46,797 nucleotides of DNA from a virus. The stretch lies in IMG/VR virus record IMGVR_UViG_3300033143_007604, positions 1 through 46,797 of that record. One strand, written 5' to 3'. How positions within the stretch are numbered: the first letter of the stretch is position 1; every line of letters begins with the position of its first letter. The notes beneath the pieces were generated by a model. It worked only from the letters and a program-made list of their open reading frames with translations. It was not told the origin of the DNA and did no database searches. This document shows positions 1 to 46,797 of the stretch, one piece after another. The position numbers and the translations under genes were made by a program.

Positions 1-114
1 CGTCTGGTATATCTCTCATTTTTTCCAAGCAGTCGCCTTGTGTAGTATAAATCATTTTATTTATTTCTACCCCTATTTCACCTTCATTATATAAAAATCC
101 ACACTCCATTTAAA
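1..114. repeat. Terminal direct repeat (circle overlap)
   Basis: Bases 1-114 are identical to 46684-46797. The repeat lies inside coding sequence (the 5' part of the methyltransferase gene and the end of the gene at 73-345), not in a terminus-like region. It is therefore best read as the overlap of a circular assembly, meaning a complete and circularly permuted or cohesive-ended genome of about 46,683 bp. A genuine short terminal repeat on a linear virion DNA cannot be excluded. Confidence 0.9.
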
Positions 115-345
115 CCCATCTTCCAGCAATTCATCACGAAAACACAACATATCCCCAACTGAAAATGTTTTATCACCCATATGACTTTCCTTTAGCAGAT
201 CCGCAACCAATTTATGATATTCAGTAGAGTCCTCAATCTTAGCAAAATCATCAAAACAATGACCACTATTATCTATGAAACGATACATCTGTTCATCTTT
301 GTTAAAAGAAAGCCATATGGGTGATGGAACATTTTCGGTGCTCAT
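73..345 (-). CDS. Hypothetical protein, 90 aa
   Basis: A small acidic soluble protein of 90 residues with no recognised domain and no membrane segment. Its start overlaps the stop of the upstream nuclease gene by four bases (ATGA), so the two are probably translationally coupled. Its last 12 codons (KWSVDFYIMKVK) are encoded in a 39-bp stretch repeated on the far side of the methyltransferase gene, at 45952-45990. The similarity extends a little further upstream (DELLEDGF here, NELLQIGF there). A second, foreign copy of this gene's 3' end therefore exists next door. Function unknown. Confidence 0.75.
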   Translation of the reverse strand: MSTENVPSPIWLSFNKDEQMYRFIDNSGHCFDDFAKIEDSTEYHKLVADLLKESHMGDKTFSVGDMLCFRDELLEDGFKWSVDFYIMKVK

Positions 346-1235
346 TTTTTACCCCTACATTTCCTCCAATAACCACAAAATCGCTCAGAACAACACCAAT
401 GAGCAGGATTACAAGGTGGAAATGAACCCAAAGAGACAGCATTTGCCACCCTCACAACTATCTGCCTAAACCATTTATTACGTTGTTGAGTAAACGTAGC
501 TGGTAACCACTCAACAACCGGTTTCTTAATTTTTTTCAACATACAAAAACCAATATCCACCTTTCGCTTCAACAGCAAAGCACTACCCAAACCATAAAAA
601 CTTAACCCAATATCCGATTCCAACTCAGCCTGAGTTTTAGTCTTCTTACCGGTCTTGTAATCCAATACTGTCTCTTTCCCTGTAAAATTACCTTCTACAT
701 CAAGAAACCCAAGCAACTTTATAGACTCATCAGTTGGATCAGCTTTGTTCGATTGAAAATCAATCTGCACTTTAGTTTCTATTAATACAGGTTCCAGCTT
801 CGGAGCGAATTTTTCTATATAATCAGATAACAAACCCTCTGCTCTAGCATTAATTCCATTCTCAGTTTCATCTTCCCAATCCTCAATCTCCTGCTTCTTA
901 TCTGAAAATTTATCTTTGAACATTTCCACCAATTGTGCTGCCGGTAAGTCTTCCTTCTTCCTCTTCTTATACCTATTATTAGTTTCCAAAACGCTATGGT
1001 GCACCCCACCCTCTATTAACGCTATAGCCGGTGGTTCTTTAATATTGAGTATATATCTATGATAAAACTGTAATGGACACCGCAGATACATATTAATAGA
1101 TGAAGGACTTAAATATCCTCTTGGCAAAGCAATCTCACTAGCTGTTAATATTGCCCTCTCAGATTCCCCCATCTCAATAGTTAGTATAGGATAATCATCT
1201 TCCCAACTACGCACTTTTACATCGGCTAAAACCAT
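342..1235 (-). CDS. PD-(D/E)XK nuclease, Cas4/RecB-like
   Basis: 297 aa, matching the PD-(D/E)XK (RecB C-terminal/Cas4-like) fold. An early LSPSSINMYLRCPLQFYHRY segment carries a single Cys. It is followed by GGVHHSVLE, the core nuclease motifs FLDVEG and TVLDYKTGKK (metal-binding Asp, then D-x-K), and a C-terminal Cys cluster, CNPAHWCCSERFCGYWRKC. One early Cys plus a late Cys triplet is the pattern that holds an iron-sulfur cluster in Cas4 and AddB. It sits directly after the RecA-like gene, start and stop sharing one base, so a role in DNA-end processing for recombination is likely. A Cas4 role in CRISPR is not supported, since no array or cas genes are present. Confidence 0.85.
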   Translation of the reverse strand: MVLADVKVRSWEDDYPILTIEMGESERAILTASEIALPRGYLSPSSINMYLRCPLQFYHRYILNIKEPPAIALIEGGVHHSVLETNNRYKKRKKEDLPAAQLVEMFKDKFSDKKQEIEDWEDETENGINARAEGLLSDYIEKFAPKLEPVLIETKVQIDFQSNKADPTDESIKLLGFLDVEGNFTGKETVLDYKTGKKTKTQAELESDIGLSFYGLGSALLLKRKVDIGFCMLKKIKKPVVEWLPATFTQQRNKWFRQIVVRVANAVSLGSFPPCNPAHWCCSERFCGYWRKCRGKK

Positions 1236-2200
1236 TACATCAACGCTCCTTTCAATGAGTCTAAATCTTTCTCAGCAGTTTCCCATAATTCTTTATATAA
1301 GTTTGGCAAATCCTTAGCACGAAATGAAGGTTCACTTATATATTCAGAGCTATAAACTCCACCAGAAGCTGAAATTATATCAGCATTTTTTAACAACTCC
1401 AACATACCAGACCATGGAGCAATTCCCCGTTTAAAATCAATTTCAAAAACAACTTTTCTAAAAGGTGGACCGCATCTTGATTTAATAATCTCCACTCGAC
1501 CAACCACACCATAAATTTTATTATTTGTTTTCAACTTGCCTATTCTTGTTACATGAAGTCTGAGTGAAGAATAAAACCGAATTGCTCTACCACCACACGA
1601 TTCCCATTTTTGCCCGAACATTATACCAATTTTAGACCGCAACTGATTTAATAATACTAAAGCAACCCCACTCCGTTTTAGTGGATTAACAATCAAGGAC
1701 AATCGTTCACTATTTATTCTCGCTGCTAGAGCGATTGTTGAATAATTCTTCCCTTCCCCCTCATGTGCAGCAGCGGCAGGAGTAGCAGCAATAGTATCCC
1801 AAACAATTATTGTTGGAATTTTTTGTCTGCATGTAGATTGACAAACATTATTAATAATATCATACCCACTTTCCAAAGACACCACTGTTGGACAAATTAA
1901 TGTTGATGGTTTAATACCGAGTGTCTCTACCGCCCATTGTTTATTAATTGCATTCTCGGAATCTAAATAAATTCCCACACCACCGGCTTTTATAACCTCT
2001 CTACATAATTGTAATCCAAGTAATGACTTACCGGTTGAGTAATCTCCTACAATTTCTGTTATTAAACCATGAGGAACCCCACCATCCAAAAGAAAGTCCA
2101 ACACCAAACAACCGGTACTAGCACGTGGAACTTGATCATCCATCTCATCTAAAGTCGCAGCTTTCAGAGACTCTGCTAATATCTTAATTATATCACTCAT
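1235..2200 (-). CDS. RecA/UvsX-like recombinase
   Basis: A RecA-fold strand-exchange ATPase. From the start at 2200 the Walker A motif GDYSTGKS is at residues 52-59. GVIYLDSE-like GIYLDSENA follows, then IIVWDTIAA (Walker B) and LLNQLRSKIG (loop region), all in RecA order. A longer reading frame begins at 2254, but the ATG at 2200 is preceded by a good GAGGGG ribosome site and its context matches RecA N-termini. It overlaps the upstream gene by 8 bases. With the neighbouring nuclease, SSB and Holliday-type nuclease it would form the phage recombination system acting on intracellular phage DNA. Confidence 0.9.
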   Translation of the reverse strand: MSDIIKILAESLKAATLDEMDDQVPRASTGCLVLDFLLDGGVPHGLITEIVGDYSTGKSLLGLQLCREVIKAGGVGIYLDSENAINKQWAVETLGIKPSTLICPTVVSLESGYDIINNVCQSTCRQKIPTIIVWDTIAATPAAAAHEGEGKNYSTIALAARINSERLSLIVNPLKRSGVALVLLNQLRSKIGIMFGQKWESCGGRAIRFYSSLRLHVTRIGKLKTNNKIYGVVGRVEIIKSRCGPPFRKVVFEIDFKRGIAPWSGMLELLKNADIISASGGVYSSEYISEPSFRAKDLPNLYKELWETAEKDLDSLKGALM

Positions 2201-2531
2201 CACATCTACCCCTCTGAAGATATTGTAAATATCTAGACCAACAATCCCCCCCAAACACTACTTCTATTGGTGGATGTCGCTGTTTGAAATGTTCTTGACA
2301 CCATAATAAAGGCATCGCTGTAAACTGTGCTTTCACAAATAACTCAGCAAGACAACTAAACTTGGCCCCCTCTCCCCTACTAACCAAATTTGCAACAATA
2401 GGATAAATTATTTTATCCCCAATCTCTAATTTTCGAAATTGCTTATTTTTATTCCTAATATTAACCGCTTCCACATAATTATATATTAGGGATCGTTTGT
2501 AGATTTCAAACACAGTTTTAGTCATTTTCAT
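2193..2531 (-). CDS. Hypothetical protein, 112 aa
   Basis: 112 residues, basic N-terminal half, no family recognised. Visible features are a conserved-looking core (PLLWCQEHFKQRHPPIEVVF) and a few Cys residues too scattered for a clear zinc site. The second Met (codon 3) is an alternative start. The stop overlaps the RecA-like start and the beginning overlaps the previous gene by four bases, so it belongs to the recombination operon. A role as recombination accessory factor is only inference. Confidence 0.65.
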   Translation of the reverse strand: MKMTKTVFEIYKRSLIYNYVEAVNIRNKNKQFRKLEIGDKIIYPIVANLVSRGEGAKFSCLAELFVKAQFTAMPLLWCQEHFKQRHPPIEVVFGGDCWSRYLQYLQRGRCDE

Positions 2532-2878
2532 TTCAGTGCTTTAATCAATTCTTTGTCGGGATATGCAGCCTGTCGTGGCGTTATTTTCATATCTAATGAT
2601 TGGGCAATTTTCAACCTCATTGCAATACTACGAATGCGATTGAGCATTACCATCCTAAATTGACCGGAATTTGTCGCTTTGTTAGCTCGTCGGTGTATTT
2701 CCTTTTGTTTGATACCAAACTTTTGTGCAAGTACCGCCACTTCTGACGGTAGCTTACACTCCGCCATCCTAATCCCAATAGCATCCATCAGATTGTTGTT
2801 GTTTCTCCTTTTTCTTTTAGATTCCTTAGGTAATAATTCCGGTATACTATCCAAATCTTTGAAATCTTCATTAGCCAT
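2528..2878 (-). CDS. Hypothetical protein, possible DNA-binding
   Basis: 116 aa, strongly basic. A Lys/Arg-rich run (KESKRKRRNNNN) near residue 20 is followed by a helical segment (EVAVLAQKFGIKQKEIHRRANKA) that could be a helix-turn-helix, spaced like phage DNA-binding adaptors. No definite family. It lies between the MazG-like gene and the recombinase operon and overlaps the next gene by four bases. DNA binding is inferred from charge and the predicted helix pattern only. Confidence 0.6.
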   Translation of the reverse strand: MANEDFKDLDSIPELLPKESKRKRRNNNNLMDAIGIRMAECKLPSEVAVLAQKFGIKQKEIHRRANKATNSGQFRMVMLNRIRSIAMRLKIAQSLDMKITPRQAAYPDKELIKALK

Positions 2879-2887
2879 AATAATTCC

Positions 2888-3211
2888 TCATTTAAATATG
2901 ATTAGAAAAGGTGATTCCTGTAAAACCGCAAGACAACATGCGGATATTTGCAATAATTGATCGCGTAATTTCAGTTTTGTTTTTTGCATCTCAAGTGGGA
3001 TATCGGCTTCGTGCTCGTTATATCCGCCTTCCACCATCAAAGTCAAATAGTTGGAAGCAGCAACCGCTTTTTCAAACTCCCCATAAATAATTGTCATCCA
3101 TCGTTCGAGATCATATCCAGGATTAACACCAAACATTTCTAGCTGTTTTTGACGTTCAAGCCAAATTAGTTTAGTAAATTCTTCCGGAGTAATTACAAAT
3201 GGTTCTTCCAT
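2888..3211 (-). CDS. MazG-like nucleotide pyrophosphohydrolase
   Basis: 107 aa. The segment W-M-x4-G-E-F-E-K-A, then LRDQLLQISACCLAVLQ near the end, resembles the short all-alpha MazG-like (dATP/dGTP pyrophosphohydrolase) proteins of phages, in which a GE..KA helix and an LRDEL.Q.AA helix carry the metal ligands. Some canonical Glu residues are replaced here (for example Gln at the end of the last motif), so activity is uncertain. It is the first gene after promoter A and a long structured leader. If active it could hydrolyse a dNTP, which would fit the PurZ pathway elsewhere in the genome (MazZ makes dGMP for PurZ in Z-genome phages). Confidence 0.55.
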   Translation of the reverse strand: MEEPFVITPEEFTKLIWLERQKQLEMFGVNPGYDLERWMTIIYGEFEKAVAASNYLTLMVEGGYNEHEADIPLEMQKTKLKLRDQLLQISACCLAVLQESPFLIIFK

Positions 3212-3405
3212 TTTATTTTATCCTTATTATTTATTATATTCCTTAGTGGTGGACTTGGGTAAGGTCCGCCCCAAAGGGGAAAACCTAATTTTCCCCAAGC
3301 CCAATCGGACTCGGTATAAGGCCACGATCTCAGCCAAAGGTGACGGAGCGTCAAAACTGGATCGCCGAAAGCGGTAGCGTTATTTCACACCGGTGCTTTC
3401 CATAC
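3212..3405 (-). ncRNA. Structured 5' leader downstream of promoter A
   Basis: About 190 nt between promoter A and the MazG-like start codon have no plausible gene and are clearly more GC-rich than the surroundings. Read as minus-strand RNA they hold several helices. The clearest is a perfect 8-bp hairpin at 3276-3296 (GGGGAAAA, loop UUAGG, UUUUCCCC). A surrounding CUUGGG/CCCAAG pair and a short GACG-CUC-CGUC hairpin are also visible. This could be a cis-regulatory leader or a small RNA. No known riboswitch class was recognised. Confidence 0.45.
3276..3296 (-). other. Perfect 8-bp hairpin in leader
   Basis: Inverted repeat GGGGAAAA / TTTTCCCC with a 5-nt loop, inside the leader RNA of the MazG-like gene. 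There is no uridine run after it on the minus strand (UUUGGGG follows), so it is more likely a leader structure than a simple terminator. Confidence 0.6.
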
Positions 3406-3438
3406 ATCATAACGTTTGATATTTAAATTCGCTTTCAT
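3406..3438 (-). promoter_or_regulatory. Promoter A: ECF-type element
   Basis: Minus-strand element ATGAAAG, 17 nt, CGTTATGAT. The same 33-bp, gap-free element occurs at 11025-11057, 32875-32907 and 42142-42174, always between genes or just at a gene end. TGAAAG and CGTTATG are invariant in all four, while the 17-bp spacer varies. The layout resembles ECF sigma promoters (for example TGAAAC-N16/17-CGTA or CGTC). It would drive the recombination module beginning at 3211. The start codon lies about 190 nt downstream. Confidence 0.7.
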
Positions 3439-3452
3439 AATTTATTTTATTG

Positions 3453-3521
3453 CGTTTCCTTGCCTTTCGAATATTGAGAGGTATTCCAATATTCTTAAGT
3501 ATCTTTGAGGGCAAGGAAACG
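3453..3521. terminator. Nested stem-loop at module boundary
   Basis: A perfect 12-bp inverted repeat (CGTTTCCTTGCC at 3453-3464, GGCAAGGAAACG at 3510-3521) encloses a second perfect 8-bp inverted repeat (GAATATTG at 3469-3476, CAATATTC at 3487-3494). It sits just after the last gene of the glycan operon and just before promoter A, so it may end transcription or protect the 3' end. It lacks a long uridine run, so Rho-independent termination is not certain. Confidence 0.5.
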
Positions 3522-3551
3522 TAACTCCGTTGCCTTCCATTTGAAAGGGAA
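3496..3551 (-). repeat. Dispersed 50-bp repeat, copy E1
   Basis: On the minus strand this reads CCTTTCAAA-T-GGAAGGCAACGGAGTT and continues with a conserved CTTGCCCTCAAA. Nearly the same 55-bp sequence appears on the plus strand at 27165-27220, and a more diverged copy at 36168-36223. This copy is inverted relative to the other two. The core folds into a GGAAG..CAAC-GGA-GTT hairpin. It overlaps the right arm of the nested stem-loop. Confidence 0.7.
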
Positions 3552-3556
3552 TATAA

Positions 3557-4207
3557 CTACTCCATACCTTTAACCCTAAACAGCCTCGTAGAGGATATTG
3601 GGTAGTTCCTAGTTAGTTCACGATGCCAAGTCCATGCCTTATGTTTTTGGTATATAGTTTGGCATCGAAAATAGAAATTCACATCAAGAGATACCTTACA
3701 TATCTTCTTAGCAGATTCATAATAAATCTTTTCCACATAAGCCGGAATCTTTTCTGCATTTCTATGACATTTACCCGCATCCTGCTCAATAATATCTGTT
3801 ACCAGCACATTCTGTACTAGAGGATGTTGTGTAACAAGTTCAAAAATTAATCGGTGATCTCCATGCCCATATTCCCCTACCGGATTATGAGTAAATACAA
3901 AATCATATTCATTTATATAAAGTTCTTTAGTAATGGCATTATTAATAATCTTCAAAACATCTTTTAGCTTGACTTCCGCTCTACGAAATGGAAGAGCATA
4001 AAAAGTGTTAGGCAATTTCAGAGTATTGACCAAATTTATATTCTCTCTAATACAAACTTCACGAAGAGCGTCACGTCCCTTTCGTTTTCCCGCACAAATG
4101 ATAAGTGATTTATTAAGATTTGGATTTTGCATAATGGGCCAACCAAAAATCACCTCATCATCTGGATGAGCAAAAATACAAAGAATTTTTGAATTTTTTA
4201 ACATCAT
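3557..4207 (-). CDS. PIG-L (LmbE-like) deacetylase
   Basis: 216 aa of the PIG-L/LmbE zinc-dependent N-acetylglucosaminide deacetylase family. The N-terminal AHPDDE motif at residues 13-18 supplies metal and catalytic residues, and HGDH at 115-118 completes the zinc site. The family removes acetyl groups from N-acetylglucosamine-type sugars. As last gene of the glycosyltransferase operon it most likely deacetylates a sugar or finished glycan made by the upstream enzymes. Overlap with the previous gene is four bases. No signal peptide is visible, so it should act in the cytoplasm. Confidence 0.9.
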   Translation of the reverse strand: MMLKNSKILCIFAHPDDEVIFGWPIMQNPNLNKSLIICAGKRKGRDALREVCIRENINLVNTLKLPNTFYALPFRRAEVKLKDVLKIINNAITKELYINEYDFVFTHNPVGEYGHGDHRLIFELVTQHPLVQNVLVTDIIEQDAGKCHRNAEKIPAYVEKIYYESAKKICKVSLDVNFYFRCQTIYQKHKAWTWHRELTRNYPISSTRLFRVKGME

Positions 4208-4542
4208 TTTATTTTTCCTATTTGTTTAAGAAATGCTGTGTTATTTTTCAGTTCCTTAGTTATTCTTATACGCTCGTATCGAGTTTTTTTATTCTCTTCT
4301 TCTTTGGGATTGTCTTTAAAGTCTTTTGATAACCGATGTTTCATTAGGATACTTACCGATTTTATACCCATGATAAAGCCTTCTTCTAAAAGCAGCACAT
4401 ATTTTTTCAGGACTTCAGGTTTATCTTTAAGATGAATAATTGTCAGATCATATAAATCTCTAAAAACTTCACAAATAGTTCTTTGCGGATTGGTTCCTGT
4501 TCCCTTTGGGGTTTCGAATATTTTATTAATTATCGTTTTCAT
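4204..4542 (-). CDS. Hypothetical protein in glycan operon
   Basis: 112 aa, Lys-rich, largely helical by composition, with a charged C-terminal half (DNPKEEENKKTRYERIR). No known domain and no membrane segment. It is wedged between the FkbM methyltransferase and the PIG-L deacetylase and overlaps the latter by four bases, so it is co-translated with glycan-tailoring genes. Function unknown. Confidence 0.65.
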   Translation of the reverse strand: MKTIINKIFETPKGTGTNPQRTICEVFRDLYDLTIIHLKDKPEVLKKYVLLLEEGFIMGIKSVSILMKHRLSKDFKDNPKEEENKKTRYERIRITKELKNNTAFLKQIGKIK

Positions 4543-4544
4543 AC

Positions 4545-5165
4545 TTAATCAGCTAAACTTTTCAAAATAAATGATCTATTTTTACGTCCTATTTCATAAA
4601 AAAGATTGTGAGTCATTAATAATTCATCAATCAAAAAATCTCTAGCATGTTTTCCGTATATTTGTGGATGAAATTCAATTACTATCTGCCCTATATTTTC
4701 ACTGAGATCTTTATTATGGGATATTTCAGTTATAATACCTAACTCAGATCCCTCACAATCTAAAAACAAAATATCTACAAAAGGTATATTATGTTCCCAA
4801 AGAAAAGATTCCAGGCTCCTTGTATCCACTCTGTATTGCGTTATCAATTTCAAGTCTGATTGGGTTTCGTGCCTAGGAAACATGCTGTTACCCTCACCTT
4901 TATTGGTGGAAGAAGCAGCAGGACAACTAAAATCATAATATAAAGCTGTTCCATCTCTTCCAGTTATAGCTATATTATAGGCCGATATTTTATCTGAAAT
5001 CAATTTAGTTAATTTCTCAAATGCCCATCTGCATGGTTCTATTGCATATATATTACATGGAAACTTTTTATAAAATTTAGTAACATCACTACCGTCATGA
5101 GCACCAATATCTATAACAACAGATTTCTCGTTTAAATACTCAGGCTCAATAATTCTTGCAGACAT
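4545..5165 (-). CDS. FkbM family methyltransferase
   Basis: SAM-dependent methyltransferase of the FkbM type, about 206 aa. DIGAHDGSD is the SAM-binding motif I, AIEPC follows as the acidic ribose contact, and VDILFLDCEGSELGIITEI is the characteristic FkbM motif with the catalytic-site acidic residues. The family usually O-methylates sugars. Two starts are possible. The ATG at 5165 has GGAG nine bases upstream, while the one at 5174 has it only one base away, so 5165 is preferred. In this operon it probably caps or decorates the glycan. Confidence 0.85.
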   Translation of the reverse strand: MSARIIEPEYLNEKSVVIDIGAHDGSDVTKFYKKFPCNIYAIEPCRWAFEKLTKLISDKISAYNIAITGRDGTALYYDFSCPAASSTNKGEGNSMFPRHETQSDLKLITQYRVDTRSLESFLWEHNIPFVDILFLDCEGSELGIITEISHNKDLSENIGQIVIEFHPQIYGKHARDFLIDELLMTHNLFYEIGRKNRSFILKSLAD

Positions 5166-5170
5166 ATTAA

Positions 5171-5686
5171 TCATCTCCTTTTACAATACAAACATTCCAT
5201 TATCCCACCACGTCCGTCTAATTCTTTAGATGTACAAAGATAAGTAAATCTATCTAATATCTCAAACTTCTTTTCAACTTGTTTTCTTATTTTTATCACA
5301 GCACCCTCTCCTCGATGCCAATAAGAAATGGCAGCGAAACTACCCATCTTACCTATCCTATGCAATTCCGGTACAGACTTTCTAACAACAGTGTGATATA
5401 ACATATTAAATGAAACAATAAAATCAATTGAATTATCAAGTATACACGTCAACTTTTCAGCTTTCCCTTGATAGAATATTTGTTTCGTTTTATTGTAAGT
5501 TAGATTCGGACAGATATTCTGATCAACTAGATACATCCAACGATATGAAAAATAATTAGAATACAGTCTACCTTCGCTATCAGAATCCTCTCCACATCCA
5601 ATATTCAACACAGTATTAAAATGTTTTCCATCTAAAGTTTTTCTCATCCATGCGTTATGTAATAATCTCAATCTTGTTGGCAACAT
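5171..5686 (-). CDS. SAM-dependent methyltransferase (type 11-like)
   Basis: 171 aa with a class I methyltransferase core: VLNIGCGEDSDSEG as motif I, a YLVDQN acidic strand end, and SIDFIVSFNMLYHTVVRKSVPELHRIGKMGSFAAISYW, the typical FD.V....LEH......L.E..R.LKPGG region of type 11 enzymes. It is slightly short for the family. Its start overlaps the end of the glycosyltransferase gene before it by 19 bases. A sugar O- or N-methyl transfer is the natural guess from context; the substrate is unknown. Confidence 0.75.
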   Translation of the reverse strand: MLPTRLRLLHNAWMRKTLDGKHFNTVLNIGCGEDSDSEGRLYSNYFSYRWMYLVDQNICPNLTYNKTKQIFYQGKAEKLTCILDNSIDFIVSFNMLYHTVVRKSVPELHRIGKMGSFAAISYWHRGEGAVIKIRKQVEKKFEILDRFTYLCTSKELDGRGGIMECLYCKRR

Positions 5687-6387
5687 TTATTTGACTCCTT
5701 GACAAAAGCTTTATAAGCTTTTTCCTTATCTCCTTTATGTGCAGACCAAAGAGGAGTATTTATATTATAATGCAAAGACCATAAGTTAATATTACAGACT
5801 TTGGAAAGTTGACGTGCAATACCTTTTAGACAATTTTGGTCTTTATAATGTTTGGTACAAATCTTGATTAATTTATTTCCGATATGATATAATTTGCCAT
5901 TATGATTAATTTGATTATATTGATTGCAGAATATAGAATAATTACGTGATCCAACTCTAAATACCATCAATCCAGCTTTATATTTATGCTTTTCAGAATA
6001 TAAACCGACATCAAATCCGTTCATTCTTTTATAAATATCTGATAACGGTTGTCGAACCAGCATGTCTGCATCCATATATATAACCAATTCATTTGGAATA
6101 GTATGCTCAACCAATTTGGGGATAAAATAGGTTCGCAGATTTTGCATAAGAATTTTCCATTCTGCTTGTCCTTTGTCTCCATCATATCTTTTTTGTTCTC
6201 CATCAAAATATAAATAATAATTCATGATATGAGTATTTTTATGAAGATCACGCAGTTCTACTACTGTATCCCATTCTAAATTAACACCAAATATTATTGT
6301 ATTTTCATCTGGTGCATTTTTCGCAATTGATTTGACAAGTAATTTCCCCCATCTGCTAAAATTTTCATCAAAATGAAAAGCTATCAT
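5668..6387 (-). CDS. GT-A-type glycosyltransferase (DAD motif)
   Basis: 239 aa. The segment ELVIYMDADMLVRQPLSDIYKRMNGFDVGLYSEKHKYKAGLMVFR is typical of GT-A nucleotide-sugar transferases (GT8-like and capsule-type). The DAD triad binds metal and nucleotide sugar, and the AGLMVFR segment corresponds to the N-G(V/M)-(M/I)-(L/F) acceptor-side strand. It is soluble with no membrane anchor. It overlaps the previous gene by four bases. Acceptor and donor cannot be read from sequence. Confidence 0.75.
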   Translation of the reverse strand: MIAFHFDENFSRWGKLLVKSIAKNAPDENTIIFGVNLEWDTVVELRDLHKNTHIMNYYLYFDGEQKRYDGDKGQAEWKILMQNLRTYFIPKLVEHTIPNELVIYMDADMLVRQPLSDIYKRMNGFDVGLYSEKHKYKAGLMVFRVGSRNYSIFCNQYNQINHNGKLYHIGNKLIKICTKHYKDQNCLKGIARQLSKVCNINLWSLHYNINTPLWSAHKGDKEKAYKAFVKESNKCCQQD

Positions 6388-7184
6388 CTATTTCTGCTCC
6401 AGTCTTGACATTTTATCTCATGACAAGTTATTGCGTCATGAAATATATCATTACGATAAAGTAATTTTTTAGTTCCACCTTTTAAATGTATGGCTGCTAC
6501 TACGTCTTTTTTATATTGTTTATAAGCTTGATTTATAAAACGATCGGTGTATTGATGAAGACAAAAATTATATTCCCAACCCACATCAATTATATTTATA
6601 TCACAAGACGTAGGTCTTTTCTCTGGATTTTTCCAAAGTACATTAAGAAAATCTTGTCCAATACACCAATCGGGAATGCGTCCTTTATGATTATAACTTT
6701 CAATATATTCAAGAAACAGAGGCCAACTTATCTCTTCAGTTTGATGGTTCCAGTAGGTCAAAAATCCCTTGGTTGCACTTGTTATTCGATAATAATATAT
6801 ACCGCCATTGATAGGATGCCTGAAACCATAATGTCTTTTAGTCAAACCCAAATCAAAAAAAGAATACTTTTTGAATACTGTAAAAGGATCTTTCATGAAA
6901 TAAATATCAGCATCTGAAACAAGCACTTGTGAACCCGTAGGTAAGTCCAAACAATACTTATTTGTTTCAATTACTTTACAAGCTGCTCTTCTTTTCCGCA
7001 TTAAATTTGGAGGTATTACAACCCATGTTACATTATATTTTTTCGTTAATATTTCCCTGAGTATTTGAGGCACATCATCAGTAATAACTACTATAACACA
7101 ATCGGAATTTTTTCGTAAAGTAGCAATACAAGTTTCGAACATATTATTGTCAGCTTGATGATAAGTGATTATGCAATATTTCAT
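6384..7184 (-). CDS. GT-A-type glycosyltransferase (DAD motif)
   Basis: 266 aa. GSQVLVSDADIYFMKDPFTVF carries the metal-binding DAD, and GFRHPINGGIYYYRIT matches the N-G-G strand found after it in nucleotide-diphospho-sugar transferases (GT77/DUF-like). A clear Rossmann-like start (KYCIITYHQADNNMFETCIATL) follows the pattern of the neighbouring enzymes, so these two or three genes may be ancient duplicates. It overlaps the preceding gene by 35 bases. Cytoplasmic; donor sugar unknown. Confidence 0.75.
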   Translation of the reverse strand: MKYCIITYHQADNNMFETCIATLRKNSDCVIVVITDDVPQILREILTKKYNVTWVVIPPNLMRKRRAACKVIETNKYCLDLPTGSQVLVSDADIYFMKDPFTVFKKYSFFDLGLTKRHYGFRHPINGGIYYYRITSATKGFLTYWNHQTEEISWPLFLEYIESYNHKGRIPDWCIGQDFLNVLWKNPEKRPTSCDINIIDVGWEYNFCLHQYTDRFINQAYKQYKKDVVAAIHLKGGTKKLLYRNDIFHDAITCHEIKCQDWSRNR

Positions 7185-7881
7185 TTTTGAACAACCCTTC
7201 TATTTTTCTTCCTGAAAGATGAATCATAATAGGTTTTACTTCAGGATATGGATAATTTATACAATACTCGGCATTAGCTTGACACACAAGCCATTGATGT
7301 GGAAGAATGTACGGATGCCATCCGCTTGCTTCAGCAGCAAGCCACGCAGCTAGAGGTCCTCTGCCTGGATTGTCTATATATATTTTCAAATAGTGGTTCA
7401 CATAATTTTGAACATGAACATTTTTTGGATCCGCAAAAAACATTCCCGAATTACAAACGGATCCATGTGGAATATGAAGATCTTTTCTTTTAATCTGTCT
7501 ATCGACTCCTCTAGATATATCTGAATGCAAAAATATTCTAGGACTTAAAGGCAGGCACATTCCAAATAAATTAGCTAATTCAAAACCTTCCATAAATGCT
7601 TCATTTACGACTCTTATATCATAATCCATGTAGAGAACGCATTCATCATACAATGATATAAGTTTCATCCGCCAATAATTACTATTTCTGTAACCATAGC
7701 GTCTGTGTCCTCTCCACTTGGTTTCGACCATTACTATTTTACAATTATATTTACCTTCCATTTTATTTTCTAGATCGTCGGTATAGATGTGTATGGGCAT
7801 ACGTGTATATTCTCGAATATGCGATACGAATCTTATTAATGCTTTTCTTTTGTTTCCAAATGCTGTAACAACTATTATCAT
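7150..7881 (-). CDS. Glycosyltransferase-like protein (DYD motif)
   Basis: 243 aa. N-terminal MIIVVTAFGNKRKALIRFVSHIREY is a GT-A nucleotide-binding start. CVLYMDYDIRVVNEAFM carries DYD in place of DXD, and HGSVCNSGMFFADP matches the N-(S/A)G-(M/V) acceptor strand. It is most likely a nucleotide-sugar transferase of the same broad type as the two downstream genes. Start overlaps the stop of the phosphatase/sulfatase-like gene by four bases. Confidence 0.7.
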   Translation of the reverse strand: MIIVVTAFGNKRKALIRFVSHIREYTRMPIHIYTDDLENKMEGKYNCKIVMVETKWRGHRRYGYRNSNYWRMKLISLYDECVLYMDYDIRVVNEAFMEGFELANLFGMCLPLSPRIFLHSDISRGVDRQIKRKDLHIPHGSVCNSGMFFADPKNVHVQNYVNHYLKIYIDNPGRGPLAAWLAAEASGWHPYILPHQWLVCQANAEYCINYPYPEVKPIMIHLSGRKIEGLFKNEILHNHLSSS

Positions 7882-8591
7882 CTTTTCACCTCAAACCAAG
7901 GAACGTATTTTAATTCTGAATATCCATCCTTTCCATGACCATATAATTTGGGTCCTATAATTTCTCCATGATCTGCAGTTAATATTATTCTACCTTTTAT
8001 AAAAGGTATATAATAAAAAATTGAATTAAGTGATATTTTTAAATTTTCAATATAGTATTCCCAAAGTTCTTCCCAACCATATTCACACCCATATTTTGTT
8101 ACTATATCATATATACTGTGTGTTAGATGACGTGAATCATGCGGCCATTCGAATTTTTCCAAGAAGTTTTTGCCTTCATTTCCGATATAAGGTAAGTGTG
8201 GTGGTATTAAATGAACTAAATATTTACGATCTATTTTTTGTTGATCTATAAAAGGTTTCATTGTCAAATTCGGGTGCATCCAATTTGTATCAGAATGCTC
8301 CTTCAACTTGATTATATTCCAATCTCCAAAAAATTTATGATATTTGTGTACATACCTATAAATAGATGGATGTGCAGTAATGATTGTGATATCATTATGT
8401 ACTGCCTTCGGTTGCCAGTGATATTCATACCATTGTTTCGTATTTAACGCTTCACTATCTACCTTTAAGCAAGTCCCGTTGATTGATGAATAGGAATCTA
8501 TTACTTGCATGAAAGCATCATAACGACAACAATCTAAAACAATCAATACATCCCATTCTTTTCTTTCCAACAATTCTCTTTGTTTAATCAT
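7878..8591 (-). CDS. Alkaline phosphatase/sulfatase superfamily protein
   Basis: 237 aa. DVLIVLDCCRYDAF gives the first metal Asp with a possible Cys/Ser-Arg nucleophile region (sulfatases use C/S-x-P/A-S-R). HLIPPHLPYIG matches a mid-domain His motif, and IILTADHGEIIGPKLYGHG is the DHGE...GHG metal site near the C-terminus. The superfamily includes sulfatases, phosphoglycerol and phosphoethanolamine transferases. There is no membrane domain, unlike the transferases, so a soluble hydrolase or transferase acting on the glycan is more likely. It is unusual inside a phage glycan operon. Confidence 0.7.
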   Translation of the reverse strand: MIKQRELLERKEWDVLIVLDCCRYDAFMQVIDSYSSINGTCLKVDSEALNTKQWYEYHWQPKAVHNDITIITAHPSIYRYVHKYHKFFGDWNIIKLKEHSDTNWMHPNLTMKPFIDQQKIDRKYLVHLIPPHLPYIGNEGKNFLEKFEWPHDSRHLTHSIYDIVTKYGCEYGWEELWEYYIENLKISLNSIFYYIPFIKGRIILTADHGEIIGPKLYGHGKDGYSELKYVPWFEVKR

Positions 8592-9459
8592 TATATTTCT
8601 TTCTAATTTTTAAGATTGTGTCTTTGTCCCATGTAGGTATAGGCCAGAATTTATCAATTAACCATTCAACAGGATGAATTTGTCCTTTTATTTGATTAGC
8701 CAAAAATTTACTTCTAATAATTCTGCCTGTTGTTCTAGCTCGCATGCCTTTATCTTTGTATGGAAATTTTCCCCTATACAAATGAGCACTCCAAAAATCA
8801 TTACACAATAACAATCTATATCCCATCAACCAGACTTTCAAACTAAATTCTGTGCCGGTGCTGCCCCAATTTCCAAGCGTTTCATCATATCCCCCAAGCT
8901 TCCACCATAAATCTACAGAAACAAACCAGGCTTCTCCACCAAACGCCATCAACTCTGGTTTATGTATATTTTTAAATCCTCCTCCAGTTCTTGGAGTCAA
9001 GTTCTTGTCCAGATAATACTGCATATTTTTATCAACAGGTTTCCATAATTGTTTATCCAGCCTCCACATTTTTGGAATTAGAAATACATCATCTTCTATC
9101 GCCTCTTTAGCTGCAATATCCCAATTAATTGACATCATAGAGTGAGCATCAATTTTCAAAAAGTATTTCCCTTTACTTTGACGCACAGCTTCATTAATAA
9201 GTCTTCGTTGCCCCAAACATTCCTTTACTTCTATAATCTTAATATATTCATTCCTACTAGCCAGATCCTTAACTAATTCAACTTGCTGCCTAAGAATTTT
9301 GGATATATTTGGATCCCTATCGTTGTGTGCCGTGAAATCCCAACCATCTAGAAGAACAAATATTTCTATATCTTCCTTAGCTGTGGCTATAACATTAAAA
9401 ACAGTTTTGTAGAGATATTTTTCATTTCTACTTGGAATAATAACTGACACTAAATCCAT
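8584..9459 (-). CDS. GT2/GT27-like glycosyltransferase, polypeptide GalNAc-transferase type
   Basis: 291 aa from the ATG at 9459, which has AAAGGAT upstream (a longer frame starts at 9495 inside the previous gene). N-terminal VSVIIPSRNEKYLYKTV and FVLLDGWDF are family 2 motifs. KIDAHSMMSINWD has the D-x-H metal motif, and GGYDETLGNWGSTGTEFSLKVWLMGY followed by SAHLYRGKFPY is the W-G-x-E-x3-S/L-K-x-W...H-x-x-R arrangement known from polypeptide N-acetylgalactosaminyltransferases (GT27). It is paralogous to the gene at 10105-10998. Likely role: transfer of a sugar to Ser/Thr of a protein, with the PT-rich virion tails as candidate acceptors (inference). Confidence 0.85.
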   Translation of the reverse strand: MDLVSVIIPSRNEKYLYKTVFNVIATAKEDIEIFVLLDGWDFTAHNDRDPNISKILRQQVELVKDLASRNEYIKIIEVKECLGQRRLINEAVRQSKGKYFLKIDAHSMMSINWDIAAKEAIEDDVFLIPKMWRLDKQLWKPVDKNMQYYLDKNLTPRTGGGFKNIHKPELMAFGGEAWFVSVDLWWKLGGYDETLGNWGSTGTEFSLKVWLMGYRLLLCNDFWSAHLYRGKFPYKDKGMRARTTGRIIRSKFLANQIKGQIHPVEWLIDKFWPIPTWDKDTILKIRKKYND

Positions 9460-10112
9460 TGCATATCCTTTTTTATTTGTTCGCAAAATCCCCAATATTC
9501 TATATTAGATAACACAGGTTTCTCTATTACATTAGATATATTGTTGCCATGCCTAACATCAATACAAGGATATTTATTCGACCTGACTTCCCATAATCCA
9601 GTATGATCATCTCTACTCGTTCCTGGCTCAGATTTTTCCCATCCCCCTTTTTTCATATTCAAATACATGATTCTGTAAAGACGTAAAGTAAAATGAGCTA
9701 GAACCAGCTTAAAATTTCCAGCTAAAGTAGATAAATCACATTGTCCTGTGTACCAGAAACCCTTTTGATTCATGAAATATTTTCTAATAAAATAATAGAA
9801 CGTATCATTTCTGTCAGGTATGAAATCAAAATAATCTAAAGGGTACAAAACGTCATGCTCCGCAAAAAACACAAACTTAGGATTCAAAACTTCATACATT
9901 TTGAAAAGACCATACTGAATTTGTTGGTACATTGAAAAACGACTTCTCTCCATTTCTTCTATAACATAATTATAAGTACCAAATTCTAACTCTCCTTGAG
10001 ACACTGAAAAAATAGGAATATTTCCCGCTACTTTTCTAAGATTTTTTCTGCAATGTTTAGCAACACCCCCATGTAATTTTTGGTCTGTATAATATAGTAT
10101 GGCTTTATCCAT
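9450..10112 (-). CDS. Putative glycosyltransferase (GT-A-like)
   Basis: 220 aa. The N-terminus AILYYTDQKLHGGVAKHCRKNLRKVA and FVFFAEHDVLYPLDYFDFIPD resemble a GT-A fold in which EHD takes the DXD place. A later RDDHTGLWEVRS carries further acidic and His residues. Nothing more specific is recognised. It is embedded between the two GalNAc-transferase-like genes and overlaps both, so it probably extends or supplies the same glycan. Confidence 0.6.
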   Translation of the reverse strand: MDKAILYYTDQKLHGGVAKHCRKNLRKVAGNIPIFSVSQGELEFGTYNYVIEEMERSRFSMYQQIQYGLFKMYEVLNPKFVFFAEHDVLYPLDYFDFIPDRNDTFYYFIRKYFMNQKGFWYTGQCDLSTLAGNFKLVLAHFTLRLYRIMYLNMKKGGWEKSEPGTSRDDHTGLWEVRSNKYPCIDVRHGNNISNVIEKPVLSNIEYWGFCEQIKKDMQWI

Positions 10113-10998
10113 TTTTCAATTGCTCCTTATCCCATGTCGGTACGGGCCGGAATTTATTCACTAACCAATCTATTGTATGAATTTGCAAAGGATATTGATT
10201 ATTTAACCAGTATTCTTTCGTTCGTTTTTTGTTTTCCTGGATCCCTGCTGCACTAACTTTATAAGGAAAACGTCTTCTGAACACATGAGCAAACCACACA
10301 TTTTTATTTAATAATTGTCTACCACCGGAAAGCCAACATTTTAAACTTGTTTCTGGTGCTGATTCCCCCCAACCATATAAAGATTCGTCGTGTCCACCAA
10401 GTTGCCACCAATATTGAACAGAACTAAACCATGAAGCACCCAAATTGCTCATTACTTCACAAACGGGTTTCTGTGCTTCTTCACGTTGAGCGTATTCAGG
10501 CCAATGTCTCTGATGAATGTTACTATCAATATAAAGATAATCAAAAAAACGAGTACCATAAACAAAAGTTTCAGGATCCATTGATCTGATTCTAGGAATG
10601 ATTAAAGTCTCAAGTCCTGCTTCCTCATAAGATTTGATAAGTTCCACATCCCAATTAGGACTAAGATCACAATGGGCATCCAATTTAATAAAATAAGTAG
10701 CATCAGTTTTTGCTAAAGCTAGATTTAAAGCATGTCGAACACCCAGAGAATCAGGTAAGTCATGAATTGTGATTCGTTGATCGGATTCTGCCATCTGTTT
10801 GATTTCTTCAATTTGCTTTCTGTAGATGTCTATTATTGCTTGATTAGATTTGTTGTTAGCAAAAATATCCCATCCATCGAGAATAACGTCGATTTTTATA
10901 TCATCAGGATTTTTCGCAGAAGAGAAATATTGCTTGACTGTTCTTGTCAGAAGTGTTTCATTACGGGAAGGAATAACCACACAAATCTTCTTGCTCAC
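10105..10998 (-). CDS. GT2/GT27-like glycosyltransferase, polypeptide GalNAc-transferase type
   Basis: 297 aa, first gene of the glycan operon. Start codon is GTG with AGGAG eight bases upstream. ICVVIPSRNETLLTRTV and DVILDGWDIF are family 2 signatures. FIKLDAHCDLSPNWD closely follows the D-x-H metal motif of polypeptide GalNAc-transferases, and GGHDESLYGWGESAPETSLKCWLSGG then FAHVFRRRFPY matches their WGxE..S.KxW.CGG..HxFR block. It is the paralogue of the gene at 8584-9459. Promoter B lies 27 bases upstream. Expected role: first sugar transfer onto Ser/Thr side chains; the target is inferred, not shown. Confidence 0.87.
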   Translation of the reverse strand: MSKKICVVIPSRNETLLTRTVKQYFSSAKNPDDIKIDVILDGWDIFANNKSNQAIIDIYRKQIEEIKQMAESDQRITIHDLPDSLGVRHALNLALAKTDATYFIKLDAHCDLSPNWDVELIKSYEEAGLETLIIPRIRSMDPETFVYGTRFFDYLYIDSNIHQRHWPEYAQREEAQKPVCEVMSNLGASWFSSVQYWWQLGGHDESLYGWGESAPETSLKCWLSGGRQLLNKNVWFAHVFRRRFPYKVSAAGIQENKKRTKEYWLNNQYPLQIHTIDWLVNKFRPVPTWDKEQLKNG

Positions 10999-11024
10999 TT
11001 AGATTCTCCTGATATCTTACATGC

Positions 11025-11057
11025 ACCATAACGTTTGACATCCAAACTTACTTTCAT
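11025..11057 (-). promoter_or_regulatory. Promoter B: ECF-type element
   Basis: Second copy of the 33-bp element (ATGAAAG, 17-nt spacer, CGTTATGGT) on the minus strand. The predicted start point is about 20 nt ahead of the GTG start of the first glycosyltransferase, so it would launch the 11-gene glycan operon. It lies between a stem-loop and that operon, as expected at a transcription boundary. Confidence 0.7.
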
Positions 11058-11079
11058 AATATTTTCCTATTCAAATTCC

Positions 11080-11128
11080 AGGTCCCCAACAAATGCAGCG
11101 AAAGGTAGATGCATTATCGAGGACCCAG
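11080..11128 (-). terminator. Stem-loop between tail genes and glycan operon
   Basis: Minus-strand RNA forms CUGGGUCCUC paired with GGGGACCUGG (10 bp, three G-U pairs), with an inner AAUGCA/UGCAUU hairpin in the loop. It falls between the last structural gene and promoter B. A related GGGGACC.../...GGTCCTC stem lies at 38436-38499. There is no strong uridine run, so call it a probable terminator or processing element. Confidence 0.5.
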
Positions 11129-11146
11129 GTCAAGCAAGAGATAATA

Positions 11147-11632
11147 TTATGTTATCTTTTTGTTTCGAATAACTTTGTCCTTTCTTTTACTATCAGCTAT
11201 CGCACCAGCACCACCACCTATAAGCAATAATGTAACAAGGGACGTGATTGATGCTGCTGTGTCAATAGGATTTCCCATAATGAGAGACGTTGCTACGCCT
11301 CCCGTCAACTCTATGAATTTTCGTCGTGCCTCATATTTTCGTTCGTAACCAGCATAACCCAATTCTACTTTCGCATTATGTTCATCAATTCGAGCATCTA
11401 ACTTATTGCCATCAGCTTCATAATTAGTGATGGCATCTTGCAATTCACGCTCGACAGAGAGGATTTCTAAATTGAACTCTTCAATCGAAACTTCCCTTTC
11501 AGAACCGATCAAAGATGGCATTTTTGGGGTGCATGATGTGAACCCTATCATCATGATCAGAGCCATCATGACACCTAATACTTTCCATCTGTTATGATCG
11601 ATCCAATTCAACAAATTGTGTAACACATCCAT
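11147..11632 (-). CDS. Candidate u-spanin / lysis lipoprotein
   Basis: 161 aa. A basic N-terminus (NRWK) precedes a hydrophobic stretch at about residues 17-33 ending in the lipobox-like FTSC, with Cys34 as possible lipidation site. A long charged coiled-coil-like region (about 45-110) follows, then a second membrane segment at about 122-147 (TAASITSLVTLLLIGGGAGA) and a basic tail. An outer-membrane lipoprotein end plus an inner-membrane helix joined by a coiled coil is the plan of unimolecular spanins, which fuse the two membranes at lysis of Gram-negative hosts. It sits last in the structural block. A generic membrane protein is the alternative. Confidence 0.5.
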   Translation of the reverse strand: MDVLHNLLNWIDHNRWKVLGVMMALIMMIGFTSCTPKMPSLIGSEREVSIEEFNLEILSVERELQDAITNYEADGNKLDARIDEHNAKVELGYAGYERKYEARRKFIELTGGVATSLIMGNPIDTAASITSLVTLLLIGGGAGAIADSKRKDKVIRNKKIT

Positions 11633-11664
11633 AATTTTGGTCTCCTTAAAAATAGGTTTTCGTT

Positions 11665-12081
11665 TTACGTCCAGTAATCAATATTTGTTTTACGTTTGTC
11701 TTTAATTCGAGGATCTACATTAGTACAAACTGCTTTTTTATAAGGAGCTTTTCGTTCCATAAAGCAGCCACATAAAGAACAACGCAAAACATTTTCCCAT
11801 CCTTCAAAATCATTTGCTCTGTGTAGACATATTTCACATTTCCTTAATCTGAAAAAAAGTTCTTCTTCATTACAAATATTTTTGCCTCTAAGAACATTCG
11901 CTTCCAGAATCATGGGTATAGCACGAATCAGACTTCCTGCCATTTGAATATAATTGGGTAGTGCTCTCTTTTCTCCTTTACCACAATTTCCACAAGGCAT
12001 TTTTTCTGTGGGTTTTGTTATGAAATTCGTTTTACTAGCTTTATCTATAGCCCGTTTTAATTCATCTGTAAAATCACTCAT
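11665..12081 (-). CDS. Zinc-ribbon-like small protein
   Basis: 138 aa when started at the ATG at 12081, directly after the upstream stop; a longer frame reaching 12150 runs inside that gene. Cys pairs CGNC, then CEIC with a following His, then CSLCGCFMERKAPYKKAVC form a zinc-ribbon pattern seen in phage proteins located among tail genes (CS.CGC...K..L....C). It is probably a structural zinc site. No enzyme motif. It belongs to the end of the tail module. Confidence 0.65.
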   Translation of the reverse strand: MSDFTDELKRAIDKASKTNFITKPTEKMPCGNCGKGEKRALPNYIQMAGSLIRAIPMILEANVLRGKNICNEEELFFRLRKCEICLHRANDFEGWENVLRCSLCGCFMERKAPYKKAVCTNVDPRIKDKRKTNIDYWT

Positions 12082-12082
12082 A

Positions 12083-12433
12083 TTATAAATCCAAATCTTT
12101 TGCAACCTGTAAAAGTTCACTTTCAGAACGTATATTTCTTGCAGCGGCATCTAATAAAGTGCTCTTAACTTCTGCTTTACCATATAACCTCATCATAGTT
12201 TCACTTAATATTTTCAAAGGAAAATTCTTATGAGAATTTCTCATGAATACTTTTAATACAACTAAAGATTTTTTTCGTATCCATTCATCATTACCTTTAC
12301 AATCCTCACATACTTCTGCTACTACTCCATGATCGATTCCAATCAAATTCTCTATCTTATCGCATAGATACAACTTTTTTGGACCCTCAGGAATATCTCC
12401 TCTCCAAGCTCGTCGAAATTCACATTGTTGCAT
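12083..12433 (-). CDS. Hypothetical protein, 116 aa
   Basis: 116 aa with several Cys (QQCEF, LCDK, CEDCKGND), possibly a small metal site, and a C-terminal helical segment (EVKSTLLDAAARNIRSESELLQVAKDLD). No family recognised. Located between the Cys-rich PT-repeat protein and the zinc-ribbon protein at the end of the tail block; a structural or host-interaction role is conceivable but unsupported. Confidence 0.6.
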   Translation of the reverse strand: MQQCEFRRAWRGDIPEGPKKLYLCDKIENLIGIDHGVVAEVCEDCKGNDEWIRKKSLVVLKVFMRNSHKNFPLKILSETMMRLYGKAEVKSTLLDAAARNIRSESELLQVAKDLDL

Positions 12434-12470
12434 ATTATCTCCTATAGAATATCAAGTTTATTCATGACTA

Positions 12471-13073
12471 CTAATCGAGACACGTATTTTCATCTAATAT
12501 ATACATACAACTGTAAGTACAGTAGTCAGGATTCGGGCATACATATTCAGTACACTCATAAAGAATATAAACGCAACCTGCTGCACCCGCACATTCACCC
12601 ACTGGGATGCAAGGATAGCTAAATCCAGACATACATTTACCAGGGCATCCACCACAGGCACAAAGTGCTCCAGGTGGAGTACACACACAAGCAGGCGGTT
12701 GGCCTGCTTCATAAGTATTGCAACATTCATTAGATGTGGGTTCTGGGGTTGGAGTTGGGGTTGGGCTGGGAGGAGGCGTAGGACTAGGTGTAGGACTAGG
12801 TGTAGGACTAGGTGTAGGACTAGGTGTAGGCGTAGGACTAGGTGTAGGCGTAGGAGTAGGTACGCAGCATGTAACACTTCTTGCCTCAAACTTATTTGTT
12901 GCATTATTCCACTTAACCTGAAAGTCTGTATCATCACAATTTATCTCAAGTTTATTATTTACATTATCCCAATGAGCAGGACCAATTTCAGTTTCACCAA
13001 TATCATCATCACAATATGCAGTAAAATCATTCGCATTATCATCAAATTTTACTCTATTAGTTGACATCACCAT
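12471..13073 (-). CDS. PT-repeat, Cys-rich virion-type protein
   Basis: 200 aa in three parts. Residues 1-70 are acidic and beta-like, with repeated N-x-F/L-E-x-N themes. A mucin-like linker of alternating Pro with Thr/Ser runs over roughly residues 72-112. The C-terminal 85 residues hold about 16 Cys (for example CACGGCPGKC), suggesting a disulfide-knotted extracellular module. Start may be ATG 13073 or the third codon ATG. It lies distal to the tape measure among tail genes, so a tail tip or adhesion part is plausible. The linker is a prime candidate for O-glycosylation by the operon downstream. Confidence 0.75.
   Translation of the reverse strand: MVMSTNRVKFDDNANDFTAYCDDDIGETEIGPAHWDNVNNKLEINCDDTDFQVKWNNATNKFEARSVTCCVPTPTPTPSPTPTPSPTPSPTPSPTPSPTPPPSPTPTPTPEPTSNECCNTYEAGQPPACVCTPPGALCACGGCPGKCMSGFSYPCIPVGECAGAAGCVYILYECTEYVCPNPDYCTYSCMYILDENTCLD
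12740..12862. repeat. Tandem repeat coding a Pro-Thr/Ser linker
   Basis: Imperfect 6- and 12-bp tandem units (plus strand GGTGTAGGACTA and variants) encode the alternating P-T/P-S linker of the Cys-rich protein. Similar repeats close three other structural genes, and such slippage-prone DNA should vary in copy number between relatives. Confidence 0.85.
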
Positions 13074-13516
13074 TCACCAAATGTATGACGACCTATTACT
13101 TCATTTCCAACTAATCTCACATTGCCCTCATCATCTTCATGTTCCCAACATACAATAAGATCGCCCGTATCAAGATCATGAATATCTATTCCTACTTCAG
13201 CCAAATTCAATACAACAACAAGATCTCCGATACTATCAAATTGATCAGCATTATCAGTATCCCAATCATCTGCATCGAGTATAGTTAGATAACAATTGTA
13301 ATAACCACCACCATCAGCATTCGAATCAACTTTAGCAATATACACTTTGTTGATTTCTGATAAAGTTCTTCTTGTATGTATGCCTGCTGCATCAGAAATT
13401 CCTGCAGATGATAATGATTTGGTTAGCTGATGCACCGAATCAGACATGCTATTATAGTCTCTAGCAGAGACAGGATCTTTATGCGGTCTTAATTTTCTGC
13501 CATGAAAAATATTCAT
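13067..13516 (-). CDS. Hypothetical tail-region protein
   Basis: 149 aa, acidic, beta-strand-rich by composition, with a TLSEINKVYIAKVDSNADGGGYYNCYLTILDAD segment and a closing WEHEDDEGNVRLVGNEVIGRHTFGEW. Such small proteins following distal tail genes often attach to fibres or tips. No named family. It overlaps both neighbours by a few bases, so it is co-translated with them. Confidence 0.65.
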   Translation of the reverse strand: MNIFHGRKLRPHKDPVSARDYNSMSDSVHQLTKSLSSAGISDAAGIHTRRTLSEINKVYIAKVDSNADGGGYYNCYLTILDADDWDTDNADQFDSIGDLVVVLNLAEVGIDIHDLDTGDLIVCWEHEDDEGNVRLVGNEVIGRHTFGEW

Positions 13517-14340
13517 AGTAATAACACACTCAAATCTACAGGAGGGAAAGGTTCCAGAAGATCCCCGTTACCATCATAAATAGGTTTGAATGAAATTCCT
13601 TCTCCTCGTTTGGGAAAATTATTCCATCCTTCTGGTCGCCAAGTAAATCTCATTGTAATATCCCAAGCCTTTACTCCTTCTGTTGTAGTTTGCCTATCTA
13701 GTGATGGATAAGAATATAATAACGTGCCTTCATAAAACCACATATCCAAAGCATGGGAATAAACATCAGCATTGTTACAACATCCAACCAGAGTTAATAC
13801 TTCATCTTGAATAATTGGCATGAAATGTAATGTATAAACCCAGTCTATCATTTTAAGTGGAACGCCTGGTGCTTCATCAGTACGTAATGGATCAGTTTGG
13901 GCATCATCCCAATAAAGTTTAGCATTGGGTAGGGTAAGAAATTCAACGCTTGGTTCAAGATGTTCTTCCACCAATACTTCATGTTGTACTTCACTATATC
14001 TTGCTGTTTCATATTCAACTAATAATCTTGCTTTTTCATAAGTAAGTACCTCAGAAGAACCACCTGCTATTGGTGCTCCTGCTGGTGTTACATTAATTCG
14101 ATGAGCATAAGCATAGGCCACTCCAGGAAATCGCTGGGGTAATCGATGGATCAAAGTTGTTCCAGATGCAATTATAGTGCCTAAAAGTTGTTTATATAAA
14201 TACCATCGATCATCCCAAGCACATTGAAGCATACGTTGTCCTGTAAAATGATCAAGAGTGCTTTCAGCACGACGAAAACCATGTATTTCTTCATGGGCAT
14301 ATGTTACTACATTAGGCACTGTTTGTATGATTATACTCAT
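13513..14340 (-). CDS. Distal tail-type structural protein
   Basis: 275 aa located immediately after the tape measure, the place of distal-tail or baseplate hub proteins in siphophages. Sequence is beta-rich with many aromatic residues (WDDRWYLYKQLLG, WDITMRFTWRPEGWNNFP) and no enzyme motif. Overlap of four bases with the tape-measure gene. Role assigned by position, so only moderately sure. Confidence 0.6.
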   Translation of the reverse strand: MSIIIQTVPNVVTYAHEEIHGFRRAESTLDHFTGQRMLQCAWDDRWYLYKQLLGTIIASGTTLIHRLPQRFPGVAYAYAHRINVTPAGAPIAGGSSEVLTYEKARLLVEYETARYSEVQHEVLVEEHLEPSVEFLTLPNAKLYWDDAQTDPLRTDEAPGVPLKMIDWVYTLHFMPIIQDEVLTLVGCCNNADVYSHALDMWFYEGTLLYSYPSLDRQTTTEGVKAWDITMRFTWRPEGWNNFPKRGEGISFKPIYDGNGDLLEPFPPVDLSVLLL

Positions 14341-16007
14341 GGTCCAACAACTCCTATTTTATTTTTTGATTCTTGCCTAATTGTTTCTCGAACATTCTCC
14401 GTGTTCTGCTTATCCGCTTGTATGCCACTTTGGATAGAAGTATGTATTCCTTGCAATGCTGTAAGTTGTGCTTGCTGTATTTCCATTTCCTTCATAACCC
14501 CAGCCGTCTGCCGAGCCATCATATTCCATGCTTCTTTTAGACCAACTAATGCGGCTGGTTGAAAAGTAGTTTTCCCCTTTTCTGCTGCTGACACTGCTCC
14601 TTTTGAAACAAAAGGTTTTCTACCCCATTCTTCCTTGGCTATCTCTTCACGACGTACCCATTTATTCAGTTCGGATGTTGCTTTTCCTAAAAACTCAATC
14701 CATTCCATATGTTCAGCTTCATATCCTATACGTTTAAGTTTTTTAAGTAACTTATCCCATGAAGCGGTAAATTTATCCACCATATTAGTTGGTAGTGCGT
14801 CACGCATTTTCTTCTTGACTTCTGTAGAGATTGCTTCCAATTCTGTTCTTACTGCAGACAAACTTGTGGTTGCCGAATCCGAATATCCTTGCCAAAAAGA
14901 AACCGCTTTTTTCTCTTGATCATCCCAATATTTCATAGAAGATTGATATGTTTTTTCTGACATCCACAATTGACTTAAATAAACAGCAAGCTTTTGATAT
15001 GCATAACCACTTTTTGCAAGATATTTCATTATTTTTCCTAGAAAAGATTTCCCCTGATTCTCTCCAATTGCACTACCTGCGACTCTTGCTACTCGTATCA
15101 ATCCTATTGTAAATTCAATAAATGCCTTGGACACTCCCCCTAAAGCTTCCTTCCAATTTTCTCTTAATCCCCCCACCAAAATAAAGAAACCATCTTTAAT
15201 CATTTCAACAACAGCAAGAGTCTTTTTACCCCAACTTACTACTACAGCTTCATTTTCTTGCATCCAAGTTTTGGTCTTCACAGCCATATCCCTTAATCCA
15301 GGGAGTACAGCATTGCCTATAGATTCCGCAATCTCATCAAAAGCGTTTTTCATTTGAACCAACGCACCTTTTGTTGTGTTGGCTGCTGCTCTCGCTGCTC
15401 CACCAATCTCGACTTGAAGTTCATCCAGTATTACTTTTTGGGCTTCCATAAGTTTGTTTTGTTTTATGAAATTTTTAATTGCATCTTTTTGGGATTCCGT
15501 GAAAGAGATACCAATCCTTCTCAATCTTCCTATCCCTCGAATGGGATCATTAAGAGCAGTTCCCAATTGGATTATGCTAGCAGTGAGTTCCTGCTTAAAA
15601 ACAGTAGCCATGTCCATAGCTGCTTCCATGCCTTTGATAAAAACTTCTTTTCTGACCCTTGTAAAAGTAGCCATTATGGCTGCACCTTCTTTTATCAAAT
15701 CATCATTGAATTTGGTTACTTTCATCATTGCCACAGCGTATTTCGACAATTGATCATAAGTGTATCCTACAGCATGTCCCGTAGCTCTTAGAATATTTTT
15801 TAATTTACTTACGGCTTCTTCAGCATCCATAGCTTGTTTAGTTGCATATCCAAGTCCAAGAGTAAATGCACCAATGCCAACTATCGCCAATCGTTTCAAA
15901 TGAACTTTGAGACTGCCAAAAGATTTACGGACCCTACCTAACATTTTATCAAGACCGACATTTTTACCAGTCAGGTCAATAAAGGCTTCACCAAATTTGT
16001 AAGCCAT
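14337..16007 (-). CDS. Tail tape measure protein
   Basis: 556 aa. An N-terminal amphipathic domain (VGLDKMLGRVRKSFGSLKVHLKRLAIVGIGAFTLGLGYATKQAMDAEEAVSKL) followed by ...LIKEGAAIMATFT...QLGTALNDPIRGIGRLRRIGISFT...AAANTTKGALVQMKNAFDEIAESIG is characteristic of lambda-type tail length tape-measure proteins. A hydrophobic segment lies around residues 38-55. At about 0.15 nm of tail per residue it predicts a tail near 80 nm, short for a siphophage. It lies between the chaperone-position gene and the distal tail gene. Confidence 0.9.
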   Translation of the reverse strand: MAYKFGEAFIDLTGKNVGLDKMLGRVRKSFGSLKVHLKRLAIVGIGAFTLGLGYATKQAMDAEEAVSKLKNILRATGHAVGYTYDQLSKYAVAMMKVTKFNDDLIKEGAAIMATFTRVRKEVFIKGMEAAMDMATVFKQELTASIIQLGTALNDPIRGIGRLRRIGISFTESQKDAIKNFIKQNKLMEAQKVILDELQVEIGGAARAAANTTKGALVQMKNAFDEIAESIGNAVLPGLRDMAVKTKTWMQENEAVVVSWGKKTLAVVEMIKDGFFILVGGLRENWKEALGGVSKAFIEFTIGLIRVARVAGSAIGENQGKSFLGKIMKYLAKSGYAYQKLAVYLSQLWMSEKTYQSSMKYWDDQEKKAVSFWQGYSDSATTSLSAVRTELEAISTEVKKKMRDALPTNMVDKFTASWDKLLKKLKRIGYEAEHMEWIEFLGKATSELNKWVRREEIAKEEWGRKPFVSKGAVSAAEKGKTTFQPAALVGLKEAWNMMARQTAGVMKEMEIQQAQLTALQGIHTSIQSGIQADKQNTENVRETIRQESKNKIGVVGP

Positions 16008-16011
16008 TTTA

Positions 16012-16542
16012 TTATTCCTTGAAATTGTTTTTCATTTGAAAAAGCATGTCTCTCGCTTCTTGTAGTGAACTTACTTTAATCTTTTTCTCTGAATTTTTAT
16101 CAGAAGCAATAAAATCTATGTACATGCAGAGTTGCAACGGAGTCATTGCAGAAACATCAGCAGGAGTCCATCCATATAATTCAGAAAATACTTTGAAAAG
16201 AATAGTCTCATTTATCTCATCATCTTTTTCTACACTTTCCTTTTTTTCTTCGATAGGCATTGATATATCTAGGATCAAATCCATCATACGACAAATAACA
16301 TCTGGATAAATTCCTATGTTACGAATGAGATATTTTATTTTGAAATTCGGATTCTCCTTTCGTATACTCATCCAAACAGCATAAAAAGCTGTTTCAATAT
16401 TTTCTTTGTTTTCATCCTCAATATAACTTTGTTCTAAAAATGACCATTCCAACAAAGTCAAAGGATGTAAAATATAAATTTTCTTTTTGAATATAAACTC
16501 TACAGGAGTTGCTAATGCTCTTTGAAAAGTTATATTTTGCAT
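16012..16542 (-). CDS. Putative tail assembly chaperone
   Basis: 176 aa acidic helical protein with no catalytic motif, occupying the slot between tail tube and tape measure where tail assembly chaperones sit. TLLEWSFLEQSYIEDENKENIETAFYAVW and WTPADVSAMTPLQLCMYI are in keeping with that family. A frameshifted second product, common for this role, was not seen. Start overlaps the end of the upstream gene by 13 bases. Confidence 0.5.
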   Translation of the reverse strand: MQNITFQRALATPVEFIFKKKIYILHPLTLLEWSFLEQSYIEDENKENIETAFYAVWMSIRKENPNFKIKYLIRNIGIYPDVICRMMDLILDISMPIEEKKESVEKDDEINETILFKVFSELYGWTPADVSAMTPLQLCMYIDFIASDKNSEKKIKVSSLQEARDMLFQMKNNFKE

Positions 16543-17093
16543 TGACCACCTGCCTTCTTGAAAAAGACATTCAAATCCCTTTGGATCTGGACATGGAGTT
16601 CTTGTTCTGGTGCAACAATAATGCGTCTTTTAGGGACTCCTTTCCCTAAATTATGGAAAGCAGCGATGTCTCTGATAGTTGCTTTGCCTTTAGGATGTCT
16701 GCCAGGACCACCAAATCCTACTCTAACACCATGATGAATGCGTTTAAGCAGATTGCCAGGCATTCCTACGGTAAGAGCATTCAGCAGTGTTCCTGTGTCT
16801 CTTAAAATAGCCACTTTAGTGGCAGTTCCACGAGTTGTTGTGCCACCACCTCTTTTCTTTCGACGTTGACCACCTCTTCTCCTAGCAATAGTTGCAGGAG
16901 ATAGAGGAGGCCAATCACCCATACCTTGTGAATGATGTACGAAACGTCGTCGAACGAATGCTAGATAACGAACTCCTATCCTTTTTAGAAAGGAATCCAT
17001 CGGACCAGAACCACCCATTCTTAGTCCTTCTCGCACAAGCTTTATGAATTTTTCAAGTCCTCTGAGATTTATCTTAATTGTCATTTTATACAA
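16530..17093 (-). CDS. Virion morphogenesis protein (gpG / HK97 gp10-like)
   Basis: 187 aa, very basic. SFLKRIGVRYLAFVRRRFVHHSQGMGDWPPLSPATIARRRG followed by ILRDTGTLLNALTVGM and IAAFHNLGKGVPKRRI is the pattern of Mu gpG/HK97 gp10-type tail-completion proteins. The frame opens with TTG at 17093, directly after the upstream TAA and nine bases from GGAGGA, with an ATG at 17084 as alternative. It lies after, not before, the tube gene, which differs from the common order. Confidence 0.8.
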   Translation of the reverse strand: MYKMTIKINLRGLEKFIKLVREGLRMGGSGPMDSFLKRIGVRYLAFVRRRFVHHSQGMGDWPPLSPATIARRRGGQRRKKRGGGTTTRGTATKVAILRDTGTLLNALTVGMPGNLLKRIHHGVRVGFGGPGRHPKGKATIRDIAAFHNLGKGVPKRRIIVAPEQELHVQIQRDLNVFFKKAGGQCKI

Positions 17094-17444
17094 TTAGACT
17101 GCTCCTCCAAGGATACTTACAGTGGCGGTTAAAAGACCACCGCCTTCTATAGGCCATTCAGTTTCGATATCAACAATACGCACTTCCTCTGCCGTCTTGC
17201 CTCCTCCAGTGAATGTAACTTTGTCGCCAACACTAAATTGTATATTGTTGCTTAGAGCAGGATCCAAATAGACATCAAAAGTTCCGGACCATCGTGTAAC
17301 GCCAGCTAAATTCTGTTCTGCTCCAGCAGTGCTACTACTAGAATAGACTTGCGGATCGCATTCATCTCTTATTCTAACATTACGAACATCGGCCTGAGCA
17401 TCTTGACAGGATACCGTTTGACCAGTTGCTGATGTTGCTGTCAT
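17094..17444 (-). CDS. Major tail tube protein (putative)
   Basis: 116 aa, beta-rich. DPQVYSSSSTAGAEQNLAGVTRWSGTFDVYLD followed by FSVGDKVTFTGGGKTAEEVRIVDIETEWPIEGGGLLTATVSILG resembles small tail tube proteins (the ..TAG....G...WSG....Y. motif). Its 33-bp untranslated leader with TAAGGAGATATAAA before ATG is identical to that of the major capsid gene, which fits a second very abundant virion protein. Assigned from motif and expression signal. Confidence 0.7.
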   Translation of the reverse strand: MTATSATGQTVSCQDAQADVRNVRIRDECDPQVYSSSSTAGAEQNLAGVTRWSGTFDVYLDPALSNNIQFSVGDKVTFTGGGKTAEEVRIVDIETEWPIEGGGLLTATVSILGGAV

Positions 17445-17477
17445 TTTATATCTCCTTAAATATTATTATTAATTTTT
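17442..17477 (-). promoter_or_regulatory. High-efficiency ribosome-binding leader, copy 1
   Basis: 36 bp including the start codon, identical to 22726-22761 ahead of the major capsid gene. It consists of an A/T-only enhancer-like stretch, then AAGGAGATATAAA and ATG, close to the familiar phage T7 gene 10 type of leader. It probably gives high translation of the tail tube. Confidence 0.75.
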
Positions 17478-17494
17478 CATTATCCGTTAAATTT

Positions 17495-17566
17495 TTAAGG
17501 TGTCGGAGTTGGAGTTGCGGTTGGTGTAGGTGTTGCAGTAGGTGTTGGAGTAGGTGTAGGACTAGG
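17495..17566. repeat. Tandem repeat coding a C-terminal PT tail
   Basis: 6-bp units encode alternating Pro and Thr/Ala to the end of the beta-domain protein. The block is similar in base sequence to those at 22783-22865 and 18987-19020. Confidence 0.8.
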
Positions 17567-18067
17567 TGCAGCAGACAATCCTGCAATAGATACATTATAG
17601 AGCAAATCTGCTGCAGTCTCAGCATTGTGAGCGAATTTCAATTGATCATTCGCATCAACAACCAGACCATCTTCGCTATGGAACAACCAAATCATCTCAC
17701 TGTCTGGAGGTAGAAGAATGATGTCGCTAACATCGTCACATAGAGGAACATCTGCTGCTCCTACTCCACCTATTTTGAGACTATCTGTTGTTGACAAATT
17801 TCTGATATAAAGTATTTTAATATCAAAAAAGGTTACACTATCTCCAAAACTATCACTCAATGAAGAAGTCAAATCCAAAGTTTCCGATGCTCCAGTTCCT
17901 AATGTTCTCTGATCATGCCAAACAATATCTACTTGGTGATTATTACCGGCCGTGCTTACTACAGTAAGTTTTCTTGCCACGTTTAATGAATCTGCTACTG
18001 AACTAAGATCAAGAGCTTTTGTTAAAGCCAGATCAATTTTTATTTGAGCACTGCCTGTTACGTTCAT
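17495..18067 (-). CDS. Virion beta-domain protein with PT tail
   Basis: 190 aa. Residues 1-165 are a compact beta domain and the last ~25 residues are a P-T/A-T tail running to the stop. The domain is clearly homologous to the C-terminal domain of the 645-aa protein at 18987-20924 (shared D-x-RTL-x-TGxSExLDLTxSL, FFDIKI-YIRN-STTD-LK-GG, FHSEDGLVVD-ND-LK). So one is a duplicate of the other. It lies between tail terminator-like and tube genes; a surface decoration or fibre-base role is plausible. The tail is a candidate glycosylation substrate. Confidence 0.75.
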   Translation of the reverse strand: MNVTGSAQIKIDLALTKALDLSSVADSLNVARKLTVVSTAGNNHQVDIVWHDQRTLGTGASETLDLTSSLSDSFGDSVTFFDIKILYIRNLSTTDSLKIGGVGAADVPLCDDVSDIILLPPDSEMIWLFHSEDGLVVDANDQLKFAHNAETAADLLYNVSIAGLSAAPSPTPTPTPTATPTPTATPTPTP

Positions 18068-18078
18068 AATTATTACTC

Positions 18079-18567
18079 CTATAAATCGGTTTTAGGTACT
18101 ATTATTGTAACTTCTATATCTATAACACTCGACCATCCAGCAGATCCCCGATTCAATTCGTCATTGTCTGGATATTGTGTTGAATTACCGACTCTGAATT
18201 TTTGAACAAAACTTAAATTTAAATCATCTACTCCAGCATGTAAAGCTTTTAAGCATGCCCACTCAACAGGAAATAAATATTTATTAAGTCTTAATGTGCC
18301 TGTGGCAATCATAATTGTAAATGTTCTTACTAATGCAACTGAAGATGAGGATAGCGTAAATTCATCAACTCCACCTGTCGGTATAAGTGCGACTTCAGGC
18401 AAATCACCAAAGGCCACTTCTGCTTTAGTAGGTTTTTCATTTGTACCAGAAAATTTTATACGATTTCTAGGTTTTACCAAATCTGTAAAAGCTGTGTTGG
18501 CTTCTAGCAAAGCCCAAATACCATCATAAATCTGTGTAAACGGATCTATTGTAAAATCATTAGCCAT
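18079..18567 (-). CDS. Tail terminator / minor tail-type protein
   Basis: 162 aa. FTQIYDGIWALLEANTAFTDLVKPRNRIKFSG, then LPEVALIPTGG and a final VIDIEVTIIVPK resemble small proteins that cap the tail tube or join it to the head (pattern I...L...F..LV..GNR....). Position just after the connector gene agrees. No catalytic motif. One-base overlap with the connector gene. Family assignment moderate. Confidence 0.6.
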   Translation of the reverse strand: MANDFTIDPFTQIYDGIWALLEANTAFTDLVKPRNRIKFSGTNEKPTKAEVAFGDLPEVALIPTGGVDEFTLSSSSVALVRTFTIMIATGTLRLNKYLFPVEWACLKALHAGVDDLNLSFVQKFRVGNSTQYPDNDELNRGSAGWSSVIDIEVTIIVPKTDL

Positions 18568-18974
18568 TATTCTATCACCATAGGAGCAGACGGAGCATTG
18601 CTATCGTGCCTTTCTACATCAAGACGTAATTCTCCAGCAAGACAAGAAGCAATTTCACTATTTACTTCCTTCTTTTTTTCTTCTAATTTATTTCCTTCTT
18701 CATTTTCATCTCTCAATCCTCTTGCCTCATACAGCCAAATCCCTGCTAAGGTAGCACACCAATTAATCACTTCTTTGCAGGCACTTGAAAAAGGTATTTG
18801 ATATTTGCCATCACGAAACCTGCTATTAACATAACTTTCAGCCCATTCGATAGCTGCTTGAACCCTAGTTGCATTTACAGTTGTACTATCATTATCAAGA
18901 TTAGAATAGGCAATAACATTATTCACACCAAATACATTCTCTATATCAGATTGACTAACATAATTTCCTGCCAT
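18567..18974 (-). CDS. Head-tail connector (Mu gp36/DUF1320-like)
   Basis: 135 aa. YVSQSDIENVFGVNNVIAYSNLDND..., VQAAIEWAESYVNSRFRDGKYQIPF and VINWCATLAGIWLYEARG match the gp36-like neck proteins, whose opening reads YxTxxDLxxRFG...LxQLTD and which carry A..DA...ID.YL..RY..P. It forms the ring that joins portal and tail. Position after capsid genes is right, although a 645-aa fibre-like gene lies between. Confidence 0.8.
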   Translation of the reverse strand: MAGNYVSQSDIENVFGVNNVIAYSNLDNDSTTVNATRVQAAIEWAESYVNSRFRDGKYQIPFSSACKEVINWCATLAGIWLYEARGLRDENEEGNKLEEKKKEVNSEIASCLAGELRLDVERHDSNAPSAPMVIE

Positions 18975-18986
18975 AATTTTATCCCT

Positions 18987-19020
18987 TTATGTCGGAGTCG
19001 GTGTAGGAGTTGGAGTTGGT
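18987..19020. repeat. Tandem repeat coding a C-terminal PT tail
   Basis: Short 6-bp repeat block giving a P-T tail of about ten residues at the end of the beta-helix protein. It is the shortest of the four such blocks in the genome. Confidence 0.75.
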
Positions 19021-20924
19021 CGTATTTCCAATCCAGTAATAACAATATCATATTCCAAACTATTAGCTGTTTCACCCCCATGTTCAATTTTCAACATATC
19101 GTTGTCATCTACTACCAATCCATCTTCACTATGAAACAAAATTGCAACGTCTGTATCAGGTTGCAAAACCAGTATATCACTACTATCATTAAATATAGGA
19201 AAAGCCCCCGAAGCAGCACCACCAACTTTTAGGGTATCTGTAGTTGAGCAATTTCTAATATAGAATATTTTAATATCAAAAAAAGCTATCTTATCTCCTA
19301 AACCATTACGCAAAGAATTAGTCAAATCCAATTCTTCTGATACACCAGTAGCTAAAGTTCTTGTGTCACTCCATATTTTATCAACTTCATGATCATTCAA
19401 ACTATTGCTTATTTCCAAAGATTCACCAATATGGACATCATCAAAAGGAGTAGACATATCCAGCTCTTTAGAACAAAATAAATCAATATCAATGCTTGCT
19501 GTTCCGGTAACGACATCAGGATCTTCAGCAGTCCAATCCTCAATTTGCTCTGGATGAACAGCACCTATTTCATAAGGCTCTCCATTATATTGATAACCAC
19601 CCGCTAATACTGATGCTGTTGTAGGTAAATAATTAGCGTCAAGTCCAGCACTTGTGCTATCAACAGCATGTTCTGGAGTTTCACTACCTCCCCAACGATT
19701 AGCAGCAATTGAATTGGTACTGCTATAATCGCTGTAAAGAATAAGGCCTGCATCTAACTTGATAGCTAGATCATTAGCAGCATCAGCTACTTCAAATATA
19801 TTATTCTGTTGATATAATTGACAAGATGCATGATTCATTCGAATAGAGGCAATAGTCTGAGCAGAAAAAGTATTGCCCTTAGCTATTTTTAGATAAAGAG
19901 AATCTAATCCAAGACCATATTGTCCACCTACTAAAATCGAATTTTCAAGAATTAGTATAGAGGCAGTGTCCTCAAAAACACAATAATTAGCTGTACCACC
20001 TTCACTCTCAATATAACAACTATCAATAAACGTAATAGAACCACCTGCACCTGCAATATAGATAGGATATCCGGTCGCTGTTATATAACAGTCAATTATA
20101 TTAAGTGATATCGCATTGGCTGATGGACCGGCATAGAACCCTTCGACACATCCGGTAGTTTTACAATAAAAGAAACTAGCACCATCATTATCCACTTCAT
20201 TAGAAGTAACTTCAAAACCTCTACCATTTCCGCCTTCATTGTTATCAAGTGCATAATAATGAAAAATTCGTACATCAAACAGATCTTCAATATTAAGTAA
20301 GGCATGATCAGACATAGGTTCAAAATTATTAGCATCTAAAGTATTGTAAGAACCTTTAGCAAGTTCAATTCCAGTATTTGAGCAAGCAAATATACTTAAA
20401 TTATCCTGATTGTCTATATCGATTTGAGTAGTTATTTGAACTGTAGCAGGTTGATAATCCCATATCTCATAATTATCATAGCCTGCAAGTAAAGTATCAG
20501 AAACCCTTTGCAGAGTATCTAAAGCTCCACCCAGATAAACATCAGTACAGTTATTATTATCATCACCTGTAGCTCCGGCAGGACGGTTTATATCAATCCA
20601 ATTACCGGCAGGATTATCCCAATCAACCACTTCGACTCTATCATTAAAAGTTTGAGCACAGGTGCATCTTACACGTGCGATCCAACCTGTACAATCAAAA
20701 GGGAAAGCACCTGCCTTAGTGATACGAGCTATAACTCCACCACCGCCATCGTGATCATAGTTAGCACCATTTACAGTTAGTTTAAGAGCACCGTTCGCAC
20801 CACAAAAAGTATCGCTAAACAATTGAGCTACAGTAAGTGCGCCTTTAACAATACCACCGGCATTATCCTGATGAGCACCACTAGCATCTCCCGTACCACC
20901 TTTAATCATAATAAGATCAGACAT
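18987..20924 (-). CDS. Beta-helix virion protein with PT tail
   Basis: 645 aa, the longest structural product after the tape measure's neighbours. The middle (about residues 160-420) has many short Ile/Leu-rich turns with Asn/Ser/Gly corners (for example SITFIDSCYIESEGG, SILILENSILVGGQYG), typical of a right-handed parallel beta-helix as in phage adhesion or depolymerase proteins. The C-terminal ~170 residues duplicate the domain of the protein at 17495-18067, and the last ten residues are PT repeats. It probably forms a decoration or spike exposed on the particle near the neck; catalytic residues were not identified. Confidence 0.7.
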   Translation of the reverse strand: MSDLIMIKGGTGDASGAHQDNAGGIVKGALTVAQLFSDTFCGANGALKLTVNGANYDHDGGGGVIARITKAGAFPFDCTGWIARVRCTCAQTFNDRVEVVDWDNPAGNWIDINRPAGATGDDNNNCTDVYLGGALDTLQRVSDTLLAGYDNYEIWDYQPATVQITTQIDIDNQDNLSIFACSNTGIELAKGSYNTLDANNFEPMSDHALLNIEDLFDVRIFHYYALDNNEGGNGRGFEVTSNEVDNDGASFFYCKTTGCVEGFYAGPSANAISLNIIDCYITATGYPIYIAGAGGSITFIDSCYIESEGGTANYCVFEDTASILILENSILVGGQYGLGLDSLYLKIAKGNTFSAQTIASIRMNHASCQLYQQNNIFEVADAANDLAIKLDAGLILYSDYSSTNSIAANRWGGSETPEHAVDSTSAGLDANYLPTTASVLAGGYQYNGEPYEIGAVHPEQIEDWTAEDPDVVTGTASIDIDLFCSKELDMSTPFDDVHIGESLEISNSLNDHEVDKIWSDTRTLATGVSEELDLTNSLRNGLGDKIAFFDIKIFYIRNCSTTDTLKVGGAASGAFPIFNDSSDILVLQPDTDVAILFHSEDGLVVDDNDMLKIEHGGETANSLEYDIVITGLEIRPTPTPTPTPT

Positions 20925-21265
20925 TAAACTTTTCCTTCAGGCCATATAAGCCAATACTTACTACCGTCTCTTGTGCCGTGTGTAAATTCTATGTTAGGAT
21001 AATTGTCTTCGAGCCACACTCGATTATCAACCAGAAATCTTTCATGAAATACAGCAAGTCGTTTTTGATCTTGTTTATTTTGCACTATCCGAATACAATG
21101 TCTTTTTATATTTTTCCAATATTGACTTAATTCAAGTTGCTCTTCTTGCGATAAAGACAATGCTGTAACAACTTGACTGAACGTAGCATTTTCAACCTGC
21201 GTAACAGTATAATCTTGTGCCAAAACCAATTGTTTTATACGCTGATATATTATTAACTGTTTCAT
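20924..21265 (-). CDS. Hypothetical protein, 113 aa
   Basis: 113 aa, helical in the first half and aromatic-rich at the end (HGTRDGSKYWLIWPEGKV). No domain recognised. It overlaps the start of the beta-helix protein by one base and follows the membrane/coiled-coil gene. It could be a chaperone for the fibre-like protein or a lysis accessory, but neither is supported by motifs. Confidence 0.6.
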   Translation of the reverse strand: MKQLIIYQRIKQLVLAQDYTVTQVENATFSQVVTALSLSQEEQLELSQYWKNIKRHCIRIVQNKQDQKRLAVFHERFLVDNRVWLEDNYPNIEFTHGTRDGSKYWLIWPEGKV

Positions 21266-21267
21266 GC

Positions 21268-21537
21268 TTATTCTACTTTGATCAGAATTTTCTTCATATC
21301 TACTTGAATAGTTTTAATATCGGATTTTATTTCTTGCATATCATCTTTAACATGATCAATACAGGCATCTAAATTCACTAGTTTCTCAGCCACAACTCTC
21401 GAATCTGCTTTAGTCATCAATACCTGTTCTAAGTTCTCTATTTTTTGTATCTGTCTACCATAAGCTATTGCAGCTACGGCAGTAGTAATAATTAGAGTAA
21501 TTATCCATTTCACATTCCCATTTAGTCTGCTGGCCAT
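21268..21537 (-). CDS. Membrane-anchored coiled coil (XhlA/holin-like)
   Basis: 89 aa. One N-terminal membrane helix (about residues 10-26, WIITLIITTAVAAIAYG) is followed by a heptad-rich coiled coil (NLEQVLMTKADSRVVAEKLVNLDACIDHVKDDMQEIKSDIKTIQVDMKKIL). The shape resembles hemolysin XhlA-type holin partners, though topology is inverted in some of them. A lysis or membrane-anchoring role is possible. It sits just after the capsid gene and its 3' hairpin. Confidence 0.55.
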   Translation of the reverse strand: MASRLNGNVKWIITLIITTAVAAIAYGRQIQKIENLEQVLMTKADSRVVAEKLVNLDACIDHVKDDMQEIKSDIKTIQVDMKKILIKVE

Positions 21538-21559
21538 ATATTATCCCCTTTAGCAATAA

Positions 21560-21607
21560 GAGATCACCAGCTTGCAGAAAATTATATAAACTACAAGCTG
21601 GCATCTC
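21560..21607 (-). terminator. Strong hairpin just after the capsid gene
   Basis: GAGAT and CCAGCTTGTAG pair with CTGCAAGCTGG and ATCTC across a 13-nt A/U loop, giving about 16 bp. It begins 18 bases past the capsid stop. No U-run follows (UCUUAUUGC), so partial termination or protection of the abundant capsid mRNA 3' end is more likely than full termination. Confidence 0.65.
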
Positions 21608-21624
21608 CTAGTAGAAGCAGTCTG

Positions 21625-22728
21625 TCACCAATGTACCGTAGCAATTACTACGCTATTCGGTACTTTAATTACCGGAAGGAACGTATCACCAGCAAGATGT
21701 TTTATGGTCACGGGATCGGAAAGTACGTGAGCATAACTGAACATACCTGCCTTAGCTGAAACATTCCCAAGAGCAGCCATAGCATCCGGAGTAATTCCAC
21801 CGATGTTGTTCGGTATTGGATATGTGCCTTCAATCACTTCCCACCATTCGGGTGATGGGTCTGGAGTAAAGACAATATCATATGCACTAATGAAATCTTG
21901 ATAAGTTCCATTATCATCAACAAAGAAAAGCTCATCAGCAGGAATCCATTTCTTGATCTTCAAGAATCCATCAGCTATTTCACCAGAAGTAAATGCATCC
22001 TGAAGAGATGTTTTTCGATTAATCATCTCTTTTAATACAGTATTCTTCCACATATAATCAAGAATTGCTGAACCATAAAAAGCATGAGTAATCGAATATC
22101 CCGTAAGCTTTTTGATAGCTCTTTTCAGATTCTTAATATGTGTGTGAATATTAGTGCCCACAGCACTCCATCTAGCACTGATAATATTACCTGCACCAAG
22201 CACGTTGCACTGATTTCGATTACCAGCAGGAATACCATAATTGACCGTTACTGCTGCGCCTGTTGCTGAATTAAGCAGATTGCCATCCCCATCAAAGTAA
22301 ATAAGCCCTTTGAATAGAGCAGATAAGATGGATGCTCTTCTCAAGTTAAGAAATTGCTGTTTGAATTCACCTGTTTGACGGGTAATCTCAGCCATACCAA
22401 GCTTTTGCTTTGATTCATTGGCCAAATTAGTCAAGTTCATCAAAACAGACGGTTCATGAAACATATGCTCAAATGCATGCACTAATTTTACAGGAATTTC
22501 ACTCACACCTGCGACTCCCCTTAAAACTGAAGGAGAACCATAGTGTACAAGTCTTGCAGTTTTCCGAGTACCCTCAACTTTGCGATAGGTACAATGATCG
22601 CCTTCAACTGTCCTGTTTACCCGAAAAAAGGCAGGAGGTACGTCCTCAATGGCTATACCTGTTTTTATGCCTTGAATTACTCCTGAAAGATTCTTTGCTC
22701 CCAGGATTTGTTGTAACGTCTTGGCCAT
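21625..22728 (-). CDS. Major capsid protein (E-type, HK97 fold)
   Basis: 367 aa of the lambda gpE-like major capsid family. Signs are the N-terminal IEDVPPAFFRVNRTVEGDHCTYRKVEGTRKTARLV, the RRASILSALFKGLIYFDGDGNLL segment, FYGSAILDYMWKN, and VFTPDPSPEWWEVIEGTYPIPN...MFSYAHVLSDPVTIKHLAGDTFLPVIKVPNSVVIATV, which together give the E-loop and P-domain pattern. It assembles the head with the decoration protein encoded just upstream. It carries a very strong T7-like ribosome leader and is followed by a strong hairpin. Confidence 0.9.
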   Translation of the reverse strand: MAKTLQQILGAKNLSGVIQGIKTGIAIEDVPPAFFRVNRTVEGDHCTYRKVEGTRKTARLVHYGSPSVLRGVAGVSEIPVKLVHAFEHMFHEPSVLMNLTNLANESKQKLGMAEITRQTGEFKQQFLNLRRASILSALFKGLIYFDGDGNLLNSATGAAVTVNYGIPAGNRNQCNVLGAGNIISARWSAVGTNIHTHIKNLKRAIKKLTGYSITHAFYGSAILDYMWKNTVLKEMINRKTSLQDAFTSGEIADGFLKIKKWIPADELFFVDDNGTYQDFISAYDIVFTPDPSPEWWEVIEGTYPIPNNIGGITPDAMAALGNVSAKAGMFSYAHVLSDPVTIKHLAGDTFLPVIKVPNSVVIATVHW

Positions 22729-22761
22729 TTTATATCTCCTTAAATATTATTATTAATTTTT
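22726..22761 (-). promoter_or_regulatory. High-efficiency ribosome-binding leader, copy 2
   Basis: Identical over 36 bp to the leader of the tail tube gene (17442-17477). In both places it follows a gene ending in a PT-repeat tail, so tail plus leader may have been duplicated as one block. Confidence 0.75.
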
Positions 22762-22782
22762 ATCATCAAAATTTCATGTTTC

Positions 22783-22865
22783 TTACGTTGGAGTCGGTGT
22801 AGGTGTTGCAGTTGGAGTAGGTGTAGGTGTCGGACTAGGTGTAGGTGTCGGGGTTGGAGTTGGAG
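22783..22865. repeat. Tandem repeat coding a C-terminal PT tail
   Basis: Block of 6-bp units (plus strand GGTGTAGGTGTCGG-type) encoding the last ~28 residues of the decoration protein. It is closely similar to the block at 17495-17566. Confidence 0.85.
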
Positions 22866-23574
22866 CTTCAGGTACAGTTGTACCCGTAAACAGATTATCA
22901 AAGATCCACAAACCAACACCAATCTTACCGAGTTGATTTCGATACCATTCTTGTGTTTCATATGGTGTAGGCCAATTAATAATCTGACTTTCATCAACAA
23001 TTCCACCTACCAACAAATTATAAAGTGGTATATTGATATTTTCATTATTCTCATCGGTAACCTTATGTCCATAACCATCACCAATAAGCCCAAGCGGTAT
23101 TTCAGATCCATCAGCAGGACAAATCACACTTCCTGCTAAAAACGGACCTGTAATAGCACCAACAGTTACAATTCCTGTAGCCGGAACGCAATTCGACATC
23201 GTTACACGTTCTACTGTGGGTGCTGCTCCAGTTCCACCATCGCCAATGATTGTAAGCGTACCGGTAACACCTCCAACACGCCTGAGAATTTCAGTTGCCG
23301 TAGCAACAGACACTTCAATCGATGTTTGACCAGCAGGCTCATTGTTCAGCAACTTTCCATATATTGCCGGAGCAAACAAACCAGTTGCAGTAATTTTGCC
23401 CATAACCATCCCAGCACGTAGCACATCTACATCACCTGTATTCAAAGGATCTCGTGCCAAAGCACCATTAACAGTAACGCCACCTGGAAACTTGATTGAA
23501 TGATCTAAAGTCTTCAACACCTTTCTGGGAGTTGCAACTTTCGTAGTTTTAATTCCTGGAAGTCCATAACTCAT
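22783..23574 (-). CDS. Head decoration protein with PT tail
   Basis: 263 aa. VLRAGMVMGKITATGLFAPAIYGKLLNNEPAG followed by ATEILRRVGGVTGTLTIIG and a later LIGDGYGHKVTDENNENINIPLYNLLVGGIVDESQI correspond to lambda-gpD-like/HDPD capsid decoration proteins. It is encoded just before the capsid gene as in lambda. The last ~30 residues are alternating P-T/P-S/A-T, a mucin-like tail that would project from the capsid surface in hundreds of copies. This is the best candidate acceptor for the phage glycosyltransferases. Strong ribosome site AAAGGAGATATAAC. Confidence 0.8.
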   Translation of the reverse strand: MSYGLPGIKTTKVATPRKVLKTLDHSIKFPGGVTVNGALARDPLNTGDVDVLRAGMVMGKITATGLFAPAIYGKLLNNEPAGQTSIEVSVATATEILRRVGGVTGTLTIIGDGGTGAAPTVERVTMSNCVPATGIVTVGAITGPFLAGSVICPADGSEIPLGLIGDGYGHKVTDENNENINIPLYNLLVGGIVDESQIINWPTPYETQEWYRNQLGKIGVGLWIFDNLFTGTTVPEAPTPTPTPTPSPTPTPTPTATPTPTPT

Positions 23575-23639
23575 GTTATATCTCCTTTATTATTACATTT
23601 TATTAGGTATTTGTCAACTATTCTAAACCTTAATTAATA

Positions 23640-24185
23640 TTATTCAGTTACTGATCCTTGCTCAACCATCTCCTTAGTTACAGCAGGATCATATTCTTGG
23701 TTTTCGTCTGGAACTTGACGACTCATCGCGAACGTGCTTGCTTTTTCACCAAGCTCAACCGGATCATTAGTTTCCAGAACTTCAATCAAAGAATCCAAAG
23801 ATGAGAAACCTTCATCACCTATGCTCAAAGCTTTCAGGTTACGATTTCCTTTATCACCAATAAAATTCTTCACGACAAGATCCCTTGCAGCAGGAGTAAG
23901 CTTGCCTGCAGCCACCAGATTGGTAACCCTTTGTTCTGCTGTCTTACCCATCTGTTCTGCCAGATTGGGATCAATTTTTACTTCCTTCTCTTTGCCTTCA
24001 GGTTCCTTTTCAAGAGTCTTTTTCATCTTCTCAATAGAACCCTTCAACTTAGTAACCTCAGTTGAAAGCCCATTATTCTCATCGGAAAGTTTCTGAAACT
24101 CTTCCGTAATAACATCGATTACATTGTCTTCATCGATATCGCCCTCGATCTCAAGAGCCTTCTTAATTTGGTCTAACATATCCAT
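23640..24185 (-). CDS. Nested scaffold protein (internal start)
   Basis: An in-frame ATG at 24185 inside the protease gene is preceded by AAAGGAGAT with eight bases spacing, as strong a site as those of other head genes. It would give a 181-aa acidic coiled-coil protein (MDMLDQIKKALEIEGDID...) with the composition of a scaffold. The same design is known in lambda, where Nu3 is made from within C. Direct proof would need protein data, but site and position are convincing. Confidence 0.7.
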   Translation of the reverse strand: MDMLDQIKKALEIEGDIDEDNVIDVITEEFQKLSDENNGLSTEVTKLKGSIEKMKKTLEKEPEGKEKEVKIDPNLAEQMGKTAEQRVTNLVAAGKLTPAARDLVVKNFIGDKGNRNLKALSIGDEGFSSLDSLIEVLETNDPVELGEKASTFAMSRQVPDENQEYDPAVTKEMVEQGSVTE

Positions 24186-25289
24186 GTTCATATCTCCTTT
24201 ATTAAAGTAATAAATTGGGTATTTGTTAACTATATTTCCATCATTTCTACCTGCTGCCTTTTGCATAACTTCAAATTCAGATTGCCCAGCAGCAACAGGT
24301 TGTTGCACTATGCTCACATGAGCAATAGATTCACCATATTTATTTTCCTTTCCATCTTTATACTCCTCATCAACCAAAATAGACACATTCTTTACGGTTT
24401 TAGCTAAATCAATTGATTCTTTGCCTATCATGTCTATCATGCCATATAAAATGTTTCCTTCACGAAATATATCTTTGACATATCCTCTTACCCCTTCAGC
24501 ATCACGACGATGATCTACTACCATTTCAATATCAACTCCATTGTCCTTCATTTTATTGAATGACGCTATCCATCTGTCTATGCGTTCTGGAGTCACATCA
24601 AGAACCCATTTATGAATCGGATGCGTATATTTCCCTGTTCGAATCAAATCCTTTTTAAACAACTGAGATGGAACATCGGATTCAATATGTGCAGAAGAAG
24701 CTAATTCAAATTGATTGCTCTCTCCAAATGTGGCTTTCGATGTAGGTTCTGTAATAGTTGAAGCAGCTTTACCACGTGCATTTCTTAAAATATTCCTAGC
24801 TCTCTGTTGAAGAGCAGTCTTGTTAAGATTTTTCGCCTTGCTTTGTGGAATTCTACTTATTGCATTCCGCAAATGGGCAAGATCAATCTTACCAGTAGCA
24901 TCTCTATAAGGAAAATGCCTTAATGCTCTGGGAGTTGTCTTACCTGTGGAATCTTTTTCACCCCCTCTTTCCACATATAAAAAAGCAGAATCCGGCAAAT
25001 CATTTATATATTTTCTGGTCCAGACAGCCATAGCAAACTCCTTTTTATCCGTCGCAGGTTCAAACAGAATGTATTTAATATTATGATCAGCTAACCATCT
25101 TTTAGCCTGCTGCACTGTGTAACTGTCTTTTGGAAACCTATATGATTGTGGTTTTGGACTGCCAGTAGGATCCGTCTTAAGAGGACCACCATATAGCATT
25201 ATTCCACCAGACATCTTTTTAAGTACCAAAATCCGAGCAAAAAGCTCCGGACTTTTGATTCTGGCAGCATGAAAATTAGGATAAGGCAT
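23640..25289 (-). CDS. Capsid maturation protease fused to scaffold
   Basis: 549 aa. The N-terminal part (KRWLADHNIKYILFEPA) resembles XkdF/Mu-I-associated modules. Residues ~190-330 (GKYTHPIHKWVLDVTPERIDRWIASFNKMKDNGVDIEMVVDHRRDAEGVRGYVKD..., VSILVDEEY, SIAHVSIVQQP) match Mu gpI-type prohead proteases, with the DH.....GxV and HVSIV motifs. The last ~180 residues are an acidic helical scaffold domain (DENNGLSTEVTKLKGSIEKMKKTLEKEPEGKEKEV). An internal ribosome site allows the scaffold alone to be made. Order portal, minor head, protease, decoration, capsid is lambda-like. Confidence 0.85.
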   Translation of the reverse strand: MPYPNFHAARIKSPELFARILVLKKMSGGIMLYGGPLKTDPTGSPKPQSYRFPKDSYTVQQAKRWLADHNIKYILFEPATDKKEFAMAVWTRKYINDLPDSAFLYVERGGEKDSTGKTTPRALRHFPYRDATGKIDLAHLRNAISRIPQSKAKNLNKTALQQRARNILRNARGKAASTITEPTSKATFGESNQFELASSAHIESDVPSQLFKKDLIRTGKYTHPIHKWVLDVTPERIDRWIASFNKMKDNGVDIEMVVDHRRDAEGVRGYVKDIFREGNILYGMIDMIGKESIDLAKTVKNVSILVDEEYKDGKENKYGESIAHVSIVQQPVAAGQSEFEVMQKAAGRNDGNIVNKYPIYYFNKGDMNMDMLDQIKKALEIEGDIDEDNVIDVITEEFQKLSDENNGLSTEVTKLKGSIEKMKKTLEKEPEGKEKEVKIDPNLAEQMGKTAEQRVTNLVAAGKLTPAARDLVVKNFIGDKGNRNLKALSIGDEGFSSLDSLIEVLETNDPVELGEKASTFAMSRQVPDENQEYDPAVTKEMVEQGSVTE

Positions 25290-25448
25290 TTATTTTTTCT
25301 CGTATAGTTTCAGATCAATAGAACGAATCTCGTCTAGTGTATCATTAATTCTTTTAATTTTAATAGGATCTGTTTCAATATCCAAAGGAGTACCCATTCT
25401 TCTGCGTTTGTTTAAATCAATCTTTTGTTTTGTTTTAGTTGCAGGCAT
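25290..25448 (-). CDS. Small basic protein, 52 aa
   Basis: Short gene between the minor head protein and the protease. Its ATG overlaps the upstream stop (TAATG) and its stop lies next to the protease start. The product begins MPATKTKQKIDLNKRRRMG and ends in a charged helix (DEIRSIDLKLYEKK). No domain recognised. Tight coupling on both sides and absence of any other frame make it a real gene of the head module. Confidence 0.65.
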   Translation of the reverse strand: MPATKTKQKIDLNKRRRMGTPLDIETDPIKIKRINDTLDEIRSIDLKLYEKK

Positions 25449-27034
25449 TATAATATTTCCTCAATTTCAACTGTATGCCATATTCTGTTTGGATTAACCG
25501 CTGAACGTTTCGAAGTCATTTTCACCACTCTGTACCGTGGACCCGAACCTACCAAAACTTCTGCCTCAGGACGATAATCAAAATCAGCTAGCTTGCCTAG
25601 ACGAATTGAACGTTTTGAAACTCCCCCTTTTATTTTGATTACCATTCTAGCATTATGATCAGCTAGATCATTAGCAAAACTTTCAGCAACAGCTTTTTTA
25701 GTAGTAAAACTTGATATTTGAGGTAATGTAAATTCTTTTTGTTTCAATTTTACCATAAAATCTTTGAAAGCTTTACCTCTTTCACCTCTCCAACTCATAC
25801 CTCTAAAAATAGTCCTTTCTATACCAGGAGCCTTATCAAGAAGTTGTTCTATGCGAACCATACTAGTAGCTGCTTCATTCCATTTTTTGCTTTTCAATGC
25901 TGTTTCTAATGTAATTTTACCATCACCAATTTTACGTTGTAATTCCGCTATATCCACTGCATGAAATCTAGTATAACGTTCGATAATAACTTTATCCTCT
26001 TTAGTCAAAGCTTTCACCCATTCTTCCCGTGTCTTAAATTTAACAGGTTTAGACACAGCCTTAAGAATCGCTTTTTTCGCTTTCAATAATTTAGTTTTCA
26101 AAGGTCCTGTCTTTAATCCTTCTTTTTTCACTATGGCAGGATTGAAACCCCAACCTTTGTCCGCTCCAGGCATTACTTCTATACCATTTTTATCAACAAC
26201 CGGTTGTGGTCTTTGAGGAGTTGCTAACTTATCTTGATCTTTGAATATTTCTATAGCAGTACAACGACAAGAAAATCCATTTGGGGGCCAGTTGATTTCC
26301 CAAAAAGGATCTTCTTTAGGAAGTCTGGTCCCTTCCATCCCAGCATGAGAGGGTCTTACTCGATCATCACCCACCGTACTATATTCATAACCCCATAATA
26401 TTTCTTGGATATCAGGATCAGAATTGACGTTCCACCTACCAACACTATAAGCCAAGGCCGTTTGCGTTCGGACTAGATTTTCTAATAAATAAGGATTGTT
26501 AGGTGTTACACCACCTGCGTCAAAGGCTTCCCGTAACTTCTTCATTGATTCACTAACATGTTCTCCAGCTTGTACCGATTCTAACATTGCTTGTTTGCTT
26601 CTAACTTCCAGCTGTGAGGACAAACCACGAGTCACATCTAGTGCCGTATCTCCATATAACTGTTTAAGCTCAGCATATTCTTCTGGTGTGATATCCATCC
26701 TTTGTCTCATAAATTGCACAGCACCCGCATAAGAATCAGTTGCCAACCCCTTTTGTTTGGCCCTTAGTTTAGGAGACACATTCACCAACGCTCTATATCT
26801 TCCGGTTAAATGAGCAGTAACCATGGCCGTCATCAAAAGCTTCCGAAAACTCTCAATTCCAGGTTTAATCACTTCTAAAGGTTCTCTACCATATCTTACA
26901 GCACGCAGACCCTCTACGGTTATTTGGTTAGCAATTATTCTGGCCCTTCTCTGGCCAATACCTTCCAAATACTTCATCTCTCGATATATAACACGAGATT
27001 TCTTTCTACTCTGTTTTGTTGCGACCAATGGCAT
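25448..27034 (-). CDS. Minor head protein (SPP1 gp7/Mu F-like) with ADP-ribosyltransferase domain
   Basis: 528 aa in two parts. Residues ~100-270 are the phage head morphogenesis domain (NLVRTQTALAYSVGRWNVNSDPDIQEILWGYEYSTVGDDRVRPSHAGMEG...INWPPNGFSCRCTAIEI; the RPSH and GFSCRC motifs are typical). Residues ~345-528 match toxin-type mono-ADP-ribosyltransferases with the R-S-E signature: Arg at ~411 (TIFRG), S-S-F-T-T at 441-445, and E-x-E at 490-492 (RPEAEVL). The enzyme half would be packaged in or on the head and could be injected to modify a host protein; the target is unknown. Confidence 0.85.
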   Translation of the reverse strand: MPLVATKQSRKKSRVIYREMKYLEGIGQRRARIIANQITVEGLRAVRYGREPLEVIKPGIESFRKLLMTAMVTAHLTGRYRALVNVSPKLRAKQKGLATDSYAGAVQFMRQRMDITPEEYAELKQLYGDTALDVTRGLSSQLEVRSKQAMLESVQAGEHVSESMKKLREAFDAGGVTPNNPYLLENLVRTQTALAYSVGRWNVNSDPDIQEILWGYEYSTVGDDRVRPSHAGMEGTRLPKEDPFWEINWPPNGFSCRCTAIEIFKDQDKLATPQRPQPVVDKNGIEVMPGADKGWGFNPAIVKKEGLKTGPLKTKLLKAKKAILKAVSKPVKFKTREEWVKALTKEDKVIIERYTRFHAVDIAELQRKIGDGKITLETALKSKKWNEAATSMVRIEQLLDKAPGIERTIFRGMSWRGERGKAFKDFMVKLKQKEFTLPQISSFTTKKAVAESFANDLADHNARMVIKIKGGVSKRSIRLGKLADFDYRPEAEVLVGSGPRYRVVKMTSKRSAVNPNRIWHTVEIEEIL

Positions 27035-27158
27035 CTATTAGAATCTCCAATAACTCAACTTGCTTTTCCGACGCTACTTTAATTTTATATATCCTATGCT
27101 CAATTAAGAGCAATGCCAAACATATAAAAGGTAAAACTAAAATTAATATAAAGGACAT
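27006..27158 (-). CDS. Small membrane protein, 50 aa
   Basis: Short gene between portal and minor head genes. The ATG at 27158 has AAAGGAAATAAGTT upstream. Residues 2-19 (SFILILVLPFICLALLLI) form one membrane helix and the rest is a charged helix (KVASEKQVELLEILIDAIGRNKTE). It overlaps the start of the minor head gene by 29 bases. Possible lysis (holin-like) or inner-membrane role; unproven. Its ribosome site is part of dispersed repeat E2. Confidence 0.65.
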   Translation of the reverse strand: MSFILILVLPFICLALLLIEHRIYKIKVASEKQVELLEILIDAIGRNKTE

Positions 27159-27164
27159 AACTTA

Positions 27165-27220
27165 TTTCCTTTCAAACGGAAGGCAACGGAGTTGCTCTTC
27201 CTTGCCCTCAAAATATCTAA
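27165..27220 (+). repeat. Dispersed 50-bp repeat, copy E2
   Basis: Plus-strand CCTTTCAAA-C-GGAAGGCAACGGAGTTGC, then TTCCTTGCCCTCAAA. Nearly identical to E1 (3496-3551, inverted) and related to E3 (36168-36223). As minus-strand RNA the core folds into GGAAG-(A)-GCAAC-UCC-GUUGC-CUUCC. It sits in the gap between portal and the 50-aa membrane gene. Confidence 0.7.
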
Positions 27221-27229
27221 CCCTTATAC

Positions 27230-28594
27230 TCACCCCTTCCCTATCGAAGCATAAACCTCTTTAATTTTCTTTAGTTGGTCCCCTTGGGGTATTTCTCCAT
27301 CATCCTGTTTTTGGGGAATAACTCCCTCTGTATTAATCTGCTCTTGTCCTTTTGGTAACCCAACTTGATCCAGCATCGCATCAACGTCAAGCCATGTTTG
27401 AAAGAGATCAACATTGCTTGGAGCGGCTAACACTTTTTCCACTATGCTTCTGAAAAACGCGGCCAACGCAGGATCAAGACCGGCACGTTCCAGCCACACC
27501 TTATTTTCACTATCCGGACCAAAATTGTACACAAGAAGAGGATTAACTATATACCAGTTGACACATCTAATAATATCTTGAAAAACCAGATCCGCCATAG
27601 TTAAAGTAAGATCCCCATGTTCTCCTGCTTCCGCTTTTGTTCCAAATTGGCCTTCAATAGCTGCCCTTTCCGGTACGATCCACCCTCTAAGAATCAAGCT
27701 TTCATAATGCCGTAACGTATTAACAAATCCTGTTGCATGCTGCCCCTTTGTTTCCAAAAAGGAAATATGCCAAGCAGCGAAAGCTTCGGGATCAACTCCT
27801 TGCCTAGCAAGATCCCTAGCCCAAGCTACTATTTCTTGTGGCATCGCTACACCTTTACCTGTTCCCAAAGAACTGAGAATGGCTTTGGCAATTTCGTAAT
27901 TTGAAGTTTCCGTTCCTGTTGCATCCATACTTTTACCAATTGGGTATTTAATAAGCGGAATTACACCAGCTATCTTACCTGCATATTGCTTTTGTTTTTT
28001 AGCAATATCAACCCAAGGCATCCAGGCATGTTCCCTAATATTTTCGTGTCTGCTCCTACCATAATAATTGCCAGCTTCTCCATCATAAATATAATGAAAA
28101 CATTTATTGGGCAACAGATGTATTTCATTTTGTCTCAGACCGGCAAAATTACCATATTTCTTATCAAGAACCACTTTTATTTGATCGGGTACAAGAGGTT
28201 TTAGCTTCCGTAACACATATCTAGGGGATCCATCCACCATCCTTACATCCCAAACCTTCTCAAATGATTGAAAACCATAATCTAGGGAATATAAAATATT
28301 TTCAATAAGCAAAGGCCATAACTCATCTATCTGCTTTTGAATAAACCCAATCATATCTTCACTAACATCATCCTCAGATTTGATAGAATAGTTGGAAGTC
28401 TTAATCGGAGCAGTAGCAACCACACGAGCTAACGCTACAGTAGGATTGGTCCTCATCTTTCTATAGGTATCGAACGTTCCTGAGGAAACGCCAAAAACAT
28501 CAATGAAGGAAGCATACACACCCGCTGCCTGCTTTTTCGTGGCCTCTCCTAGAACAGGACTTTTTTGTTCACGTTCCGATATTTCTGTAACCAT
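27230..28594 (-). CDS. Portal protein (DUF935/Mu gp29-like)
   Basis: 454 aa. FDTYRKMRTNPTVALARVVATAPIKTSNYSIKS, then LLIENILYSLDYGFQSFEKVWDV, a phrase typical of DUF935 portals, LRQNEIHLLPNKCFHYIYDGEAGNYYGRSRHENI and IPLIKYPIG complete the match. The protein forms the dodecameric DNA gate at one head vertex. One-base overlap with the terminase gene (TAATG-type junction) and followed by repeat E2. Length normal for the family. Confidence 0.9.
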   Translation of the reverse strand: MVTEISEREQKSPVLGEATKKQAAGVYASFIDVFGVSSGTFDTYRKMRTNPTVALARVVATAPIKTSNYSIKSEDDVSEDMIGFIQKQIDELWPLLIENILYSLDYGFQSFEKVWDVRMVDGSPRYVLRKLKPLVPDQIKVVLDKKYGNFAGLRQNEIHLLPNKCFHYIYDGEAGNYYGRSRHENIREHAWMPWVDIAKKQKQYAGKIAGVIPLIKYPIGKSMDATGTETSNYEIAKAILSSLGTGKGVAMPQEIVAWARDLARQGVDPEAFAAWHISFLETKGQHATGFVNTLRHYESLILRGWIVPERAAIEGQFGTKAEAGEHGDLTLTMADLVFQDIIRCVNWYIVNPLLVYNFGPDSENKVWLERAGLDPALAAFFRSIVEKVLAAPSNVDLFQTWLDVDAMLDQVGLPKGQEQINTEGVIPQKQDDGEIPQGDQLKKIKEVYASIGKG

Positions 28595-30012
28595 TATGCC
28601 ACTCCTGCTTCAACAGAAAATTGTCCTCTTGGTGTTACACGACGTACCACCCGAACCGGTTTCATATATTCTATACGATAATCATCAGCATCTGAAGCAT
28701 GACTGAGCTTTTTATCTCTTTTGTCAATTTGTCCTGCCCCATCCCGTTTGAGATATTGCCGATCATCGATAAGCCGATCACATCGAGGATGGCACTGCCA
28801 ATGCACCTTTTTATCCGCATCCAACAAGGCCAACTCTACCGCATTAATCCGATCCACGACCATTGGGTTGCTCTTAGGGATTCTAAGTTGATAAGGATAT
28901 TCTCTTTTTAGAAGAGCATCTTGAAGAATAGAAATATTACTTTCACCAGTTCCAGACCATTCAGAATTACCAGAAGCATCGCCATACACATAAAGCATCG
29001 GCCACTGCCAACCACCCAGATCCTCAACTAATTTATAAAATAATACCATTCCTTCCTTAACACTTAATCGAGAAGCATAAATTTCATAAACAGTAGTGAA
29101 CATCCAATTTTTATCATGTTCGTTATGGATTTGCCCAATTTCAAAATGCATGCCTGGAGCAATATTAAAATCGACCGAAAGATGAAGAGGAAGCCCCTTC
29201 TTTAATTTTAATTTGCTATTAATGTGTAATCGCCTATTAAATGATGGATAAACTCGACCACCCCGCAAAGTAGCTGCACTGCCTTCTAAATATTGGTCAA
29301 TTAGCTGCTTATTAAGATTCCTCTTCATCTCATTATAGAAATCTGCTGCTAAAGGATTGTCTTTGGTTGATGCTCTATACAAAGCAGCTTCCCCAGAATG
29401 CATTTCTTTAAATATTTTAGTATTATCCCCTTCATTAGTATAAGTAAACATTCTTTGAACAAAGTTAGCTCTAGGATGTCTTACCCTACCCAAAAATTGA
29501 GTATAAGCATCATTCCGTGGATCCATATCATCTTCCTTCCACCTTGCCGGTTCATCACCCCAACCAGCCCCCGCTTGCCAACCGGTAATAGTTCCAGGTC
29601 TTTCAGCAGTCCTAACTAATATCACAGAAGGGTTATCCGCTGTTCCCAGATCAGGTAAAATTAATGCTGGTCCTGCATACCTACCACTAGAGATTGATCC
29701 TGCCGACTTCCACCTCGTCGATAATCCCGCTTCTTTGGCAGAGTCAATAAGTTCCGGTACTTGAAAATCCATAGCATTGGAATAAGTTGGAGAAATGGCA
29801 GAAGAGATTACAAAAGTTGGTTGTCCAGTAATCAGATCAAAAGCATTGTAGGTATGAAGGGTAATTAGTTTTCGAGCACCAATGAAAGTTTTGCCCGACA
29901 TCCACCCACCCTCAAGTCCAATAATTTGATGTTCCCAATCTTCAGCAAATTGCTGTTGACCCCCAGGCCATGGTTGAATCGTCCCTACCATATCAGTCCT
30001 TATTTGTTTCAC
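28594..30012 (-). CDS. Terminase large subunit
   Basis: 472 aa. The Walker A-like GGWMSGKT lies at residues 35-42, and GWGDEPARW near residue 150 is the Walker B with catalytic Glu. The C-terminal nuclease shows LSVDFN (Asp), LYVYGDASGNSEWS (GD) and LSHASDADDY (Asp cluster), the RNase H-like metal site. It cuts and pumps phage DNA into the head through the portal encoded next. Overlaps the small-subunit candidate by 20 bases. Confidence 0.92.
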   Translation of the reverse strand: MKQIRTDMVGTIQPWPGGQQQFAEDWEHQIIGLEGGWMSGKTFIGARKLITLHTYNAFDLITGQPTFVISSAISPTYSNAMDFQVPELIDSAKEAGLSTRWKSAGSISSGRYAGPALILPDLGTADNPSVILVRTAERPGTITGWQAGAGWGDEPARWKEDDMDPRNDAYTQFLGRVRHPRANFVQRMFTYTNEGDNTKIFKEMHSGEAALYRASTKDNPLAADFYNEMKRNLNKQLIDQYLEGSAATLRGGRVYPSFNRRLHINSKLKLKKGLPLHLSVDFNIAPGMHFEIGQIHNEHDKNWMFTTVYEIYASRLSVKEGMVLFYKLVEDLGGWQWPMLYVYGDASGNSEWSGTGESNISILQDALLKREYPYQLRIPKSNPMVVDRINAVELALLDADKKVHWQCHPRCDRLIDDRQYLKRDGAGQIDKRDKKLSHASDADDYRIEYMKPVRVVRRVTPRGQFSVEAGVA

Positions 30013-30301
30013 CTAACCCCCCTAACGGTAGTCTGATAAGTTTTACCTCATCCCCATGTAGCACACCTAATTCATTCAATCGATAAGCCGTTTGAAGTTG
30101 ACTAAGATGGAGTTTGTTAATATCTTTAAACAACCGAATTGCCTCCATTTTATTTGGCAAAGAAGCTTTTTTTGACCTCATAATCTTCAGCAACTGTCTT
30201 GGAACCTCTACCCACAATGCATCTTGAAGTTCATAATGCCTAAGAGCAAGAGCAGGAGAGACCATATCTTCAAGTTTATGTCTGTCTGTGTCATTTCCCA
30301 T
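29993..30301 (-). CDS. Putative terminase small subunit
   Basis: About 102 aa, helical, directly upstream of the large terminase. HYELQDALWVEVPRQLLKIMRSKKASLPNKMEAIRLFKDINKLHLSQLQTAYRLNELG has the size and helical character of DNA-recognition subunits. The ATG at 30301 is preferred; a longer TTG-initiated frame begins at 30313. The assignment comes mostly from position. Confidence 0.55.
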   Translation of the reverse strand: MGNDTDRHKLEDMVSPALALRHYELQDALWVEVPRQLLKIMRSKKASLPNKMEAIRLFKDINKLHLSQLQTAYRLNELGVLHGDEVKLIRLPLGGLGETNKD

Positions 30302-30463
30302 TCCATAATCCAAATACTGTACTTATTATCCTTCTATATTAATGCAAAAAACATGAAAAAACATGAAATGTTATAATTGGCGGAATTAAAATTTATCTAG
30401 GAAATGAACATCCTATCATCAAACACAATATAAATCATAACTTTAGTTATTGCATCATAAGCC

Positions 30464-30808
30464 CTAACTTTTATTAGCATAACAAGAGCTTCCTAAAATA
30501 AATTGAGCAGGATCACAAGCAAGTATAATATCTATAGTCTTAATCTTTATTCCTTTACACATTTCATTTGGATTATGAACAATTTTTCCATTCCACCAGA
30601 TCACAGCATGATTAACTCCATATTCATTCGGACCACTAGCAATGACAAAACAATCTTTTAAATATTCTTTAATAGTGATATCATCTGCAAGGTTATAATT
30701 TATGACAATCAATGCTAATCCAAATTGTCTTAACCATTTATTTGTTTCAATAACCCAAGTTTCTTCTGGTTCAGGGTATAAATTACAGAAATCTGGAACT
30801 GGTTTCAT
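30464..30808 (-). CDS. C39-like phage protein lacking the N-terminal part
   Basis: 114 aa. VPDFCNLYPEPEETWVIETNKWLRQFGLALIVI..., FVIASGPNEYGVNHAVIWWNGKIVHNPNE resembles the second half of a widespread small phage protein with a papain/C39-like plan, in which SGPS..G..HAVV..G..VHDPHP provides His and Asp. The usual N-terminal G-N-C..A catalytic segment is absent here, and Asn replaces the Asp (HNPN). It may be a shortened, inactive member. Overlaps the next upstream gene by four bases. Confidence 0.55.
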   Translation of the reverse strand: MKPVPDFCNLYPEPEETWVIETNKWLRQFGLALIVINYNLADDITIKEYLKDCFVIASGPNEYGVNHAVIWWNGKIVHNPNEMCKGIKIKTIDIILACDPAQFILGSSCYANKS

Positions 30809-31194
30809 TTTTTATCTCCTTCATGAACTTTCTGAAACTTACAACCTTTTGGAGCATAAAAGAACACACAAGGACATTCACTCAAATCTTCATCTGCTAA
30901 AAGCTCTGATGAGCATGCTTGTTTGAAGACAATGACAACATCAGGATTCGAACAAAAATAACAAATAGTCATATCACCTAAAGCATCAGGATATACATAC
31001 TCGCAATCAAAAATTTCTTCTTTGTTTTGCTGATCTTTATTCTGTTGAGTTATTCTTGCTTTCAAATCTATAATTTTTTTCTTTAAATCATGTAGATCTT
31101 TGTGCAACTCTTTACATATTGAATAGAAAAGATCTCTCAATGCTTCTCTGAACTCATCGCCTGCTTCTGAAAATGTTTGGTGTTTTTTCTTCAC
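30805..31194 (-). CDS. Hypothetical Cys-rich protein
   Basis: 129 aa. The first half is a lysine-rich helix or coiled coil (EFREALRDLFYSICKELHKDLHDLKKKIIDLKARITQQNKDQQNKEE). The second half contains CEYVYP, ICYFCSNPD, ACSSE, ECPCVFFYAPKGCKF, a set of Cys that may bind zinc. Unknown function, in the group of small genes before the terminase. Confidence 0.6.
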   Translation of the reverse strand: MKKKHQTFSEAGDEFREALRDLFYSICKELHKDLHDLKKKIIDLKARITQQNKDQQNKEEIFDCEYVYPDALGDMTICYFCSNPDVVIVFKQACSSELLADEDLSECPCVFFYAPKGCKFQKVHEGDKK

Positions 31195-31244
31195 AATTTA
31201 TTCCTAAGTAAGCATAATCATAAGCATTTTATCTACATCCTCTC

Positions 31245-31610
31245 TCAGTTATTCCTTAAATGCTCCCAACCCGAATAATAAATAATATTACCTATAAGTT
31301 TTTGAACCATGCAATTAGGGTCTTGTTCTGATACTATACTCTTAAGATGATTTGCAAAGACCCAAATCAAATAATTCTTGTCTAATACGTCATCCAGACT
31401 GGTATATAATTTACAAGTATTTTGATCGATCGCATAGTCCGATGCACCTAATAAATAATAGTCTCGAAAGATACTTATATCTTCAAGATTCACAATACCA
31501 TCTTCATTCAAGTCTCCTTTTAGTCGTGGTGATGGATAGACTAGACTTATATAAATAAGCCCAATAAATAAAACTGCTATTACTATTATAACATCACCCC
31601 GTTTACTCAT
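31245..31610 (-). CDS. Membrane-anchored dockerin-like protein
   Basis: 121 aa. One N-terminal membrane helix (about residues 6-26, DVIIVIAVLFIGLIYISLVY) is followed by GDLNEDGIVNLEDISIFRDYYL. That is the calcium-binding F-hand of type I dockerins (D-x-N-x-D-G-x-V-N-x-x-D). The rest (DDVLDKNYLIWVFANHL) might be a degenerate second half. Dockerins bind cohesins of cellulosome-like complexes, so the protein may sit in the host envelope. Such a domain is rare in phages and may have come from the host. Confidence 0.65.
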   Translation of the reverse strand: MSKRGDVIIVIAVLFIGLIYISLVYPSPRLKGDLNEDGIVNLEDISIFRDYYLLGASDYAIDQNTCKLYTSLDDVLDKNYLIWVFANHLKSIVSEQDPNCMVQKLIGNIIYYSGWEHLRNN

Positions 31611-31620
31611 TTTAGTCTCC

Positions 31621-31824
31621 TTACCAGTCTTCTGGAAATTTTATTGTTTGAACAAGTGTCTGGCTAGTCATATCAAGTCCTTGTGCTTGGTTGATTTGTT
31701 TCAAAACACAAATATGCCGTTCCAATTTATCTACTGTCGCGACAAGCTCAGTAAGAAGAGCAATCTGTGAAGGGAATCCAACCATCACCTTTTCTATCAT
31801 CGTCTTCTGTTCTATTTTCGACAT
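31621..31824 (-). CDS. Hypothetical protein, 67 aa
   Basis: 67 aa, mostly helical with hydrophobic heptads (IALLTELVATVDKLERHICVLKQINQA), so a short coiled coil is likely. No known family. It lies between two other small genes of the pre-terminase region with few bases between. Confidence 0.5.
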   Translation of the reverse strand: MSKIEQKTMIEKVMVGFPSQIALLTELVATVDKLERHICVLKQINQAQGLDMTSQTLVQTIKFPEDW

Positions 31825-31830
31825 ATCATT

Positions 31831-32121
31831 TCAATCCCCATATAATGATTTCAACTTTGGAACACCCCTAATCTTCTTTGTATTGTTACGACATTTCTTA
31901 AGCCAAATCAAATGAATCCAGCGTCTTTGTTTATCACTAATTCTAGCTTGTCCACCATATGAAGTTATTTTATCGATCATTTGACCAATAAATCTCATTT
32001 CAGTTTCATCAAGATCACAATTAGAACTATCTATTTCTTCTATTTGCTCTATCCAAGCCAACATATTATCCCTTTCCTCTTCACCCAGAATCTCAAGATA
32101 TAACTGAACGATCTTCATCAA
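31831..32121 (-). CDS. Hypothetical protein, 96 aa
   Basis: 96 aa, acidic N-terminus and basic C-terminus. The segment ISDKQRRWIHLIWLKKCRNN is reminiscent of a short motif (S.KQ..W...I..K) in small phage proteins of replication regions, but no role is assigned to those. Overlaps the HAD gene end by 29 bases. Confidence 0.55.
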   Translation of the reverse strand: MMKIVQLYLEILGEEERDNMLAWIEQIEEIDSSNCDLDETEMRFIGQMIDKITSYGGQARISDKQRRWIHLIWLKKCRNNTKKIRGVPKLKSLYGD

Positions 32122-32581
32122 GATGACTCAAATACTCAGATTGCGAAAATTGCTCCTTCTCATAATGTTGAACAAGCTTTGTTGCATTAAGAATTATATT
32201 CCTCACTCCAAGCTTTAAATGTCCGTCCGACCATGGATTTATTGTTTCATCCCCAATATACACAATATGAAAAGGCATCCCATCCATCTGAACCTTCACA
32301 TCCGCAGGAAAGTTATACTCATCAAGCCATAATAATATACGATCACGGAGAAGTGTCCTCTCAGAAGATTTCACAAAACTAAACCTAGATGTCGTCACCT
32401 TCACGATTGCAATCCTACACAATTCCTTCATCATCTCTCTCGCTCCGGTAATAGGAAGCCCAATCACAAATGGATCATAATCATCAATCCCAGGCCATCT
32501 AAATTCCGCTATAGTGCTATCAAGATCAACTAAAATAAGCGGTTGGATCCCCTTTGCCCTAAGATATGCTTCCTGTTCCAT
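32093..32581 (-). CDS. HAD-like phosphatase
   Basis: 162 aa. ILVDLDSTIAEF near residues 16-27 is HAD motif I (D-x-D-x-T) with the nucleophile Asp. IVKVTTSR corresponds to motif II (T/S), and IVYIGDETINPWSDGHLKLGVRNIIL is the motif III/IV region. It is compact like phage 5'(3')-nucleotidases and polynucleotide 3'-phosphatases. It probably dephosphorylates a nucleotide or a nucleic-acid end; the substrate cannot be told. Second gene after promoter C. Confidence 0.8.
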   Translation of the reverse strand: MEQEAYLRAKGIQPLILVDLDSTIAEFRWPGIDDYDPFVIGLPITGAREMMKELCRIAIVKVTTSRFSFVKSSERTLLRDRILLWLDEYNFPADVKVQMDGMPFHIVYIGDETINPWSDGHLKLGVRNIILNATKLVQHYEKEQFSQSEYLSHLDEDRSVIS

Positions 32582-32626
32582 TCCTAAATTCCTTTCTAAA
32601 AAGAATCCAGCAAAAGCGATCGTGGG

Positions 32627-32854
32627 TCAACCTTTGCCGGATTCCGGAGGGAGAGAAACCTTTTTAATTTTATAACCACAATGACCTGAAATAATAGAAC
32701 CCTTTTTGACCATATTACACAATAAATCATAATACTGCCTACTGGAAATTTCTGAGGTAATATTAAGTCTATTATCCATCCATTGGGCGGTTACCCATTC
32801 AGTGTCAATCTCAGACTGAGCTTGCAAATAGTTTATAATCTTTTTTTCCATCAT
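32627..32854 (-). CDS. Small winged-helix-like protein
   Basis: 75 aa. IINYLQAQSEIDTEWVTAQWMDNRLNITSEISSRQYYDLLCNMVKKGSIISGHCGYKI follows the pattern of a small winged helix (two helices, recognition-like helix, then a hairpin with GYK). First gene after promoter C. A transcription or packaging regulator is possible; only fold-level inference. Confidence 0.5.
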   Translation of the reverse strand: MMEKKIINYLQAQSEIDTEWVTAQWMDNRLNITSEISSRQYYDLLCNMVKKGSIISGHCGYKIKKVSLPPESGKG

Positions 32855-32874
32855 TATATAATTTACCTTCTATT

Positions 32875-32907
32875 ATCATAACGTCCAATATCCAAATTCC
32901 CTTTCAT
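32875..32907 (-). promoter_or_regulatory. Promoter C: ECF-type element
   Basis: Third copy of the 33-bp element (ATGAAAG, 17-nt spacer, CGTTATGAT). Its -10-like box is about 21 bases from the start of the 75-aa gene. Everything downstream to the spanin candidate is on the same strand without another copy, so C may begin the packaging and structural (late) unit. Confidence 0.7.
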
Positions 32908-32933
32908 AACGAGGTTCGAACATTCAAAAAATT

Positions 32934-33755
32934 TTACGCTACCGACTTAACTACCTGATCAATCAAAGGCTGAACAATCTTACCACGAGCTATTGACAGT
33001 TGATGACTCTGCAAGTATGTCAGATGACTCAATGCTGCCCATGCCGAATCACTACCCAAAGCCAAATGTTCTCTAAATCCTTCTTGATAATTTTTTGGTA
33101 GTTGCTTTTGAAGTTGCTCAATTTGTTTGGTTCCCAACTTCTTCTTAGTTAATGATCGAAAAGTTTGCTCAGTCTCCTTATAGCGACATTCGAAAGTGCC
33201 AAGCAATTCCACTAAATGCTCCATTTGGTGAACTGTATGGATGTGATGAACCGCAAAGCTCGAACCTTTCCCAACATCAATCATCAATCCATTACTACAA
33301 ACCAATCGAAACCAACCAACCATTACACTAACCCCAGCTACCGCCACATAGCTGTTAACTATTCGAACCATCGGTGTGATCACTTCTCTTGCATCATCTC
33401 CATGCCGAGTAAACTCAGTACCGACATCAAAAGCCTTCCCCTTACCAAGCTTGATCGCACCCTCCTCCAAAGCAATATCAATTCTGGTATAAGTTCCAAA
33501 TCGATCTTGCTTAACCTTCTCAGTTGTAATTTCTTGACCAATCCGGTCCATAATGGTATCAACAATCAACCCTGTCGATATTGGAGTATAACGATCCGAA
33601 ACCGGTCGAACTGGTTCCCACACTTCCTGGTCATTTTGACCATACACCATAGCAAACTCAGTCGGATTGCCTTCCGGTGTCAAGATCCGTATAGCCTGTG
33701 CTTTACCATATCTATCATCTACTTCCCATACTAAATTTTCCTGCTTCTTCTTCAT
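32934..33755 (-). CDS. DUF932 family protein
   Basis: 273 aa. Typical DUF932 landmarks are present: an opening segment ending in VSDRYTPIST, GGTYTRIDI-like GTYTRIDIAL, VRIVNSYVAVAGVSVMVGWFRLVCSNGLMI, then VHHIHTVHQMEHLVEL and an alpha-helical C-terminus. These proteins are common on phages and plasmids near replication genes, with no established biochemical function. It stands alone between the small gene group and promoter C. Confidence 0.75.
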   Translation of the reverse strand: MKKKQENLVWEVDDRYGKAQAIRILTPEGNPTEFAMVYGQNDQEVWEPVRPVSDRYTPISTGLIVDTIMDRIGQEITTEKVKQDRFGTYTRIDIALEEGAIKLGKGKAFDVGTEFTRHGDDAREVITPMVRIVNSYVAVAGVSVMVGWFRLVCSNGLMIDVGKGSSFAVHHIHTVHQMEHLVELLGTFECRYKETEQTFRSLTKKKLGTKQIEQLQKQLPKNYQEGFREHLALGSDSAWAALSHLTYLQSHQLSIARGKIVQPLIDQVVKSVA

Positions 33756-33773
33756 TTCTTTTTCCCTTTCATA

Positions 33774-33854
33774 TTATTTTGCATTCATCAATGCCCAGAC
33801 TAACATAAAAAATCCCACAACACCAAAAAATGCCATTATTATCCATTCCTCCAT
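33774..33854 (-). CDS. Tiny membrane peptide, 26 aa
   Basis: Short frame MEEWIIMAFFGVVGFFMLVW... forming one hydrophobic helix, with GGAAGGAAC upstream. It lies in the gap after a 31-aa gene and before the DUF932 gene, in which no longer frame exists. Tiny membrane peptides are common in phages, but the evidence is only ribosome site plus hydrophobic pattern; another short frame overlaps it. Confidence 0.35.
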   Translation of the reverse strand: MEEWIIMAFFGVVGFFMLVWALMNAK

Positions 33855-33877
33855 TACTCATTTGTTCCTTCCTTAAA

Positions 33878-33973
33878 TTAAATAAACCATTTAATACAAA
33901 ACCAAAAAATCTCTTGCCACCAATTAAGATTATGTCCGTCCCAATCTTCCATTTCGTTTTTTCGATGTCTCAT
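33878..33973 (-). CDS. Small aromatic-rich protein, 31 aa
   Basis: ATG one base after the stop of the zinc-finger gene, with AAGGAG five bases upstream. Product begins MRHRKNEMEDWDGHNLNWW and ends in a hydrophobic WFCIKWFI segment. Strong ribosome site and tight spacing support translation. No family. Confidence 0.45.
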   Translation of the reverse strand: MRHRKNEMEDWDGHNLNWWQEIFWFCIKWFI

Positions 33974-33974
33974 T

Positions 33975-34181
33975 TTACTCCTTCTTTAATTTCTCTACAA
34001 ATTGTCGTTCCTTTTCATCAACCTCAGCAAGCCCAGCGTCTATTAATGCTTCTTCATTTCCACAAGTGTTGCAAATATGCGTCTTATTATCCCTTCTGCT
34101 TAAAGCAGGATATCTCAGTTCCATATCATACTTTTGCACCTTACATCTCGGACATAAAGTTTCTTGTTTAGTAAGTTTCAT
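33975..34181 (-). CDS. Small zinc-ribbon protein
   Basis: 68 aa from the ATG at 34181, preceded by AAAGGAG (a longer frame to 34208 lacks such a site). CPRC...YPALSRRDNKTHICNTCGNEEAL is a two-CxxC zinc ribbon that recurs in many actinophages and other tailed phages near replication genes; function unknown. Probably nucleic-acid or protein binding. Confidence 0.7.
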   Translation of the reverse strand: MKLTKQETLCPRCKVQKYDMELRYPALSRRDNKTHICNTCGNEEALIDAGLAEVDEKERQFVEKLKKE

Positions 34182-34269
34182 AATCGTACTCCTTTCATAT
34201 TTATACATAGTTTTGGAACTATTTTGACTTATTTAGTAACAATAACCTTTCTGCTCTACACTCTTCATA

Positions 34270-34635
34270 CTAGAACACATTTCTTATGGCTTGAACGCTA
34301 TCTTCCCATTGGATACCATGATTGGGGCAATATAGGACTGTTTCACCTGCGTATCCAGAACCCGAACGTAGCTCTCCTTTGCACTTCCTACAGATGTCCG
34401 GTTGTTCTTCGTTCTCTACACCCAAACGTTTGATCTCAAGAAGTACTTCAGCTTCCGCAGTATCACCATAGAGTTTAGCGTCTGTAATATCTTGATCTAG
34501 GTTTGTAAATTCTTGACTCATATCTTTACCTTTCCTTTCTAATCTTCTTGTTGAAAGTTCTTTCAACATAACTTCATTCCTTACAGGTTCTGTAGTTACG
34601 AAACTTTCACCAATTTTTAATTCCTTTAATTCCAT
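34270..34635 (-). CDS. Hypothetical zinc-binding protein
   Basis: 121 aa. The C-terminal part CRKCKGELRSGSGYAGETVLYCPNHG has a C-x2-C...C-x2-H zinc site. The N-terminal half is a charged helix. No family is recognised. It lies directly after the sigma-like gene with a clear ribosome site and may act with it. Confidence 0.6.
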   Translation of the reverse strand: MELKELKIGESFVTTEPVRNEVMLKELSTRRLERKGKDMSQEFTNLDQDITDAKLYGDTAEAEVLLEIKRLGVENEEQPDICRKCKGELRSGSGYAGETVLYCPNHGIQWEDSVQAIRNVF

Positions 34636-34648
34636 TTTCTTATTCCTT

Positions 34649-35215
34649 TCAAAATATTTCTCTAACTTTCGCTATCACTCGTGATACAGTTGCTGGTGAA
34701 ACATAACATTTTTCAGCTATGTCAGATTGCAAAATCTTCACATCCTTTACATTCATTCTTAACTTGCCTTCATCTCTCTCTTTCCTAGCCTCTTCCAAAC
34801 GTTCCCAAGCTATCCGTTGAGTATCATATGATGGGACCACAAGCTCCATAACAATCTTCACCTCTTTAGGGTTAAGATGTTTCGAAAGAAATTCAATCAA
34901 CTCCTCAACTTCCATATTAATTGAGATCTGCGACTTCCTAGATTTAGCAACCTGACAAATATCACATGCTTCTCTTTTGCGCCTTCGGTTTTCCATCCGA
35001 ACGATATCAATAGACCTACTAATTATAAAACTCTTCACCCGCCTTTGAGATGTCCTGGACGAATCATCAGATAGCTTCCCAGCCTGCATTGCAATAAAAA
35101 CCATCATCAATACTTGCTGATAAACATCCTCGACATCCCAGACACCAACATGGTATCTTTCGGCACATCTCCAAATAAGACCCCCATATATCTCATTAAT
35201 CCCCAACAGGTCCAT
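34649..35215 (-). CDS. ECF-like RNA polymerase sigma factor
   Basis: 188 aa from the ATG at 35215 (GGAAGGGGG upstream; a longer frame begins at 35239). Region 2: VWDVEDVYQQVLMMVF at ~25-40 is the core-binding D-x-x-Q segment, and RRVKSFIISRSIDIVRMENRRRKRE at 58-82 the -10 recognition helix. Region 4: QSDIAEKCYVSPATVSRVIAKVRE at 163-186 is a helix-turn-helix. Length and two-domain plan fit ECF-type sigma factors. It is the natural candidate to read the four TGAAAG-N17-CGTTATG elements. Cys residues at 84-87 are unexplained. Confidence 0.7.
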   Translation of the reverse strand: MDLLGINEIYGGLIWRCAERYHVGVWDVEDVYQQVLMMVFIAMQAGKLSDDSSRTSQRRVKSFIISRSIDIVRMENRRRKREACDICQVAKSRKSQISINMEVEELIEFLSKHLNPKEVKIVMELVVPSYDTQRIAWERLEEARKERDEGKLRMNVKDVKILQSDIAEKCYVSPATVSRVIAKVREIF

Positions 35216-35216
35216 T

Positions 35217-35402
35217 TCATTCGCCCCCTTCCAATTCATCTATTTCGTCTATGAACTCCTGCGAATAAGCTGCCTTAATATGACATTGAAGCTCCACCTC
35301 TATTATGTCTGCAGGTAAATCGAAACCCTCAACAATAATTCTTTCCCATCCATTCATAGTAAGATCTTCTTCCCTAAGCGTAATTCTTGCATCTTCATTC
35401 AT
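35217..35402 (-). CDS. Hypothetical acidic protein, 61 aa
   Basis: 61 aa, acidic (ends FIDEIDELEGGE), no domain. Stop overlaps the start region of the sigma-like gene, so the two are translated together. It could be an anti-sigma-type partner by position and charge, but that is only a guess. Confidence 0.5.
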   Translation of the reverse strand: MNEDARITLREEDLTMNGWERIIVEGFDLPADIIEVELQCHIKAAYSQEFIDEIDELEGGE

Positions 35403-35432
35403 GATCTTGCTCCTTCCAGTATCTAATAATTT

Positions 35433-35693
35433 CTATTCACAGTATTCAATTTCCGTATCAACACCACAACGCCGACAAAAAGCACCATCGCAATCCTCGC
35501 TCGTCATCCACGCATGCCCTAATAACCTACAAACCAAGCTAGAAAGATAAAACACCCAAACGAACCCAACAAATCGTCTTGGAAGGTTATACCATCGAGA
35601 AGTACCATAGATGCGTCCCTCTTTATCTTCATCAACCCAACCGGTCCCATACCAATACCATTCTTTTTTCAATCGTTCGATAACCTTTTTCAT
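35433..35693 (-). CDS. Hypothetical protein with membrane and Cys motifs
   Basis: 86 aa. A central hydrophobic stretch (FVGFVWVFYLSSLVCRLLG) could span the membrane, followed by CDGAFCRRCGVDTEIEYC, a zinc-like Cys set. First gene after the 548-bp control region. Unknown function; possibly an early host-takeover protein. Confidence 0.55.
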   Translation of the reverse strand: MKKVIERLKKEWYWYGTGWVDEDKEGRIYGTSRWYNLPRRFVGFVWVFYLSSLVCRLLGHAWMTSEDCDGAFCRRCGVDTEIEYCE

Positions 35694-35945
35694 TTTTAGC
35701 TCCTTTATAACTAGAATTAGTCTCTTTTCTCATCTTCTAAGATGTTCGAACCTCGTCCCAACTGCCCAGTAAGCTACCCTTACATGAGCTTTCTGGCTTT
35801 CCTTGTCACCAGCATCCGATTCGATTGTCAATGATCTCTACCTTTCTAGTAGCAAAGCTCATGCCGGAAAAGCTTTCCTTCTGTTGTATGTCTCAACATT
35901 TAAGACTACCACTAGTTGTATATTTCTCTCCAATCAAATTTTCTC

Positions 35946-35999
35946 AACTGCCAAACTGACAGGTCAAATGAGCTTATTAACTGCCAAGACGATAGGTTA
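35946..35999. repeat. Two iteron-like 21-bp direct repeats
   Basis: AACTGCCAAACTGACAGGTCA at 35946-35966 and a 16/21 match at 35979-35999, spaced three helical turns apart (33 bp). This is suitable for cooperative protein binding on one DNA face. Confidence 0.5.
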
Positions 36000-36079
36000 G
36001 AAACTATTATGTTTCTTCAACGCAATATAGGATTGTATACCCTAACACCTAAAAACCACTACCAGTTGTATATTTCTTT

Positions 36080-36095
36080 TGGCACGCTTTTTGCA
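36080..36095 (+). promoter_or_regulatory. Sigma54-type promoter match
   Basis: Plus strand TGGCACG-CTTT-TTGCA agrees fully with the -24/-12 consensus, GG and GC being 10 bases apart. Transcription would run rightwards from about 36106, through the 22-bp palindrome and E3, then antisense into the primase gene. No plus-strand protein gene follows, so either an antisense or small RNA is made or the match is chance. Confidence 0.4.
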
Positions 36096-36135
36096 TTATG
36101 TTAATTTAGGTAATTTAGTGTTATAGACGCAACAT

Positions 36136-36157
36136 TATGTTGTGTTAACACAACATA
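36136..36157. promoter_or_regulatory. Perfect 22-bp palindrome
   Basis: TATGTTGTG-TTAA-CACAACATA reads the same on both strands without a mismatch. This length is typical of operators for dimeric repressors, or could form a hairpin in RNA from the nearby plus-strand promoter match. It is the only perfect palindrome of this size noticed in the window. Confidence 0.6.
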
Positions 36158-36167
36158 TCTCAACCCA

Positions 36168-36223
36168 TTTCCTTTCAAAAGGAAGACAACGGAGTTGCGT
36201 TCCCTTATCTTTAAGGACCTTTA
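36168..36223 (+). repeat. Dispersed 50-bp repeat, copy E3
   Basis: Plus strand CCTTTCAAA-A-GGAAGACAACGGAGTTGCG, then TTCCCTTATCTTTAAGG. It is the most diverged copy of the E1/E2 repeat. The hairpin core is kept with one mismatch at the place where E2 has a bulge. Lies between the palindrome and the primase gene end. Confidence 0.6.
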
Positions 36224-36241
36224 ATGGTACTAGAGTACCCC

Positions 36242-37186
36242 TCACACCCTCACTATCTGCGATCGTCGGTACTGAACCGTCTCTAACTGCTCCACAATAT
36301 TAGCCATTTTTGCCCAGCCCAACTCCGCAGGGTCTTTATTTCCGGCCATAAAAACAGGAAAGGTTTTTACCCCCCCGCGAGCTAGCTTATTCGCAGAGAA
36401 CAACATTCCCTTTTCAGCATCTGGATCGCACAACAAAAACACTCTTTGGATATGATCATCTCTTAATTGATTAATTTGTTGTTGTGTAATAGAACTACCC
36501 ATTATAGCGTATGAATGAGGAGTTACGAAATGATCAAAAACACCTTCAACTAGCACCACATAGTCATGCCATTGATGAATATGTCTTCCAAATAGGGGTT
36601 TGCTAGAATTTACCATTTCAATTGTCTTGACTCCATCATCTATATCATCTAATTGTCTACCAGTATAAAAGATTATTTTATTTATCTTATTCCAATAAGG
36701 AAAATACACGCGATTTTCAAAACGTACTACCGACACATGATAATCAGCAATTTGCCCACGAGTCATCCCTCTATTTATACAATATTTATAAGCTTTAACA
36801 GCCAATGAACTATACCCCAAATCATTAGGTTTCAACTCCAACGCCTCAAATATAGGAACCAATAACACCTTAGAATCATCCACTAACTCAGGATAAGATA
36901 GGGAAAGAGGAGTCTTCGAATTGGTAGTGGAAACCAAATGCCTTTTAAGTTTTATCCATGACTCCAAATCCCCATGAATCTCACTCTTTAAACTTCCACC
37001 TGCCTTACACTTAAAACAATGATATAAAACTTTTTCTATATTAATATAAAAATGCCCACTATCTGTCTTACAAAAAGGGCAGGAAACTATTAATTGATTA
37101 GTGTCATTGGAGAATATATATTCACCAGAAAATACTATTGATATTATATGATCTAAAACTTCTTTTTTATTTATTCCAGTTCCCAT
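36242..37186 (-). CDS. DNA primase (zinc + Toprim)
   Basis: 314 aa. CPFC at residues 36-39 and CFKC at 57-60 form the zinc-binding domain of DnaG-like primases. The Toprim catalytic core has VVLVEGVFDHF (Glu ~214) and VFLLCDPDAEKG (Asp-x-Asp at 254-256). It makes RNA primers for lagging-strand synthesis with the helicase, whose gene end it overlaps by 16 bases. It lacks a separate helicase domain, so it is a stand-alone primase and shorter than bacterial DnaG. Confidence 0.88.
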   Translation of the reverse strand: MGTGINKKEVLDHIISIVFSGEYIFSNDTNQLIVSCPFCKTDSGHFYINIEKVLYHCFKCKAGGSLKSEIHGDLESWIKLKRHLVSTTNSKTPLSLSYPELVDDSKVLLVPIFEALELKPNDLGYSSLAVKAYKYCINRGMTRGQIADYHVSVVRFENRVYFPYWNKINKIIFYTGRQLDDIDDGVKTIEMVNSSKPLFGRHIHQWHDYVVLVEGVFDHFVTPHSYAIMGSSITQQQINQLRDDHIQRVFLLCDPDAEKGMLFSANKLARGGVKTFPVFMAGNKDPAELGWAKMANIVEQLETVQYRRSQIVRV

Positions 37187-38421
37187 ATTCTTTGCCTTCC
37201 AAAATCAATCCCCAGCAAAATCCTCTCATGTCTAATAGCATCACGCATTTTCGCTGTATAAAGAGTAATACGCTCAAGTTGCTCATCCTCTAATGTTTGA
37301 CCAAACCCCAACACTATATCAGCAGATTCTATTTTCCCATACGCCTCTGACACATCCTCTACCGACACAATCTCCTTACCCGTTCTAGTTTTATTCACCT
37401 GAGAAGCAGTCCAGTGAACAACTTTAAGTAATCCCGCTGCTGCCTTACAAGATTCAAAAATTTCCCGATATTCATGTCTAGGTTCCGATCGTCTATTTGG
37501 TGGACAAAACCGATCGGCATAATCGGTAATTATCACATCTACCTTTCGTCCCTGCGTCTCCTCTAATGATCGTACAAACGAAATCACATCAGATATTTTC
37601 GTAACCCTTGTAGTTACCTGCTTAATTTCACATCGACCAGAGGTTCTGGACAACACCCTATCACGTATTTGACGTGCCTCCTGAGGATTATCGACCATTT
37701 CTGAAATCGTCCTATTAGAAATACACTGCATCAATCGACGCTTGATTTTGGCTTCACCGTCCTCAAAGGTAAAATACACAACAAACAAACCTTGACAAAC
37801 CGCACTAACCGCAATATTTATTAAAACTGTAGTCTTGCCTCCACTTACCACAGTTAGAATAATACCTAAATCACCCACCTCAATTCCCCCATTCAGCTTA
37901 TAATCAAGTTTTTGCCATGGAGTTCTAATTATCCTATTCCTAAGCTCCTGCTGATCCACATCTAGTTTAGTGTGGTTCATTAAAAGATCATCCCCAATAC
38001 GAGATGATTTATCAATCTCATTTGCTAACAGTCTTGGATCCGACCCATTATTAGGAGTAAATGAAAAACTTTGAAGCACCCGATCGATCGCTGTCCATTT
38101 TACCCAGGTTAAGATTTTGTCTCGTATATAATCCAAATCCCCACATTCTGGAAGATCCCTAAGAGTTGTAATCAATCCCCCCTTATCCCGATAGTTAGTG
38201 TCTTTGATCACGTCAACTAAGGTATCATAAGATGGTTTCTCGTGATATTTATCAAAGTAGGTTAATATTTGCTCAACCAGAAAGCAATTATTCTCACTTG
38301 AGAACATCACCCCTGATAGAATTGAACGATATTTATTGAGAAAATTGGAATCCTGAAATATAGCAGATATCACTTTTTCTTCAAATTCAGGATTGATGGT
38401 ATAAGATGTTCTGATATCCAT
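37171..38421 (-). CDS. DnaB-type replicative helicase
   Basis: 416 aa. The N-terminal domain (FEEKVISAIFQDSNFLNKYR...LVEQILTYFDKYHEKPSYDTLVD) matches the DnaB N-terminal fold. Then GGIEVGDLGIILTVVSGGKTTVLINIAV gives the Walker A at ~191-198, FTFEDGEAKIKRRLM is the H1a region, VDVIITDYADR the Walker B, and HWTASQVNKTRTGKE the sensor-type motif. It unwinds phage DNA in front of the polymerase. Adjacent to primase as in many phage replisomes. Confidence 0.88.
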   Translation of the reverse strand: MDIRTSYTINPEFEEKVISAIFQDSNFLNKYRSILSGVMFSSENNCFLVEQILTYFDKYHEKPSYDTLVDVIKDTNYRDKGGLITTLRDLPECGDLDYIRDKILTWVKWTAIDRVLQSFSFTPNNGSDPRLLANEIDKSSRIGDDLLMNHTKLDVDQQELRNRIIRTPWQKLDYKLNGGIEVGDLGIILTVVSGGKTTVLINIAVSAVCQGLFVVYFTFEDGEAKIKRRLMQCISNRTISEMVDNPQEARQIRDRVLSRTSGRCEIKQVTTRVTKISDVISFVRSLEETQGRKVDVIITDYADRFCPPNRRSEPRHEYREIFESCKAAAGLLKVVHWTASQVNKTRTGKEIVSVEDVSEAYGKIESADIVLGFGQTLEDEQLERITLYTAKMRDAIRHERILLGIDFGRQRIWELE

Positions 38422-38435
38422 TATTCCTCAAAAAA

Positions 38436-38499
38436 GAGGACCTAACAGCGTAACGAAATCCAATCCTTTAGACATTCTCCACAGAACTATTAGGTCCCC
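38436..38499 (-). terminator. Long stem-loop with U-run after dUTPase gene
   Basis: Minus-strand RNA forms GGGGACCUAA paired with UUAGGUCCUC (10 bp, one G-U) across a 44-nt loop, followed directly by UUUUUU. It lies between dUTPase and helicase genes. The U-run suits a Rho-independent terminator, though the loop is long. Its stem sequence resembles that at 11080-11128. Confidence 0.55.
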
Positions 38500-38541
38500 A
38501 AGCAAGCCTACTCACGAAGAAGTAGAAGAAACAAGTAAATA

Positions 38542-38988
38542 TTATAAACCCGTACTTCCAAAACCAGATGAACCCCTCTCCGTATCTGGCAACTGTGTTA
38601 CCCTCACAATATCAAAATCAGGAACTGGCAGAATTAATAATTGACTAATCCTTTCCCATGGTTTGATTAGCACCGGTTCTGCTCTTTCATTTAAAGCGGG
38701 ATTCCAAACCAACGTATAGAGAGAACCCGTATAACCACTATCTATCACTCCTGTTATTACCATCAAGCCTCGACGAACAAAAGTTGATGATCTAGCTCGA
38801 ATAATACCACAATACCCATCAGGAATCTTAATCCTCATTCCCGCCGATATATCTTTACTCATCCTCGGACCAACAATTACTGTAAGTCCTGACGCATTGC
38901 AGAGGTCATAAGCACAATCCCCCTGCTTTGCCCGTTCCAAAGCTGCTCTTATCGCAACCACTTCATTATCATACATAACTTGTAACAT
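38542..38988 (-). CDS. dut: dUTP diphosphatase
   Basis: 148 aa trimeric-type dUTPase. The five motifs are in order: GDCAYDLC near residue 22, RARSS near 64, GVIDSGYTG near 79 (catalytic Asp), ERISQLLI, and the P-loop-like C-terminal ERGSSGFGSTG. It hydrolyses dUTP to dUMP, which keeps uracil out of DNA. This fits well with a DNA polymerase that carries a uracil-DNA glycosylase-like domain. TAAATG junction with the kinase gene and GAGGAGAT ribosome site. Confidence 0.92.
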   Translation of the reverse strand: MLQVMYDNEVVAIRAALERAKQGDCAYDLCNASGLTVIVGPRMSKDISAGMRIKIPDGYCGIIRARSSTFVRRGLMVITGVIDSGYTGSLYTLVWNPALNERAEPVLIKPWERISQLLILPVPDFDIVRVTQLPDTERGSSGFGSTGL

Positions 38989-39519
38989 TTAACAGTATAT
39001 CTCCTCAAACGTTCTTTGACTGGTAGAATCGCTTTTTACTATACGCATATATTCTATAATTAATTCAGATAATTGCCTTGCGTCCACTTCCATCTTTTTC
39101 CGATAAAAACTAGAATTAAAATTAATTGTTTCCCTATTTTGTAATCGCTTCCACTGCTCTGGCTCATCTGTGTATAAAAATCTCATATCTAGACTTTTTA
39201 CATTATATATTTGCATAGTATCGAGAAGGTATTTTAATTGAAGCAAACTCCGAGGAAATCCATCTAAAACCATATCTTTATCATGGCGAAGCCCAATCTG
39301 TATTAAATAATATACAAGCGAACGTGCTAACGATTCAGTAGCTTCAGAAGTAGCTGGATTATTCTGATCAACAAAAAATACTTCCCCGAATATTCCCCGA
39401 AAGATCTTCCCCATTCGTACCAACATAGGAGGATTATCCTTAGGATAGGATCCTATTAATTTTTCACAATAAGTAGTTTTACCAACCCCAGTCGTTCCAA
39501 TCACACTGATGATTTTCAT
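38989..39519 (-). CDS. Adenylate-kinase-like nucleoside monophosphate kinase
   Basis: 176 aa. SVIGTTGVGKTTYCEKL is the P-loop at residues 7-15 and MVLDGFPRS is the adenylate-kinase signature near residue 93. RLQNRETIN corresponds to the R-x-x-x-R lid region, though shortened. It phosphorylates nucleoside monophosphates. Encoded between dUTPase and PurZ-like genes and overlapping the latter by four bases, it could raise the unusual purine monophosphate made by that pathway to the diphosphate; this is inference. Confidence 0.75.
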   Translation of the reverse strand: MKIISVIGTTGVGKTTYCEKLIGSYPKDNPPMLVRMGKIFRGIFGEVFFVDQNNPATSEATESLARSLVYYLIQIGLRHDKDMVLDGFPRSLLQLKYLLDTMQIYNVKSLDMRFLYTDEPEQWKRLQNRETINFNSSFYRKKMEVDARQLSELIIEYMRIVKSDSTSQRTFEEIYC

Positions 39520-40583
39520 AATATAATCTCCACCTCATCATTTTTAGCACCATATCCGACAAGCTTCAACTCACACCTACTTCCAGAACTATAAGTATTC
39601 ATATAGTGTTGTAATTTACGAATAAAAGAACTCCGTTTTTCCTCTTCTATATAATTTATAAAATTGAGAAAAGCAAAGTCAGGATTTACAAGCTTTAAAA
39701 ATCTACCCAACTGAACGTAACTAAATGTAAAAACTCTTCTTACCCGCTTGGTTACGGTAGTATACTCTATAACATCTTGACCAATTTGTTCACTAATTTT
39801 TTCCCAAGAAGTCTCCTCTTGATCACTATAATGAGGACCACTCCACCCATCCTCAACATTTCCCACTCGTATAGGATAAGTCCGCAAAGACGCAATAATA
39901 CTACCTAAATCACTAAGAGGAAACCCAGCATTATCCATACCTCGACCTGCCAAACAATCACGAGAGGTAACATATGGCCACGCATGCCCATAATTAAGAC
40001 TAAGATCGAAACCCTGTGCCATCTCTAATAATGCAGTATGATCACCACCCGACAAAGAAAATGGTTCCCGTAGTAAATAAGACTCCAGAAAAGGTACATC
40101 ACTAGCAATCGCATATTTCCCCTCTTCAGGATATTTCCTCTCCATCTTCCGTACAGTAGCAGCCATCCCACCAGTCATAGTAGAAGCAATCGAGAACAAT
40201 TGTTGCTTTTCTAAATCAACATCATCTTTACTTAACACACCTGCCATTGGATGTATAAAAAGAAGCCAACCTTCACCACATTTCTGGCCCCGATACTCCT
40301 CGGCTTGCTTGATTTCTTCCTTTAACCTATCCACATCAATCACAGCATATGGTCCAATAATAATATTTTTAACACTCCGAATCAACGATCCCGTTGGTAA
40401 CATTTTGGTAATAAACTTACTACCATCATCATCTACATATGTATGACCAGAATTTGGCATGAAATCACCGACAGCAACATCAATCTCTGGATATCGATTA
40501 TAAAGATATCCTGCCAGTTTGCCTTTACCAGTGCTGCCCCATTGACCGTCGACAATAATATTCGCTTTGCCCTGTTTAATCAT
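39516..40583 (-). CDS. purZ: PurZ-like adenylosuccinate synthetase
   Basis: 355 aa from the ATG at 40583 (GGAG six bases upstream; an ATG at 40595 is less likely). VDGQWGSTGKGKLAG at residues 11-25 is the PurA P-loop GQWGDEGKGK with the catalytic Asp replaced by Ser, the hallmark of phage PurZ. The GHT motif (46-48) is kept, and EYTTVTKRVRRVFTF matches the aspartate-binding loop. It is shorter than bacterial PurA (about 430). PurZ joins dGMP and Asp to start 2-aminoadenine deoxynucleotide synthesis. The neighbouring kinase and downstream polymerase support this. Confidence 0.85.
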   Translation of the reverse strand: MIKQGKANIIVDGQWGSTGKGKLAGYLYNRYPEIDVAVGDFMPNSGHTYVDDDGSKFITKMLPTGSLIRSVKNIIIGPYAVIDVDRLKEEIKQAEEYRGQKCGEGWLLFIHPMAGVLSKDDVDLEKQQLFSIASTMTGGMAATVRKMERKYPEEGKYAIASDVPFLESYLLREPFSLSGGDHTALLEMAQGFDLSLNYGHAWPYVTSRDCLAGRGMDNAGFPLSDLGSIIASLRTYPIRVGNVEDGWSGPHYSDQEETSWEKISEQIGQDVIEYTTVTKRVRRVFTFSYVQLGRFLKLVNPDFAFLNFINYIEEEKRSSFIRKLQHYMNTYSSGSRCELKLVGYGAKNDEVEIIL

Positions 40584-40584
40584 C

Positions 40585-41406
40585 CTATTCTCCATATATT
40601 AATTTATCTAAGAAATCCTTATCACTAATATCTTCCTCTTTTTGTGATGACTTGTCCTCTTCCTTTCTCTCCTCCTTCTCCTTTTTATTATGACGTAGTT
40701 CCCTCGCCTCCTGTAACGATTCTACCTTAGTTTTTCGTGATGGTTCATCGTCCGCTGAATCCTGAACCTCTTCCAATTCCTGCTCATCCCACAACTCAGA
40801 CAAATCGACACCTACATTCCGAGCCTGAATCTCTAGTGTTTGGTCCACCACTTCTGTTAGAGGATCAACTACCTGTTCCAGAAGTCCCTTATTCACTGGA
40901 TAGGGTTTACGTGAGATTGTTGTCGTATATTCAGTATCCAAGCCATCTCCAGTCCGCTCGATTTCGAAGCAATGTCCTGTTTTCGGTTCGAGAACGTCTT
41001 CCCATTCCTCTGACAAGACATAGTTACAGATCTCTTCCCATACGGTCGTCGGCAAACTCCAGACACGAATAGATTTGGCATCCTGATCAACAGCAATGGC
41101 ATTAACATAATATTTCGATCGTGCCATATAAACTCGTTCGCGTCCTTTAGTTTCAGCCAATTCGTTAATACGGCAAAAGACACAAGGTTTGTCTAGGGTA
41201 CTGGCTCGACATACACCGATGCTCTTTATACCACCATCCGCTTTCCGATGATCAACTACCAATCTTGAAAATTTTTGGTTTCCTTCAGAATCCTCAAACT
41301 CAAGCACACGTAGTCTGGTAATACCCTTTTTTATATATCTCACTCTTCCCATTCTTTGTGAAGCTTTCTCCATTTCTTCCCGCAATAAATCACGATTTAC
41401 AGCCAT
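40585..41406 (-). CDS. Single-stranded DNA-binding protein (gp32-like)
   Basis: 273 aa. The N-terminus has basic and aromatic residues (RMGRVRYIKKGITRLRVLEF). A zinc-like Cys set (CRASTLDKPCVFCRINE) and YMARSKYYVNAIAVDQD follow, then a long acidic, lysine-mixed tail from about residue 205 (DSADDEPSRKTK...DISDKDFLDKLIYGE). OB-fold core, zinc site and acidic tail are the layout of T4 gp32-type proteins. It would protect single strands and recruit the helicase, polymerase and recombinase. Confidence 0.75.
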   Translation of the reverse strand: MAVNRDLLREEMEKASQRMGRVRYIKKGITRLRVLEFEDSEGNQKFSRLVVDHRKADGGIKSIGVCRASTLDKPCVFCRINELAETKGRERVYMARSKYYVNAIAVDQDAKSIRVWSLPTTVWEEICNYVLSEEWEDVLEPKTGHCFEIERTGDGLDTEYTTTISRKPYPVNKGLLEQVVDPLTEVVDQTLEIQARNVGVDLSELWDEQELEEVQDSADDEPSRKTKVESLQEARELRHNKKEKEERKEEDKSSQKEEDISDKDFLDKLIYGE

Positions 41407-41418
41407 TTTTATATCCTT

Positions 41419-41847
41419 TCATGTAGATTTCCTAATACTAATTTCAGAGTTCATTTCCGCACGCATAGTAGCTGAAATGTTAACAAGCATATCCCTACGA
41501 TGTTCAAATGCCCGACAAATTCTATCAAGTCCGTCCGCCTGAGATTCTATTCTTTCCTGTTCTCTTTTGATCTTAAGCCATTGTTTATCTCGATGAATCC
41601 AAGTAAAGTGCATCCTCTCCGTAATCCGATCATCTCGTTCCTCTTGTAATTCACAATAAACTCTCGATTCAATCCCCCCCAAATCTATTTTCAATCCCCT
41701 AGCCTGTCTAGATAATGTGTTGTAAAGATTGGCATAATAGAAATACATACCTGGTTGCTGACTCATATTCTGATTTATAGTCTCCCGACTAAATTGAAGA
41801 TCCTGTTCTGCTTTTCTTAATATTTCTAAATAAACCTTATTCGTCAT
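41419..41847 (-). CDS. Hypothetical helical protein, UvsY-like candidate
   Basis: 142 aa, almost entirely charged helix (NLYNTLSRQARGLKIDLGGIESRVYCELQEERDDRITERMHF..., LDRICRAFEHRRDMLVNISATMRAEM). Size, helical pattern and place beside the SSB gene resemble T4 UvsY, the mediator loading recombinase on SSB-coated DNA. Sequence similarity is too weak to be sure. Overlaps its upstream neighbour by four bases. Confidence 0.5.
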   Translation of the reverse strand: MTNKVYLEILRKAEQDLQFSRETINQNMSQQPGMYFYYANLYNTLSRQARGLKIDLGGIESRVYCELQEERDDRITERMHFTWIHRDKQWLKIKREQERIESQADGLDRICRAFEHRRDMLVNISATMRAEMNSEISIRKST

Positions 41848-42122
41848 TTCTTCCTCTTTTTCAATATATCCCCAACTAAACTTATAAGGTCTGTAACGTC
41901 CTTCATCACTTCACTCTTGGTTTGTCGAAGTACCTCATCAAAATTTTGACCCTTCCCCACCACTCTGCCCCGACCCACATCAACCCGAAAGGACTCATAA
42001 TTACCAATATTAATAGTTTTGCCAAGAGCTACAAAAACACGATTTGCCGATTGACCATTAAAAGCCAATCCTGCATCTTCCATTTCCAAACTTTCACTAT
42101 CTTCCTTTGTTTTTTTCGCCAT
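41844..42122 (-). CDS. Hypothetical protein, 92 aa
   Basis: 92 aa. NRVFVALGKTINIGNYESFRVDVGRGRVV is a short beta segment seen in small phage replication-region proteins, framed by charged helices. Function unknown. First gene after promoter D, ribosome site AGAAAGGAAG. It would be made at the same time as SSB and PurZ. Confidence 0.6.
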   Translation of the reverse strand: MAKKTKEDSESLEMEDAGLAFNGQSANRVFVALGKTINIGNYESFRVDVGRGRVVGKGQNFDEVLRQTKSEVMKDVTDLISLVGDILKKRKK

Positions 42123-42141
42123 TATTCACTTCCTTTCTAAT

Positions 42142-42174
42142 ATCATAACGTCTGGGGTTTAAATTCGCTTTCAC
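42142..42174 (-). promoter_or_regulatory. Promoter D: ECF-type element
   Basis: Fourth copy of the 33-bp element (GTGAAAG, 17-nt spacer, CGTTATGAT). It overlaps the last codons of the polymerase gene, so part of it is coding as well. Downstream are the 92-aa gene, UvsY-like, SSB, PurZ-like, kinase and dUTPase genes, which then form one unit ending at the 38.4-kb stem-loop. Confidence 0.65.
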
Positions 42175-44578
42175 TAACCATCTCATATAAATTCCTACCG
42201 ATATGAACATCTACTTCCAAATGTGTGGGTTTGTTCTTCCAATACCACATCTGATTATGGATAAGCATTGAGTCTTTTAATACAGCAATGGCTAATTTTA
42301 AATTATCGACATCCACATCCATTATAATACTATCATGAACCGTTCCAATTATCACCGCTCTCAACTGTCTCTGTCTTAATTTTACTATACACCGACACAA
42401 CGCAAGCAAACAAAATCGATTGCCAGTAGATTGTACTGAGTAATTACCGGCTTGTCGCAAAGCTCGTTCACTTTCCCAATGATCCGAACTCCTGGCATTT
42501 GGAAGATGCCTTCTAGCACCAAACAGATCCTCAACATAGCCTTTATGAATTGCTTCCCTATGAAAACCTTGACGAAACCGAGCAATACCTGGAAACCTAC
42601 TATTATAACCATCTATCAGCTTTTTTGCCTCCTTCAAACTAACATCAATAGCCTGTGACAGTCCGTATTCTGTCTGGCCATACATTTGCCCTAAATTTAG
42701 CGTCTTACCGCGTCTTCGCTGCTCCTTAGTTACATCATCATAATCCACCTTATATATCACAGATGCAACCCATCGATGTAAATCTAATTTTTCATTAATA
42801 GCCTTACACATTGATTGATCACCCGACCATCCTGCCAGAATTATCGGTTCAAGTTGTGAATAATCAGCACTCACTAAATACCCATCATCATATCTGCTAT
42901 CAAACGCCCTACGAACAATCGAATGAACAGGTATATTTTGTAAGTTTGGATTGGAAGATGAAAGCCTACCAGTTACAACTATTGCCTGGTTATACTGCGT
43001 ATGGACACAATGATGAGGTCCCAAACTTTCATCCCATTTATTAAGAAACCCATTTAACATAGCACTATAGGAACGAACTTGGTTCATATCCCCAATAGCT
43101 GGATATTTATCAATATATGGGGCCAAATGATCCTTATCCAACGATCGCATACCTTTCGAATCTGGTTGTATAGGTAATTTCAATTCATCAAAACAAAGCC
43201 TCTCCATCTGCTTTCGGCTTTTTGGATTAAATAAATCTCCATCTTTAAATGTTTTAATGTTTTCCACCGCCCATTTTCGAACCCGAAGCACTTCTGGACG
43301 AGATTGAAATCTATCTTCCATTTCCACTATTTTCGAGTTTATTTCCACCCGCAATCGCGTCACCTCTTCAGGATCGATATGCATGCCAATCAATTCTACT
43401 TGTGCTAGAAAATAAGCAAAACTTTCCTGCATTGCAACAATATTCCCTTGCCCTTCCCTCTCTATTACCTCTGTAAGTTTTTTTTCCGATTCATAAGTAG
43501 CTAATGCGTCGAGACCACAATAAGTTAATAATTCTCCCAACTCCACTGACTCCACACTTTTTGGTACATCCTGATAATGTGTTTTATAATAAGCCCATGG
43601 CAACCCCGCCCATCCAGCAATAGCCCCCAAATTGCACCCTGCCGTTTCATCAATACAATGCATTCTCAACATCGTGTCTCGTAGTAATGCAGAACCACCA
43701 AACCGCAAAAAATTACACTTATGCTCGTATTTGGCGTTTTGTGCTATACCCCATCCATTTCTTATAATTTGGTTCCAAAGACGTACTATATCACGTTGTT
43801 GATCACCCTGCCATACCATTTCCCGATGATCTAAAGGAAAACACACCGCCCCATCAACTGTTGCAACTCCTATACACACTATTTGTAGACTCCGATTTAG
43901 TTCTGGTCTCTTCGCATCTACATCACCAATAACTTCATAATCATAAGCAAATTTCTCAGATGAATAAAGTAACTGTTGTAGATAATTTTTAATCTCAAGA
44001 TATTTAATTAAATGGCGAACTTTCGGAAGAGATGGTATTCCCTTTTTTAATATCGACTCCACTAGTTCCCAACACCCAAACCATTTATCTTGAATGGCAC
44101 GATAATCCTTGTTGCCCTCTGATCGTAATAAATATGATGGATGATAGGAATAAATAACTGGAATGGTTTGCCCATTAATATTCACACTCTCCATTTGTCC
44201 AACCTTAGTGGATATCGCTGTTTTTTGCTGCAAAACCGATTGAGCAGCATAGGCCCCAAGAGCGATTATAACTTTTGGTTTATATTTTGTAACCAAATCC
44301 ACCCAACATTGACGGCATTTATTTATATGAGCTTTAGTAGGTTTGTCAAACTGATGAAGACATCGCACAGCATTATCAATTATATATTTATTCGTAATCC
44401 CAGACAGCACAGACCTGAGTATCTTACCCGATGGCCCGACAAATGGTCTATTCGCCTTCAATTCTTCATATCCTGGCTGTTCCCCCAACACCAAAATATC
44501 ATTACCAGTAATCTCAGCCTTTATAAAGCCTTTACCATCACCACGCCTACTACACTTATTACAAAACTCAATATTCAT
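42143..44578 (-). CDS. Family A DNA polymerase with N-terminal uracil-DNA glycosylase domain
   Basis: 811 aa. Residues 1-175 are a family 4-type uracil-DNA glycosylase: Cys6, Cys9, Cys73 and a Cys88/Cys91 pair for an iron-sulfur cluster, GEQPG at 32-36, HPSYLLR at 146-152. Residues ~205-370 are a 3'-5' exonuclease (DYE at 213-215, NAKYEH at 281, YCGLD at ~353). The polymerase has motif A (Asp572), motif B (RRRGKTLNLGQMYG, 622-634) and motif C (HD at 748-749). It copies the phage genome. Located upstream of the PurZ-like gene, it could be the DpoZ-type enzyme of a 2-aminoadenine phage. The glycosylase fusion is unusual. Confidence 0.92.
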   Translation of the reverse strand: MNIEFCNKCSRRGDGKGFIKAEITGNDILVLGEQPGYEELKANRPFVGPSGKILRSVLSGITNKYIIDNAVRCLHQFDKPTKAHINKCRQCWVDLVTKYKPKVIIALGAYAAQSVLQQKTAISTKVGQMESVNINGQTIPVIYSYHPSYLLRSEGNKDYRAIQDKWFGCWELVESILKKGIPSLPKVRHLIKYLEIKNYLQQLLYSSEKFAYDYEVIGDVDAKRPELNRSLQIVCIGVATVDGAVCFPLDHREMVWQGDQQRDIVRLWNQIIRNGWGIAQNAKYEHKCNFLRFGGSALLRDTMLRMHCIDETAGCNLGAIAGWAGLPWAYYKTHYQDVPKSVESVELGELLTYCGLDALATYESEKKLTEVIEREGQGNIVAMQESFAYFLAQVELIGMHIDPEEVTRLRVEINSKIVEMEDRFQSRPEVLRVRKWAVENIKTFKDGDLFNPKSRKQMERLCFDELKLPIQPDSKGMRSLDKDHLAPYIDKYPAIGDMNQVRSYSAMLNGFLNKWDESLGPHHCVHTQYNQAIVVTGRLSSSNPNLQNIPVHSIVRRAFDSRYDDGYLVSADYSQLEPIILAGWSGDQSMCKAINEKLDLHRWVASVIYKVDYDDVTKEQRRRGKTLNLGQMYGQTEYGLSQAIDVSLKEAKKLIDGYNSRFPGIARFRQGFHREAIHKGYVEDLFGARRHLPNARSSDHWESERALRQAGNYSVQSTGNRFCLLALCRCIVKLRQRQLRAVIIGTVHDSIIMDVDVDNLKLAIAVLKDSMLIHNQMWYWKNKPTHLEVDVHIGRNLYEMVSESEFKPQTL

Positions 44579-45033
44579 TTCAAATCAAATTCCTGTTTTA
44601 TAAAATCAAAGGTGCTTTCCGCTGTTGGTAATACAGAATGCTCCAACCCAACATAATTAATAGGACACTGATTTTTTAATTCTGCAATCGAATGCACTAT
44701 CGGTATCTTCATTATCTTTCGTGCAAATTCTTCCTCACCATTTGCTCCCCTAGACGACCCATCTATCCGCCACAACACATCACAAACCAACAACCATTCT
44801 ATATCCAATTTTATCCAATATTCATATGATCTTGGAAAGACATTATCCCAATAAAAATATAAATGTGGCACAAATGGAGTATAACCATATTTTCTAATTT
44901 GCTGTGCAATCTTTAAAGCATGTGTTATTCTATCAATCGGCTTGATCTCCGGTTCGTCATCATTTAAATTTAAAGATATCGGGCCAGCAATATAAACTCT
45001 GCATATATTGCTTGATGTTGATGTTTGCTCCAT
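44575..45033 (-). CDS. Nested deoxyribosyltransferase-like protein (internal start)
   Basis: In-frame ATG at 45033 with GAAAGGA four bases upstream would give a 152-aa protein (MEQTSTSSNICRVYIAGPIS...) covering exactly the DUF4406/nucleoside 2-deoxyribosyltransferase-like domain. The site falls at the end of the basic linker, where a domain boundary is expected. Likely to be used, not proven. Confidence 0.55.
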   Translation of the reverse strand: MEQTSTSSNICRVYIAGPISLNLNDDEPEIKPIDRITHALKIAQQIRKYGYTPFVPHLYFYWDNVFPRSYEYWIKLDIEWLLVCDVLWRIDGSSRGANGEEEFARKIMKIPIVHSIAELKNQCPINYVGLEHSVLPTAESTFDFIKQEFDLK

Positions 45034-45465
45034 TCTATCCTTTCGCCTATAATAATACTCCTTCTGCTGCATCCTCTCTTTTTTAGGATTTGCTTTATAT
45101 CTCTCTCTCCTTTTACGTTTTTTCTCCTCTTTATTTCTCAAATAATATAAACGTAGCCTCTCCTTAACACTGCCCTCTGCTAAGGTCCCCTTTGCAATCC
45201 TATTAGATTCCGCCCGAATAGCATTAAGAGCCAGACGATAAAGAAAAGCCTTAATTGTTTCCGGCCTACTAAGATCGACTTCTTCTAAGTGTTTCCAAAT
45301 GCGGATATGTGCTGCTTGCACTACATCATCTATATTCATATCTGGAACTATTGATTTGGCAATTTTATATAGAGAAGGATCGAGTTTTTCAAACAACCCA
45401 TCAAATCGTTCTTCCAAAGCGTCTTTAACTAAATTCCGCCATTCTGCAATTTCTTCTGAAGCCAA
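44575..45465 (-). CDS. Sigma region 2-like domain fused to deoxyribosyltransferase-like domain
   Basis: 296 aa. Residues ~20-95 (LFEKLDPSLYKIAKSIVPDMNIDDVVQAAHIRIWKHL...IKAFLYRLALNAIRAESNR) look like sigma70 region 2. A very basic linker (KEEKKRKRRERYKANPKKER) follows. From residue 155 on, RVYIAGPISLNLNDD...ITHALKIAQQIRKYGYTPFVPHLYFYWD...WLLVCDVLWRIDGSSRGANGEEEFARK is the DUF4406/nucleoside deoxyribosyltransferase-like fold. There is no region 4. Such a fusion is odd; an internal start could release the enzyme part alone. Confidence 0.75.
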   Translation of the reverse strand: MASEEIAEWRNLVKDALEERFDGLFEKLDPSLYKIAKSIVPDMNIDDVVQAAHIRIWKHLEEVDLSRPETIKAFLYRLALNAIRAESNRIAKGTLAEGSVKERLRLYYLRNKEEKKRKRRERYKANPKKERMQQKEYYYRRKDRMEQTSTSSNICRVYIAGPISLNLNDDEPEIKPIDRITHALKIAQQIRKYGYTPFVPHLYFYWDNVFPRSYEYWIKLDIEWLLVCDVLWRIDGSSRGANGEEEFARKIMKIPIVHSIAELKNQCPINYVGLEHSVLPTAESTFDFIKQEFDLK

Positions 45466-45950
45466 TTCATAAACTCCTTCCCTTTATCAGATGAAGTATT
45501 CCCACCCAACCAATGCCAAACCCTCCTATTCTCTATTATTTTTATATAGGCACTGAGTTGTCGCCATGTTACATAATCCGCATGCTGTATGATAGTAGCA
45601 GTATTTGAAAGTGCTATCCATATCCCCGCTTCATTCTTGAGAAAAACCATTAATACTGAAGATTGTGTTTCTAAAAACTCACTTATAATATAAGCTATCG
45701 CTTTCTGAAACAACCCATTTTCATGTATCATAGACCGTAAATTAAAAGACTTACGATTCTTACACTCTATCACAACAAATGGATATTTAGAGCAATAAAC
45801 ATCACCCTTAATATCCGTTCGTCCGCTGTTCCGTGTTGTTTGCCAATTATCACCAGTCCCCAACCGAAGCATTTTAGCTATTTCCTGTTCAAATTTCTTA
45901 CCTTTTCTCCTAGATCGCTTCCCAACTTTTGACCAATTCGTATCACTCAT
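45429..45950 (-). CDS. PD-(D/E)XK nuclease, Holliday-junction-resolvase-like
   Basis: 173 aa. A basic start (KRSRRKGKKFEQEIAKML) leads into TTRNSGRTDIKGDVYCSKYPFVVIECKNRKSFNLRSM, i.e. E...R.SG..D..GD....VIECKN, the catalytic core of archaeal-type Hjc resolvases and related phage nucleases. It likely cuts branched DNA before packaging. The C-terminal third has no assigned motif. Its start overlaps the stop of a gene remnant (ATGAGTGA), and it overlaps the next gene by 37 bases. Confidence 0.8.
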   Translation of the reverse strand: MSDTNWSKVGKRSRRKGKKFEQEIAKMLRLGTGDNWQTTRNSGRTDIKGDVYCSKYPFVVIECKNRKSFNLRSMIHENGLFQKAIAYIISEFLETQSSVLMVFLKNEAGIWIALSNTATIIQHADYVTWRQLSAYIKIIENRRVWHWLGGNTSSDKGKEFMNWLQKKLQNGGI

Positions 45951-46014
45951 TTTTCACCTTCATTATATAAAAATCCACACTCCATTTAAATCCAATTTGT
46001 AATAATTCATTCAA
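45943..46014 (-). pseudogene. Remnant of the 90-aa gene's 3' end
   Basis: In one frame this stretch reads NELLQIGFKWSVDFYIMKVK then NE and stop, matching the C-terminus of the 90-aa protein (73-345) which reads DELLEDGFKWSVDFYIMKVK. It has no start codon and lies on the other side of the methyltransferase gene, whose last codons overlap it. 39 bp are identical (45952-45990 and 76-114), the rest diverged. This is best explained by insertion of the methyltransferase gene together with a homologous gene end from a related phage. Confidence 0.7.
45952..45990. repeat. 39-bp direct repeat flanking the methyltransferase
   Basis: Identical to 46759-46797 (and, through the circle, 76-114). The two copies bracket the methyltransferase gene, so recombination between them could gain or lose that gene. 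Confidence 0.85.
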
Positions 46015-46738
46015 ACAACAATCCATCCTTCGCGATACGCTCTTTTGCCATTTCATAATATTCAATATCTTTTTCTATACCAATAAAATTTCTATTTAGT
46101 CTTCGTGCTGCCACCCCCGTTGTGCCCGAACCCATACAAAAATCCAAAACCATATCACCTTCATTTGTATAAGTTCTAATTAAATATTCCATTAATTTAA
46201 CAGGTTTTTGTGTAGGATGAGTGTTTTTATTGTTTGGGTTTCTAATTTTGATTATTGTTGAAGGATGGAATAGCCCCCTATTGTTTTGTGCAGTACACAT
46301 TGTATCGTGATACTGTTTGCATTGCTTGCTAACACCAACCCTCTTATCTTGATAGACGTAGTCTCGTTTTTCTTTTTGGGGATTGTACTGGGGCCGCTTC
46401 TCATAAAAAATACAAATATCCTCGTGCTTTTTTAGTGGCTGCTTGTTGGCATTGAAAAAATTAGATGAAATGCTTTTCTCCCACACCCAACAATACTTAA
46501 ACATTTTCATATTTGAACTTATCAATGTTGTCGTAAATGGCTGACTAGCAGTCATCACAATCGCACTGTTTGGCTTAATAATTCGTTTTAACTGCTCCCA
46601 CATTGGACCTAGCGGTATTATTGAATCCCACTTGCAAGCGGTTGTACCATACGGGGGATCTGCTAAAACCATATCAACCCTACCGTCTGGTATATCTCTC
46701 ATTTTTTCCAAGCAGTCGCCTTGTGTAGTATAAATCAT
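46007..46738 (-). CDS. DNA adenine methyltransferase (DPPY type)
   Basis: 243 aa from the ATG at 46738; an ATG at 46792 inside the repeat lacks a ribosome site. Motif IV DPPYGTTACKWD comes early and the SAM motif DFCMGSGTTGVAA late, the order of beta-class N6-adenine (or N4-cytosine) methyltransferases. HPTQKPVKLMEYLI and FIGIEKDIEYYEMAKER are also typical. No matching restriction enzyme is nearby, so it is an orphan, probably protecting phage DNA. It is flanked by 39-bp direct repeats, a sign of recent gain. Its presence is curious if adenine is replaced in this genome. Confidence 0.88.
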   Translation of the reverse strand: MIYTTQGDCLEKMRDIPDGRVDMVLADPPYGTTACKWDSIIPLGPMWEQLKRIIKPNSAIVMTASQPFTTTLISSNMKMFKYCWVWEKSISSNFFNANKQPLKKHEDICIFYEKRPQYNPQKEKRDYVYQDKRVGVSKQCKQYHDTMCTAQNNRGLFHPSTIIKIRNPNNKNTHPTQKPVKLMEYLIRTYTNEGDMVLDFCMGSGTTGVAARRLNRNFIGIEKDIEYYEMAKERIAKDGLLFE

Positions 46739-46797
46739 TTTATTTATTTCTACCCCTATTTCACCTTCATTATATAAAAATCCACACTCCATTTAAA

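Follow-up and report, generated by a model that had tools for sequence, protein, structure and literature searches.

A glycosyltransferase-rich cassette of an uncultured phage as a probable virion-glycosylation operon

Glycosylation of virions by phage-encoded glycosyltransferases has been described in mycobacteriophages such as Che8, Corndog and Myrna (Freeman et al. 2023, as cited in PMC12619734 and PMC12363180), and PMC12619734 reports that capsid and tail-tube subunits carry these sugars on their C-termini. Here we compare these systems with a cassette from an uncultured phage (IMG/VR record IMGVR_UViG_3300033143_007604, positions 1 to 46,797; this whole stretch of 46,797 nucleotides is called the window below). 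The two have phage-borne glycosyltransferases in common, while the cassette differs in combining six of them with a PIG-L deacetylase, two methyltransferases and an alkaline phosphatase (AP)-like protein, in the Thr-Pro repeats that make up the tails of the window's proteins, and in that glycosylation is here a prediction from genes. Concerning other viruses, capsid glycosylation in chlorovirus PBCV-1 (structures 2p6w, 2p72 and 2p73) involves a glycosyltransferase that serves the capsid protein and whose GT-A fold matches the product of our gene at 9450-10112; however, PBCV-1 infects eukaryotic algae, the sequence identity is 9% and the acceptor is another one. The gtrABC cassettes for O-antigen conversion, for example in phage P22, also consist of phage-borne glycosyltransferases, but the cassette of the window has no GtrA and no membrane segments in its enzymes.

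Positions 3557-10998 are filled by 11 minus-strand ORFs, all co-directional and abutting or overlapping, which bears out the operon claimed in a preliminary description of this DNA; the span of 7442 of 46,797 bases (15.9% of the window) agrees with the share of about 16 percent given there. Ten of the 11 genes encode enzymes: the six glycosyltransferases, the PIG-L deacetylase, an FkbM methyltransferase, a second methyltransferase and the AP-superfamily-like protein. The other, a 112-aa ORF at 4204-4542 with no assigned function, was not identified as an enzyme by any search and is missing from the related genome G001. Pfam, PHROGs and NCBIfam were searched with the cassette proteins, and Pfam and NCBIfam scores were compared with the curated cut-offs. 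The earlier count of six glycosyltransferases held, since four exceed their Pfam cut-offs, one falls below and the sixth, without a family model, has a predicted GT-A fold. The first cassette gene, GT2a (10105-10998), and GT2b (8584-9495) belong to family 2 (PF00535, 32.3 and 36.5 bits respectively, cut-off 23.3). A GT8-like gene with a DYD motif lies at 7150-7881 (PF01501, 16.0 bits, under the cut-off of 24.3), a nucleotide-diphospho-sugar transferase with a DAD motif at 6384-7184 (PF03407, 37.1 bits, cut-off 22), and a GT8 gene, also with a DAD motif, at 5668-6387, passing PF01501 narrowly (24.8 bits, cut-off 24.3).

The labels first proposed for the deacetylase and the two methyltransferases were likewise upheld by the profiles. 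The PIG-L gene (3557-4207) scores 34.8 bits with PF02585 (cut-off 28.2) over positions 1-127 of 129, and its AHPDDE residues are taken by us to have the roles assigned to them in PIG-L deacetylases. The FkbM gene (4545-5174; PF05050, 58.6 bits, cut-off 22.7; TIGR01444, 70.8 bits, cut-off 37.7) is a candidate for adding an O-methyl cap, and the second, a SAM methyltransferase (5171-5686), reaches 23.7 bits with PF08241 (cut-off 21.2). The phosphatase/sulfatase-like label of the gene at 7878-8591 stood in part: there was no match in Pfam, PHROGs or NCBIfam and the fold model is of low confidence (pLDDT 44.5), but the protein is homologous to an archaeal AP-like family (Haloferax, Lokiarchaeota and others, L104-L122; 23-29% identity, best blastp E 1.9e-23, profile E 6.1e-36), whose members are longer. 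With this family it has in common the candidate catalytic residues D20, T51 (T or S in the family), D207, H208 and H219. In an alignment of 21 sequences (19 archaeal, the window and G001, two partial archaeal sequences being excluded) these positions and D25 are conserved in all 21; by analogy with the alkaline phosphatase superfamily, they presumably provide metal ligands and a Thr/Ser nucleophile. The protein would then be a phosphatase, a sulfatase or a phospho-transferase. The same low-confidence model gave no Foldseek match at E 0.001, and rows 1-15 of its VIA comparison hold PorX, PglZ, YejM/PbgA and LtaS (Z 8.8-5.2). Neighbours of the archaeal genes include group 1 glycosyltransferases in L109 and a sulfotransferase in L105. 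A scan of viral contigs with this single protein gave no match.

The gene at 9450-10112 had no match in Pfam, PHROGs or NCBIfam, and is a GT-A fold protein by its predicted structure (AF2 model, pLDDT 85.7, pTM 0.87). Foldseek against the PDB placed the model with glycosyltransferases (best E 6.9e-6, probability 1.00; E 1.8e-5 to the PBCV-1 enzyme 2p6w), and VIA aligned 183 residues with hyaluronan synthase (Z 13.5, rmsd 3.5), with IspD nucleotidyltransferases tied at Z 12.7. The motif AEHDVLYP, after which we call the family 'EHDV', is invariant in seven of seven aligned members, five of which had been chosen by this motif, and it may take the place of the DXD metal motif. Sequence searches of the PDB with this protein, the AP-like protein, PIG-L and FkbM gave nothing useful. 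No match was found among 50,697 phage records with the whole cassette as nucleotide query or with the proteins starting at 10105, 9450, 7878, 6384 and 4545, and a two-sequence scan with the GT-A protein returned G001 only.

G001, which a terminase scan had matched together with an 8.3-kb fragment (L007), retains all ten enzymes at 73-92% amino-acid identity (GT2a 92%, the GT8-like protein 84%). Between the window and G001 the ten genes have dN/dS values of 0.07-0.25, indicating purifying selection; the cassette is therefore not a chance assembly. In the more distant relative G005 a five-gene version occupies the same place, composed of GT2a (71% identity), the GT-A gene, GT2b (62%) and two other genes: the core is retained and the periphery is swapped. 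Directly upstream of the cassette lies a phage-specific, promoter-like element of 32 nt (11027-11058, minus strand, like all copies). Sequence search located further copies downstream of the cassette (3408-3439), before the recombination genes that adjoin it, upstream of the packaging and structural block (32877-32908, not a seed of the search) and within the replication block (42144-42175). G001 has a degenerate element at the equivalent place and G005 a variant upstream of GT2a, and a pattern scan with the 32 bases matched only G001, L007 and L010. Such an element of its own suggests that the cassette is not simply read with the tail operon, a point against the virion interpretation given below. 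A small, conserved lipoprotein-like gene (11147-11632) is found just upstream of the cassette.

We consider it probable that the cassette is a virion-glycosylation operon, placing on virion tails O-glycans whose core is conserved and whose periphery, methylated and N-deacetylated, is specific to the lineage. The soluble glycosyltransferases would act in the host cytoplasm during infection, expressed from the promoter-like element. GT2a, the GT-A enzyme and GT2b would start and lengthen a glycan on Thr/Ser of the proline-rich tails in which capsid-decoration and tail proteins end, and the three other glycosyltransferases (7150, 6384 and 5668) would extend or branch it. By removing an N-acetyl group, PIG-L could produce an amino sugar that bears a charge; O-methyl groups, possibly capping the chain, could come from the two methyltransferases, and the AP-like enzyme might take off or transfer a phosphate or sulfate ester. 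In this scheme we infer what the acceptor and each donor sugar are, in which order the steps follow and when they take place. The preliminary description had also proposed that the set builds and then modifies an elaborate sugar; the enzymes fit this, but the modifying part is lineage-specific and substrate and product are putative. Its virion version is preferred here over host envelope or DNA, through the features that are missing and through the Thr-Pro tails, although as a deduction.

Concerning the acceptor, the Thr-Pro tails of head and tail proteins would be the likeliest place of sugar attachment. All candidates are encoded on the minus strand. One (22783-23574), with the maturation protease on one side and the major capsid protein on the other, is in the position of a decoration protein, which we compared with that in Gordonia phage Austin; it and another in the tail region (17495-18067) end in (TP)n tails, which their homologues carry in all three genomes. 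Such potentially modifiable C-termini on head and tail proteins would be expected for glycosylation of the mycobacteriophage type. A beta-helix protein (18987-20924, PF13229) ends in RPTPTPTPTPT in the window and has its tail also in G001, and a possible acceptor with an internal TPTPSP linker (12471-13073) is not conserved in G001. The Pro and Thr codons of the tails are mixed, which argues for selection on the protein. Against our reading, the major capsid protein has no Thr-Pro tail.

It is also conceivable, if unlikely, that the cassette modifies a host-envelope glycan (O-antigen, capsule or teichoic acid), blocking superinfection or releasing progeny from receptors. Phage glycosyltransferases that alter host surface sugars are known, the P22 record being annotated with gtrB and gtrC, and the lipoprotein-like gene upstream would suit such a function. 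However, GtrA (PF04138) is absent from all three genomes, with a profile that detects seven of 14 controls, and in the cassette enzymes the Kyte-Doolittle value of 19-residue stretches never exceeds 1.29; there is thus no sign of a lipid-linked export route.

Glycosylation of phage DNA within base hypermodification appears less probable again. PMC12619734 cites glycosyltransferases that have phage DNA as their target. Genes for PurZ and for dUTPase-like and deoxyribosyltransferase-like proteins make it probable that the DNA of the present phage is modified; the adjoining recombination genes also favour this explanation. Against it, neither PF00303 (thymidylate synthase/hydroxymethylase) nor PF00145 (C5-DNA-methylase) was found in the three genomes, controls being detected, so that by these two profiles the step with which DNA glycosylation usually begins is missing, and one would not expect FkbM and PIG-L in DNA modification. 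The lack of membrane segments, GtrA, PF00303 and PF00145 points to a soluble cytoplasmic acceptor. Least probable of all is a small diffusible or nucleotide-linked sugar as product, not a glycoconjugate: PIG-L, methyltransferases and AP-like enzymes occur in small-molecule pathways too, but such a product would hardly account for six glycosyltransferases, or for the conservation of a GT2/GT-A pair close to proteins rich in Ser/Thr-Pro.

Returning to virion glycosylation, we tentatively propose, with rather less confidence than for the operon itself, a widespread, unnamed class of uncultured phages with mucin-like virions. In these, structural Ser/Thr-Pro repeats would be O-glycosylated by a dedicated GT2 and GT-A ('EHDV') pair, which is a fusion in most members and which our searches found in viruses only, and the sugar coat would be individualised by tailoring genes that differ between lineages (methyltransferases, NDP-sugar enzymes, here PIG-L and the AP-like gene). 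If this is true, phage virion glycosylation would be common in uncultured phages and not a mycobacteriophage peculiarity, it could be recognised by its core enzyme pair and its acceptor repeats, and the targets of phage-encoded glycosyltransferase operons would become directly testable with few expressed proteins; the GT-A family, for which the searches of Pfam, PHROGs and NCBIfam had given no hit, would serve as a marker. Open-licence literature searches yielded no phage in which a glycosyltransferase cassette accompanies virion proteins that are mucin-like or have serine-proline repeats.

The GT-A family has more than 100 relatives in IMG/VR. Among 79 loci, 78 have a GT2 relative within the locus, and in 54 the GT-A domain is fused behind GT2. 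The fused protein of L028 had no match in the 50,697 phage records, and a genome-contig scan with one pattern of the family matched eight stretches, none a relative, though prophages may carry the family. Two general rules were dropped: PIG-L as a partner of the family, present in one of 40 records searched, and a position of the cassette beside the major capsid gene, one capsid family occurring in six of 50 records at varying distance from the GT-A gene. An ORF with at least six [ST]P per 30 residues occurs in 43 of the 79 loci (within 2 kb in 25 of these 43), compared with five of 79 after shuffling of residues, and one with at least five in 53. None of nine structural regions of named phages reached five, in a control set that is small, cultured and not matched to uncultured phages; these were taken since a set based on a shared capsid protein gave one new locus only. 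In 24 of 79 loci the value stays under four, so closeness is not universal; in G005 the 11-kb locus around the GT-A gene has no Ser/Thr-Pro-rich ORF, the tailed proteins lying elsewhere in the genome. In L127, reached through a capsid protein, a GT-A-family gene and a Ser/Thr-Pro-rich ORF are both present.

The 114-bp direct terminal repeat of the virus record suggests that the window is probably a complete viral genome. The preliminary description had rightly placed a sugar-enzyme cassette at 3557-10998: the interval is filled by eleven minus-strand ORFs, neighbours abutting or overlapping, and most of the enzymes have family matches over the cut-off. Over the Pfam/NCBIfam cut-offs we found PIG-L, FkbM, a second methyltransferase, two GT2, one GT8 and one PF03407 enzyme. 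Six glycosyltransferase-like genes had been claimed, of which four are over the cut-offs; a GT8-like gene (7150-7881, minus strand) scores below the Pfam cut-off, and the sixth, 9450-10112, has a predicted GT-A fold. Neither 9450-10112 nor 7878-8591 matched a family in three libraries (Pfam, PHROGs, NCBIfam), and a 112-aa ORF (4204-4542, minus strand), with no family assignment, is missing in the nearest relative, G001. Adjoining the cassette, 11147-11632 encodes a small protein that carries a lipobox-like FTSC and two hydrophobic stretches, one of them N-terminal, and is kept there in all three genomes compared (the window, G001 and the more distant G005).

The AEHDVLYP motif of 9450-10112 was matched in seven viral stretches, namely five new records with relatives, G001 and the locus L016, the last of which failed to align with the family. 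The structure model from a seven-sequence alignment is confident (pLDDT 85.7, pTM 0.87), and its PDB matches in Foldseek are GT-A glycosyltransferases, including human glucuronyltransferases (E 6.9e-6), a bacterial histo-blood-group glycosyltransferase and a PBCV-1 capsid-glycosylation enzyme (2p6w, E 1.8e-5). A second structural comparison (VIA) put hyaluronan synthases on top (Z 13.5, rmsd 3.5, 183 aligned), with IspD nucleotidyltransferases tying at Z 12.7. On these rankings the GT-A fold is clear but the reaction is left wide, and the modelled protein is a candidate glycosyltransferase.

A profile-guided scan of viral contigs gave 111 relatives, and the top 80 were retained (G001 and 79 further loci, L020-L098); with the same query, eight stretches matched in bacterial and archaeal genomes and none was a relative. 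In a single fused protein, a GT2 domain precedes the GT-A domain at 54 of the 79 loci, while a separate GT2 gene lies directly up- or downstream in 11 and elsewhere in 13; no GT2 relative was seen in one. The fused protein had no match in any named phage (50,697 phage records). When ORF clusters were annotated from one representative each, a Methyltransf_24 cluster was present in 49/79 loci, and smaller ones represented UDP-sugar dehydrogenase, epimerase and DegT aminotransferase; PIG-L occurred in one of 40 searched records with the family, G001. Since the pair and sugar genes recur across loci, such cassettes are not rare among uncultured phages. A different uncultured phage (L014:4593-12843) has about ten sugar genes in a row after a major head protein, including an epimerase, a GT2, methyltransferases, TOD1/MUCI70-like glycosyltransferases and a GT2-GT-A fusion.

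G001 (44,572 bases) is colinear with the window, with homologues of the ten cassette enzymes at 73-92% identity; dN/dS between the two is 0.07-0.25 for these enzymes and 0.04-0.32 for 24 other genes. G005 (46,610 bases) has the backbone in common with the window (terminase 72%, capsid 74%, PurZ 60%, UDG-polymerase 52%) and also the cassette site, flanked by a lipoprotein-like gene and recombination genes. There it keeps GT2a (10105-10998 in the window; 71%), the GT-A protein (50%) and GT2b (8584-9495; 62%), followed by a 407-aa protein with no Pfam match and a methyltransferase; thus these three genes form an inherited core, and the remaining cassette has been swapped.

The phosphatase/sulfatase-like enzyme of the preliminary description (7878-8591) stands as alkaline-phosphatase-superfamily-like by archaeal homology and kept residues, with no family-model match. 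Using a motif, we located 21 homologous proteins in 19 archaeal loci (E as low as 1.9e-23 in blastp, and 6.1e-36 by profile). In the alignment of 21 sequences (19 archaeal, two partial archaeal proteins being excluded, plus the window and G001), D20, D25, D207, H208 and H219 are identical in all and position 51 is always Thr or Ser. A structure model built on two sequences has low confidence (pLDDT 44.5); Foldseek found nothing for it at E 0.001, but the first 15 rows in VIA were PorX, PglZ, YejM/PbgA and LtaS (Z 8.8 to 5.2). Neighbours, annotated in three archaeal loci, were group 1 glycosyltransferases (L109), a sulfotransferase (L105) and a methyltransferase, an aminotransferase and others (L112). 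The phage protein may have phosphatase, sulfatase or transferase activity. Two Lokiarchaeota loci, L105 and L113, have two such proteins close together, with the sulfotransferase between them in L105.

Concerning the acceptor, Thr-Pro repeats end three virion-region proteins of the window, all on the minus strand: 22783-23574, between the maturation protease and major capsid genes, 17495-18067, and the beta-helix protein 18987-20924. G001 and G005 both have tailed homologues of the first two, and G001 also has one of the third. In two window tails the Pro and Thr codons vary (three or four kinds each), which speaks against an origin as a simple DNA repeat. Gordonia phage Austin has an annotated decoration protein in the position of 22783-23574, although no Austin protein is convincingly similar to it in sequence. 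Such a tail is absent from the major capsid protein. In 12471-13073 the repeat is internal, and the positional counterpart of this protein in G001 lacks it. Among the 79 GT-A loci, an ORF with at least six [ST]P per 30 residues occurs in 43 (5 with shuffled residues), at least five in 53 and at least four in 55, leaving 24 below four; the nearest ORF with at least six lies within 2 kb in 25/43. In a small control not matched to these loci, nine structural regions from named phages (230 kb in total), the maximum was 4. The Ser/Thr-Pro-rich ORFs of the 79 loci are candidate virion proteins, and L127, found via a capsid protein, has both ORFs of this kind and the GT-A family.

The enzymes might instead act on the host envelope, possible but of lower weight, as GtrA genes are absent (0/3 genomes, controls giving signal) and no hydrophobic segments were found in cassette enzymes. 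Action on phage DNA, also possible at lower weight, is opposed by the absence of hydroxymethylase-type (PF00303) and C5-methylase (PF00145) genes from the three genomes, controls giving signal for each. Since all these are missing, a soluble, cytoplasmic acceptor is favoured on sequence grounds, and, given the Thr-Pro tails, virion proteins are the strongest candidates: the enzymes would glycosylate the tailed virion proteins. A precedent is mycobacteriophage virion glycosylation, as described in PMC12619734 and PMC12363180. The cassette would be a variant of an already known phenomenon, phage-encoded virion glycosylation, to which we add an unmodelled GT-A family with GT2 fusion, a kept core with swapped periphery, and the Thr-Pro tails.

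A 32-base promoter-like element lies on the coding strand at 42175, 32908, 11058 and 3439 (38-45 bits vs at most 15.9 in 20 shuffles; three sites seeded the matrix, 32908 did not). In G001 the sites are 6410 (unseeded, 36.1 bits), 17252 and 43536, with a degenerate form upstream of the cassette. Variants in G005 lie at 1181 (upstream of GT2a), 22956, 483 and 26186 (21.5-27.1 bits) and 13591 (18.0), the best opposite-strand score being 17.1 bits. Because the element sits directly upstream, the cassette is probably its own transcription unit. A possible reader is the protein of 44575-45465, which joins a sigma-70 region 2 domain to a deoxyribosyltransferase-like one; such a phage-encoded sigma domain would point to a bacterial host.

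The genome is probably a 2-aminoadenine (Z) one, with PurZ-like (39516-40595), dUTPase-like (38542-38988) and deoxyribosyltransferase-like (44575-45465) genes; Dut-like and NDT-like enzymes are described for PurZ0 phages in PMC12884076. A family A DNA polymerase with a fused uracil-DNA-glycosylase-superfamily domain (42143-44578) has homologues in both relatives. In the phage Mu F-like head protein of 25448-27034 the C-terminal part matches ADP-ribosyltransferase exoenzyme slightly under the cut-off; the G001 homologue of this head protein is shorter (331 aa). Finally, a conserved non-coding 88-base element has one full copy in the window (36155-36242) and short partial copies at 27164-27195 and 3513-3548, with two full copies and one partial in G001 (12297-12384, 20856-20931, 43411-43498).

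What the first reader, a model, noticed from the sequence alone, without database searches (positions are those of the whole stretch)
39516..40583. PurZ signature: genome may contain 2-aminoadenine (Z)
Seen: the P-loop reads GQWGSTGKGK where bacterial PurA has GQWGDEGKGK, so the catalytic Asp is Ser, and the protein is short (355 aa). Known: phage PurZ enzymes show this replacement and make the precursor of dZTP from dGMP. Supporting neighbours are an NMP kinase (38989), a family A polymerase (42143) and a MazG-like enzyme (2888). Missing: no DatZ-type HD dATP hydrolase was found, so the pathway would be partial or use another enzyme.
Basis: partly seen in the sequence, partly recalled or inferred. 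Interest (0 to 1): 0.88.

Follow-up and report, generated by a model that had tools for sequence, protein, structure and literature searches.

The report
Z-genome phage with kinase–dUTPase operon
This complete virus genome carries the key enzyme for swapping adenine for 2-aminoadenine in its DNA, but in a gene set (that enzyme, its own nucleotide kinase, a dUTPase-type pool cleaner and an SPO1-like polymerase) that differs from both described Z-phage gene sets and is shared by a large group of uncultured phages.

Summary
39516-40583 (-) encodes a 355-aa PurZ-family protein with Ser for the catalytic Asp. Ser alone is not diagnostic: chromosomal PurA-like genes share it. But the tree places it with phage PurZ (97/98), apart from PurZ0 and cellular relatives; most of the dGMP pocket is conserved and an ATP-type Asn is present. 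A 114-bp terminal repeat shows the genome is complete, so absences are real: no DatZ, no DUF550/MazZ, no DpoZ-type polymerase. Instead purZ is translationally coupled to an adenylate-kinase-fold gene and a Dut gene, near a UDG-PolA polymerase. This recurs: a kinase follows purZ in 30/33 IMG/VR loci of this type versus 1/47 classic loci. The Dut falls in the group holding the proven dATP/dGTP hydrolase DutZ (23/25 members PurZ-linked, 0/116 outside). A sister group fuses the kinase to an unrelated all-alpha dUTPase. Best reading: Z-DNA made by PurZ, a phage dZMP kinase (inferred) and DutZ-like removal of dATP and dGTP (inferred), copied by a third polymerase lineage. The 'MazG-like' 2888 call is not supported. 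No biochemistry exists; the partly similar cultured phage vB_BpsS-140 resists DraI but not EcoRI.

The parts
39516..40583 (-). purZ: PurZ-family succino-aminodeoxyadenylate synthetase, 355 aa (an in-frame ATG at 40595 gives 359 aa)
38989..39519 (-). Adenylate-kinase-fold NMP kinase, start overlaps the purZ stop (ATGA); candidate dZMP kinase
   Evidence: substrate not known
38542..38988 (-). Trimeric-dUTPase-family gene of the DutZ group, directly after the kinase; candidate dATP/dGTP diphosphatase
42143..44578 (-). Family A DNA polymerase with N-terminal UDG domain (SPO1 architecture), helix-O Tyr kept
40585..41406 (-). Single-strand DNA binding protein, gene just upstream of purZ
44575..45465 (-). 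Fusion of sigma-70 region 2 and an NDT-like (DUF7768/DUF4406) domain; possible nucleotide enzyme, not DmtZ by residues
36242..38421 (-). DNA primase (36242-37186) and DnaB-like helicase (37171-38421) of the same replication block
2888..3211 (-).
1..114 (.). Exact terminal direct repeat, left copy (right copy 46684-46797): genome complete
46684..46797 (.). Exact terminal direct repeat, right copy

Best explanation
The phage replaces genomic adenine by 2-aminoadenine (Z). PurZ joins dGMP and aspartate using ATP (family chemistry, inferred from tree and residues). Host adenylosuccinate lyase gives dZMP. The co-translated adenylate-kinase-fold protein makes dZDP and host NDP kinase dZTP (inferred). 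The adjacent Dut-family protein, like DutZ of PurZ0 phages, hydrolyses dATP, clearing the competitor, and dGTP, supplying dGMP (inferred from the gene tree), so that it replaces both DatZ and MazZ. The UDG-PolA polymerase copies the genome; choice of Z over A probably rests mainly on the dNTP pool, as in S-2L. Shown here: the gene set, its place in the trees, its recurrence with purZ, and the absence of the classic partners. Separate chances: protein is a PurZ 0.93; Z in the genome 0.8; Dut acts on dATP/dGTP 0.65; kinase acts on dZMP 0.5.
For: PurZ: trees with 97/98 for kinase-type plus classic PurZ and 99/99 for the window clade, PurZ0 and cellular relatives outside; dGMP-pocket residues and ATP-type Asn (residues from PMC8342488). 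Gene set: kinase directly after purZ in 30/33 kinase-type against 1/47 classic loci, Dut or dUTPase_2 near in 21/33 against 1/47; kinase fused to the unrelated PF08761 dUTPase_2 in a sister group; ATGA overlap and zero gap. Dut: groups with biochemically proven DutZ (PMC12884076), 23/25 members PurZ-linked, 0/116 outside. Kinase: AlphaFold pLDDT 92.5, best matches adenylate kinases, invariant AMP-site motif PR-x3-Q. Absences real: PF12917 0/16 against 9/9 controls, DUF550 absent, genome complete.
Against: No biochemistry or mass spectrometry on any member. The polymerase lacks the Phe shared by both DpoZ clades. L034-L044 show no Dut next to purZ and one such contig (G008) has none at all. The NCBIfam PurZ cut-off is not reached. 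EcoRI cut the DNA of vB_BpsS-140, the nearest cultured carrier of a similar set (PMC6483233). Adenylate kinases normally act on AMP.
Confidence: 0.7

Rival explanations
1. Partial Z: PurZ is active, but without DatZ and DpoZ only part of the adenine is replaced; the Dut is an ordinary dUTPase that, with the UDG domain of the polymerase, keeps uracil out of the DNA.
For: No DatZ, DUF550 or DpoZ; dUTPase plus UDG-PolA makes sense together; DraI-resistant but EcoRI-sensitive DNA of vB_BpsS-140.
Against: The Dut groups with proven DutZ and is tied to purZ, not to the UDG-polymerase in general; proven DutZ enzymes hydrolyse dATP efficiently.
Confidence: 0.25
2. The kinase is a general AMP/dAMP or other NMP kinase that raises dNTP supply and has no special role in Z synthesis.
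For: Host enzymes complete the pathway in phiVC8 and S-2L (PMC8342488); the conserved motif also fits AMP; fold search cannot separate substrates.
Against: Strict coupling to purZ (30/33) and near absence from classic Z phages; recycling dAMP would work against removal of dATP.
Confidence: 0.4
3. The protein is a PurA-like enzyme with another substrate (as the chromosomal Ser-type paralogues may be) and the phage has ordinary adenine.
For: Ser also occurs in chromosomal GGQxGSEGKG proteins; NCBIfam PurZ score below cut-off.
Against: Tree position beside classic PurZ and apart from these paralogues; STGKG loop and ATP-type Asn; DutZ-group Dut next to it.
Confidence: 0.07

Closest known systems
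Classic Z-cluster phages (phiVC8, S-2L, SH-Ab 15497: purZ, mazZ/DUF550, datZ, with DpoZ-2 or PrimPol)
   Same: PurZ of the ATP type; purZ in a replication block with pool-control genes directly downstream
   Different: No DatZ, no DUF550/MazZ, no DpoZ; instead kinase, Dut and UDG-PolA; separate PurZ clade
PurZ0 phages (Wayne, Ghobes: purZ0, dutZ, dmtZ, DUF5664, DpoZ-1; PMC12884076)
   Same: Dut gene of the DutZ group instead of DatZ/MazZ; an NDT-like domain elsewhere in the genome
   Different: PurZ of the ATP type (Asn, not Asp) in another clade; a kinase; NDT lacks the DmtZ Asp12 and Asn77; other polymerase lineage
SPO1-type UDG-PolA DNA polymerases (gp31 family)
   Same: UDG domain, 3'-5' exonuclease and PolA over 95% of the length, about 27% identity
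   Different: Forms its own, nearly always PurZ-linked branch (window clade 100)
Bacillus phage vB_BpsS-140 (MH884512, cultured)
   Same: purZ-like gene, adk and dut, no DatZ, no DUF550
   Different: PurZ-like gene is basal, adk and dut are not next to it, no PolA gene

Membership tests
PurZ (ATP-dependent succino-aminodeoxyadenylate synthetase) | Ser in place of the catalytic Asp of PurA | tested here: met
   GQWGSTGKG; necessary but not sufficient
PurZ (ATP-dependent succino-aminodeoxyadenylate synthetase) | Branches with phage PurZ, apart from PurZ0 and PurA-like proteins | tested here: met
   97/98 for the joint clade;
PurZ (ATP-dependent succino-aminodeoxyadenylate synthetase) | dGMP pocket and ATP-selective Asn/Gln | tested here: met
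   deviations A50S, G130A, C204V relative to S-2L occur in other PurZ or neighbours
PurZ (ATP-dependent succino-aminodeoxyadenylate synthetase) | dSMP formation from dGMP, Asp and ATP | not testable with these tools
   needs purified enzyme
NCBIfam NF038379 (narrow model of classic PurZ) | score over the curated cut-off of 300 bits | tested here: not met
   222.5 bits: outside that narrow group
Classic Z-cluster | DatZ (PF12917) present | tested here: not met
   0 in window and 15 related contigs, 9/9 controls
Classic Z-cluster | MazZ/DUF550 present | tested here: not met
   PF04447 absent, controls found; own HMMs also none in window
DpoZ polymerases | Phe in place of the helix-O Tyr, and branching with DpoZ | tested here: not met
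   Tyr kept (criterion from PMC8599892); separate branch
PurZ0 | GTP-type Asp in the nucleotide pocket, PurZ0 clade | tested here: not met
   Asn; outside the PurZ0 clade
DutZ | groups with characterised DutZ in a dUTPase tree | tested here: met
   SH-aLRT 92-94, no bootstrap, short alignment
DutZ | dATP and dGTP hydrolysis | not testable with these tools
   needs assay; no residue signature found
DmtZ | Asp12 and Asn77 of the Ghobes enzyme | tested here: not met
   Ser and Asp at the matching places when the sequences printed are lined up by eye; criterion from PMC12884076
Adenylate-kinase-fold NMP kinase | fold and NMP-site motif (Arg, DGFPR-x3-Gln) | tested here: met
   substrate open
MazG-like (2888) | family match and four-helix model | tested here: inconclusive
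   no family match; weak helical model pLDDT 60

The most novel reading that the evidence does not exclude
A large, uncultured and possibly ancestral branch of Z-genome phages makes and protects dZTP with a third, undescribed gene set: purZ coupled to a dedicated dZMP kinase and to dATP/dGTP-hydrolysing dUTPases recruited twice from unrelated folds, copied by a third independent polymerase lineage.
Probability: 0.45. Interest if true: 0.78.

Novelty: new variant of a known kind. Interest (0 to 1): 0.64.

Why it matters
Published work describes two solutions for Z-containing DNA: PurZ with DatZ/MazZ/DpoZ-2, and PurZ0 with DutZ/DmtZ/DpoZ-1 (PMC12884076). It assigns the steps after dSMP to host enzymes and names no phage kinase. 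Here a third, recurrent solution appears, with a candidate phage kinase for dZMP and a polymerase outside both DpoZ lineages. It widens the known PurZ sequence space, including a contig of 262 kb (L030), and suggests that the classic gene set arose inside a kinase-type grade (this depends on the rooting). It also offers enzymes that could be useful for making Z-containing DNA.

Tried and rejected
Dut motif 5 as a DutZ signature: rejected, ordinary viral Duts vary there too. Motif 3 DxGY: in all Z-phage Duts but also in most Duts fetched with a pattern that favours it, so not exclusive. NDT-like domain as DmtZ: rejected on residues (lined up by eye). 2888 as MazZ: not shown. DatZ hidden in unannotated ORFs: rejected by six-frame family searches with controls. 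Ser as sufficient evidence: rejected, chromosomal paralogues carry it (the search pattern favoured Ser, so no frequency can be drawn). Genes missing because the contig is incomplete: rejected by the exact terminal repeat. Plain HD family PF01966 is a weak test, since it missed one of two controls. One search by class failed on its argument.

Full report
1. What is there. The window is a complete virus record: its first and last 114 bases are identical. The ORF at 39516-40595 (-) is real. The start at 40583 has GGAGA five bases upstream and is preferred. It matches phrog_1211 at 4.9e-59, PF00709 and, among solved structures, phiVC8 PurZ best. The P-loop reads GQWGSTGKG.

2. Ser alone is not enough. 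A scan of genomes returned many chromosomal PurA-like proteins reading GGQxGSEGKG (the pattern favoured Ser, so no frequency can be drawn). I therefore used phylogeny and active-site residues. In a careful tree of 53 sequences the kinase-type and classic PurZ stand together (97/98), the window's own clade has 99/99 and the classic clade 99/97; PurZ0 and cellular relatives fall outside (109-row tree). Mapped on S-2L PurZ (residues from PMC8342488), most dGMP-pocket residues are conserved. At the position that would conflict with guanine (S-2L Q308, phiVC8 N297) the window has Asn, against Asp in PurZ0 and PurA. The NCBIfam PurZ model scores 222.5 of 300, in keeping with a separate branch.

3. 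What is missing. The DatZ family (PF12917) is absent from the window and from 15 related contigs and present in all nine classic control records. DUF550 is absent from the window while controls are found. The HD family PF01966 is absent too, but that model missed one of two controls. The polymerase keeps the helix-O Tyr. PMC8599892 states that Phe there is the only change shared by both DpoZ clades; phiVC8 DpoZ has Phe459, and so do the DpoZ and DpoZ0 sequences whose helix O could be read.

4. What stands in their place. The purZ stop overlaps the kinase start (ATGA), and the dut start follows the kinase stop directly. The kinase model (pLDDT 92.5) matches adenylate kinases best. Across 14 diverse members GK, D86, P89-R90 and Q94 are invariant and R41 nearly so. 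By the known adenylate-kinase motif (established knowledge) these include the Arg and Gln that hold an adenine-type NMP. That suits dZMP, but AMP and dAMP as well.

5. The set recurs. Among IMG/VR loci a kinase directly follows purZ in 30 of 33 kinase-type loci and 1 of 47 classic loci; a Dut or dUTPase_2 lies within 1.6 kb in 21 of 33 against 1 of 47. Caveats: groups and gene census come from the same loci, loci are related, and the kinase HMM was built from members, so the P values are descriptive only. In the sister group (L045 and L048 tested by Pfam) the kinase is fused to PF08761 dUTPase_2, an all-alpha fold unrelated to trimeric Dut. Two unrelated dUTPase folds in one operon type argue for a real need for a dNTP hydrolase beside purZ.

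6. The Dut. PMC12884076 showed that DutZ of Wayne and Ghobes hydrolyses dATP and dGTP. The window's Dut groups with these and with other PurZ-linked Duts (SH-aLRT 92 and 94). In a set that added the nearest viral Duts, fetched without regard to purZ, 23 of 25 members of the group are PurZ-linked and 0 of 116 others; three of the linked ones were found through Dut alone. The alignment is short and the support is SH-aLRT only. I looked for a residue signature and found none that holds.

7. The polymerase. It is a UDG-PolA fusion of SPO1 architecture. A polymerase tree puts window-type PurZ phages on a branch of their own (100), near SPO1-like enzymes and away from DpoZ and DpoZ0. One member of that branch, L197, a 15.8-kb fragment, shows no purZ.

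8. A hint from the bench literature. Bacillus phage vB_BpsS-140 has a purZ-like gene, adk and dut but no DatZ, DUF550 or PolA. PMC6483233 reports that DraI cut every phage tested but this one, whereas EcoRI cut all. Its genome has 21 DraI sites (TTTAAA) and 24 EcoRI sites. DraI failure at an all-A:T site fits Z. [quoted passage not shown] Other base changes could do the same, and this phage is basal in the PurZ tree.

9. Verdict. A PurZ in a distinct, complete, recurrent gene set; 2-aminoadenine in the genome is likely (0.8). The dZMP kinase (0.5) and the DutZ-like role (0.65) are inferences. I rate this a new variant of a known kind. In the searched library (open PMC papers) no paper mentions a phage kinase in Z synthesis, but subscription papers and preprints are not held, so the novelty is provisional.

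Noticed in passing
window 3557-10998 (-): Run of about ten genes for sugar work: PIG-L deacetylase, FkbM and other methyltransferases, family 8, family 2 and nucleotide-diphospho-sugar glycosyltransferases. Unusual for a 47-kb phage; may decorate virion proteins or host surface.
   Followed up: no
window 44575-45465 (-); also L003, L023 (fused), L024 (separate ORFs): Sigma-70 region 2 fused to an NDT-like DUF4406/DUF7768 domain; function of the fusion unknown.
   Followed up: partly
window 46007-46792 (-): DNA methyltransferase of the N6-adenine/N4-cytosine class with DPPY motif. In a Z genome an N6-acting enzyme would have to act on Z.
   Followed up: no
L030 (contig of 262,650 bp) and L035 (136,240 bp): PurZ followed by the kinase in contigs far larger than the known Z phages looked at here.
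   Followed up: no
L045, L046, L047, L048, L051, L052, L054, L064, L067: Kinase gene after purZ carries a C-terminal all-alpha dUTPase_2-like domain (Pfam for L045 and L048; HMM for the others).
   Followed up: partly
L065 and L091: Mosaics inside the classic PurZ clade: L065 has the kinase next to purZ together with DatZ, DUF550 and DpoZ; L091 has Dut together with DatZ and DpoZ.
   Followed up: no
L104-L178 (bacterial and archaeal genomes): Many chromosomal PurA-like proteins with Ser or Gly at the catalytic Asp position (GGQxGSEGKG), function not known to me.
   Followed up: no
L333, L377, L386: Further virus contigs with PurZ-like genes and a DutZ-group Dut, found through the Dut alone.
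   Followed up: partly
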